A stretch of 38,291 bases of DNA from Alphaproteobacteria bacterium RIFCSPLOWO2_01_FULL_40_26 (GTDB lineage: Bacteria; Pseudomonadota; Alphaproteobacteria; Rickettsiales; UBA1997): assembly GCA_001767955.1 (NCBI GenBank), contig MEMO01000006.1, positions 1 through 38,291 on the forward strand, read 5' to 3'. Both the position numbers and the translations under genes were made by a program. This document shows, piece after piece, positions 1-38,291 of this stretch (position 1 is the stretch's first letter; each line of letters opens with the position of its first letter). The notes beneath the pieces were generated by a model. It was not told the origin of the DNA and made no database searches. It saw only the letters and a list, made by a program, of their open reading frames with translations.

Positions 1-80
1 TGGAACCATCTTTCCCTAATTGTCATCCTGAACTTGTTTCAGGATCTGTTTTTTCTGGACACAAAATTTTAAGAACAATC
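1..80. repeat. Family B REPIN-like repeat, right half, cut by window edge
   Basis: Positions 1-80 match the right half of the repeats at 16276-16419, 19423-19567 and 26450-26594 almost base for base. The half contains one REP-like hairpin (about 20-45, arms ATCCTGAA/TTCAGGAT) and the outer end that finishes in AAGAACAATC at 71-80. The left half lies outside the window. It sits 23 bp past the stop of the HAD gene. I see nothing else in 81-103. Confidence 0.85.
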
Positions 81-103
81 GAAATTTGTATAACAAATCA
101 TAA

Positions 104-793
104 TCACAACCCCAATAATTTGATCAGCTCACAATGATCAAAATAAACCGGAATAGCTTCATCTTCTAACATTTTTTCCGGAATGGTTTTGGAAATTTGA
201 TTTCCGGAATGGCCATAAATTATCGGCCGCAAACCGGATGCTTTGGCGCATTCAACATCTGCTATAGTATCGCCGATAAACCAGATTTCATCTTGCTTTG
301 GATCAAGATTGGAGCCTAGCAAAGCAAGTTCAACCGGTTCTTTGCTTGGCTTGTCATATGCAGAATCAGCAGCTCCAATCACAGCAAAAAATTTTCTCTC
401 AACTCCAAGTTTTGCCGCCTCTTTACGCAAAGTAGCGCCAATTTTGTTGCTAACCACAAATTGCAAAATTCCCAACTCTTCCAGCCTATTGATCAATTCC
501 AGAGCGCCCGACAAAAATTGCACATCAAGATGAATGGCGCGATACGCGCTTTTGTAAATCTCCCCCGCTTTTTGCCAATCATCGCCAAAAATTTCCGGAA
601 ATGATTCGCGCATCGATTTATGCACGGTATCACGCACCTTCTCCAAACCCCAACCTTTACGCCCCATCCGATTCATGGTTGTGTCAATTGCCCGATGTAT
701 CAGCGGCCAAGTATCAACCAGAGTGTTATCCCAATCAAAAACAACCGCCTTCGGTTTCGGCAAGCGCAAAAATGCTTTTTCATTATGTATCAC
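104..793 (-). CDS. HAD-family hydrolase, phosphoglycolate phosphatase-like
   Basis: The 229-residue protein carries all four HAD motifs: the nucleophile motif DWDNT (D20 and D22), a motif II serine in FVVSNK, a lysine in YDKPSKEP, and the acidic motif IV in FIGDTIADVE. A helical cap of Gph type lies between motifs I and II. Such enzymes remove phosphate from small phospho-metabolites or sugar phosphates in the cytoplasm; the substrate cannot be read from sequence. The start is GTG at 793, which overlaps the stop of the upstream glycosyltransferase (GTGA). No in-frame ATG occurs before the first catalytic motif, so the GTG is well supported. It is the last gene of the long sugar operon, so a role in nucleotide-sugar or lipid-sugar metabolism is plausible but inferred. 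Confidence 0.85.
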   Translation of the reverse strand: MIHNEKAFLRLPKPKAVVFDWDNTLVDTWPLIHRAIDTTMNRMGRKGWGLEKVRDTVHKSMRESFPEIFGDDWQKAGEIYKSAYRAIHLDVQFLSGALELINRLEELGILQFVVSNKIGATLRKEAAKLGVERKFFAVIGAADSAYDKPSKEPVELALLGSNLDPKQDEIWFIGDTIADVECAKASGLRPIIYGHSGNQISKTIPEKMLEDEAIPVYFDHCELIKLLGL

Positions 794-1743
794 TCAAAAC
801 CTATTTTTTCTGCGATTATGTAGCTTGGACGAGCTTTCACCTCGTCAAAAATCATGGCAATATATTCGCCAATCACTCCAAGAATAATAAACAAAAAACC
901 AAAGAGCAAAAGCATCAGACAAATGATGGTGCCAAAACCATGAAATGGCACGCCATAAAAAGTAAATTTGTAAGAAAGAATAAGAAGAGCGAGAAATGAA
1001 ATTGCCGAAAGCACAACTCCGATCAGCGTAATCATACGCAACGGAAAATAGGAAAAAGCTACAATGCCGATGGAAGCGAGCTTTAGCACTGCAAGATTAT
1101 AAGCCTTTGAAGCGCCGGCAAATCTTTTTTGACGATCAAATTCTACACCGATTGATTTAAATCCGGCCCAAGCAAACAAGCCACGCAAGAAACGATTTTT
1201 TTCCGGAAATTTATTTACCTCCTCATAAAGCGCACGATCCACCAAACGAAAATCCGAAACATATTTTGGAATGACACCATCTGTCATTTTGTTGATCATC
1301 CAGTAAAAAATTTTGGAATTTATCCTGCGTAGAAAACTGCCGCGTCTTTTTCTTACAACACCATAGACATTCTGATAACCTTCCTCCCATTTACGCAAAA
1401 ATTCGTGAATTACTTCCACCGGATCTTCAAGATCTGAATAGATCATCACAGCAGCATCACCACTGGCATGAGCAAGACCGGCGCTAAAAGAAGAATCACA
1501 CTTAAAATTACGCGACATGCGCAAAATTCTGAAACGCGGATCTTTTTTTCTGATCGCAAGAAGCTTATCAAAAGTGGAATCACTTGAACAATTATCGGCA
1601 ATTATAACCTCAAAATCATAATGATCGCTTTCCTTCTCAAACAAAATCTGCAAACGCCGCGCCAGCTCATCAACACAATTTTCTTCATTGTAAGCAGAGG
1701 AAATAATTGAAATTAGGGTGTGGTGACGTTCACTTTTATTCAT
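790..1743 (-). CDS. GT2 polyprenyl-phosphate glycosyltransferase, GtrB/DPM1-like
   Basis: This 317-residue protein starts with a GT-A fold of family GT2 (ISSAYNEEN near residue 15, VIIADNCSSDST near 47, and the acidic stretch YSDLEDP near 103). It ends in two hydrophobic helices at about 235-257 and 270-295, followed by a short cytoplasmic tail. That layout is typical of GtrB or dolichol-phosphate-mannose-synthase-like enzymes, which load a sugar from a nucleotide donor onto undecaprenyl phosphate at the inner membrane. The ATG at 1743 lies 2 bp after the panB stop, and the stop overlaps the HAD start. The gene at 15196-16185 is a second enzyme of the same type, so the locus appears to make two lipid-linked sugars. 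Confidence 0.85.
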   Translation of the reverse strand: MNKSERHHTLISIISSAYNEENCVDELARRLQILFEKESDHYDFEVIIADNCSSDSTFDKLLAIRKKDPRFRILRMSRNFKCDSSFSAGLAHASGDAAVMIYSDLEDPVEVIHEFLRKWEEGYQNVYGVVRKRRGSFLRRINSKIFYWMINKMTDGVIPKYVSDFRLVDRALYEEVNKFPEKNRFLRGLFAWAGFKSIGVEFDRQKRFAGASKAYNLAVLKLASIGIVAFSYFPLRMITLIGVVLSAISFLALLILSYKFTFYGVPFHGFGTIICLMLLLFGFLFIILGVIGEYIAMIFDEVKARPSYIIAEKIGFE

Positions 1744-1745
1744 AG

Positions 1746-2585
1746 TTACGATACTTTTAAAATCTTCTCCAATTCAGACTTCTCAATATCGTAGCAATGC
1801 TCTTTACTAGGGAACTTAACAGCCCTAACTTCTTCAGCATATTGCTTGTAAGCACCAATAATTTGCTCAGAAATTTTTATATATTGTTTGATGAATTTTG
1901 GCTTTACGTCGCCAACAAACATACCGAGAATATCGTGAGAAATTACTAACTGGCCATCAACATCCGCACCAGCGCCAATGCCGTAGCAGGGAATTTTTAG
2001 CTTTGATCTAATTTTGCTAGCAATCGCACTTGGCATTGCTTCAAGAAGAATTGCGAAAGCTCCAGCTTTTTGCACTGCAAGCGCTTCTTCCAAAAGAAAT
2101 TTATACGACTCAAGAGTTTTGCCCTGAACTTTATATCCACCAAGTTGCGCCATATTTTGTGGAGTCAAACCGATATGACCCATAACCACGATTCCTGCAT
2201 CAACCATCGCTTTGATTTTTGAAGCGATCCTGACTCCACCTTCGCATTTGATTGCATCGCAACCTTCTTGAATCATCAATCCCGCATTTTTTATCGCGTC
2301 ATATTCGGAAATTTGGTAAGAAAGGAACGGCATGTCACCTACAACGAAGCAGGATTTATTTGCCCGCATGACCGCCTTGATCATCATCAACATTTCTTCC
2401 ATCGAAACTGGCATTGTAGTTTTATGACCAAGCATCGCCATCCCGCCAGAATCGCCGACAAGTATTATATCAATACCCGCTTCATTTGCGAATGATGTCA
2501 TTGGAAAATCGTAGCAGGTAGCAAATACGACTTTTTCGCCTTTTTCCTTCTTCGATAGAAGCGTGCTCGTAGTAACTTTTTTCAT
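1746..2585 (-). CDS. panB: 3-methyl-2-oxobutanoate hydroxymethyltransferase (PanB)
   Basis: The protein (279 residues from the ATG at 2585) aligns along its whole length with PanB. PanB transfers a hydroxymethyl group from 5,10-methylene-tetrahydrofolate to 2-oxoisovalerate to give ketopantoate. The metal and catalytic residues are present: D45 in LVGDS, D84 in VVGDMPF, K113 and E115 in AIKCEGG, and E182 in LLEAMPS. I chose ATG 2585 because it forms an ATGA overlap with the stop of the ThDP gene; an upstream TTG at 2600 is less likely. No panC or panD is visible. The gene lies inside a nucleotide-sugar operon. It could supply pantothenate (for the ACP arm used by the neighbouring acyl cassette) or hydroxymethylate a 2-oxo compound for sugar synthesis. 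The family call is sure; the physiological role is open. Confidence 0.93.
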   Translation of the reverse strand: MKKVTTSTLLSKKEKGEKVVFATCYDFPMTSFANEAGIDIILVGDSGGMAMLGHKTTMPVSMEEMLMMIKAVMRANKSCFVVGDMPFLSYQISEYDAIKNAGLMIQEGCDAIKCEGGVRIASKIKAMVDAGIVVMGHIGLTPQNMAQLGGYKVQGKTLESYKFLLEEALAVQKAGAFAILLEAMPSAIASKIRSKLKIPCYGIGAGADVDGQLVISHDILGMFVGDVKPKFIKQYIKISEQIIGAYKQYAEEVRAVKFPSKEHCYDIEKSELEKILKVS

Positions 2586-4333
2586 TTTTTTGTTCTGCAA
2601 TAATTATTAAATTTATTCAGAGAATGAACCTCTGCTTCAGGAAGATAAGGATATTGATCGTGAATTGGCCTTTCCATTTCGAGCTTTGGTTCGATCAAAG
2701 TATTTTGATGCAGGATCACATCTATGACAGCCGGTCCTTGGTAGTCAAAAATTTCTTTGGTGATGTCAGCAAGAGATTCAACTCGGAAATATTTTACGCC
2801 ATAAGCTTCGACAACTTTTTTGAAATCTGGCGCGCTGTAGCCGTGTCCTGTTGCCTCGTGTCTGCCACCAAAATAAATGTCCTGAAACTGTTTGATGATT
2901 CCATATCCGTCATTATTCAGAATAAAAAGTTTGAGATTTAACTTATGAAAAAAAGCAGTTTGTAATTCTTGGATATTCATCTGAAACGAACCATCACCAG
3001 TAAAAGCAATCACTTCTCTTTTTGGTTGATGTAACGCTGCGCCGATTGCTGCCGGAAGAGAATAAGCCATCGGTGAATTGCCGCCCGCGGTGTATAAAAC
3101 CTGATTAGTACGATGAAAAATTTGGAAGACCCAGCATAAATTTGCGCCATCATCAGCAACAACAACTGCATCATCACTGATCATTTTATTGATTTTTTGC
3201 ACAACAACATAAGGCGACAAAGAATTGTTCTTTTTCGAAAATTCGCTGGCATCTTTACCGAAAAATTTTTTTTTCAAACTTGCTGCGTAATCAATCCACT
3301 CTTGGCTTGAGACAAGTGTTATCGTTAAAACTTCTTTGCTGTGCGTTAGGTTGAGATGAATAGTTTTATAACCTTCATTCTTATATTTTTTGAGCTCTTC
3401 AGCATCGACATCAATCACACAAACTTTCGCAACTGGAGCGAAAGATTTTGGATTTCCTGAACGCTGTCTATTGTCTAATCTGCTGCCTAAAACCAACAAA
3501 GCATCGCAATTTTGTAATAAGAAATTCGCACCGCGATTTCCGTAAACTCCGATCTGTCCATGATAATTTTTCATGTTGTGATTGAAGTAAGTCATTCCGT
3601 TCCAGCTTGCAACGAAAGGCACTGAAGAGTTTTTACTTAACCATTCAACAACATCTTTATCAGCACCAGAAAGGCCTACTCCTGCACCAAATAGCACGAC
3701 AGGTCTTTTTGCGTCTTTGAAAAATTTAGTAATTTCTTGTGAGATTTTTTGTGATTCTTGCACAGATAATTTTTCTTCTTTTGGCGCATTGTAAATGATT
3801 ACATCACCAACTTCTTCCTTCTGAATATTCATCGGAATATCAATCAGAACAGGGCCTTTACGATCAGATATAGCAAGGTTATAAGCCTTCTCCAATTCGA
3901 TCTTTAACTCTTCACCATTTTTAACCTGCACCGCATATTTTATGATTGGCTTAACCATATCGACAATATTGGTTTCTTGAAAACCAGCTTGTCTAACTTG
4001 CGTTCCGATAAAATTCGCACTTTCGCTTTGATTAACTTGTCCGGTGAGGTGAATAGTTGGGATTGAATCGAAATAAGAACAAGCAATTCCAGTAATCAAA
4101 TTTGTTGCGCCTGGACCAGAAGTTGCAACGGTAACACCGACTGTGCGATCGATTCTCCATAAAGAGTCCGCCGCCATTGCTGCCGCTTGTTCATGCTGAA
4201 AACAAACATAGTCAGTTTTTGGATTTCTACCAATCGCATCAACGATAAATGTGCAAGCACCGCCAGTTACGAGGAAAAATTTATTTGATCCTCTTTGGCG
4301 AAAAAACTCTGCGATATATTCTGCTCCAATCAT
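2582..4333 (-). CDS. ThDP-dependent enzyme, acetolactate synthase/YerE-like
   Basis: The 583-residue protein has the three-domain layout of the acetolactate synthase/pyruvate oxidase family. The N-terminal pyrimidine-binding domain holds the catalytic glutamate E48 (FQHEQAA), a central domain follows (about 190-340), and the C-terminal domain carries the ThDP/Mg motif FTGDGSFQMN ending in LNNDGYG. Homologues inside sugar clusters with rfbF, rfbG and rfbH include YerE, which moves a two-carbon acetyl unit from pyruvate to C4 of CDP-3,6-dideoxy-4-ketohexose to make yersiniose. That context exists here, so a branched-sugar role is my preferred reading. Ordinary acetolactate synthase cannot be excluded, but no ilvN-type small subunit or ilvC/ilvD is nearby. 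The gap to rfbF upstream is 18 bp, and the stop overlaps the panB start by ATGA. Confidence 0.8.
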   Translation of the reverse strand: MIGAEYIAEFFRQRGSNKFFLVTGGACTFIVDAIGRNPKTDYVCFQHEQAAAMAADSLWRIDRTVGVTVATSGPGATNLITGIACSYFDSIPTIHLTGQVNQSESANFIGTQVRQAGFQETNIVDMVKPIIKYAVQVKNGEELKIELEKAYNLAISDRKGPVLIDIPMNIQKEEVGDVIIYNAPKEEKLSVQESQKISQEITKFFKDAKRPVVLFGAGVGLSGADKDVVEWLSKNSSVPFVASWNGMTYFNHNMKNYHGQIGVYGNRGANFLLQNCDALLVLGSRLDNRQRSGNPKSFAPVAKVCVIDVDAEELKKYKNEGYKTIHLNLTHSKEVLTITLVSSQEWIDYAASLKKKFFGKDASEFSKKNNSLSPYVVVQKINKMISDDAVVVADDGANLCWVFQIFHRTNQVLYTAGGNSPMAYSLPAAIGAALHQPKREVIAFTGDGSFQMNIQELQTAFFHKLNLKLFILNNDGYGIIKQFQDIYFGGRHEATGHGYSAPDFKKVVEAYGVKYFRVESLADITKEIFDYQGPAVIDVILHQNTLIEPKLEMERPIHDQYPYLPEAEVHSLNKFNNYCRTKK

Positions 4334-4351
4334 TTTAATTTCGTTTGAATT

Positions 4352-5131
4352 TTACCAAATTTTCCAGGGGGCTTTTTTGCTGTTCCACAAGTTTTCGAGA
4401 TAAATTTTATCACGTTGATTATCCATCGCATACCAAAAATTCTCATGTTTGAAAGACATTAGCTGATTCTTCGCAGCTAGGCTTTTCATAGTTTCCTGCT
4501 CAAGAACAATATTGTCGCCATCGCCAATATAGTCGAAAATTTCCCTGGAAAAAACAAAGAACCCGCCATTGACATAATTACCATCTCCCGAAGGTTTTTC
4601 CTGAAATTCGAAAACAGTTTTTCCATCTGACTCGATAGCCAAAACCCCAAATCTTCCCATAGGCCTAACTGCTGTTAGAGTGGCGGTCTTACCGTTGTCG
4701 CGGTGAAATTTAACCAATTTTGAAATATCAAGATCACAAACACCATCGCCATAAGTCAGGCAGAAATCTTTTTCATCTTTGAGATAATTTTTAATTTTTT
4801 TGATACGCGCTCCGGTCATGGAATTTTCGCCGGTTTCAACCAATGTCACTTTCCATTTTTCGGAATTGTTGTTGTGGATGATTTCGCTGTTGCTTGCCAG
4901 ATCAAAAGTGATGTCTGACATGTGGCGATAATAATTGGCGAAATATTCCTTGATGACATAGCCCTTATAACCAAGACAAATCACAAAATCATTGATGCCA
5001 TAGGCAGAATAAATTTTCATGATATGCCACAAAATCGGCTTACCGCCAATTTCGACCATCGGCTTTGGGCGAAGAGCTGTTTCCTCACTAATCCTTGTTC
5101 CAAGCCCTCCGGCGAGAATTACTGCTTTCAT
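4352..5131 (-). CDS. rfbF: Glucose-1-phosphate cytidylyltransferase
   Basis: The 259-residue protein begins with the nucleotidyltransferase signature LAGGLGTR, followed by RPKPMVEIGGKP. It retains the family blocks VICLGYKG, LTYGDGVCD, EFQEKP and VNGGFFV. Length and motif order match RfbF/AscA, which makes CDP-glucose from glucose 1-phosphate and CTP as the first step toward CDP-linked 3,6-dideoxyhexoses. The ATG at 5131 overlaps the stop of the aminotransferase-GNAT gene by 4 bp. Its partner RfbG lies in the same operon at 10367-11419, separated by three glycan genes and the fusion gene, so the usual rfbF-rfbG adjacency has been broken up. Confidence 0.95.
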   Translation of the reverse strand: MKAVILAGGLGTRISEETALRPKPMVEIGGKPILWHIMKIYSAYGINDFVICLGYKGYVIKEYFANYYRHMSDITFDLASNSEIIHNNNSEKWKVTLVETGENSMTGARIKKIKNYLKDEKDFCLTYGDGVCDLDISKLVKFHRDNGKTATLTAVRPMGRFGVLAIESDGKTVFEFQEKPSGDGNYVNGGFFVFSREIFDYIGDGDNIVLEQETMKSLAAKNQLMSFKHENFWYAMDNQRDKIYLENLWNSKKAPWKIW

Positions 5132-6897
5132 AATTTCATTGTAATAAAATATTTTTTAGCAACGAAGTAAGGATCGGAAATCACTTCTTTCCAGCAAATC
5201 ACTTCACCATTCCTTTCTTCACGCAAAGGGATTCTGATAATTTCTTCAAAACCCAAATTGCGATAAAGTTTCAGCGCCACCTCATTATCGGAAAAAACCC
5301 GCAAATAAATTTCAGAAACTCCAAGCTCTTTTTTGGCAAATTCAATTAAGGCTTTACATGCAGAAGTCATAATTCCCCTGGCAACCAAATGAACTCCACG
5401 CACAATATTATCAAGCTCGCAAGCTTTTTTATGATAATCAAAACGAAATAAACCAACATGACCAATGAGCTGTCCTTTTTCATCTGCCACAAAAAATAAA
5501 ATCCGGTCTTTTGCCGCAAGCAATTGTTTATCAAGCCAGGATTTTGTGCCAGCAAAAGTAACAGGAAATTGCGATGGAAAGGCATGCTGGTTTTCAGAAC
5601 GCCATTTTGCAAGCAACTCGATTTTATCTTCTTTTTCCAAATCCTGATAACCAATTGCGATCAGTTTTCCACCATTGAAAATTACAATTTCAGAATTTTT
5701 TTCACTCTTAAATTTCTGCAAAATTTTTTCGACATTCTCGCGATGTTCCAGCCAGCCGGAAATTTTGTTTCCGAGTAATTTTGCGCCTAAAACTTCCCTG
5801 ATGTGAAAACAGATATAATCGATTTCTTCTTCGGTTCTATTATGACCACTTGGAAGGTTGATTCCATTGAATCCAATATGATAGGCATTTTGATTGTTGG
5901 CTTTTTTAAACATTGGAAAACAGCTGAGTGGATAAAAAATCGGACGGGAATCAATCATTCTTTCTTTCAGTTTTTTCATGAATTCATCACGCGTAAATCC
6001 GCATTTTTCCTGCAGCACAATTGAGCTCATCCAGTAGATATTTTTTGCCCATGATTTTTGCGCGTTAAGAGCTATAAGATCAGATAAATCGCCAAGCCGT
6101 TTTTGATACCAGCCAAAAATTTCAATTTTACGCGCGACAATTTCCTCGACTCTTTCAATCTGCGCCAAACCAATTGCCGCCTGCAGATTTGACATTTTGT
6201 ATTTATAACCAATGTCAAGATTATAGAGCGCGCGATTTGGATCGCGCCCCTGATCCCAATAAAATTTAAATTTTTCAGTCAACTCATCATCATTGGAAAC
6301 ATACGCACCACCTTCACCAGTAACAATTGCCTTGGCGCCTTGAAAACTGAAAGCACCGGCATCGCCAAGATTGCCGGTTTTTCTACCTTTATATTCTGCA
6401 CCGATTGACTGCGCCGCATCTTCGATAATTTTCAAATTATGTTTGCGCGCCAGCTCCCACAGCGGCTCCATATCGCATGGATGGCCATAAATATGAACCG
6501 GCATTATCGCTTTTGTTTTTTTTGTAATCAGTTTTTCAACCGATTTTGGATCCATAGTCCACGAATCACGATCAACATCACAAAAAACCGGCGTGGCGCC
6601 AACATATCTAACTGCCGCTGCAGTAGCAATCCAGGTGATTTCCGGAACAATGATTTCATCTCCATGACCATAACCAAGAGCAATCATGATTAAATGCATA
6701 GCACCAGTACAGCTTGATGTTGCAACTGCATGTTTACACGCAACATATTCACCAAATTTTTTCTCAAATTTTTTGATATAATCGGAGTGATGCTCATTCC
6801 ATCCATTACGAATCGCATCAACACCATACTCAACTTCCTTTTCAGTAATTGATGGTCCGGCGGTCAAGATCAGCTTGTTGCAAATTGCCAATTTCAT
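5128..6897 (-). CDS. DegT/DnrJ sugar aminotransferase fused to GNAT acetyltransferase
   Basis: This 589-residue protein joins two enzymes. Residues 1 to about 370 form a PLP aminotransferase of the DegT/DnrJ/EryC1 (PerA-like) family, with the cofactor aspartate in IIEDAAQS (D160) and the Schiff-base lysine K189 in QGAKAIVTGEGG. Residues about 400-580 form a GNAT domain of RimJ/RimL type, with the acetyl-CoA region around GIMTSACKAL and the closing motif NEVALKLYRNLGF. The likely job is to aminate a nucleotide-linked 4-keto sugar and then N-acylate the amine on the same polypeptide; the exact sugar is unknown. The ATG at 6897 overlaps the upstream gene (ATGA), and the stop overlaps the rfbF start (ATGA). 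No frameshift or internal start suggests two separate genes. Confidence 0.88.
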   Translation of the reverse strand: MKLAICNKLILTAGPSITEKEVEYGVDAIRNGWNEHHSDYIKKFEKKFGEYVACKHAVATSSCTGAMHLIMIALGYGHGDEIIVPEITWIATAAAVRYVGATPVFCDVDRDSWTMDPKSVEKLITKKTKAIMPVHIYGHPCDMEPLWELARKHNLKIIEDAAQSIGAEYKGRKTGNLGDAGAFSFQGAKAIVTGEGGAYVSNDDELTEKFKFYWDQGRDPNRALYNLDIGYKYKMSNLQAAIGLAQIERVEEIVARKIEIFGWYQKRLGDLSDLIALNAQKSWAKNIYWMSSIVLQEKCGFTRDEFMKKLKERMIDSRPIFYPLSCFPMFKKANNQNAYHIGFNGINLPSGHNRTEEEIDYICFHIREVLGAKLLGNKISGWLEHRENVEKILQKFKSEKNSEIVIFNGGKLIAIGYQDLEKEDKIELLAKWRSENQHAFPSQFPVTFAGTKSWLDKQLLAAKDRILFFVADEKGQLIGHVGLFRFDYHKKACELDNIVRGVHLVARGIMTSACKALIEFAKKELGVSEIYLRVFSDNEVALKLYRNLGFEEIIRIPLREERNGEVICWKEVISDPYFVAKKYFITMKL

Positions 6898-8081
6898 AAT
6901 TTCAAAAATTCCTCAACTACAGAATGCATATGGGCAATCATCTCATCATTCAAACCATGATGACAGGCAAGCAAAACGCCGCCACGCATGATGTTGTCGG
7001 AGTTTTTCAGATCAGCTGATTTTCGCATTTCAAGATTTTTGAAACCTGGCTGACGTGTGATATTTCCCGTGAAAACCACACGGGTTTGAATATTTTTTTT
7101 CTCAAGAAAAATCTGAAAATCGCGACGCGCAAAAGGCGCAGATTTTTTGACGATGATTGGAAACGCCAACCAACCGCTTCTGGCACCGGAAGTTTCTTTA
7201 GGAAGAGTAAAAAATTCTTCGTATCTCCTAAAAAAATTACTCTGGATTTGAAAATTTTTACGCCGCATTTCGATATTTTGTTCCAGATCTTTTAGTTGTT
7301 CCAAGCCAAAAGCGGCGCCGATTTCCGAACCTTCTAAATTATAGCCAATAGTCTCAAAAACAAATTTCGCATCGTAGGAAATTCCATCAACATCAACATT
7401 GAAGCGGTTTTCAATTTTTTCCGATTTTTCATCAAAAATTGATGAACTTCTACCCCATGAACGCAAAAGTTTTGCACGGCGAAGATATTCCAAATCATTG
7501 ACACACAATGCCCCGCCATTGCCGGCACAATTGATGATGTGAGAACCGTAGAAGCTGGTAATTGATATATCAGACCAATGACCACTTGGTTTGCCATGCA
7601 GAGTTCCACCTAAAGTATCAGCAGAATCTTCAAGAATTTTCAGATTATATTTTTTGGCAATGGCAGAAATTTTATCCCATTCGCAAATATTGCCGATAAG
7701 GTTTGGAGCGACGATTGCCACGGTTTTTGGCGAGATTATTTCCTCAATTTTTTCCGGATTTATGCAATAATTTGCTTCACCAACATCAACAAAAACCGGA
7801 ACCAAACCGGCTTTAACTATCGAACCAACAGTAGTTGAAAATGTCAGCGCCGGCGTAATCACTTCTGCGCCTTTTTCAAATCCGAAAGATTCCATTCCAA
7901 TGCAGAGCGCTGATGATCCGGAATTGACATAAAGACAATATTTTTTTTCAAAAAGTCCGGCGATTTTTGTTTCAAATTCACGGGAATATTTTCCCATTTG
8001 CGTGCCTTCTTTCAGGCAACGCACAACCGCATCTATTTCCTTTTGGCCATAGACGGTTTTAGCGTAGGAGACATGGATCAC
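6894..8081 (-). CDS. RfbH/ColD-like PLP-fold nucleotide-sugar 3-dehydratase
   Basis: The 395-residue protein belongs to the DegT fold, but the Schiff-base lysine is replaced by histidine (H181 in SFYGSHIINC), the hallmark of CDP-4-keto-6-deoxyglucose-3-dehydrase (RfbH/AscC) and of ColD. Family blocks FVDVGEANYCINPE, IGYNLEGSEIGAA and VVFTGNITRQPGF support this. The cluster of cysteines that holds the [2Fe-2S] centre in RfbH is absent: the segment after LLRSWGRS has no cysteine. That favours a ColD-like mechanism without an iron-sulfur reductase. With RfbF and RfbG in the operon the substrate is probably CDP-linked, whereas known ColD uses a GDP sugar. The start is GTG at 8081 (no in-frame ATG nearby), and its GTGA would have overlapped the ancestral end of the GT10 gene. 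Confidence 0.85.
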   Translation of the reverse strand: MIHVSYAKTVYGQKEIDAVVRCLKEGTQMGKYSREFETKIAGLFEKKYCLYVNSGSSALCIGMESFGFEKGAEVITPALTFSTTVGSIVKAGLVPVFVDVGEANYCINPEKIEEIISPKTVAIVAPNLIGNICEWDKISAIAKKYNLKILEDSADTLGGTLHGKPSGHWSDISITSFYGSHIINCAGNGGALCVNDLEYLRRAKLLRSWGRSSSIFDEKSEKIENRFNVDVDGISYDAKFVFETIGYNLEGSEIGAAFGLEQLKDLEQNIEMRRKNFQIQSNFFRRYEEFFTLPKETSGARSGWLAFPIIVKKSAPFARRDFQIFLEKKNIQTRVVFTGNITRQPGFKNLEMRKSADLKNSDNIMRGGVLLACHHGLNDEMIAHMHSVVEEFLKL

Positions 8082-8280
8082 TTTGTAATTAATCTAAATT
8101 TTGTGAGAAGAAAAAAATCGGTAAAAAAGTTTTTGGCTTTAACAAATTTTTTTACCAAAGACCTTTGCAATCTTTGAAAAAGATTTTTGCGGCAGTTTTT
8201 TGATGAAACAACAGTTTGCAACAGAAAAAAATCCTCTTTTCTGATTATAATCTTCACTTTATTTGCAACCGACTTTGCTA
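8078..8280 (-). pseudogene. Displaced original 3' end of the GT10 glycosyltransferase gene
   Basis: This stretch has no start of its own. Removing the element at 8281-8429 with one TA joins it in frame to the GT10 gene upstream (AAA AAA CTA GCA). The restored frame runs 66 further residues, basic and phenylalanine-rich (it begins LAKSVANKVK and ends FRLITK), to a TGA at 8078-8080. That TGA overlaps the GTG start of the next gene, as most junctions in this operon do. The combined ancestral reading frame is 1137 bp, exactly 379 codons. It is now untranslated in this frame unless the element is skipped. Confidence 0.85.
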
Positions 8281-9365
8281 GAGCCTGTCTTAAAACCCAA
8301 CGTGTCTCGATTTTCCATAAATTTTGAGCGACTTTTTGGCAAAATTTTGCCGCTGTATCTGGCATACTGCAAAAAAAACGAGCCAAAATTTATGGAAAAG
8401 CGAGGCGCGGTGGGTTTTAAGACAGGCTCTAGTTTTTTGTCATTTGCAACAATTTCTGAAATCAAATTAAAAAAGTTATATTTATCCATCACCAAATTAC
8501 GTGCTGCAAGTAGTTGATCAAAATTTTTTTCATAAAAATTTTCTTCAATAATTTTTTCGATCCTGGCAATAGCAAATTTTGGATGACACACGTCAATTTC
8601 TGTCACCTGTTGATTGGAAAAATATTTCGCAATATTTGTAGCTCCGCAATAAATTGGATGAGTTAAAACCATTAAGGGATCAATCAGCTTTTCTGTCCAG
8701 TAATCAGGACCTCTAAAATTTTCCAAAACAATATGGTATTTATATGGCGCAATGCCATGCCACTTGTTTGCAAGCGGCATTACGCCATTGCCAAACCAGT
8801 CAATCTTATCTTTAAAATATTTTTTCAACTCTTGGCAAAAATTAAATCGAGCCCGGTGTCCTTCCGTAAAAACTTTATTGGAACAAAAAACCGACAAAAC
8901 CTTGTCTTTTCTGATCTCGCGCAACGCTTTAAAATCATCATAACTTAAACCATCGCCTTGCCATTGCGCAAATTCTTCACGGGTTTTTATGGGATTTCCG
9001 CTATCAATCCACCAATTCAGAGGCGGACGCATCGGAAAAACTTTTTCATGTCTAAAATCATGCTGACTGGTAAAAATCCTGCCAAATTGCCCAACAAATT
9101 CCCGCGAGTTATCGTAACGCCTGACTGACTGCGGTTCTCCAGTCATAAAAATTACATTCTCCGGCGCGACTTCACAAGATTCCTCGAGTAAATCAACATC
9201 GCCAATTATTACCCAGTAATCTGCCTGTTTTACCGATTCATCGTTCCAGAAAAATTCACATCCATTCCATAGATTTTCACGATTGGGCAGAAATTTAAAA
9301 ATCATCGGATTACGGTGATCTGACCAAGAAGCAGTTGTGTCATGACAACTTATTTTGATGATCAT
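8259..9365 (-). CDS. GT10 fucosyltransferase-like protein with element-encoded C-terminus
   Basis: The native part (residues 1 to about 311) resembles the C-terminal domain of alpha-1,3-fucosyltransferases of family GT10. The donor-binding block reads HIVLENFRGPDYWTEKLIDP, followed by HPIYCGATNIAKYF. It would transfer fucose or a related 6-deoxysugar from a nucleotide donor to the growing glycan. A miniature element inserted at 8281-8429 supplies about 50 residues of new C-terminus, then six out-of-frame residues, ending at 8259 instead of the ancestral stop at 8078. The catalytic block lies well before the break, so the protein may still work; the lost tail was basic, as are the membrane-binding tails of bacterial GT10 enzymes. 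The ATG at 9365 lies just after another element of the same family. Confidence 0.8.
   Translation of the reverse strand: MIIKISCHDTTASWSDHRNPMIFKFLPNRENLWNGCEFFWNDESVKQADYWVIIGDVDLLEESCEVAPENVIFMTGEPQSVRRYDNSREFVGQFGRIFTSQHDFRHEKVFPMRPPLNWWIDSGNPIKTREEFAQWQGDGLSYDDFKALREIRKDKVLSVFCSNKVFTEGHRARFNFCQELKKYFKDKIDWFGNGVMPLANKWHGIAPYKYHIVLENFRGPDYWTEKLIDPLMVLTHPIYCGATNIAKYFSNQQVTEIDVCHPKFAIARIEKIIEENFYEKNFDQLLAARNLVMDKYNFFNLISEIVANDKKLEPVLKPTAPRFSINFGSFFLQYARYSGKILPKSRSKFMENRDTLGFKTGSSKVGCK
8281..8429. mobile_element. Family A miniature palindromic element, copy A1 (149 bp)
   Basis: The sequence is a nearly complete inverted repeat. It opens with GAGCCTGTCTTAAAACCCA and closes with its complement. 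The two arms pair over most of their length around a centre near GTATCTGGCATAC. It is flanked by TA at 8279-8280 and TA at 8430-8431, a target duplication inside CTAG. It has no gene. It interrupts the GT10 reading frame, because the 151 bp gain is not a multiple of three. The ends match copies at 9372, 20053, 19388 and 38205. Confidence 0.9.
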
Positions 9366-9371
9366 GATCTA

Positions 9372-9531
9372 GAGCCTGTATTCAAATTCATTTGTCTTTG
9401 ATTTTTTGTAAATTTTTAGCGACTTTTTTGAAGAATTTTGCAGCTGTATTAGACATACTGCAAAAAATTCTTCAAAAAAATGAGCAAAAATTTGCGGAAA
9501 AGCAAAGACAAATGAATTTGAATACAGGCTC
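9372..9531. mobile_element. Family A miniature palindromic element, copy A2 (160 bp)
   Basis: This is a 160-bp inverted repeat with ends GAGCCTGTATTC and complement, flanked by TA at 9370-9371 and 9532-9533. The arms are almost perfectly complementary around a centre GTATTAGACATAC. The outer arm sequence differs from copy A1, yet the end octamer and an inner block (TTTTTAGCGACTTTTTTG) are shared. It sits at the junction of the GT2 and GT10 genes. The GT2 stop TAG is made of the target TA plus the first G of the element. Without it the GT2 stop would lie 3 bp before the GT10 ATG. Confidence 0.9.
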
Positions 9532-10370
9532 TAATCTCCAAATCTCTTCTGTAATTTTTTCCGAGCTTTAACAAGCAAACACAATTTGGAAAAAATTCCA
9601 ACTCCTTTGAATCCGGCTTTTCTCAAAATGTTGATTTGCGCTTGCTTCATCTGCTTGCGCGACATACCAATCTTGTTTTCCGAACCACCAATATTTCGTT
9701 CCCAAATTTTTATATTTTCCTCATAGCTTAACCCCATCTTAGTTTGTCGCCAATTGTAAATTGAACGCCGAGAATAAATCATGCGTCCGGCCAACGCCAT
9801 ATTACAGACAAAAACATGGTCATTACCAATAATGGCTTGCAGTGGATTTCTTGCCATAACTTCCAGACGATAAATCCCGAAAAAAGCGGACACTTCGTGA
9901 AGATGGGCAATCAAGGCATAAACACGCTGCGAAGGCGAATCACAGCTGAGGCGATTAGCATACCAGAATTCATAAATTCCGATTTCTTCACCATTATCAT
10001 CAACATGGCGTGAAGCTGGATAGCAACCAACAGCATCGGAATTTTCAAGACTATGAATCATGTGCCTGCTGTAACCATCATCAAGATAATCATGACCACC
10101 AAGCCACATAAAATATTTGGTTTTAGCCTGCTTTAGCAAAAAATTAAAATTAGCAGCTCCGCCGATATTTTTTTCCTGACAAATGTAAATCAGGTTAGAA
10201 TATTTTTGTGCCATTTTCTGACAAATTTCACCAGTATTGTCGGTTGAGGCATTATCGGAAATAATAACACATCCAGCCTGATTAACACAGGACTCAATTG
10301 TTTTGGCGATATATTTTTCTTCATTATAAGCAGGGATGCCGATGGTTAATAACTCTTTGTAATATTTCAT
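9531..10370 (-). CDS. Glycosyltransferase family 2
   Basis: The 279-residue protein has a GT-A nucleotide-sugar binding fold: GIPAYNEEKYI near residue 12, VIISDNASTDNT near 35, and the metal-binding region FMWLGGHDYLDDGY near 90-102. No membrane helices are evident, so it is probably a cytoplasmic transferase that extends a lipid-linked glycan. Donor and acceptor cannot be told from sequence. The ATG at 10370 overlaps the rfbG stop by ATGA. The stop codon abuts the element at 9372-9531, so the protein's C-terminus (KKLQKRFGD) appears unchanged by the insertion. Confidence 0.87.
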   Translation of the reverse strand: MKYYKELLTIGIPAYNEEKYIAKTIESCVNQAGCVIISDNASTDNTGEICQKMAQKYSNLIYICQEKNIGGAANFNFLLKQAKTKYFMWLGGHDYLDDGYSRHMIHSLENSDAVGCYPASRHVDDNGEEIGIYEFWYANRLSCDSPSQRVYALIAHLHEVSAFFGIYRLEVMARNPLQAIIGNDHVFVCNMALAGRMIYSRRSIYNWRQTKMGLSYEENIKIWERNIGGSENKIGMSRKQMKQAQINILRKAGFKGVGIFSKLCLLVKARKKLQKRFGD

Positions 10371-11419
10371 TTTTTCACAAAATTTTTGATCTGATCCGCG
10401 GTGAATTTTTTCATATCTGATTTTTGCTCGAAGTAATTTTTATACCATTCCGCTGTCCAGGAAATTGCTTCATCAAAGGATAATTTTGGTTGCCAGAACA
10501 GATCTTTTTTGGCGCGCGAATTGTTGAGTTTCAGGATTTCTGCTTCATGGAAATCAAGGTCTTCTTTGATTTTATAAACGCCAATGCCGATTTTTGTGAT
10601 GAAATTTTGTGTCAGAATTTCAACATTTTTTTCCGCATCAAAATCAGGTCCGAAATTATATGGCCTGGCAAAATCATTGCCGTTTTCATAAAGATTTTTT
10701 GCCAATGCCAAATATCCAGAAAGTGGTTCAAGCACGTGCTGCCATGGTCTGATAGATTTTGGACAGCGCAATATCACCTCTTCATTTTTACGAATTGCAC
10801 GAAAAATATCTGGGATCAGCCGATCATGCGAAAAATCACCGCCACCAATCACATTGCCGGCACGCGCCGAAGCCAAATGAATCCCTTCCTTTTGCGTGAA
10901 AGAGCGACGATAGGATGAAGTTAAAATTTCAGCACAGGCTTTGCTTGATGAATAAGGATCATAGCCGCCGAGCATATCATCTTCCTTGTAGGCATAGTTT
11001 ATTTCTTTGTTTTCATAACATTTATCGGTGGTGACATTGACGATGGCCCTGACACTACCTGCTTTGCGTGCCGCTTCAAAAACATTCAATGTGCCAATCA
11101 CGTTGGTTTCATAGGTTTCGCGCGGATTGAAATAAGACTGACGTACCAAAGGTTGCGCCGCCATGTGGATAATTATTTCCGGCCGGAAATTTTTTATCTC
11201 ATTTTCTAAAACTGAAAAATTGCGAATATCGTCAAAACATGATCTATCCAGCTCCACGTTCAGATTCAGGATATTAAACAGACTTTCTTTTTCTGGGGAT
11301 AAGGCAAAACCACAAACTTCAGCTTCCATTTTTTTCAACCACAGAACAAGCCATGAGCCTTTGAAGCCGGTATGTCCGGTAAGGAAAATTTTTTTGCCGG
11401 AAAAAAATTTAAAATCCAT
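10367..11419 (-). CDS. rfbG: CDP-glucose 4,6-dehydratase
   Basis: The 350-residue protein is an extended SDR. The Rossmann glycine motif is TGHTGFKGSW at the N-terminus. The active-site threonine and flanks lie in NVTTDKCYEN, and the catalytic tyrosine and lysine in YDPYSSSKACAE. The blocks MAAQPLVRQSY, RAGNVIGGGDF and RPWQHVLEPLSGYL are characteristic of RfbG/AscB rather than dTDP- or GDP-sugar dehydratases. It converts CDP-glucose, made by the RfbF homologue in this operon, into CDP-4-keto-6-deoxyglucose. The start overlaps the end of the upstream membrane-protein gene by 11 bp, and its stop overlaps the GT2 start by 4 bp. Confidence 0.95.
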   Translation of the reverse strand: MDFKFFSGKKIFLTGHTGFKGSWLVLWLKKMEAEVCGFALSPEKESLFNILNLNVELDRSCFDDIRNFSVLENEIKNFRPEIIIHMAAQPLVRQSYFNPRETYETNVIGTLNVFEAARKAGSVRAIVNVTTDKCYENKEINYAYKEDDMLGGYDPYSSSKACAEILTSSYRRSFTQKEGIHLASARAGNVIGGGDFSHDRLIPDIFRAIRKNEEVILRCPKSIRPWQHVLEPLSGYLALAKNLYENGNDFARPYNFGPDFDAEKNVEILTQNFITKIGIGVYKIKEDLDFHEAEILKLNNSRAKKDLFWQPKLSFDEAISWTAEWYKNYFEQKSDMKKFTADQIKNFVKK

Positions 11420-13223
11420 AAAAAACCAGATTGGAATTTTTTGAAATTATTGGTGGAAGTTTGGCAATCTTTTGCAGTTGTTTTTCAAATTGTTCTGCGA
11501 CTTGCTGCCCTTGAATTTGCGACATGTAATTACGGTCGATATAAATGCCGGAAAAATTTACCTTCTTCAGCTCGGAAATAAATTTATCAAATTTCATTTT
11601 TGAAACTTTCCGCTGCCACAAATGAGATGGACGCCCTATAATTGCTGGTTGCGACCATTTCAGATTTTTTGAGTGAAGGTATGGAATCAGCATATCATAA
11701 CTTTGCCCTTCCGGAAAACGTATATATGGCATCATAAAAACCGCTGCGTTTTTTGGCAGTTTCTGTTCGATTTCCGCAACAAAATCACGATCGGCAGAAA
11801 ACTTTTCCTTCATCGTTTCGCTTTGAATCGTCTCGGCAGAATAATACCCTCTTTGATCAAAAAAAGCGGCGATGGCAATAAATAAAATAACAATTTGCGC
11901 CAAAGTTTTTCCCAAAGTTTTTCCCAAAGTTTTTTTTCGGGAAGACGCAATTATTTTATCAAAAACAATGGCGATTAAGAAAAACGAAAAGAAGGCAATA
12001 AAAACCACAAAACGCGCATGGCTTCTGAAAGTTGGAAAAAATATCGCAACAAACATTACCAAACCGCCAGCCGTAGCAAACAAAACCGATAACAAATTCA
12101 GACTGGCAAGATTGGAAATGAGATTTTTTCTATCATGCGGCAATGAGGTTTGTCGCACAGTTTTTTGCCATAACATGCTTTCACCATCATGATTTTTGGC
12201 AATCAGCCAGAACAACAAAAACACAAAACCGCTGGCGGCTAATATTCCGAGACTCTCCATCTGTCTTTCACCTCCACTGACAACATTGTAAAAAAACTTA
12301 TTAAGATCTCTGAAATAACTCACATAATGATTGCCAATTGGCAAAAACAGATCGGTTATTCTCAAGGCATAAAATTCACTTTCTGCCGTAGCACGACCAG
12401 CAACAACGCGATTGAAACCATTTTCAAACCAATAGAGAAACGATGGGATATTAAGCAAAATAACGGTTAAGCCTGTTAACAGACAAAGAGCAAATGGAGA
12501 GAAAAAATCACAATCAAAAAATTTATCATTCCTCAAACCATGCAAGAACCAGGCAAAAACAAAAATGACACAGGAATAAAAGGCGTAATAAACACCGTTA
12601 GTAGCAACGAAAATGCTTATGAGTGAAGCTAGTATGAAATAACGGTTGGGAGTGATGGCATATTGCCGGATTTTACTAATTGTGATCAACCTGATTTTGT
12701 TTTCAGCAATCCATAACGCCACCATCACCGCCAAAGGAACTGACATGTAATTCGACAGAAAAATATGACCAACATTGCGCAACAGGTGATATGGTAAAAA
12801 ACTATACAGAATGCTGATGATAATTGCGGTGTAAGCGCTGATTTTAAAACTGCGTAAAACCAGAAAAGAACTAAAAGCAATCATGGGAAATGAGAGCAGA
12901 AAAAATAAATTCATAACCAGAAAATGGTCGGAAGAAAAGTAAGATAAAATTTTGATCAGCAAAAAGTGGAATGAATCTGCATTCAATGGAAAATCATGTA
13001 GATAAAATTTTTCAACAAGATGTGGTAAACCCACGAAATCATTGGAGAAAAACCATCCGCAATCAATAACACTTTTAACCACAAATGTCGCACTAAGAGT
13101 ATCACCACCATCACTAAAAATCGGCAAATGAAGATCGATATTCCACAGCTCAAATGATAAAAAAACCAGAATCAGAGCTATTGCCGGAGCAATTAGGTAA
13201 GAAATAAAATTACTTTTTGTCAT
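11409..13223 (-). CDS. Polytopic membrane protein, possible GT-C glycosyltransferase
   Basis: The predicted protein has 604 residues from ATG 13223 (an in-frame TTG lies one codon upstream). The first two thirds contain about ten or more hydrophobic helices. An acidic, exposed segment follows the first helix ([14 protein letters not shown]), as in GT-C enzymes that use lipid-linked sugars. The last 150 residues are a soluble, probably periplasmic domain. I do not recognise a specific family with confidence; flippase-independent glycan transfer or another envelope role would fit the operon. The start lies inside the end of thrS (14-bp overlap), so the sugar operon may be transcribed from the thrS promoter. 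Confidence 0.65.
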
Positions 13224-15141
13224 CAAGCCGCTTCCTCACTAATAAAATAAACTCTTCCAAACTCATACTATACTGATTTTCCTCACCAAATTTTCTTACC
13301 GAAATGCTTCCGCTTTCCGACTCTTTTTTTCCAACTGCCAAAATGTATGGAATTTTTTTCAGAGAATGTTCACGAATTTTGTAGGAAATTTTTTGCGAGT
13401 CCAAATCCGCTTCAGCTCTGAAACCGTGCGATTTTAATTTTTCCAGAACTTGCCTGGCATATTGATCAGAATCATTGGTGATTGTTGCAACAACCATTTG
13501 CACTGGCGCTAACCAAAGCGGAAATTTTCCGGCGCAATTTTCGATTAAAATTCCGATGAATCTCTCGAAAGTTCCGATGATGGCGCGATGCAACATAACC
13601 GGACGCTTCCTGGAGCCATCTTGCGCTACATAGCTTGCATCAAGCCGTTCCGGCAAAATAAAATCAACTTGCAAAGTGCCGCATTGCCAGGTTCTGCCGA
13701 TGGCATCGGTTAAATGAAATTCAAGTTTTGGTCCGTAAAATGCACCTTCGCCGGGATTTATTTCGTAAGTTAATCCAGCCTTTTTTACCGCTTCAGCAAG
13801 AGCCGCTTCAGCCTTATCCCACGTGTCGTCAGAACCAGCGCGCTTTTCCGGACGCGTTGAAAATTTTACATCAATTTTTTCAAATCCGAAATCACGATAA
13901 ACTTCTTTGAGCAACTCACAAAAAGAAATCGTTTCGGAATTAATCTGATGCTCTTCACAAAAAATATGAGCATCATCCTGCGTGAAAGCACGCACGCGCA
14001 TGATTCCATGCAACGAGCCGGAAGATTCATTGCGATGACATGAACCAAATTCCGCCATGCGCAACGGCAATTGGCGATATGATTTCAGATCCTGATTAAA
14101 AATCTGCACATGGCACGGACAGTTCATCGGCTTGATTGCAAGAAGACGTTCTTCACTTTCAGCAACAAACATATTCTCGCGAAATTTTTCCCAATGACCG
14201 GATTTTTCCCATAAAATGCGATCAACCAATTGCGGCGTTTTCACTTCGACATAGCCATTTTTTTCGAGCTTTTGGCGAAGATATTTTTCGATTTCGCGAT
14301 AGATGATCCAGCCTTTCGGATGCCAAAACACTGATCCCGTAGCCTCTTCCTGAATGTGGAATAAATCAAGCGCGCGGCCGATTTTGCGATGATCTCTTTT
14401 TTCTGCCTCCACTAAAACATGCAGATAATTTTTTAGCGATTCTTCACTTTCCCAGGCAGTACCGTAGATGCGTTGCAACATTTCATTTTTTGAATCACCG
14501 CGCCAATAAGCGCCGGCTAATTTCATCAATTTGAAATGTTTAACGTGAGAAGTTGAAGGGGCGTGCGGACCGCGACAAAGATCGATAAATTGCCCCTGAC
14601 GATAAAGTGAAATATCTTCATTTGCCGGAATTGAAGCGATGATTTCGGCTTTGTATTTTTCACCAATTGAGTTGAAAAATTTCACTGCTTCATCACGTTT
14701 CCAAACCTCACGAACCAGCTTCTCATCTCGCTTCGTGATCTCGCGCATTTTGTTTTCAATCTTCTCCAAATCTTCCAAAACAAATGGTTCTTTACGCGCA
14801 AAATCGTAATAAAATCCATTTTCAATCGCCGGACCAATTGTCACCTGTGTTTCAGGAAAAAGCTCTTTCACCGCTTCCGCCATGATATGCGCCGCATCAT
14901 GACGAATAATTTCCAAAGCATCTTTTAAAGTATGGACGCCGGATTTTGGCGTGATAATTTCAATTTTTGCATCTGCTTCAAACAGGTATGAAAGATCGTG
15001 CAACTCGCCATTTACACGAATTGCCAACGCTGATTTAGCCAAAGAAATCGCGATTGACTTGGCAATTTCAAAACCGGAAACACCGCGCAAAAACTCACGC
15101 GAAGCGCCATCGGGAAAAGTGATTTTGATTTGATCTGACAT
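13210..15141 (-). CDS. thrS: Threonyl-tRNA synthetase
   Basis: The protein (643 residues from ATG 15141) shows the full ThrRS order. A TGS domain lies at about 1-65, and the editing domain carries the zinc histidines in [11 protein letters not shown]. The class II catalytic core has [10 protein letters not shown] and [12 protein letters not shown], and the anticodon-binding domain closes the protein. It charges tRNA-Thr. I set the start at [12 protein letters not shown] because the TGS domain begins there; the reading frame stays open 20 codons further to a TTG. Divergent from the GT2 gene at 15196, it heads the long minus-strand operon. No T-box or other leader fits in the 54 bp between the two start codons. 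Confidence 0.95.
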
Positions 15142-15158
15142 AAAAGAGATTGTTTGCG

Positions 15159-15181
15159 AAATTTTGTGTCTTACAAAATTT
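15159..15181. promoter_or_regulatory. Inverted repeat in the thrS/GT2 divergent gap
   Basis: The 54 bp between the divergent starts (15142-15195) contain a 9-bp perfect inverted repeat, AAATTTTGT at 15159-15167 and ACAAAATTT at 15173-15181, separated by 5 bp. It is centred between two start codons and could be an operator or a leader hairpin. AT-rich chance palindromes are common here, so the call is tentative. Confidence 0.3.
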
Positions 15182-15195
15182 TCACAGGATTCAAA

Positions 15196-16185
15196 ATGCA
15201 AACTAAAAAACAGCTTCTTTCAATTACAACAAACACTTATTACGCCGAGAAATTTATTCTTTCTTCTCTTGTGCGAATAAGAAAAGTTGCCGAAAAAATA
15301 AGACATGAGTTCAATATTGATGTTGAGATAATCGTAATTGATGACGGATCCAAAGATCAGACTGTTAATATTTTAAATTCCGAATTTAGTAAAAACCAAG
15401 ATTTTAAACTCATCACTCTAACCAGAAATTTTGGTGCTATCAACTCTCACAGAGCTGGAATTTCCGCATGCAATGGAGATGCGGTTGTTTTCTTGGCATC
15501 TGACATGCAAGACCCGCCGGAAATCATACCAACATTGGTTAGAGAATGGATCGATCACGGACATAAATTTATTTATTGCCCACGCCAAACCAGAAATGAT
15601 CCTTTGATTTCAAAAATTTTTGCACAGGCCTATTATTTTATTTTTAGAAAAATTTCCCAAATCAAAGATTTTCCGCAAAACGGTTTTGATATTTGTCTGA
15701 TGGATCGACAAGTTGTTGATGCATTTCTTGCCTGCAAAGAAAAAAATTATACTCCACAGCAACTGATTTGGTGGCTCGGCTTTAGATCTCTTGGCATTCC
15801 AATTACAAGAGAAAAAAGATGCGAAGGAAAATCCGGTTGGACATTACAAAAAAAGCTGACTCTTGCTATCGACACTATCATCAGCATGTCTCACCTCCCA
15901 ATCAGATTCATTTCGCTTTTTGGTATTTTTGTCGCTTTTTTGAGCATAGGATTTGGGCTGTATATTTTGTATCATGCACTTTTTGGATCTGTAGCTGTTG
16001 CTGGCTGGGCATCTATCATGTGCATAATTTCCTTTCTACTCGGTGTGATGATGATGATGCTTGGCATCATAGGAGAATATCTGCGTCGCGTTTTAGATGA
16101 GGTAAGGGAAAGGCCATCTTACGTCGTGGATAATGTGCGATTACCAGTTGAAACCAAATTCGTCGGTGGAATTGGGGGCTGTTAA
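15196..16185 (+). CDS. GT2 polyprenyl-phosphate glycosyltransferase, GtrB-like
   Basis: The protein (329 residues from ATG 15196) has a GT-A domain with [12 protein letters not shown] near residue 47, [14 protein letters not shown] near 77 and the acidic motif [11 protein letters not shown] near 100-110. Two hydrophobic helices follow at about 237-260 and 270-297, then a tail ending in [11 protein letters not shown]. This is the standard layout of enzymes that load a sugar on undecaprenyl phosphate. The start is supported by AGGA seven bases upstream; an earlier TTG at 15154 lacks such a site. It lies alone on the plus strand, divergent from thrS, and resembles in layout the GtrB-like protein at 790-1743. 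Confidence 0.87.
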
Positions 16186-16210
16186 GAAAAATTCTGTGTC
16201 TGGAATATTT

Positions 16211-16265
16211 TGTGCTTCGTGCGTCGTGCGTCGTGCTTCGAAGCACGTAGCACAGAGCACGAAAA
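16211..16265. repeat. Tandem heptamer/hairpin tract
   Basis: Four imperfect copies of a 7-mer (GTGCTTC, GTGCGTC, GTGCGTC, GTGCTTC) run from 16212 to about 16239. They meet inverted units (AAGCACG, GCAC, GCACGAA) that end near 16264. The tract can fold into a GC-rich hairpin but is not followed by a T-run on either strand, so it is not a clear terminator. With the family B repeat at 16276 it fills the 252 bp between two convergent genes. Confidence 0.6.
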
Positions 16266-16275
16266 AGACACAAAA

Positions 16276-16419
16276 GGTTGTTATCAAAAATGTTGTGTCT
16301 CTGAAATCAGATCCTGAAACAAGTTCAGGATGACATGTTTTGAAACCATCCTCCCCGGATTGTCATCCTGAACTTGTTTCAGGATCTGATTTTTTGGACA
16401 CAAAATTTTAAGAACAATC
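16276..16419. repeat. Family B REPIN-like repeat, copy B2
   Basis: This 144-bp element has outer inverted ends (GGTTGTTATC and AAGAACAATC). Inside are two REP-like hairpins in opposite orientation, each with ATCCTGAA/TTCAGGAT arms. It lies in the gap between the convergent GT2 (ends 16185) and GNAT (ends 16438) genes. No clear target duplication is visible. It is more diverged from copies B1, B3 and B4 than they are from each other. Confidence 0.85.
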
Positions 16420-16437
16420 AATTTTCTATCGTGTTGG

Positions 16438-17022
16438 TCATAACAAAGGAGCTAATTTGGCATAGCCCATTTTTAAAAATTTGTTAATATTGTTTTGGTA
16501 ATCAGATCTCTTTATTACGAACAAAAAATACTTTCCGTGCTCACCAACAATTTTTGCCATTTTGATAAAATCGTGAATCCTGATCATTCTGACAAAATCC
16601 CTGTCAACATTCCACGGACCACAAATTTCGCGTTCAAGAAATTCAAAACCTATTCGATAAACCATCAACATGGCATCAAGTGGCACATTGGGTGAACTAT
16701 TTTCTGCAACCACAAAACTTTGCCAGTTGAAAACTCTGTTATCCAGGATTTCCGTAAAGCGCAAAACTCCAGAAAATTTCCCGGTTTGGCGATCAAGAAT
16801 TTTATAATAAATTTCTTCCCTTTTGGCAAAGCGCTCGAAATAGCCATGTAGATATTTGCGCTGATCATCAATCGTTCCAGGGGTTGCGCGCAAAAAATTG
16901 TCCTTTTTTCTGTTGCGCAAATCATAAATCAATCCTGCGTCATCAAGATCAATATGATGCAATTCGCAAAATTTTCCTTTAATGGAATTGGTAGAAAAAA
17001 GCTGTTCGATTTTTTTATGCAA
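16438..17022 (-). CDS. GNAT-family N-acyltransferase, probably sugar-modifying
   Basis: The 194-residue protein resembles RimJ/RimL-type GNAT enzymes. An N-terminal strand-helix unit (HHIDLDDAGLIYDLRN) is followed by the segment KILDRQTGKFSGVLRF and an acyl-CoA or acyl-ACP binding half around residues 85-150. The start is TTG at 17022. It is chosen because GGAGG lies eight bases upstream, inside the end of the SDR gene, and no ATG is available. It is last in the ACP - KAS III - SDR - GNAT cassette, so I infer that it transfers the acyl group built by those proteins to an amino sugar. The family assignment is by pattern and moderately sure; the acceptor is unknown. Confidence 0.7.
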   Translation of the reverse strand: MHKKIEQLFSTNSIKGKFCELHHIDLDDAGLIYDLRNRKKDNFLRATPGTIDDQRKYLHGYFERFAKREEIYYKILDRQTGKFSGVLRFTEILDNRVFNWQSFVVAENSSPNVPLDAMLMVYRIGFEFLEREICGPWNVDRDFVRMIRIHDFIKMAKIVGEHGKYFLFVIKRSDYQNNINKFLKMGYAKLAPLL

Positions 17023-17698
17023 AACTGATTCCTCCAGTTAGATCAATAACACCGCCATTGGTGTAATTATTGGCCAGAATGAATTTGATTGCGCCGATTA
17101 AATCGGCTTTGCAGCCAAATTTGCGATTGCCGATCGATAAGGTGAATTTTTTGATTTTTTCCGGTTCCATAAGATTGGTCATTCGTCCATCAAAATAACC
17201 CATACGGATTGAAGTGGAATAAATGCCAAAAATGGCATTTTCTTTGCCAATTACTTCAAAAAATTTTTCACCAAAAGCTTTGGATGCAGAATAAAGACTA
17301 ACACCGCGGGATGTAGTTTGAGCACGAAATGAGCTCAAATAAATGAAATTTCCGGCTTTGATTTTTACCATGTAAGGCAAAATAAAATGGCAAAATTGCA
17401 CATATTGCAGCACGTTAACTTTTAGCGAATCGTCGATGTTTTCTCTGGTTTCCTGCAGAAATAAATTTTTCTGCGTCAGAAAAGCGGCGCCGATAAAAAT
17501 TATACGTTTTGGTTTCAGTTCTTTAAATTTTTCATCAAAAACTTTTTTGAATTGCTCGAAGTTATTGACATCGGAAGAGTTGACCAATTCTTTTGGCACG
17601 CGTTTGTTGTAAATTCGGATGAAATAAGAATTTTCGAAAGAAAAAATATCCTCAAGCAACTCGCTTTCTGATCCATAAATTACGTATAAATTAACCAT
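17015..17698 (-). CDS. Short-chain dehydrogenase, FabG-like ketoacyl reductase
   Basis: The 227-residue protein has the SDR core: N95 in KVNVLQ, a serine pair in YLSSFRA, and the catalytic Y136 and K140 in YSASKAFGE. The C-terminus reads GGVIDLTGG, as in FabG. The usual N-terminal glycine motif is degenerate (YGSESELL), and the protein is slightly shorter than FabG, so cofactor binding may be altered. It probably reduces a 3-oxoacyl-ACP made by the adjacent KAS III to the 3-hydroxyacyl form. The ATG at 17698 overlaps the KAS III stop by 8 bp. The 3' end supplies the ribosome binding site of the GNAT gene. Confidence 0.78.
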   Translation of the reverse strand: MVNLYVIYGSESELLEDIFSFENSYFIRIYNKRVPKELVNSSDVNNFEQFKKVFDEKFKELKPKRIIFIGAAFLTQKNLFLQETRENIDDSLKVNVLQYVQFCHFILPYMVKIKAGNFIYLSSFRAQTTSRGVSLYSASKAFGEKFFEVIGKENAIFGIYSTSIRMGYFDGRMTNLMEPEKIKKFTLSIGNRKFGCKADLIGAIKFILANNYTNGGVIDLTGGISFA

Positions 17699-18605
17699 TT
17701 TTTTTGCCGTAAATTATTACTGAAGAAGTTAGGCCAACACCAAATCCGGCGAAAATATTTACCGAATTTTTGTTGGAAAAATTCAGGGGAAAATCTTTGA
17801 GTAAAAATGGAATCGAAGAAGAAACGGTGTTGCCGTAAGCAGAATAATTTTCAAAAACTTTTTCTTTTTCGAAAGACAATAAAGACTTTATACCATCAAC
17901 AACCACGCGGCTGGCTTGATGAATGTAAATACCATTAATTTTGAGATTATTGTTTTTGCAAAAATTTATCGCTTCAACAATTTGTGGCACAACTTTAATG
18001 CGGGTAAACATCCATATTTCTGCACCAGACATATGCAAAAAACCGTTATTTTCTTTTTTGCCAGCTGATTGAAATAAAAGATTGCGCTTGCTGCCATCGG
18101 TGAAATGGCTTTCGTAAATAATTCCAAATTGTGGATCATATTGACAGATGGTGGCGCTGGCGCCATCGCTAAAAACAGCGTTAGTTGAGCGATCAGCATC
18201 ATGCAATTTGCTGCGATAACGATCGGCGGTAACCAAAAGAATGTTGTTATAAAATGAATTGAGCTTGTCGATTAGGCACAAAGCTTGCACGAAACCCGAA
18301 CAGCCTTGGCTGATATCAATGGCAAGACAGTCTGATGGCAGTCCAAGTCGGTTGGAAAGTGTAATGGAATTGGCAGGAAGATAATCGTCGGGAGTTTGGG
18401 TTACCATCATGCAAAGCTTGATAGAATTTTTATCGATGTATTTTTCAATATTGGTGCAGGCCGTTAGAGCCAAAGAAACCGTACTATCATCAGACTGATA
18501 AACATATTCGATGCCGGTTTTTTGGATTAAATCATCATTATCAAACAAAGAGTTGACCGCGATTTTTTTAGCGCCAAGCGCAGTTTCAGTTTTTAACAAA
18601 CGCAT
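17691..18605 (-). CDS. 3-oxoacyl-ACP synthase III (KAS III/FabH-like)
   Basis: The 304-residue protein carries a complete KAS III triad: C102 in DISQGCSGF, H229 in IYIHQAS and N259 in YSAYGNTVSSS. The C-terminal loop reads IFAGFGVGLTSSV. It should condense an acyl-CoA starter with malonyl-ACP. I set the start at ATG 18605, 20 bp inside the acp gene, since the frame upstream (open to 18674) lies wholly within acp and has no KAS III features. It is probably not the housekeeping FabH, because it sits with its own ACP, reductase and GNAT rather than with plsX or fabD. It may thus form a specific short 3-oxoacyl chain for sugar decoration. Confidence 0.87.
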   Translation of the reverse strand: MRLLKTETALGAKKIAVNSLFDNDDLIQKTGIEYVYQSDDSTVSLALTACTNIEKYIDKNSIKLCMMVTQTPDDYLPANSITLSNRLGLPSDCLAIDISQGCSGFVQALCLIDKLNSFYNNILLVTADRYRSKLHDADRSTNAVFSDGASATICQYDPQFGIIYESHFTDGSKRNLLFQSAGKKENNGFLHMSGAEIWMFTRIKVVPQIVEAINFCKNNNLKINGIYIHQASRVVVDGIKSLLSFEKEKVFENYSAYGNTVSSSIPFLLKDFPLNFSNKNSVNIFAGFGVGLTSSVIIYGKKNG

Positions 18606-18837
18606 TACTGCAACGATTGAGACAATCGAGAATTTCCTTGATAGAAGTTGAGGCGGCAAGCTCTTGGCTTTCATTATATTGATCGCCGATTTCTTCAGAG
18701 ATTTTGCTTAAAATTGCCAAATGACCCAAACTATCCCATTCAAGAATATCGCTGGATTTGGTGTTGATGTTGATGGAATTTTTGTCCACCTCCAAAGCTG
18801 CAGAAACAATAGAAATCACTTTGTCTTCAGTAATCAT
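18586..18837 (-). CDS. Acyl carrier protein
   Basis: The 83-residue acidic protein has the phosphopantetheine site as D-S-L with S36 (ILEWDSLGHLAIL). It is flanked by an N-terminal helix and a C-terminal helix (STSIKEILDCL), the four-helix ACP pattern. The start is ATG 18837, one codon inside a possible TTG. It lacks the usual FabD/FabF neighbours and is not the typical housekeeping ACP sequence. It most likely tethers the acyl chain made by the next genes (KAS III and SDR). It is the first gene of its operon; a weak promoter can be read upstream. Confidence 0.87.
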   Translation of the reverse strand: MITEDKVISIVSAALEVDKNSININTKSSDILEWDSLGHLAILSKISEEIGDQYNESQELAASTSIKEILDCLNRCSNAFVKN

Positions 18838-18884
18838 CAAAAGAACGGAAATTGGTTTTTAAAAATAAGTAGCAAAGGCGGTAA

Positions 18885-18911
18885 AAAATATGCGAGATCC
18901 TGCAAAGTCAA
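18885..18911 (-). promoter_or_regulatory. Possible sigma-70 promoter of the acp operon
   Basis: On the minus strand TTGACT (18911-18906) is followed after 15 bp by TATTTT (18890-18885), about 50 bp before the acp ATG. Spacing is short and the -10 is poor, so this is tentative. Apart from this and the long palindrome at 18976-19154, I see nothing in the 351 bp between acp and the tRNA. Confidence 0.3.
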
Positions 18912-18975
18912 GAAACAAGAGAGAATTTTCCACTTTTTTGAAGCCATCAAAAATTCATCAACAATTTATTGTATT

Positions 18976-19154
18976 ATCCCAGATCCGTCATTAGAACCGT
19001 CCAGAATTCCGCTAAGCCACGATTCTCTTGGCCTCGGGCGAGCACCGCACCGGAAGCGTATCATGCATACGCTGACGGAGCGGAGCGCAGAACGAGGTCA
19101 AGAGAATCGTGGATTAGTAGGAATTATCGGCGGTTCTAATGACGGATCTGGGAT
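18976..19154. repeat. 179-bp imperfect palindrome beside tRNA-Ala
   Basis: The ends, starting ATCCCAGATCCGTCATTAG at 18976, are mirrored by the complement ending at 19154. Inner arms (CCACGATTCTCTTG near 19017 and its complement near 19100) also pair, with a small apical palindrome around 19054. It is GC-richer than its surroundings and carries no gene. It resembles neither family A nor family B in sequence, but like them it is a long inverted repeat of 140-180 bp. No target duplication is clear. Confidence 0.8.
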
Positions 19155-19188
19155 TATATATCAACTTTGACAAGTTCATAAAAACTTT

Positions 19189-19264
19189 GGGGCTATAGCG
19201 CAGCTGGTAGCGCGCTTGCATGGCATGCAAGAGGTCACGAGTTCGACTCTCGTTAGCTCCACCA
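19189..19264 (+). tRNA. tRNA-Ala (anticodon GGC)
   Basis: The 76-nt sequence folds as a standard cloverleaf. The acceptor GGGGCTA pairs with TAGCTCC (one G-T). The anticodon arm CTTGC-ATGGCAT-GCAAG gives anticodon GGC (alanine codon GCC), and the T arm contains GTTCGACTC. The discriminator A and CCA (19262-19264) are encoded. It stands between the 179-bp palindrome and the transposase remnant, a common kind of integration site. No second copy of its 3' end is visible in the window, so an attachment-site role is not demonstrated. Confidence 0.95.
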
Positions 19265-19387
19265 CCTCCCTTCAAGGCTTGGTGAAATTTTCTAGAATTT
19301 ATTTATTATTTGGTCCATCCATGCCAAAGAACATCGAGTTCCACACTGACTCCAAACTTTATGACAATGCCAGAAAGAAACTCGTAA

Positions 19388-19422
19388 GAACCTGTACTGA
19401 ATCTTTTTTAACCCCAGATTTT
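19388..19422. mobile_element. Truncated family A element end
   Basis: Thirty-five bases starting GAACCTGTACTGAATC match the left end of the complete copy at 20053 with one difference. The match stops abruptly where the family B repeat begins at 19423. It thus records a family A insertion into the transposase, later cut by family B insertion or deletion. The preceding bases GTAA contain the expected TA. Confidence 0.8.
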
Positions 19423-19567
19423 GGTTGTTATCAAAAATATTGTGTCTCTAAAAACAGATCCTGAAGCAAGTTCAGGATGACATGTTTTGGAACCATCTTT
19501 CCCTAATTGTCATCCTGAACTTGTTTCAGGATCTGTTTTTTCTGGACACAAAATTTTAAGAACAATC
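19423..19567. repeat. Family B REPIN-like repeat, copy B3
   Basis: This 145-bp copy has ends GGTTGTTATC and AAGAACAATC and two opposed REP-like hairpins. It is almost identical to B1 and B4 in its right half. It abuts the truncated family A end on the left and the transposase codons for YDGHTL on the right, so it lies within the dead IS. Confidence 0.88.
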
Positions 19568-20052
19568 TACGATGGACACACTCTTAAACCAGCCTTGGAA
19601 TCAGCGGAAAAAATTACCGGCGTAAAAATTGATTCAGCAACTGTGGATCGTGGATACAAAGGACATGGAGTCGCGAAACTGATCCACTCCGAAATCACAC
19701 TAAAATCTTCATCTCCGGTCAAAAAAAGGAATCACAAAATCAATCAGGAAGCAGCTCAAACGTAGATCGGCAATTGAACCGACGATTGGTCACATGAAGC
19801 AGGGAGGAAAGCCGGGACTTTGCAGACTTAGGGGAATTATCGGAGATCAAATAAATGCATTACTAACTGGAGTAGGATACAATCTACGCCTGATCCTGAA
19901 CCACATCAGGAAGTTGATGAAACTCAGAAGACTCAGGAATTTTTTAATCCAAATTTTGCTTCACCTGTTGGAGACTTTTTTGCCAAAATTCTATCGATTT
20001 GGAAAATGCTGAGGATGGGAAGTTGGTTCTTCAGTGGGGACTAAATATCTTA

Positions 20053-20212
20053 GAACCTGTCCTGAATCTTTTTTAACCCCAGATTTTAGCATGTTTTTAG
20101 CGCTTTTTTGACAAAATTACGAAGCGTATCTGGCAATACGGTGAGTAATTTTGTCAAAAAATAAGCAAAAACAGGGTAAAATATGGGGTTAAAAAAGATT
20201 TAGGACAGGTTC
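20053..20212. mobile_element. Family A miniature palindromic element, copy A3 (160 bp)
   Basis: Ends GAACCTGTCC and complement bracket paired arms and a centre GTATCTGGCAATAC. The flanks are TTA at 20050-20052 and TTA at 20213-20215, a 2- or 3-bp target duplication. The right-hand TTA is, on the minus strand, the TAA stop of the 1164-residue protein. Its outer arm sequence (CTGAATCTTTTTTAACCCCA) differs from copies A1 and A2, though the two arms match one another. The 40 bp between the transposase remnant and this element hold nothing recognisable. Confidence 0.88.
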
Positions 20213-23200
20213 TTACCCATAAATGCTGACAAACTTTTCGTCTAGTTTGTTTCTACGACAAAACTCATCTTTAACTTCACTGGCTTCTTTTTTAATTTCG
20301 CTCCAATCACTTTCTTCAATTAATCCGAATACTTGTTTTACAAAATCAATATCAACACCCATAAAATAGCCCTTAACTTTAAGCATCAGTTTAATCACTT
20401 CCCAAGCTGTTTTGTGACAATTTTGTAAATCTTCGAACAATTTTTCACCAATAATAAAAATTTCTGGTCTTCTTTCTTCTCCAGATTCTTTTGCAGATTC
20501 CAATAATTGCTCAAGTGCCCATTTACGATCAAATAAGCCAGATTTATACCACCATTTAAACGACTGATATTCTTCAACAGAGATTGGCAATTCGGCAGAA
20601 TTTTTTATTCTCCAATCCCATAAATTTTTGAACCTACCCAAAAACTCTTTTGGCACAGGATTATTTTCATTACAGCACCATCTTCCAATCAAAGAAATCA
20701 TTGCCGATCCATCTTTTGGACGCTTCTTGAAAAGTTTTTTTAATAGATCATCTTCAAGTTTTATCTTACCTCTGGAATAAAATACTGCGATACTTTCGCC
20801 AAGCTTGAAATTGCTGCGCTTGCTGTCTTTTTCCTCATCAGTAGGATTCTCAAGGGCTAAAAGATATTTATCTTTAAGCAAATCAAACATGTCATCGAAT
20901 GATGGAACAAAGTTTATGTAAGTCAGCCAAACTGCATTGAATCTTGCCTTGTTCTTCTTTGGGAGAATCGCTTCTAGATTATCCTTAACCCATTTTTGAT
21001 TAATCAAATTAATCCAAGGCAAATAACGCCCTAAAACAGCAAAACCTTCAAGATAAGAATCTTTAGAAATTAGGTTATCTAAAACTGAAGTAAGAATTTC
21101 AGAGGCGTATTTCTTGTTGTTTTTTCTAAACTCTAACAAGGCTAACTCAATTAAAGCAGCTAAAGCTTCGCCGTGACAGCTATTGATTGCTCGGCTATAA
21201 TATCGGTCATCATCATTATCATTAATTTCCCACTTTTCTAGAATTGCATCTTTATCAAGAATCATTTTCTTCAAAACCAAAACCACATTTTTTGAAAGAT
21301 TTTCAGGAATTTGATTTTGCTCTTTAGATTTGCAGCTTTCAGAAATTAGCTTTGCGAATTCTTGTTTGCACCAGCCCCAGTGACTGTCTCCATCAAAGCT
21401 ATAGCTGTCAAAATTACTAAATTCCTCATTTTTAAAGTCAGTAGACTGATCAGCAATCCATTTTCCTAACTCAATAATCTTTATCCAATCCTCTTCTGTT
21501 TTATTTGGATATTTTGTTAAGGCTCTAAGTAGGCGTTTTGGATAAGTTGGATTAGAAAGTTGGTTAAATAGTGCCAAGCCATCCAGATATTTTTTTGGAC
21601 TCTTTTCAAAATCTTTTTCCAATGCATTACCTAGTCCTCTGGGATTTGGTGCGTTAAATCCCTCTCCTTTCTTTGGTTGCCACGAGGTTATGAATTTTAT
21701 TATTTTTTTAATTTGCATCTTCGCCAACTCTTCTTCGGCAATTGGAGAATGATCTGTAATAAATTCAGCTTCTTTAACATGGTGTGGTAAATCTGGCCGC
21801 TCTTCCTTCTGAAATTCTTTGCTTAGCTCTTGATATTTCTTTTTCCACTCGCCACTTAATCCATCATTGATGCAATCCAATTTATTGAACAGCCACCTGT
21901 TGGCGCATAGATCTCTTTCTTTTTTTGCATTATCGTTATCTGAAGCTTTAGTATTTTTTCTTTCTTCAAAGCCATCATTTATAAAACCTAGAATTTTCTT
22001 CTTATTTGCAGCAGAAAGATTTTTAAATTCTTGTTTAAGCAAAAGATAATATTCGTGGTGAATATGGTAGTTATCAAACCTCTCTTTAACAACCAAGTGC
22101 TTCGCTACAGCTTTATTTTGCTTTTCTGGATACTTACGCAGCAGATGAAGAATAATTCTGGTAAATATCAAAAAATCCGAACCATCACTTAGTTTTTCTT
22201 CCAAAACTCCAATTACTTTTGTTTTGTTTTTTGAGTCATTTTCAAAGATGTATTCAGCCACATCACGAATTGCTGTAATTAACTTAAATTCAGCAGCATT
22301 TCTGTATTGATCCTGTTCATGATCTTCAATTGCAGAACGATTAAAACATAAACGCTGATTACTTTCTTTCGCAAATTTTCCATCAACTGCATTCTTCAAA
22401 ATTTTGCACAAAGTTTCAAACAGCTTGAGGGAGCTTTTTACTAAAACAGAATTTTTAATAACCTTCAAAACCTCTTCGTAATCATAATCCTCCATGTTGG
22501 CAGAATCATTAAATCTTGTCTTAAAATCGTTGAACTTAGCTTTCTGATCATCTGGTTTTATCAACAATAATTCTTCAGCAATTTCTAAAACTAATTTTTC
22601 ATAACCCTTTCTAACCAAATCATTTAAAAAATCTTTCACATAATGGCTGTTGGTGGTGGCATTCAAATTTTGACTATTCTTTAGATAATCACGATAAGCA
22701 TTTCCAACTTTTAGACTATAGTTTTTTTCATCAGGAAAATTTTCACTAATCTTAAAAATTCTCATCAAAACAAAATGACCAACATCAATATTTTTGCTTA
22801 AGCGTTTTTCTAGATAAGGTTTGATTATTTCAAAAACTTCAGATGGTTCCTCTTTTGCAACCTTTGATAAGTAAATACCTTGAGGCCAACTTTCTAATTC
22901 TGATTTTTCTGGTGGAAGATGTTCTTTAAAACGTTGAAGCCATTTAGGATTTCTTAAATTTTGAAAAAAATATTCTTCAGTTTCTTTTGTTATATTAATA
23001 CGAACATGATTTGTTATGCGGTCATCATCTATAAATGGCTCTGTATTAATTTTTTTTAAAATCTTCTTTATATTCTCGATCCTATCTAAATAGCTGGATG
23101 CTAAAATCAAAAACGCATCTTCAACATCAGATATCATTGACCCAACTTCTGTTAGACCATGTTTTAATTCTTGATCAAAATGACGGAAACGATGAGTGCC

Positions 23201-23707
23201 TTCTTTTTTTGAGTACAAATTTTTTACAAAATCATCGACAACTTTATCACCACCGTACTTGACGCTTAACTTGTCTTCAACAAATTTTCTAATTCTCTTT
23301 TTATCGTAATTTTCTTCTTCTTTTTGGCTTAGCCTTTTTGTAATTATTTTTAAAATGTCAGAAATGTCATCTCCACTACTTGCAAGACCCATCTCTTTAG
23401 TTGCATTTAAAAGTATTTTTTTGTTAAGAGATTCTTCTCTTCTAAGCATTGAATTTAACATCTCATTCAAACAATGAGTTAAAACTAGCTCTATTGCAGG
23501 CATATCCGGATACGCTTGGCAGAATAACATTGTTTTATATATCTTCTTTGCATCGCCAGCCTCTATCTTATCCAAGAAATCAATCACTTTCTTCTGTCTT
23601 TCAGACAAATTTTTTTCCAGATATTCTCCAACAGAATTTAATGTTTCTGTGGGAACGGAATTTGATGTTTTTGTAGGAAAGGGAGGCGAGTTAATCATAT
23701 TGATCAC
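20213..23707 (-). CDS. Large helical protein of unknown function in AbiE-linked operon
   Basis: I do not recognise this 1164-residue protein. It is almost wholly alpha-helical by composition, soluble, rich in lysine, glutamate and leucine, with many 35-45-residue helix pairs that look like HEAT- or TPR-type repeats. No Walker A, nuclease, protease or membrane motif is seen. A conserved-looking block W-P-x-x-x-Y-L-x-x-V-A lies near residue 280 (ESWPQGIYLSKVA), and a tryptophan-rich segment (SFKWWYKSGLF) near residue 1065. GTG 23707 overlaps the MNT-HEPN stop (GTGA); ATG 23698 is an alternative start. It is the last and largest gene of an operon with AbiEi, AbiEii and MNT-HEPN. It could be a scaffold, sensor or target-binding partner; this is inference. 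Its stop codon abuts a family A element. Confidence 0.8.
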   Translation of the reverse strand: MINMINSPPFPTKTSNSVPTETLNSVGEYLEKNLSERQKKVIDFLDKIEAGDAKKIYKTMLFCQAYPDMPAIELVLTHCLNEMLNSMLRREESLNKKILLNATKEMGLASSGDDISDILKIITKRLSQKEEENYDKKRIRKFVEDKLSVKYGGDKVVDDFVKNLYSKKEGTHRFRHFDQELKHGLTEVGSMISDVEDAFLILASSYLDRIENIKKILKKINTEPFIDDDRITNHVRINITKETEEYFFQNLRNPKWLQRFKEHLPPEKSELESWPQGIYLSKVAKEEPSEVFEIIKPYLEKRLSKNIDVGHFVLMRIFKISENFPDEKNYSLKVGNAYRDYLKNSQNLNATTNSHYVKDFLNDLVRKGYEKLVLEIAEELLLIKPDDQKAKFNDFKTRFNDSANMEDYDYEEVLKVIKNSVLVKSSLKLFETLCKILKNAVDGKFAKESNQRLCFNRSAIEDHEQDQYRNAAEFKLITAIRDVAEYIFENDSKNKTKVIGVLEEKLSDGSDFLIFTRIILHLLRKYPEKQNKAVAKHLVVKERFDNYHIHHEYYLLLKQEFKNLSAANKKKILGFINDGFEERKNTKASDNDNAKKERDLCANRWLFNKLDCINDGLSGEWKKKYQELSKEFQKEERPDLPHHVKEAEFITDHSPIAEEELAKMQIKKIIKFITSWQPKKGEGFNAPNPRGLGNALEKDFEKSPKKYLDGLALFNQLSNPTYPKRLLRALTKYPNKTEEDWIKIIELGKWIADQSTDFKNEEFSNFDSYSFDGDSHWGWCKQEFAKLISESCKSKEQNQIPENLSKNVVLVLKKMILDKDAILEKWEINDNDDDRYYSRAINSCHGEALAALIELALLEFRKNNKKYASEILTSVLDNLISKDSYLEGFAVLGRYLPWINLINQKWVKDNLEAILPKKNKARFNAVWLTYINFVPSFDDMFDLLKDKYLLALENPTDEEKDSKRSNFKLGESIAVFYSRGKIKLEDDLLKKLFKKRPKDGSAMISLIGRWCCNENNPVPKEFLGRFKNLWDWRIKNSAELPISVEEYQSFKWWYKSGLFDRKWALEQLLESAKESGEERRPEIFIIGEKLFEDLQNCHKTAWEVIKLMLKVKGYFMGVDIDFVKQVFGLIEESDWSEIKKEASEVKDEFCRRNKLDEKFVSIYG

Positions 23708-24576
23708 AGACTAATCTTCCTTGAGCACACATCTTCAGTAATCTTTAAGAGATTCTTTACATCTTCTGCCAAGACTTCCAAATCCTCTTTTGAAATCTTA
23801 TATTTTGGATCATATCTACCACCGATGTAAGCATATTCTAAAAGTTTGAAACGTTCTTTTTGTTCTTCGGTTTCTCTGATAAATAAGCTGCGTAATTTAG
23901 GGAAATATTCTTCACATTCTTTGCCAAGGATTGCCAAGAAATGTTCGTTTGGATTGTAAAGTGTAAAAACAAGTAGAATGGTTTTGTAAGCGTGTTCAGC
24001 AGATTGATGAAGATCAAAAGCAGCTTTGCCAAAATAAGATGAATCGTTTTCTGATTTTTTAAAATCGGATCCAAAGTCATCAAAGAACATTTCGGCTCTT
24101 TTAAACCAATGCTCAAAATATTCCGTTCTGAATTTTTGAATCTCATCATCACTTAAATTTCTGCGATCAGCAAAATCAAAATTGCCAGCGTCAAAAATCA
24201 CGATTCCTTCTTCTTTAATGTCAGAATAGAAATACTGCCCAACGGAGAGCTTGTTGTTTAGCTCTTCAATGTCGTGGGTTAAAATTCTTGGATCGGCGCT
24301 TAGTTTTAAGTTGCGGCATTTTTCGCCGATTTCGTGCCAGAGGTTTGTATCAAGAGCGGTTATGGCATCTTTTGTTACAACCAAAATATCATAATCAGAA
24401 ACATGTCCAGATTTGCGGTTTTCAGCTAAGTCTTTCTTTTCTTTGTAATCGCCGCGGGCGTAAGAACCGAAAAGGATAATTTTTTCAACATCTTTGCAGT
24501 TATCGCGGATTGTAGAAATGATTTTTGCCAACTCGTCGTGCTTACGTTGCGGTAAGTGTTTAAGAGAATTGTTCAT
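23704..24576 (-). CDS. MNT nucleotidyltransferase - HEPN fusion protein
   Basis: This 290-residue protein has two domains. Residues about 15-125 form a minimal nucleotidyltransferase with ILFGSYARGD and, after a lysine-rich insert, the acidic pair SDYDILVV. Residues about 150-285 form a HEPN-type helical bundle (EHWFKRAEMFF, AAFDLHQSAEHAYK, GGRYDPKYKISKEDLEVL). MNT and HEPN proteins usually act as antitoxin and RNase toxin, or are joined as here. A catalytic RX4-6H motif is not clear; R-T-E-Y-F-E-H near 150 fits the spacing but lies in the first helix. I chose ATG 24576 because AGGAG, overlapping the AbiEii stop, stands seven bases upstream. An ATG at 24582 is too close to that site. Confidence 0.83.
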   Translation of the reverse strand: MNNSLKHLPQRKHDELAKIISTIRDNCKDVEKIILFGSYARGDYKEKKDLAENRKSGHVSDYDILVVTKDAITALDTNLWHEIGEKCRNLKLSADPRILTHDIEELNNKLSVGQYFYSDIKEEGIVIFDAGNFDFADRRNLSDDEIQKFRTEYFEHWFKRAEMFFDDFGSDFKKSENDSSYFGKAAFDLHQSAEHAYKTILLVFTLYNPNEHFLAILGKECEEYFPKLRSLFIRETEEQKERFKLLEYAYIGGRYDPKYKISKEDLEVLAEDVKNLLKITEDVCSRKISL

Positions 24577-24586
24577 AAGCATACTC

Positions 24587-25402
24587 CTAAATTCGGTTAA
24601 TAATTTCACTTTTTACATACTCAAAAGCTTCGTCAAAATTCCAGTTGGTCTGGCCAGGAATAAATGGAGTATTGTAAGGCGAGAATTGATGAGGCAGTAA
24701 AATATTCATATCGAGCTGAAAGTCTTTGTTTAAGCGCTTCAATTCGAGATTCTTTAAAAACAAATCTTTGGAAATTTTTAGTTTGCCGTGATCGCAATAT
24801 TTTTTGAAAATTTTTAAACACTCATCGATGTTTGCTAAATTTTTGCTGAAGACCATCCACAGATCGAATAAATCCCTACCTTTGCGCCTTTGATATAAAG
24901 CTCTTATCTTGGTTGCCATCAACTCTTCTAACTGATTAACCGCAACTATACTTTCGCCGCTAAACCATTCTGACTCAAAGCCGAAAGCTGCGTTATTGAT
25001 ATCCATTACTTGAAAATGCTCGGTGGTATTAATCTCAATTTTAAGCTTCATTGGCAGGCCGTTAACTGAAGTATATTTGTAAACCAATTTTGCTGATCGT
25101 TCAGTCAAAAGGCGGTTTGGCTCACCAAGCCAATTCAGTGCAATTCTAACGGCATCTATTGTTTCGCCAATTGGCTCAGCTCTCGTTTGTACAAAATCTA
25201 AATCTTCACTGTAACGCACTGATGGTTTGAGATAAATTTTATTGAGTGCAGTTCCGCCACGAAAAATCAGGCTATCTCTAACTTTTTGATTGCCGTAAAG
25301 ACAAACCAAAGCCCTGTTGATGATTAAATCCTGCTCAACCATATCAAGGGTTTGCCAAGGAGCATTTTGTTGCCATTTTTCTATGAAAAGTTTTGGGATC
25401 AT
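24587..25402 (-). CDS. AbiEii-type nucleotidyltransferase toxin
   Basis: The 271-residue protein has the motifs of the AbiEii/DUF1814 family. G-G-T-A-L lies in LIFRGGTALNKIY, then R-Y-S-E-D-L-D-F in the next strand, a lysine-containing motif at LKIEINTTEHF, and a downstream K-x-R-A-L-x-x-R-x-x-x-R-D-L-F-D block. AbiEii toxins are NTP-dependent nucleotidyltransferases; some modify tRNA acceptor ends and stop growth, in phage abortive infection or as type IV toxin-antitoxins. The ATG at 25402 overlaps the AbiEi stop (ATGA), as expected of such a pair. All key residues appear intact. Confidence 0.92.
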   Translation of the reverse strand: MIPKLFIEKWQQNAPWQTLDMVEQDLIINRALVCLYGNQKVRDSLIFRGGTALNKIYLKPSVRYSEDLDFVQTRAEPIGETIDAVRIALNWLGEPNRLLTERSAKLVYKYTSVNGLPMKLKIEINTTEHFQVMDINNAAFGFESEWFSGESIVAVNQLEELMATKIRALYQRRKGRDLFDLWMVFSKNLANIDECLKIFKKYCDHGKLKISKDLFLKNLELKRLNKDFQLDMNILLPHQFSPYNTPFIPGQTNWNFDEAFEYVKSEIINRI

Positions 25403-26205
25403 AAGTCGCTTTCAATAGTTGTGTTTTCAATGATCATCCATTTCTTGCATCTTGGATAGCCTTTAACGGGAATTTCAGGCGCTAGGGCAACGAGTTTTTT
25501 TTCAGAGGATAAATATTCTTGTAAGCCGTTAATAATTTCTTGTTTGTGCTCAGGATTTTCGGAATCAATTTTTTCCAAGATATATCCTAATTTTTGCAGC
25601 CAGAATTTTTGATTAGAAATATTCGCCAACTCGATCAATTTTTTAAGATCAATTGATTGTGCCAATTCTGATAGAACAGTTGCGATATGATTTAGTCCGC
25701 CACTTCTGCCAGAATAAAGCAGTAAATCCATAGCGGTTAATTCCGGCGAGGAAATTTTCAAATAGCCGCTATCAACGGTGATTTCTTTTAGAGGAAGGTT
25801 GGCTAGAGATTTTTTGTAGATTGCATCAATGCTAATCTGACCAAATTTTAAATTTTTGCGGATTTGCTTATCGGAAATTATCTGGAATGAATTTGGTTTT
25901 TGATGAGTTGCGCCGTGATACATTGCTGCGCTAAGTAAGCCCACATAATAGCTTACTCCTAAATGCTTCATTAAAATTGGAACTAACTCTTCAGCTGGTA
26001 AGCAACCTTGCAATTGATGTTCAGGTGGAATGATAACATAAAACCCTCTTGCGGGATTAATGATCTCACCATGTTTTTTTACGCGACGTATAGAAACCAA
26101 AACATTGTGTTTTGAAGTTTGTAAATCGCTTACAGCTTGGTCTATTGTAAAGGAAATCTGCCCTGATTTTCTTAAATCTTTTAAATATTCTGGAAACTTT
26201 GCCAT
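25399..26205 (-). CDS. AbiEi-type antitoxin and transcriptional repressor
   Basis: The 268-residue protein resembles AbiEi antitoxins. An N-terminal winged helix-turn-helix (about 1-60, FTIDQAVSDLQTSKHNVLVS) is followed by the antitoxin domain, with YYVGLLSAAMYHGATHQKP and LTAMDLLLYSGRSGG. In studied systems AbiEi counters the AbiEii toxin and represses its own operon by binding inverted repeats through the winged helix. Inverted repeats flanking a promoter are present upstream at 26232-26290. The ATG at 26205 has no strong ribosome binding site. It is the first of four genes reading to 20213. Confidence 0.9.
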   Translation of the reverse strand: MAKFPEYLKDLRKSGQISFTIDQAVSDLQTSKHNVLVSIRRVKKHGEIINPARGFYVIIPPEHQLQGCLPAEELVPILMKHLGVSYYVGLLSAAMYHGATHQKPNSFQIISDKQIRKNLKFGQISIDAIYKKSLANLPLKEITVDSGYLKISSPELTAMDLLLYSGRSGGLNHIATVLSELAQSIDLKKLIELANISNQKFWLQKLGYILEKIDSENPEHKQEIINGLQEYLSSEKKLVALAPEIPVKGYPRCKKWMIIENTTIESDL

Positions 26206-26231
26206 AGTAGAAACATTATGGTAAAACTATA

Positions 26232-26304
26232 ATATTATTACTATAGCATCATAACAAGAATATAGTCAACGAATGTCATAGTAATAATATCACAGTATTA
26301 CTGT
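26232..26304 (-). promoter_or_regulatory. AbiE operon promoter framed by 13-bp inverted repeats
   Basis: On the minus strand TTGACT (26269-26264) and TATAGT (26245-26240) form a sigma-70-like promoter with 18-bp spacing, about 35 bp before the AbiEi ATG. ATATTATTACTAT at 26232-26244 and its exact complement ATAGTAATAATAT at 26278-26290 bracket it: one half covers the -10, the other lies just upstream of the -35. A separate perfect 13-bp palindrome, ACAGTATTACTGT, follows at 26292-26304. This is the arrangement expected for AbiEi autorepression. Confidence 0.7.
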
Positions 26305-26314
26305 AAGTTTATCA

Positions 26315-26449
26315 CTATAGGACAATTATGTCGTAAATTGAGCAATGCTGATAACCAATCCTCAAATATCCCTTCATTCGCTTTTCTGCCATTTTTGCAA
26401 GCATCAAAACTTGCCAATCAACATAATCGTAAACTATTACTTCTTTTTT
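26315..26449 (-). pseudogene. C-terminal stub of a superfamily II helicase
   Basis: The minus strand encodes 44 residues without a start codon, ending in TAG at 26317-26315. The peptide contains VYDYVDWQVLMLAKMAEKR and then MKGYLRIGYQ. This is the characteristic C-terminal pattern (Y-D-Y-V-D ... L-x-x-M-x-x-K-R-x-x-G-Y-x-x-I-G-Y) of DEAD/DEAH-type helicases found in restriction and conflict systems. The upstream part is replaced by the family B repeat at 26450. It shows that a helicase gene once preceded the AbiE operon on the same strand. Between the AbiEi start and the MFS start (393 bp) the contents are the promoter, this stub and the repeat. Confidence 0.72.
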
Positions 26450-26594
26450 GGTTGTTCTTGAAATTTTGTGTCCAAGAAAATTAGATCCTGAAACAAGTTC
26501 AGGATGACATGTTTTGGAACCATCTTTCCCTAATTGTCATCCTGAACTTGTTTCAGGATCTGTTTTTTCTGGACACAAAATTTTAAGAACAATC
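26450..26594. repeat. Family B REPIN-like repeat, copy B4
   Basis: This 145-bp copy is the best preserved. The outer ends GGTTGTTCTTGAAATTTTG and CAAAATTTTAAGAACAATC are inverted repeats. REP-like units at 26483-26508 and 26536-26561 face each other. It truncates the helicase stub on one side and ends 4 bp before the ATG of the MFS gene on the other. That gene's 5' leader, and perhaps its promoter, is therefore made of repeat sequence. Confidence 0.88.
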
Positions 26595-26598
26595 GAAA

Positions 26599-27831
26599 AT
26601 GTCATCACAACTTCACCATCAAAGTAAAGGAGCCCCTAAAAAAGATTCAGCTGTTCTCATCATCATTCTCGGTTCAATCGTTGCCATTGGTCCGCTAACG
26701 ATTGACATGTATCTGCCGGCATTTTCGGCAATCGCAAAAAGCTTCGATGCGACAGATTCTCTGGTGCAACTTTCGCTTACCGCCTATTTCATCGGCATCA
26801 CTTTCGGCCAGCTGCTTTATGGTCCAATGGCTGATCGCTTCGGCAAAAAACCGCCTTTGTTTTTCGGACTTGTGCTTTTTGTTATCGCTTCGTTTTTCTG
26901 CTATTTTTCACACAGCATCGAAGAGCTGATTTTCTGGCGATTTTTTCAGGCTGTTGGTGCTTGCGCCGGAGCAGTAATTCCACGCGCCATCGTGCGCGAC
27001 ATTTTTTCACCGCAAGAATCGGGACGAATTTTTTCACATCTGATTTTGGTGATGGGAATCGCGCCAATTATTGCACCACTTCTTGGCAATCTGTTTCTGA
27101 TAACTATCGGCTGGCAGGCAATTTTTGGCTTTCTCGCACTCTTTGGAATTATCTGTTTGTTGACCACAAAATTTCTCGTTCCCGAAACCAGAGGCGCAAA
27201 TCCTGACGAAAAAATTTCGCACGCTCTCAAAAAATATTTTGGAATTCTGCATGATCGCAATTTCGTCATCAGCGCTTTGAGTGGCGGATTTGCTATGGCC
27301 GGACTCTTTGCTTATATCACCGGCTCGCCTTTTGCCTATCTCAAATTTTTTCAAACATCTCCGCAAAATTACGGATTTATTTTTGTTGCCAATGCCTTTG
27401 GTTTTGTCATCGCCGCACAAATCAATGCTGCATTATTGAAAAAATTTTCGCTGACAAAAGTTATGAGCAACGCGGTGTTTTTGCCGCTGATATTTGGCAT
27501 ATTGCTGATTTTTTGCGGCTTTTACATCCCAACTTTCTGGATCATCACATTATTATTTTTTGCTTTTCTTGCATCGGTTGGAGCAATTGTCCCAACCTCC
27601 TCCGCCCTTGCTTTGGCAAATCAGGCATCACATAGCGGATCAGCTTCGGCTTTGTTTGGCACCATTCAGTTCATCATCGCAACCATCAGCTCTTTTGCCA
27701 TCAGTAAATTGCATAATGGCGGAATTGAAATCACAACTTCAGTGGTTGGATTTTGCGCTATCGCCTCTTGTTTAGTTTATAAAATTTTTAAGCCACAGAA
27801 TCACTTCGAAGAAAGCGCCGCTGTGAATTAA
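26599..27831 (+). CDS. Bcr/CflA-type multidrug efflux MFS transporter
   Basis: The 410-residue protein has about twelve membrane helices. The Bcr/CflA signature is seen early: GSIVAIGPLTIDMYLPAF in helix 1, VQLSLTAYFIGITFGQL in helix 2 and the loop motif GPMADRFGKKP between helices 2 and 3. It should export hydrophobic drugs or metabolites with proton antiport in the inner membrane. The ATG at 26599 follows the family B repeat directly and has no Shine-Dalgarno sequence, so initiation may be weak or leaderless. Its 3' end overlaps the convergent membrane-protein gene by 60 bp. Confidence 0.92.
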   Translation: MSSQLHHQSKGAPKKDSAVLIIILGSIVAIGPLTIDMYLPAFSAIAKSFDATDSLVQLSLTAYFIGITFGQLLYGPMADRFGKKPPLFFGLVLFVIASFFCYFSHSIEELIFWRFFQAVGACAGAVIPRAIVRDIFSPQESGRIFSHLILVMGIAPIIAPLLGNLFLITIGWQAIFGFLALFGIICLLTTKFLVPETRGANPDEKISHALKKYFGILHDRNFVISALSGGFAMAGLFAYITGSPFAYLKFFQTSPQNYGFIFVANAFGFVIAAQINAALLKKFSLTKVMSNAVFLPLIFGILLIFCGFYIPTFWIITLLFFAFLASVGAIVPTSSALALANQASHSGSASALFGTIQFIIATISSFAISKLHNGGIEITTSVVGFCAIASCLVYKIFKPQNHFEESAAVN

Positions 27832-28806
27832 AAAAATATTCACAACCAAAAGAGCAAGAACGGCAAGACGCGACAAGATGAACCATAATTTCTCACCAAA
27901 GGAAATCTGAAATTTCAGCTCACCGGTTAGATGCCGCAATTTTTCATAAACCAAAAAACGATAGCAGCTATGAAGCGGTAAAAAGAAAAAGCTGAATAGA
28001 AAAAAATTCAATGCCCAGAAAATCAGGACATTATCAATAAAAAACGAAATCACAAAAGCAGATAAAGCCATATCGCAAAGAATCAGAGCGGCGATAAACG
28101 AGGCGCAATAAATCAATTTTTTAATCTGCCCACGGCTATATTCCCTGCTTTCAAACATTGAGCTGATAGCACCATCATTTTGTGCAACCATTGTCGGCAA
28201 AGCGACAAAATATTTGGCGCCAAAATATGGAGCAAAAACCGCCAGCATAAATCCAATGCCAATCATCACAAGTTGCAACAACTCAACCAGTATGAATGAG
28301 ATCAGTTTTTTTAAACCAAAACGCATTGGTTTAAAACTTTCATCGGCACAAAAATAATTTGCTGCAACCGCCAGATAAGAAGCTCGCAACCAGCTAAAAA
28401 AAATCCAGAACAACAAAAAGACCGCAAAAATTAAAATACTCCTGACCCCAAAATATTGCAGAAAAAAAATATTTTTGAAAATAACCGCCGAAGAATCATG
28501 AATCAGAAATCCCCATTTCAAAAGCACAGCAAACAACGCGGACAAAAAGCAAATGGTGATGACGATATTAACGCGGACAAAAGCAAAAAATTCCTTACGA
28601 AAAATTGCCATAGCACCACGCAACAACGACTTGCCATCAAGCTCAATTGTTAGAGCCATTTTTTCGAAATCTGATTTTTCCAATCTTTCATCTTCTTTAA
28701 CTTCGGCATAATTTCCGGCAAAACTGACAACATCCTGCGATTCCCTAACTGCGGAACCATCGAATTTTCCCAGATTTTTTACAAATTCATTTAGATCTTT
28801 AGTCAT
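27772..28806 (-). CDS. Integral membrane protein of unknown function
   Basis: The 344-residue protein starts with about 75 hydrophilic residues. About six hydrophobic helices follow (near 88-110, 122-148, 170-195, 238-258, 262-282 and 313-335), with basic loops between. I do not recognise a family; there are no ATPase, peptidase or transporter motifs. The ATG at 28806 overlaps the hemW stop (ATGA), so the two genes are probably cotranscribed. The C-terminal end overlaps the convergent MFS gene. A role in the envelope is all that can be inferred. Confidence 0.75.
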   Translation of the reverse strand: MTKDLNEFVKNLGKFDGSAVRESQDVVSFAGNYAEVKEDERLEKSDFEKMALTIELDGKSLLRGAMAIFRKEFFAFVRVNIVITICFLSALFAVLLKWGFLIHDSSAVIFKNIFFLQYFGVRSILIFAVFLLFWIFFSWLRASYLAVAANYFCADESFKPMRFGLKKLISFILVELLQLVMIGIGFMLAVFAPYFGAKYFVALPTMVAQNDGAISSMFESREYSRGQIKKLIYCASFIAALILCDMALSAFVISFFIDNVLIFWALNFFLFSFFFLPLHSCYRFLVYEKLRHLTGELKFQISFGEKLWFILSRLAVLALLVVNIFLIHSGAFFEVILWLKNFIN

Positions 28807-29945
28807 AAAGCTGCATTACAAACCTTCGCAATAATTGCATTGGTTAAGAGGCGAAAATTATCGGGGATTTTTAAGCGATTTTTTTCGATTATTATCAGGC
28901 CTTGATCTGAAAGGCTTTTCAGCTTTTGACGATTAAATTCGACATTGCAAACAATTCCTTCACGCAATCTTAAACCGGTTATGATTAGCTCTTCGAACAA
29001 TTCTTTTTTGGAAATTATTTCCATTTTTTGAATTCCCGCCCCACTTTCCTCAACTTTTTTTAACCATGAATTTGGCTCATGAAGCATGGTGATGGCATAA
29101 CGATTTTTTTCGCCATCAAAATAAACTCGTGAATGCGCACCGGCGCCAATTCCAAGATAATCATCGCCTTGCCAATAAGCCAAATTGTGGCGGCATTGAA
29201 AATTTTTTTTGGCATAGTTGGAAATCTCATAAGCTTCAAAACCAGCGCCAACAGTGATCTCATTTGTCATCTCATAAAATTCTGCCAATAGATTTTCATC
29301 CGGCATGATAAATTTTTTTTGCTGGAATTCAGAAAAAAATCTGGTGCCTTTTTCGATAGTCAGCTGATAAAGCGAGAGATGTTTTGTGCCAAAATTTATT
29401 GCCCGCTTCAACTCATCAGACCATGATTTTAGTGATTGATTTGGCCTTCCGTAAATCAGATCAAAAGAAAAATTATCAAAAATTTTTGCGGCAATTTCGA
29501 TGGTTTGTATCGCTTCTTTTGCTAAATGTTCGCGCCCTAAAAATTTTAAATCATTGTCATTTAAAGCCTGAATTCCGATAGAAAGACGATTGATGCAAGC
29601 AAGGCGCAAATCCTTGAATTTCGTGGCTTCAAATGATGTTGGATTTGCCTCAAGAGTGATTTCACAATTTTCATCAACTTGCCATAAGTCAGAAATTTTT
29701 TTTAAAATTCCTTCAACCAGAAAAATTGGCATTAGTGATGGCGTGCCGCCACCAAAAAAAATCGTGGTAATTTTTTTGTCACGCAATTTTTGCGAAAAAA
29801 ATTGCAATTCCGTTTCGTAAGCGCGCAAAAAACTTTTGTGATCAATAGCCTCGCGAACATGTGAATTAAAGTCGCAATACGGACATTTTGATTTACAGAA
29901 TGGGTAGTGGATGTAGAGAGAAAGAGAGTTTTTGCTTGATCTCAT
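28803..29945 (-). CDS. hemW: HemW-like radical SAM heme chaperone
   Basis: The protein (380 residues from ATG 29945) has the radical SAM cysteine motif C-x3-C-x2-C in HYPFCKSKCPYCDFN at the N-terminus. The SAM-binding block FFGGGTPSL follows, then the HemN/HemW region LEANPTSFE, SIGIQALND, DLIYGRPNQ and YEISNYAK. HemW inserts heme into respiratory enzymes and was long annotated as coproporphyrinogen oxidase. The frame is open to an ATG at 30002, but those first 19 codons come from the REPIN-like repeat (VILNLFQDL), so I use the later ATG. The next gene overlaps by ATGA. Confidence 0.92.
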   Translation of the reverse strand: MRSSKNSLSLYIHYPFCKSKCPYCDFNSHVREAIDHKSFLRAYETELQFFSQKLRDKKITTIFFGGGTPSLMPIFLVEGILKKISDLWQVDENCEITLEANPTSFEATKFKDLRLACINRLSIGIQALNDNDLKFLGREHLAKEAIQTIEIAAKIFDNFSFDLIYGRPNQSLKSWSDELKRAINFGTKHLSLYQLTIEKGTRFFSEFQQKKFIMPDENLLAEFYEMTNEITVGAGFEAYEISNYAKKNFQCRHNLAYWQGDDYLGIGAGAHSRVYFDGEKNRYAITMLHEPNSWLKKVEESGAGIQKMEIISKKELFEELIITGLRLREGIVCNVEFNRQKLKSLSDQGLIIIEKNRLKIPDNFRLLTNAIIAKVCNAAL

Positions 29946-29958
29946 TTGCTTGAAAACT

Positions 29959-30023
29959 AGATCCTGAAACAAGTTCAGGATGACGAGTATAAAAACTGTC
30001 ATCCTGAATTTGTTTCAGGATCT
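29959..30023. repeat. REPIN-like core (two opposed REP hairpins, 65 bp)
   Basis: AGATCCTGAAAC...GGATGAC at 29959-29984 is repeated in inverted orientation at 29998-30023 with 13 bp between. It matches the core of the family B repeats but lacks the outer arms. It occupies nearly the whole gap between the divergent hemW and FTR1 genes, so both promoters must overlap it. Confidence 0.85.
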
Positions 30024-30036
30024 ATCCTCTTAAATC

Positions 30037-30837
30037 ATGCTCCAAATCGCAATCGTAGTTTTTCGTGAAATTCTTGAAGTTGCACTCATCATCGGAATTT
30101 TAACCGCCGCAACCAAAGAAATTCCCGGGCGCACAAAATGGATATTAAGCGGCCTTGGGCTTGGTATCATCGCCTCTCTCGCCTTGGCATTTTCTACCGA
30201 TAAAATTTCCGAAAGTCTCGAGGGAATGGGACAAGAATTTTTCAACGGCCTCATTCTTCTTGCCGCCGCTTTCATGATAGGATGGACAGTTTTGTGGATG
30301 CAAAAGCACGCCAGATCTCTTTCTTCCGAACTAAAACGTCTTGGCAATTCCGTTCGTGAAGGCAGAAAACCACTTTACATTTTGACAGTCGTTATATTGC
30401 TTTCTGTGCTTCGCGAAGGCGCAGAAATCGTGCTTTTTACCTATAGCTACTACATTTCCGGCACCGCAATTTTTGAAATTATTTTTAGCCTGATTTGCGG
30501 AATTATAGCCGGAATTGCACTGGGCTGCGCACTTTATTTTGGCATGCTTAAAGCCTTTGGAAAATATTTTTTTATCATCACCAGCTGGCTTTTAATTTTC
30601 CTTGCATCGGGAATTGCCGCTTCAGGAATCGGTTTTTGGATCAACGCTGCAATCGTTCCCGCTCTAGGAAATCCAGCGATTGATCTCTCGGAAATTTTAT
30701 CACAACAAAGCTTGTTTGGAAAATTTCTGCACATCTTTTTTGGTTATATCGATCAGCCGGCGGGAGCGCAATTAATCGCTTATTTCACTTCTCTAACCAT
30801 CTTGGCTATTAGCTTAAAAATCGCCAAAAAACTATAA
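30037..30837 (+). CDS. FTR1-family high-affinity iron permease
   Basis: The 266-residue protein has seven hydrophobic helices and the two iron-binding R-E-x-x-E-type motifs of FTR1/EfeU: REILEVAL in helix 1 and REGAEIVLF in helix 4. It would carry Fe(III) across the inner membrane, usually after oxidation by a partner such as EfeO/EfeB or a periplasmic protein; no partner is nearby. The ATG at 30037 is 13 bp past the REPIN-like repeat. Its last 6 bp overlap the convergent hemB gene. With hemW and hemB next to it, the locus groups iron and heme functions. Confidence 0.9.
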   Translation: MLQIAIVVFREILEVALIIGILTAATKEIPGRTKWILSGLGLGIIASLALAFSTDKISESLEGMGQEFFNGLILLAAAFMIGWTVLWMQKHARSLSSELKRLGNSVREGRKPLYILTVVILLSVLREGAEIVLFTYSYYISGTAIFEIIFSLICGIIAGIALGCALYFGMLKAFGKYFFIITSWLLIFLASGIAASGIGFWINAAIVPALGNPAIDLSEILSQQSLFGKFLHIFFGYIDQPAGAQLIAYFTSLTILAISLKIAKKL

Positions 30838-31821
30838 TTTTTTTGCCGCTTCAAATGCGCCGTAGCTGATAATTGCTGATGCGCCGGCACGCTTAAATGC
30901 CATCAAACTTTCAAAAAAAGCTGTATCAAAATCAAAAGCGCCTTGAGCTGCCGCATGTTTAAGCATCGCATATTCACCGCTCACCTGATATGGAATTAAC
31001 GGCAATTTAAAATTTTGTGTAGCACGCAAAAGCACGTCCAGATATGGCATTCCTGGTTTTATGATTATTAAATCCGCGCCTTCAGAAACATCCAAAGCGA
31101 TTTCGCGCATCGCTTCATCGCAATTTCTGAAATCCATCTGATAGGTTTTTTTATCTGACTTTTTTAAATTGGCAGCTGATCCAACCGCGTGCCTGAAAGG
31201 CCCATAAAAACTCGAAGCATATTTGACGGCATAAGACATGATGCCAACATCAACAAAACCCTGATCATCAAACGCATCGCGAATTATGCCAATTCTGCCA
31301 TCCATCATGTCGGAAGGCGCGACAATATCGCAACCGGCTTGCGCTTGCACCAGAGCCTGTTCACAGAGAATTGCGATGGTATCATCATTTAGCACATAAC
31401 CCTTCTCATCAACAATTCCGTCGTGACCATGAGTTGTATAAGAATCAAGCGCCACATCAGTAATCACGCCGATTTCCGGCACAGAATTTTTTATCGCATA
31501 AATGGCGCGGCAGATGAGATTTTTTGCATTTACAGCTTCGCGTCCGTCAACAGTTTTTAATTTTTGGTCAATCACCGGAAATAGCATCAAAGCAGGAATT
31601 TCAAGCGCTCTCGCCTCTTTGGCTTTTTTAACTAAAAGATCAATTGAAAGGCGTGAAACACCAGGCAAATGAGAAATTTTTTCCTCCCTGTTTTTGCCTT
31701 CAATAACAAAAAGCGGCAAAATCAAATCACTTGGCGAAAGTGAATTTTCTGCCGTTAAATCGCGAATCCACTGGCTTTTGCGATTGCGGCGCAGACGTGT
31801 TTTGGGGAAATGTTCGTTCAT
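30832..31821 (-). CDS. hemB: Porphobilinogen synthase (delta-aminolevulinate dehydratase)
   Basis: The 329-residue enzyme condenses two 5-aminolevulinate molecules to porphobilinogen. The Schiff-base lysines are present: K200 in YAVKYASSFYGPFR and K255 in LIIIKPGMPYLD. At the metal site ALDSYTTHGHDG has aspartates where zinc enzymes have cysteines, so it is of the Mg-dependent type common in alphaproteobacteria. I chose ATG 31821, which shares one base with the vapC stop (TGATG); a TTG lies one codon earlier. The gene follows vapB-vapC and may be transcribed with them. Confidence 0.95.
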   Translation of the reverse strand: MNEHFPKTRLRRNRKSQWIRDLTAENSLSPSDLILPLFVIEGKNREEKISHLPGVSRLSIDLLVKKAKEARALEIPALMLFPVIDQKLKTVDGREAVNAKNLICRAIYAIKNSVPEIGVITDVALDSYTTHGHDGIVDEKGYVLNDDTIAILCEQALVQAQAGCDIVAPSDMMDGRIGIIRDAFDDQGFVDVGIMSYAVKYASSFYGPFRHAVGSAANLKKSDKKTYQMDFRNCDEAMREIALDVSEGADLIIIKPGMPYLDVLLRATQNFKLPLIPYQVSGEYAMLKHAAAQGAFDFDTAFFESLMAFKRAGASAIISYGAFEAAKKL

Positions 31822-32201
31822 CAAATTTTAATTATTTTGAGTCCACAATGTTTCTCAAGATGGCGGAAATCTTTATCGCGAGTTACAATTGGTATTTCAT
31901 GATCAATGCATAGTTGAGCAATTTGAACATCAACTGATCTGGCCTTTAATTTTTTCGATAAAATTTTAGCTCTCGTAAACCCGGCTCTATGCCAATAGCC
32001 ATAACCTATTTCCATAATGGGAAGAGCTGTTATATTTTTTATCAATTGTGTTGAAAGAGACGGATCTGAAAGCAATTCAGAGATCACCATCGGAGCAAGT
32101 ATTAATCTTTGACCAAGCAATGCTTCTTCTACTATTGTGATATCATCACCCTTCAACCCCTGAAAATAAGCAACCATCACTGATGTATCGGCGCTAATCA
32201 T
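31821..32201 (-). CDS. PIN-domain toxin, VapC-like
   Basis: The 126-residue protein shows PIN-domain acidic residues: D4 in ISADTSVMVAY, E42 in VISELLSDP, D90 in RSVDVQIAQL and D109 in IVTRDKDFRHL. VapC toxins are Mg-dependent RNases that cut tRNA or rRNA. The start overlaps the antitoxin stop (ATGA). The stop shares a base with hemB, which ties the toxin gene tightly to an essential gene. Confidence 0.9.
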   Translation of the reverse strand: MISADTSVMVAYFQGLKGDDITIVEEALLGQRLILAPMVISELLSDPSLSTQLIKNITALPIMEIGYGYWHRAGFTRAKILSKKLKARSVDVQIAQLCIDHEIPIVTRDKDFRHLEKHCGLKIIKI

Positions 32202-32410
32202 ATCTCGTCATTTCTTAATTTATCGAAATCAATCGAGAATTTTACTTTACCTCTCATCTGCCTTATGTTTTCATAAGTTTGAGCGCGGGCTAAATATTCC
32301 AGCCCCTCCTTTACGGTATCCGTGATGCTTTTATGCTTTCTCCCCATTGCTTTTTGCAATAATTCTCTTGGGATATGAACAGTAATTTTTTGTATTTTGG
32401 ATGCTTTCAT
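32198..32410 (-). CDS. VapB-like ribbon-helix-helix antitoxin
   Basis: The 70-residue protein starts with a short beta strand (KITVHIP) and two helices, as in RHH or CopG-like DNA-binding proteins. It ends with a toxin-binding tail (GKVKFSIDFDKLR). It would neutralise the VapC encoded next and repress the pair. The ATG at 32410 lies 56 bp from the divergent trpC start, so both promoters are in that gap; no clear operator is seen. Confidence 0.8.
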   Translation of the reverse strand: MKASKIQKITVHIPRELLQKAMGRKHKSITDTVKEGLEYLARAQTYENIRQMRGKVKFSIDFDKLRNDEI

Positions 32411-32466
32411 AAATTTTTTTACATAAAATTAATACATAACTTCTTACCATAAACCTAACTTTCAAC

Positions 32467-33267
32467 ATGAAAAACATTCTTGAAGAAATTTACCAACATA
32501 AATTGCTTGAGGTTCGCAATCGTAAAAAAATGCTGCCGGTTGCGGAAATTTGTAGACGCATCAAATATCAGGAAAAGCCAAAAGATTTTTTTGATACACT
32601 AAAAAAGAAAGATGAAAAAGCTGAAATCGCCCTGATTTGTGAAGTAAAAAAAGCCTCGCCTTCGCATGGCATAATCCGAAATGATTTTAATCATATTGAA
32701 ATCGCTAAAACCTATGAAAAAGCTGGTGCAAGCTGTATTTCGGTTTTAACCGACGAAAAATATTTCATGGGAAAAAATGAATATTTAAGCGAGATAAGAA
32801 GCAATGTTACCATACCACTCTTACGTAAAGATTTTATGGTTGATACTTACCAAATTTACGAAGCAAAAATGCTCGGCGCTGATTGCATTTTGTTGATCGT
32901 CGCAATGCTTGACGATATCAAGATTCATGAGTTGGAACAATGCGCTCTGGATAGCGGCATGTCTGTGTTGATTGAGGTTCATGATGAAGAAGAATTGCAA
33001 CGTGCTTCAAAATTAAAAAGCAAACTGCTTGGAATTAATAATCGCGATTTAAAAACACTAAAAACCAGCATAGAAATTTCACTTTTTTTGTCAGAATTTG
33101 TGCCATCAGATTATGTTCTGGTTTCAGAAAGCGGCATAAAAGATGCAACCGACATTGAACTTCTACAACAAGCCGGAATCAATTGCTTCCTGATCGGAGA
33201 GCATTTCATGAGACAACCTGATATTACCAAGGCAGTGCGCGATATTTTCAAATTGAGCGATGTTTAA
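32467..33267 (+). CDS. trpC: Indole-3-glycerol-phosphate synthase
   Basis: The 266-residue TIM-barrel protein matches TrpC. ICEVKKASPSHG carries the catalytic lysine region, with PLLRKDFMVD, YEAKMLGADCIL, LGINNRDLKT and VSESGIKDATD following in order. It converts carboxyphenylaminodeoxyribulose 5-phosphate to indole glycerol phosphate in tryptophan synthesis. No other trp gene is in the window, so pathway completeness is unknown. The stop lies 8 bp inside the der gene, which implies cotranslation of trpC and der. Confidence 0.94.
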   Translation: MKNILEEIYQHKLLEVRNRKKMLPVAEICRRIKYQEKPKDFFDTLKKKDEKAEIALICEVKKASPSHGIIRNDFNHIEIAKTYEKAGASCISVLTDEKYFMGKNEYLSEIRSNVTIPLLRKDFMVDTYQIYEAKMLGADCILLIVAMLDDIKIHELEQCALDSGMSVLIEVHDEEELQRASKLKSKLLGINNRDLKTLKTSIEISLFLSEFVPSDYVLVSESGIKDATDIELLQQAGINCFLIGEHFMRQPDITKAVRDIFKLSDV

Positions 33268-34633
33268 AATAGCAATCATCGGCCGGCCAAATGTTGGGAA
33301 ATCAACGCTTTTCAACAAGCTGGTTGGGAAAAATTTTGCTCTTACCGATAACACTCCTGGCGTCACGCGCGATCGCAAAGAAGCACTGGCAAAGCTTGGC
33401 CCACTTGAGTTCATCGCAATTGATACTGCCGGACTCGAAAATGAAATTTCCGACAAATCTTTAGAAAAAAGGATGGTAGAGCAAACTGAAATTGCTGTTG
33501 CCGATGCTGACCTTTGTTTGTTTGTGACTGACGCAAAAGAAGGTATCACCAACACAGATTTTTACTTTGCCAAATGGCTCAAAAAACTCGGCAAAAAAAC
33601 TGTTCTGCTTGCCAATAAATGTGAGAATCTCAACGAAGAAATTTTCAACAGTGAATATTACAAACTAGGCTTCGATAAACCAACGGCCATCTCGGCAGAA
33701 CACAAGCTAGGATTTGGTGATTTATACGAAAAAATTGCTCCGGAAATTGAGAAATATTCGAAAGATTTTGAAGAAGTCACAACTAGCGATTTGCAAATCG
33801 CAATCGTAGGAAGACCAAATGCCGGCAAATCAACTTTTTTGAATAAAATTTTAGGCACAGAAAGGTTAATCACCGGCCCGGAAGCTGGCATCACACGTGA
33901 TGCCATTGCCATAGATCACGAATTTCGCGGACAAAAAATCCGCTTCATCGACACTGCCGGCATCAGAAAAAAATCCAACATCACACAAACACTGGAAAAG
34001 CTTTCAACCTTTGACAGCTTTAGGGCCATACGTTTTGCCCAAATTGTAATTCTTCTGATTGATGCAAATTCGCTGCTTGATCATCAAGATGTAGCGCTGG
34101 CCGGAGAGATTATACGCGAAGGGCGCGGACTGGTTTTTGCCATCAATAAAATCGATGCGGTGACGATTGATCGTGAAAGTTTCATGCGCGAAGTAAGAAA
34201 ACAGATTACCTCTCTCTTCCCTGAAATTAATGGCGCAGCAATCATCGGCGTTTCAGCAAAAAGCGGTTATAATGTTGAAAAAACCATCGAATTTGCCCTG
34301 CAAACTTATGAGCAATGGCAAAAATATATTCCAACAAACAAACTACAGGACTGGCTAAAATCCGCAGTTGAAAACCACGCACCAAAACTTTTTAAAGGCA
34401 AAACAACCAAACTGAAATATGCCACACAAATCAAAAAACGCCCACCAACTTTTGCGGTTTTTACCAACTATCCCAAGGCTGTAGAAGGCAATTATCAGCG
34501 TTATTTAGCCAAACATTTGCGCGAATATTTTGATTTGAAATTAACTCCAATCAGGCTGGTTTTGCGCAAAAGTGAAAATCCTTTCGAAGGAAAAAAAGAA
34601 AAAAAATTTTCGAAGAAACTTCACAAGAAGTAA
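33260..34633 (+). CDS. der: Ribosome-associated GTPase Der (EngA)
   Basis: The 457-residue protein has the double GTPase layout unique to Der. The first G domain has GRPNVGKST at residue 8 and DTAGLE; the second has GRPNAGKST near 180 and DTAGIRKK, each followed by an NKxD-type motif (NKCE in the first, NKID in the second). A KH-like C-terminal domain contains RPPTFAVFTNYP. It acts in 50S subunit assembly. The first domain's NKCE is a variant of NKxD also seen in the family. The C-terminus is very lysine-rich. Confidence 0.95.
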   Translation: MFKIAIIGRPNVGKSTLFNKLVGKNFALTDNTPGVTRDRKEALAKLGPLEFIAIDTAGLENEISDKSLEKRMVEQTEIAVADADLCLFVTDAKEGITNTDFYFAKWLKKLGKKTVLLANKCENLNEEIFNSEYYKLGFDKPTAISAEHKLGFGDLYEKIAPEIEKYSKDFEEVTTSDLQIAIVGRPNAGKSTFLNKILGTERLITGPEAGITRDAIAIDHEFRGQKIRFIDTAGIRKKSNITQTLEKLSTFDSFRAIRFAQIVILLIDANSLLDHQDVALAGEIIREGRGLVFAINKIDAVTIDRESFMREVRKQITSLFPEINGAAIIGVSAKSGYNVEKTIEFALQTYEQWQKYIPTNKLQDWLKSAVENHAPKLFKGKTTKLKYATQIKKRPPTFAVFTNYPKAVEGNYQRYLAKHLREYFDLKLTPIRLVLRKSENPFEGKKEKKFSKKLHKK

Positions 34634-34682
34634 TTTGACTATCCGAAATGGTCATTTTACTTTTCAGCGAATTTTTATTTTT

Positions 34683-34919
34683 ATGGAAACCGAAATTGCA
34701 ATCAGTGAGTTTAAGGCGCATTGCCTTGAAGTAATAAACAAGCTACAACACAAACATCAAACCGTAATCATAACCAAAAGGGACAAGCCGGTGGCAAAGC
34801 TCTTGGCCTTTAACGATAAAGCAAAGAAGAAGTCGGCAATGGATTTGTTTAAAGGCAAAATCAAAATTAATGGCGACATAGTCAAACCAATTGGCGAGAA
34901 ATGGAACTGTGAAAAATAA
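34683..34919 (+). CDS. Phd/YefM-family antitoxin
   Basis: The protein has 78 residues from ATG 34683. It opens with the Phd signature (ISEFKAHCLEVINKLQ, then VIITKRDKPVAKLLAF), followed by a charged tail that would bind the toxin. A longer frame starting inside der is not credible. It is 18 bp ahead of a VapC-like toxin, a common Phd-VapC pairing, and 49 bp after der. Confidence 0.88.
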   Translation: METEIAISEFKAHCLEVINKLQHKHQTVIITKRDKPVAKLLAFNDKAKKKSAMDLFKGKIKINGDIVKPIGEKWNCEK

Positions 34920-34937
34920 TCGAAAAACCCGGAAAAT

Positions 34938-35354
34938 ATGAAAGATTTATTGGTCTTGGATACTCACACAATAATTTGGTTCTTATCTGAATCATCACAA
35001 TTTTCGACAGACATAAAACGAAAAATCAATCGAGCTCAAGAAGAAAATCTGTTATCAATTTCCTCTATTTCTCTATGGGAAATCTCCATGTTGGTAGCAA
35101 AAAAACGCATCAATGTTTACGAGCCAATAAAAGATTTTTTAAAATCAATCACAACGATTGATGGATTAAGAATCAAAGAAATAACGGCAGAAGTTGCGGC
35201 AGAAAGCATGATGTTGATGGATGATTTTCACGGCGATCCGGCTGATAGATTGATTGTTGCTACTACAAAAATTCAAGGCGCAACTTTGCTTACTAGAGAC
35301 AAGTCAATATTAAACTGGGCTAAAAAAGGACACATTAAATTTTCAAAGGTTTGA
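34938..35354 (+). CDS. PIN-domain toxin, VapC-like (second module)
   Basis: The 138-residue protein has PIN acidic residues in VLDTHTIIWFL (D8), SLWEISML (E48), DPADRLIVAT and LTRDKSI. The W-x-L-S-E-S start is typical of the COG3744-type VapC partnered with Phd antitoxins. It is predicted to be a Mg-dependent RNase. Its TGA is followed directly by the ATG of cobS, so expression of the two is probably linked. Confidence 0.9.
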   Translation: MKDLLVLDTHTIIWFLSESSQFSTDIKRKINRAQEENLLSISSISLWEISMLVAKKRINVYEPIKDFLKSITTIDGLRIKEITAEVAAESMMLMDDFHGDPADRLIVATTKIQGATLLTRDKSILNWAKKGHIKFSKV

Positions 35355-36275
35355 ATGAAAAAAATCGACACAAAAAAAGTTTTTGAAGTTGATTGTGACT
35401 TTGAGGTGAAAGGCTTCGCCGCAAGATCAGAATTTGTTCCGGCAATTGATGAAAATTATCTTTTCGATCCAAAAACCACTTTGGCAATTCTCGCCGGATT
35501 TGCTTTTAACAGCAGGGTTTTGATTCAGGGAATGCACGGCACTGGCAAATCAACTCACATTGAACAAGTGGCAGCACGCCTTAACTGGCCTTGCATCAGG
35601 ATTAATTTTGATTCACAAATTACACGCCTTGATCTTGTCGGCAAAGATGTGATCAAACTGAAAAACGACAAACAGATCACCGAATTCAAAGAAGGAATGA
35701 TTCCTTTCACCCTACGCCACGGAATGGCTCTGGTGTTGGATGAATATGATGCGATTAAAACCGATGTTTCTTTTGTGATCCAACGCCTGCTTGAGGAGGA
35801 GGGAAAATTTACCCTGCTTGAAGAAAATGAAATTATCACGCCAAACCAGCATTTCCGCCTCTTTGCCACTTCCAACACTCTCGGCGCCGGCGATGATTTG
35901 GGAATTTATCATGGCACAAATCTCATCAACCAGGCACAGATGGATCGCTGGAATATTGTGGCTTCGCTCAACTATCTTGATGAAAAACACGAGCTGACAA
36001 TTTTACTTAAAAAACTGCCATTTCTTAATTCCAAATTGCATCAAGACACCGCAAAAATGATGGTACGCCTTGCTAATCTCACGCGCGAAGCTTTTAAAAA
36101 CGGCGATATTTCCAATCTGATTTCACTACGCACTCTGATTTCCTGGGGAAAAAATATCGAAATTTTCGGCTCGGTTAAAACCGCTTTTGTTTTAAGTTTT
36201 GGCAACAAGGTGATTGATGATGAAAAAGCTGTAATTGCTGAATTTTATCAGCGCGTTTTTGGGGATGAGGTGTGA
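35355..36275 (+). CDS. cobS: CobS-like AAA+ ATPase (cobaltochelatase subunit family)
   Basis: The 306-residue protein has Walker A in GMHGTGKST (near residue 60) and Walker B in MALVLDEYDA. Sensor 1 lies in FRLFATSNTLGAGDD, as in CobS and related MoxR-like ATPases. In cobalamin makers CobS acts with CobT and CobN to insert cobalt. No cobT or other cobalamin gene is in the window, and CobS is kept in some reduced alphaproteobacteria without a B12 pathway, so its partner here is uncertain. It starts immediately after the vapC stop. Confidence 0.88.
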   Translation: MKKIDTKKVFEVDCDFEVKGFAARSEFVPAIDENYLFDPKTTLAILAGFAFNSRVLIQGMHGTGKSTHIEQVAARLNWPCIRINFDSQITRLDLVGKDVIKLKNDKQITEFKEGMIPFTLRHGMALVLDEYDAIKTDVSFVIQRLLEEEGKFTLLEENEIITPNQHFRLFATSNTLGAGDDLGIYHGTNLINQAQMDRWNIVASLNYLDEKHELTILLKKLPFLNSKLHQDTAKMMVRLANLTREAFKNGDISNLISLRTLISWGKNIEIFGSVKTAFVLSFGNKVIDDEKAVIAEFYQRVFGDEV

Positions 36276-36346
36276 GCGCTTGACTTTCACCAAGTCAAAA
36301 ATAGCTTGCGCCAGCCTTTTTAAAAAAAATCAAATCACAAAACATC

Positions 36347-36724
36347 ATGACTAGCCTAGCTCTCCCTATTATGCCACTACTCAACATTGACACTTTAGCC
36401 TTCTCCAAAAGAATGCAAAAAGCCGGTTTAAAACCGGAAATTTCCGATGAGCTTGCAGAAGCTATCAAGGAAACGCAAAGCCATTCGATTGAAAATTTTG
36501 CAACTAAACAAGATTTGGATAGGAAGCTTGGTGAAACCGATCATAAAATTGAAAAATCTGAGACAAAGCTTGAGCGAAGAATTGATTCAGTTCATCAAGA
36601 GCTAAACCACAAAATCGAGTTCAGCAAACAGGAAATCATTATTAAACTTGGTCGCGCTATCTACTTCGCCGCTGGCCTTATAATCACTTCAATTGGTATT
36701 GCCGTCGCAATAATCAAACTTTAA
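36347..36724 (+). CDS. DUF1640-like coiled-coil membrane-anchored protein
   Basis: The 125-residue protein begins with a helical head (NIDTLAFSKRMQKAGLKPEI). A long charged coiled coil follows (about 45-100, starting FATKQDLDRKL), and one hydrophobic helix lies at the C-terminus (about 103-124). This is the layout of DUF1640/CCDC90-like proteins common in alphaproteobacteria; their function is poorly defined. A second ATG nine codons in is an alternative start. It overlaps the convergent small gene by 4 bp at the stop codons. Confidence 0.75.
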   Translation: MTSLALPIMPLLNIDTLAFSKRMQKAGLKPEISDELAEAIKETQSHSIENFATKQDLDRKLGETDHKIEKSETKLERRIDSVHQELNHKIEFSKQEIIIKLGRAIYFAAGLIITSIGIAVAIIKL

Positions 36725-36996
36725 AATCGATCAACCCCAACATCGCTTGAAAACAAAGGCATTGGCTTCACCTCTCTTTCTCTCAAGCGTGGACTTGGTG
36801 ATGGAACTTCAGCAATCACAAGACTCTCTTTTTCATTTTTTCTTTCCCCATCCTTGTCAACCGATTCTGCTTTAACCATTCTTTTTAGCTCCGCACGACG
36901 CATATCTTCCAGCATTTCAACCTCTTCTTCTCTGTCTTTTTTTGCAACTTCGGAGATTTTTTGATCAAGATTTTTTAGGGTAATATTTTCTGTCAT
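36721..36996 (-). CDS. Small charged protein of unknown function downstream of xerD
   Basis: The 91-residue protein is extremely charged and probably disordered or coiled in its first half (KKDREEEVEMLEDMRRAEL), with a proline-containing tail (PSPSPRLRER). No family is recognised. Support for it being real comes from the ATGA overlap with the xerD stop and from the tail-to-tail fit with the DUF1640 gene. It may be a lineage-specific gene. Confidence 0.55.
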   Translation of the reverse strand: MTENITLKNLDQKISEVAKKDREEEVEMLEDMRRAELKRMVKAESVDKDGERKNEKESLVIAEVPSPSPRLREREVKPMPLFSSDVGVDRF

Positions 36997-37955
36997 AAAA
37001 TTTTGCTTAATGGATGATGCTTAAACACCAAATCCCTCAATTTTGAATCTAGAATGTGAGTGTAAATTTCGGTAGTTGCAATATTGGTATGCCCCAAAAG
37101 CTCCTGCAACACACGCAAATCAACACCGCTATTGAGAAGATGCGTGGCAAAAGAATGACGAATCACATGAGGATGAACCCTCGATGGATCAATACCAACC
37201 TTGATTGCCAGTTCTTTTAACATCTGATGAAAACGCTGACGCGTGATATGTTCATCTCTTTTGGTATATTTTTTTTCTCTCGCCTCACCTGGTTTTTTGC
37301 TGGCACGAACTACGCCAACAAAAAGCCATCTGGAATTTTCCAAGCCAAGTTTTTCTCGTAAATCAAGATATTCCAAAAGCTTTGTGATCGTGGCTTTATT
37401 GAGCGGAGCAATTCTTTCCTTGTTGCCCTTGCCTTTCACAATCAGATAATTGCGCAAAGTTTCGCCATCTTTTTGAATTGCCGAAACCGGCAAAGATACC
37501 AACTCGCTAACGCGCAAACCGGCAGAATAAACCATCTCCAACATGCAGGAAAGTTTGATGCCAAATTCCGATTTGTCGCGATTGACAAAATCAAGTATTT
37601 TGAAAATTTCTTCCTCACTTAAAAATTTTGGCAATTTGGTATCAGGTTTTGGCGCCTGTAAATAAAAGGCTGGATTGTCTTTCACTAAATTTTCATTCAG
37701 CAAAAATTTGTAAAAATTTTTTAAAGCAGAAATTTTGCGCGCAACTGAAGAAGATTTGAGATTTTTTTTATGCAATTCATAGAGATAATCCTTGATGTCA
37801 TCTGGTTTCACCTGCACAAACTCAATGGTTTTTTCTTTGAGAAACTGTGCAAACAATTCTAAATCCTTGCCATAGGAAACAATGGTATTGAACGACAAAC
37901 CATCTTCAGCTCTAAGCTTTTGCAAAAAATTTGAGATGCAATTTTCGTAATTCAT
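36993..37955 (-). CDS. xerD: Tyrosine recombinase XerD/XerC
   Basis: The 320-residue protein has an N-terminal SAM-like domain and a catalytic domain with the full tyrosine-recombinase set: R in SAGLRVSEL, K in VKGKGNKER, HxxR in HVIRHSFATHLL, H in LLGHTNIAT and the nucleophile Y in TEIYTHI. Size and flanks fit the chromosome-dimer resolvases XerC/XerD rather than phage integrases; D is preferred from the overall pattern, but C is possible. I use ATG 37955; a TTG one codon earlier is unlikely. Confidence 0.9.
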   Translation of the reverse strand: MNYENCISNFLQKLRAEDGLSFNTIVSYGKDLELFAQFLKEKTIEFVQVKPDDIKDYLYELHKKNLKSSSVARKISALKNFYKFLLNENLVKDNPAFYLQAPKPDTKLPKFLSEEEIFKILDFVNRDKSEFGIKLSCMLEMVYSAGLRVSELVSLPVSAIQKDGETLRNYLIVKGKGNKERIAPLNKATITKLLEYLDLREKLGLENSRWLFVGVVRASKKPGEAREKKYTKRDEHITRQRFHQMLKELAIKVGIDPSRVHPHVIRHSFATHLLNSGVDLRVLQELLGHTNIATTEIYTHILDSKLRDLVFKHHPLSKIL

Positions 37956-38176
37956 CAAAAATCAAAGAACGATTTCTGGAAAATTTTTTCATCTTCCGGC
38001 AGGCAAATATTGACCTTGTCCTTAATGTCTATTTTCAAAATAACTTCTTTTTGCAGAATTTTTGTGTCATCAAAAACCAAAAAAACAAACAGCGCAAACA
38101 TCGAAAACAACGCAGCCCAAAAAACCAGATGTTTGAGCAAAATTGTAAATTTGTTGTCGAAAGGATGATAAAGCAT
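37955..38176 (-). CDS. Small single-pass membrane protein upstream of xerD
   Basis: The 73-residue protein (ATG 38176) has one hydrophobic helix at about 13-33 (LVFWAALFSMFALFVFLVF) and a short acidic tail. Reading further upstream enters the family A repeat and is not credible. The stop shares one base with the xerD start (TGATG), which supports a real cotranslated gene. No family is recognised. Confidence 0.6.
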   Translation of the reverse strand: MLYHPFDNKFTILLKHLVFWAALFSMFALFVFLVFDDTKILQKEVILKIDIKDKVNICLPEDEKIFQKSFFDF

Positions 38177-38193
38177 GTTTGATTTATGATTTA

Positions 38194-38291
38194 GAACCTG
38201 TCTAGAGCCTGTCTTAAAACCCACCGCGCCTCGATTTTCCATAAATTTTGGCTCGTTTTTTGGCAAAATTTTTTGCAGTATGTTGAATACA
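38194..38291. mobile_element. Nested family A elements, cut by window edge
   Basis: GAACCTGTC at 38194 is a family A end of the A3 type. Eleven bases later TA (38203-38204) is followed by GAGCCTGTCTTAAAACCCA, an end of the A1 type, which continues to the window edge. The second element has therefore inserted into the first. The inner copy matches the reverse strand of copy A1 at 8281-8429 closely for about 60 bp. Confidence 0.8.

Follow-up and report, generated by a model that had tools for sequence, protein, structure and literature searches.

In the window, by which we mean the whole 38,291-nucleotide stretch of DNA analysed from Alphaproteobacteria bacterium RIFCSPLOWO2_01_FULL_40_26, we observed a cassette of four genes on the minus strand (16438-18840) encoding an ACP, a KAS III, an SDR and a GNAT. 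On balance we favour the view that these genes form a dedicated line for short acyl synthesis, joined to a sugar N-acyltransferase whose acceptor is likely a dTDP-3-amino-3,6-dideoxyhexose. In the route that we propose, housekeeping enzymes would provide the ACP with phosphopantetheine and malonyl, the KAS III would join a short acyl unit (acetyl-CoA being the likeliest) to malonyl-ACP to give acetoacetyl-ACP, and the SDR, or else the housekeeping FabG, would reduce this to 3-hydroxybutanoyl-ACP. The GNAT, which resembles FdhC, would pass the acyl group to the amino group of a nucleotide-activated sugar. The most promising acceptor is a dTDP-3-amino-3,6-dideoxyhexose (Fuc3N or Qui3N), for which contig C11 has genes of the RmlA, FdtA and FdtB types and contig C34 has RmlB; once acylated, the sugar would go into a surface glycan.

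All four reading frames are open and each gene overlaps the next, by 20, 8 and 8 nt along the cassette, in agreement with the overlapping or abutting arrangement originally described. The ACP (18586-18840) is 84 residues long from a TTG start or 83 from the ATG at 18837, the position at which the original prediction ended the cassette, and its phosphopantetheine serine, in the motif EWDSLGHL, is accordingly S37 or S36. It is followed by the KAS III (17691-18605; 304 residues from the ATG at 18605), with C102, H229 and N259 in QGCSGF, HQASR and GNTVSSSIP, by the FabG-like SDR (17015-17698; 227 residues), which keeps N95, S123, Y136 and K140 and is devoid of a glycine-rich cofactor loop, and by the FdhC-like GNAT sugar N-acyltransferase (16438-17022; 194 residues from a TTG start). 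An alternative upstream ATG for the KAS III, at 18674, lies inside the ACP gene and would add 23 residues. The key residues named in the original prediction (S36 of the ACP, C102/H229/N259 of the KAS III and Y136/K140 of the SDR) are all present and invariant in our alignments, which comprise 7 ACPs (D36 and S37 of the motif D36-S37-L), 11 KAS III proteins and 6 SDRs (N95, S123, Y136, K140). The cassette and a tRNA-Ala gene (19189-19264) are bracketed by copies of about 144 nt of a dispersed repeat in direct orientation, the left at 16276-16419 (families D1 and D3, 92% and 97%) and the right at 19423-19567.

The ACP and KAS III appear to be a dedicated pair, as had been proposed, since a separate housekeeping ACP and FabH are encoded elsewhere in the genome. 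The ACP falls below the Pfam cut-off (PF00550, E 0.019) and matches NCBIfam weakly (TIGR00517, 2.6e-4); phmmer nevertheless links it to the ACPs of similar cassettes in Omnitrophota (L126, 5.7e-14) and SAR11 (L122, 4.6e-11). The KAS III is recognised by both of its Pfam models (PF08545, 1.5e-11; PF08541, 1e-10) and shares 27.7% identity with the FabH of this genome. The FabH motifs are absent from it: it has GNTVSSSIP and QGCSGF where the genome's other KAS III has ANTSAASIP and AVCSGF, and its motifs differ from those of all seven FabH-like proteins compared. In a phylogenetic tree it forms an isolated branch with path support of 0.59-0.73, and because of these values we separate it from FabH by motifs and context and not by the tree. 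We rejected a role in housekeeping fatty acid synthesis, given the genome's own ACP and FabH and the differing KAS III motifs.

The only PDB match to the GNAT up to E 10 is FdhC (5kta, E 8.9e-9, residues 14-182 against 6-174), the 3-hydroxybutanoyl transferase for 3-amino-3,6-dideoxygalactose; the title of a second entry, 5ktc, describes the product 3-[(R)-3-hydroxybutanoylamino]-3,6-dideoxy-D-galactose bound to the enzyme. This relationship is in line with the proposed transfer to a sugar amine, and with PF13302 reaching only E 0.069, below the Pfam cut-off, we rejected a plain acetyltransferase. FdhC ranked first for the predicted GNAT structure in both Foldseek and VIA-align (Z 18.2, the best non-FdhC entry scoring 15.5), in a model of modest quality (pLDDT 62.7) whose input alignment included two FdhC relatives. 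The GNAT is divergent, with 18-27% identity to eleven FdhC relatives, and the near-invariant F-x-W-G-S of these relatives reads FNWQS here: F98, W100 and S102 are kept and Q replaces the near-invariant glycine at position 101.

Genes for the candidate acceptor are present in the genome. Contig C11 carries FdtA (PF05523, 8.6e-36), an RmlA-type gene and a DegT protein of the FdtB type, 45-53% identical to four FdtB-type proteins from FdtA loci, and contig C34 carries an RmlB that scores above the cut-off. The cassette is not adjacent to FdtA or FdtB here, the candidate aminotransferase being on another contig, whereas in two similar loci, L122 and L125, the acyl genes have an aminotransferase gene of this type next to them. 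In SAR11, locus L122 combines a relative of each of the four cassette proteins with an FdtB-like DegT aminotransferase; its GNAT is on the strand opposite to ACP-KAS III-SDR, and no FdtA was detected. Locus L125 of Flavobacterium sp. 245 contains RmlA, RmlB, two FdtA, a GNAT (FdhC, 4.5e-27), ACP, KAS III and FdtB, with no SDR detected near the KAS III. Loci such as these suggest that an enzyme of the FdhC type can draw on an ACP of its own.

Relatives of the GNAT track with FdtA. Taking the 174 genomes of the order that were covered for each protein as one set, FdtA lies within about 4 kb on the same contig in 6 of 7 GNAT-bearing genomes other than our own, the exception being G049, where it was not found nearby; it occurs in 15 of the 166 genomes without the GNAT (Fisher p 1e-5). 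On plasmids, FdtA is near the GNAT relative in six of the eight loci opened from ten matching records (all except H35 and H36), L079 being one where it was not found nearby. Within the family, four of the five matches outside our genome were opened (all except the weak match in G556). One congener (L222) has GNAT, FdtB, FdtA and RmlA within 6.4 kb, and a member of another genus (L221) has a single run that starts with a KAS III truncated where the contig ends and continues with ACP, SDR, an additional gene and a GNAT of the FdhC type, although the ACP and SDR of this run resemble those of the cassette only distantly (2.6e-4 and 5.8e-4).

We also examined the surroundings of related KAS III genes, taking the best 80 of 276 confirmed loci and dividing them by a 2.2-kb same-strand rule into those with an ACP and/or SDR and those with neither. 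Sugar genes, recognised with our own small HMMs in flanks of at most 8 kb that were often cut by contig ends, surround 42 of 51 loci in the former class and 7 of 29 in the latter; the p value for this comparison overstates the evidence, because some of the 80 loci are closely related to one another. At 31/51 and 5/29 loci, respectively, at least two sugar families are found. At 16 ACP-KAS III-SDR loci we collected 87 neighbours (per locus at most the six ORFs of at least 140 aa nearest to the KAS III, cassette genes left out). Glycosyltransferases, DegT and GNAT are the most frequent of their Pfam families, and the 25 families listed, of 91, include neither a polyketide synthase nor a peptide synthetase. 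That cassettes of this kind occur with sugar genes agrees with the original prediction, and neither the 80 loci nor the 25 listed families point to a main occurrence in lipid or polyketide clusters.

A class-wide search with the KAS III gave matches at E 1e-15 in 333 of 385 genomes, mostly housekeeping FabH by score, of which the 20 best-scoring places outside our genome were opened. Within the family, the best other KAS III is 35% identical and no close orthologue was found among 60 other genomes; of 15 matches outside our genome three were opened, namely L218 (G560), a KAS III-SDR-methyltransferase-ACP set, and L219 and L223, whose KAS III are FabH-like. A search of the genus with the neighbouring glycosyltransferase, made for an empty site, returned outside our genome only relatives of at most 35% identity, so no congener offers flanks for comparison. 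Comparisons of the KAS III with phages (16 records, all below 60% identity) and of the SDR with plasmids (15 records, many annotated FabG) were uninformative.

Several other readings deserve consideration. The acceptor could be another amino sugar, since the window contains an operon of CDP-sugar type with a nucleotidyltransferase, a CDP-glucose 4,6-dehydratase, two DegT proteins and PanB, in which a DegT-GNAT fusion (5128-6897) lies about 10 kb from the cassette on the same strand and might supply the substrate. We regard this as unlikely: the fusion has a GNAT domain of its own, FdhC-type GNATs keep company with FdtA, and the aminotransferase of L122 is 41% identical to the C11 FdtB as against 25% to the DegT-GNAT of the window. 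Since the likely acceptor genes (rmlA, fdtA and fdtB) lie on another contig, the acceptor is probably not made by the adjacent operon. The PanB of this operon had been linked to phosphopantetheine supply, a link that we reject: the genome has two PanB genes and one PanC, and with a second PanB present and a CDP-sugar-type context the PanB of the window is uninformative on this point. Equally, the fatty-acid type of the enzymes and the 9 of 51 loci with an ACP and/or SDR at which no sugar gene was detected within at most 8 kb on each side might be taken to indicate that the cassette serves lipids or polyketides and has nothing to do with sugars; the families listed for the neighbours of the 16 loci and the FdhC-like transferase make this very improbable. 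A cassette that had been gained by horizontal transfer, was now decaying and no longer worked would accord with the bracketing repeats, the lack of a close orthologue among the 60 other genomes of the family and the divergence of the GNAT and SDR, yet four open, overlapping frames and intact catalytic residues in KAS III, ACP and SDR speak against this reading, and we give it a low probability.

The reduction step calls for more caution than the rest of the preferred acyl-synthesis line. The SDR matches its Pfam family (PF00106, 4.3e-17), but its N-terminal TGxxxGxG cofactor loop is missing: the region reads YGSES and is four columns shorter than in five comparators, whereas the glycine-rich motif is kept in 22 of 23 other SDRs aligned and in the SDRs of L218 and L221. 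The original prediction had not noted this loss. The SDR may no longer reduce, in which case the cassette would deliver acetoacetyl (3-oxobutanoyl), or the SDR would be a mere scaffold or coupling factor. We consider this rather unlikely, although less so than the readings above, as the catalytic N-S-Y-K set is complete and the predicted structure, of modest quality (pLDDT 67.9) and leaving cofactor binding unsettled, still best matches FabG-type reductases. SDRs of the FabI type function without the classical cofactor motif. In Pseudomonas syringae pv. tabaci, moreover, deletion of the reductase gene of a comparable island gives glycans that lack the modified sugar (PMC3927599). The original proposal of a 3-hydroxyacyl-ACP stands as regards a dedicated acyl-making set, while its "3-hydroxy" part is uncertain because the canonical loop is lacking. 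We accordingly propose that the set works like a cassette of the viosamine-island type, less firmly where the reduction step is concerned; the missing loop bears on the activity of one enzyme and not on the gene set.

Sugar-dedicated acyl sets are already in print for P. syringae and Flavobacterium psychrophilum; the present cassette is a variant in which the transferase is another one and the reductase is unusual. The viosamine island of P. syringae pv. tabaci (acp, vioS, vioR, vioB, vioA, vioM, vioT) shares with it a dedicated ACP, a KAS III, a 3-oxoacyl-ACP reductase and a sugar N-acyltransferase, and its product bears a 3-hydroxybutanoyl group in amide linkage to a dideoxy amino sugar; acp, vioS, vioR and vioB are an experimental precedent for the reading that we favour (PMC3927599). 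That sugar is a 4-amino sugar (viosamine) whose aminotransferase is encoded with the other genes (PMC3927599), whereas here it is likely a 3-amino sugar whose genes lie elsewhere in the genome; our transferase is FdhC-like, our cassette has no methyltransferase and its SDR is without the cofactor motif. For the R1 O-polysaccharide of F. psychrophilum, wfpC-wfpG are proposed to supply the acyl moiety of a dideoxy amino sugar, likewise with an O-antigen-specific ACP, 3-ketoacyl synthases, a reductase and an N-acyltransferase; that set differs in its pair of ketosynthases, its acyl group (3,5-dihydroxyhexanoyl, with six carbons), its transferase, which is homologous to PglD, and its sugar, a UDP-4-amino sugar (PMC6519341). 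FdhC itself (5kta/5ktc), known from E. coli O103 and Hafnia (PMC4869667), is related to our GNAT, and its FdtA/FdtB partner genes also occur in this genome. It differs in that its crystal complex holds CoA and not ACP; the main text on fdhC mentions no dedicated ACP with it, and "acyl carrier" occurs there 0 times (PMC4869667). Two further loci, L020 and L074, have an ACP and KAS III beside FdtA/FdtB and the same acyl-making logic, but with a hexapeptide transferase and not an FdhC-type GNAT (L074 also has a GNAT of another Pfam family, PF13480). In the literature searched, which covers few subscription journals, we found no case of a dedicated ACP that serves a GNAT of the FdhC type.

The cassette thus joins two literatures, that on FdhC-type transferases making 3-hydroxybutanoyl Fuc3N and that on sugar-dedicated sets of ACP, ketosynthase and reductase. 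A sugar cluster may be expected, as a rule of thumb that held in 42 of 51 loci, wherever a KAS III of this kind adjoins an ACP and/or SDR. More speculatively, and with little confidence, we raise the idea that the FdhC-type GNAT is fed directly by the dedicated ACP and is paired with a loop-less reductase, which would have an unusual cofactor pocket or would leave an acetoacetyl (keto) group on the 3-amino-3,6-dideoxyhexose; in the latter event the surface glycan would carry a reactive ketone. Under the dedicated acyl-synthesis line that we favour, the cells of this alphaproteobacterial lineage, which has small genomes and is poorly known, would likely display an acyl-sugar on their surface.

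The four-gene set of the original prediction is present in the window as overlapping minus-strand open reading frames: first ACP (18586-18840), then KAS III (17691-18605), SDR (17015-17698) and finally GNAT (16438-17022), with successive overlaps of 20, 8 and 8 nt. The start of the KAS III gene was set at the ATG at 18605; the longer frame from 18674 falls within the ACP gene. The KAS III matches PF08545 and PF08541 and, as had been claimed, retains C102, H229 and N259. Its motifs read QGCSGF, HQASR and GNTVSSSIP, the last of which differs from the ANTS(A/S)A(S/T)IP found in seven FabH-like proteins. The ACP falls under the Pfam cut-off, with a weak NCBIfam match (2.6e-4), and is 40% identical to the ACP of an Omnitrophota cassette, 35% to one from SAR11 and 19% to the housekeeping ACP of its own genome. 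That genome, a 1.44 Mb assembly in 38 contigs of which the window is all of contig C6, encodes a separate ACP and FabH elsewhere, outside the cassette.

The cassette GNAT is FdhC-like in sequence, FdhC being a 3-hydroxybutanoyltransferase acting on 3-amino-3,6-dideoxygalactose. Up to an E value of 10, its sole match among PDB sequences is FdhC (5kta, 8.9e-9), and the accompanying entry 5ktc bears the title 'FdhC with bound products: Coenzyme A and 3-[(R)-3-hydroxybutanoylamino]-3,6-dideoxy-d-galactose'. An AlphaFold2 model of the GNAT has FdhC as its nearest match (Z scores of 18.2 and 16.7, against 15.5 for the next entry); the model has a pLDDT of 62.7, and two of the three sequences used to build it were FdhC-like relatives. 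The match is a divergent one, with Q replacing G101 of the near-invariant F-x-W-G-S motif.

Genes of a candidate acceptor-sugar pathway are present in the same genome, away from the cassette. Contig C11 carries FdtA (PF05523, 8.6e-36), RmlA (TIGR01207, above cut-off) and a DegT aminotransferase with 45-53% identity to four FdtB-type proteins from FdtA loci. RmlB, whose step belongs to the route toward dTDP-Fuc3N and dTDP-Qui3N, lies on contig C34 and scores above its curated cut-off. According to PMC4869667, RmlA acts together with FdtAB in making dTDP-Fuc3N, and with QdtAB in making dTDP-Qui3N. DegT is found at nine places in the genome, with three strong matches, two of them inside the window. 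At 5128-6897 of the window, a DegT aminotransferase is fused to a GNAT domain, a protein predicted to combine amination and N-acylation.

Relatives of the GNAT keep company with FdtA. Within the order Rickettsiales, the GNAT is matched in 8 of 174 genomes and FdtA in 22 of 174, this genome included in both; in six of the seven other GNAT genomes FdtA shares the contig and is no more than about 4 kb away, whereas among the 166 genomes lacking the GNAT 15 have FdtA anywhere (Fisher p 1e-5 for the comparison with GNAT genomes). Ten plasmid records match the GNAT, and of the eight opened, six have FdtA within 4 kb of it, one ends prematurely at its edge and one has no FdtA nearby. In the family, the GNAT is matched in 6 of 61 genomes, this one included. 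Four of the five other family matches were opened, all but the weak one in G556: FdtA adjoins the GNAT in G127 and G595, and in a congener (G602, locus L222) GNAT, FdtB, FdtA and RmlA all lie inside 6.4 kb. On a 4.7-kb contig of G588 (L221), a KAS III truncated where the contig stops forms a single run with ACP, SDR, an additional gene and an FdhC-type GNAT; this ACP and SDR are only distant relatives of those in the window (2.6e-4 and 5.8e-4).

The KAS III alignment was scanned against the genomes of 84,980 species, giving 276 confirmed places, and the best 80 of the 276 were classed with small HMMs by the same-strand genes lying no more than 2.2 kb from the KAS III. Sugar genes were found at 14 of 16 loci with both ACP and SDR, 24 of 31 with ACP only, 4 of 4 with SDR only and 7 of 29 with neither. 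For ACP and/or SDR this amounts to 42/51 against 7/29 (p 3.5e-7, to be read with the loci not being independent, since some groups supply many close relatives); at least two sugar families were present at 31/51 and 5/29, respectively. Among 87 further neighbours of the 16 ACP and SDR loci, the commonest Pfam families were glycosyltransferase 2 (9), DegT (8) and GNAT (7), and neither a polyketide synthase nor a peptide synthetase family was among the 25 families listed of 91. In this sample the cassette therefore appears not to be found mainly in lipid or polyketide clusters without sugar genes, the pattern that had been named as counting against a sugar role. A small-domain methyltransferase, with either the acyl group or the sugar as its possible target, recurs beside ACP, KAS III and SDR at L122 (9604-10368), L126 (5385-6113), L116 (9584-10309) and L123 (6955-7668), all PF05175, with a homologue at L218 (7061-7777). 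Two KAS III genes lie near one ACP, with an SDR, at L124, L137, L146, L161, L176, L178, L182, L183, L185, L188 and L194; these loci resemble the Flavobacterium psychrophilum wfpC-F gene content, as described in PMC6519341.

The best parallels to the cassette are L122 and L125. L122, from an uncultured Pelagibacteraceae (SAR11), has a relative of each of the four window proteins: KAS III (3.1e-43) and SDR (2.6e-22), each the top score in the set searched, ACP (4.6e-11) and GNAT (7.9e-10). Its GNAT matches FdhC at 2.2e-23 and lies on the strand opposite to the other three genes; its DegT is 41% identical to the C11 FdtB and 25% to the window DegT-GNAT. FdtA was not detected at this locus. L125, from Flavobacterium sp. 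245, unites in one cluster NTP transferase, dehydratase, two FdtA, GNAT (4.5e-27 to FdhC), ACP, KAS III, an FdtB-like DegT and export genes; an SDR was not detected close to the KAS III there.

Reduction is the weakest link of the proposed scheme, because the glycine-rich loop of the SDR is altered. The protein matches PF00106 (4.3e-17) and retains N95, S123, Y136 and K140, but its loop reads YGSES, with four alignment columns absent. GxxxGxG is kept in 22 of 23 other SDRs aligned, the exception being L068, which looks FabI-like, and also in the SDRs of L218 (a congener) and L221. The reading frame is unbroken across the loop, and a predicted model of modest confidence is still FabG-like. The acyl group may thus be 3-hydroxybutanoyl, made via the cassette SDR or housekeeping FabG, or acetoacetyl.

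The proposed link between PanB and phosphopantetheine supply found no support. The window PanB (PF02548, 2.9e-99) is one of two in the genome, the second being on C16 and PanC on C23, and the CDP-sugar-type operon around it also encodes a TPP enzyme resembling acetolactate synthase, a nucleotidyltransferase, CDP-glucose 4,6-dehydratase and DegT proteins. PanB (1746-2600) overlaps the TPP-enzyme gene (2582-4333), and the pair possibly serves a branched sugar or acyl side chain. Between threonyl-tRNA synthetase and CDP-glucose 4,6-dehydratase, a 605-aa protein (11409-13226) has no match in Pfam or NCBIfam.

Acquisition of the cassette by transfer is plausible. Direct copies of a dispersed palindromic repeat of about 144 nt (16276-16419 and 19423-19567) flank the cassette and a tRNA-Ala gene, and the repeat also occurs at 22-46, 26484-26560 and 29960-30022; its 25-base core, GTCATCCTGAACTTGTTTCAGGATC, has nine matches in the window with at most three mismatches, against none expected. 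A search of the family's 60 remaining genomes revealed no close cassette orthologue; the best KAS III there (35% identity) is in a congener with a different arrangement of KAS III, SDR, methyltransferase and ACP. Elsewhere in the window, an AbiEi/AbiEii-type pair adjoins a protein combining a HEPN with a nucleotidyltransferase domain (23704-26205); the neighbouring 1164-aa frame (20213-23707) has no convincing family match.

A dedicated acyl cassette for a sugar is already in print twice. In the Pseudomonas syringae viosamine island, deletion of the reductase gene gave a glycan without the 3-hydroxybutanoyl sugar (PMC3927599), and for the F. psychrophilum O-polysaccharide, the role proposed for wfpC-G is to synthesise the acyl group and transfer it (PMC6519341). 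The window cassette differs in its FdhC-type transferase and likely 3-amino acceptor, in the split location of its genes and in its altered SDR.
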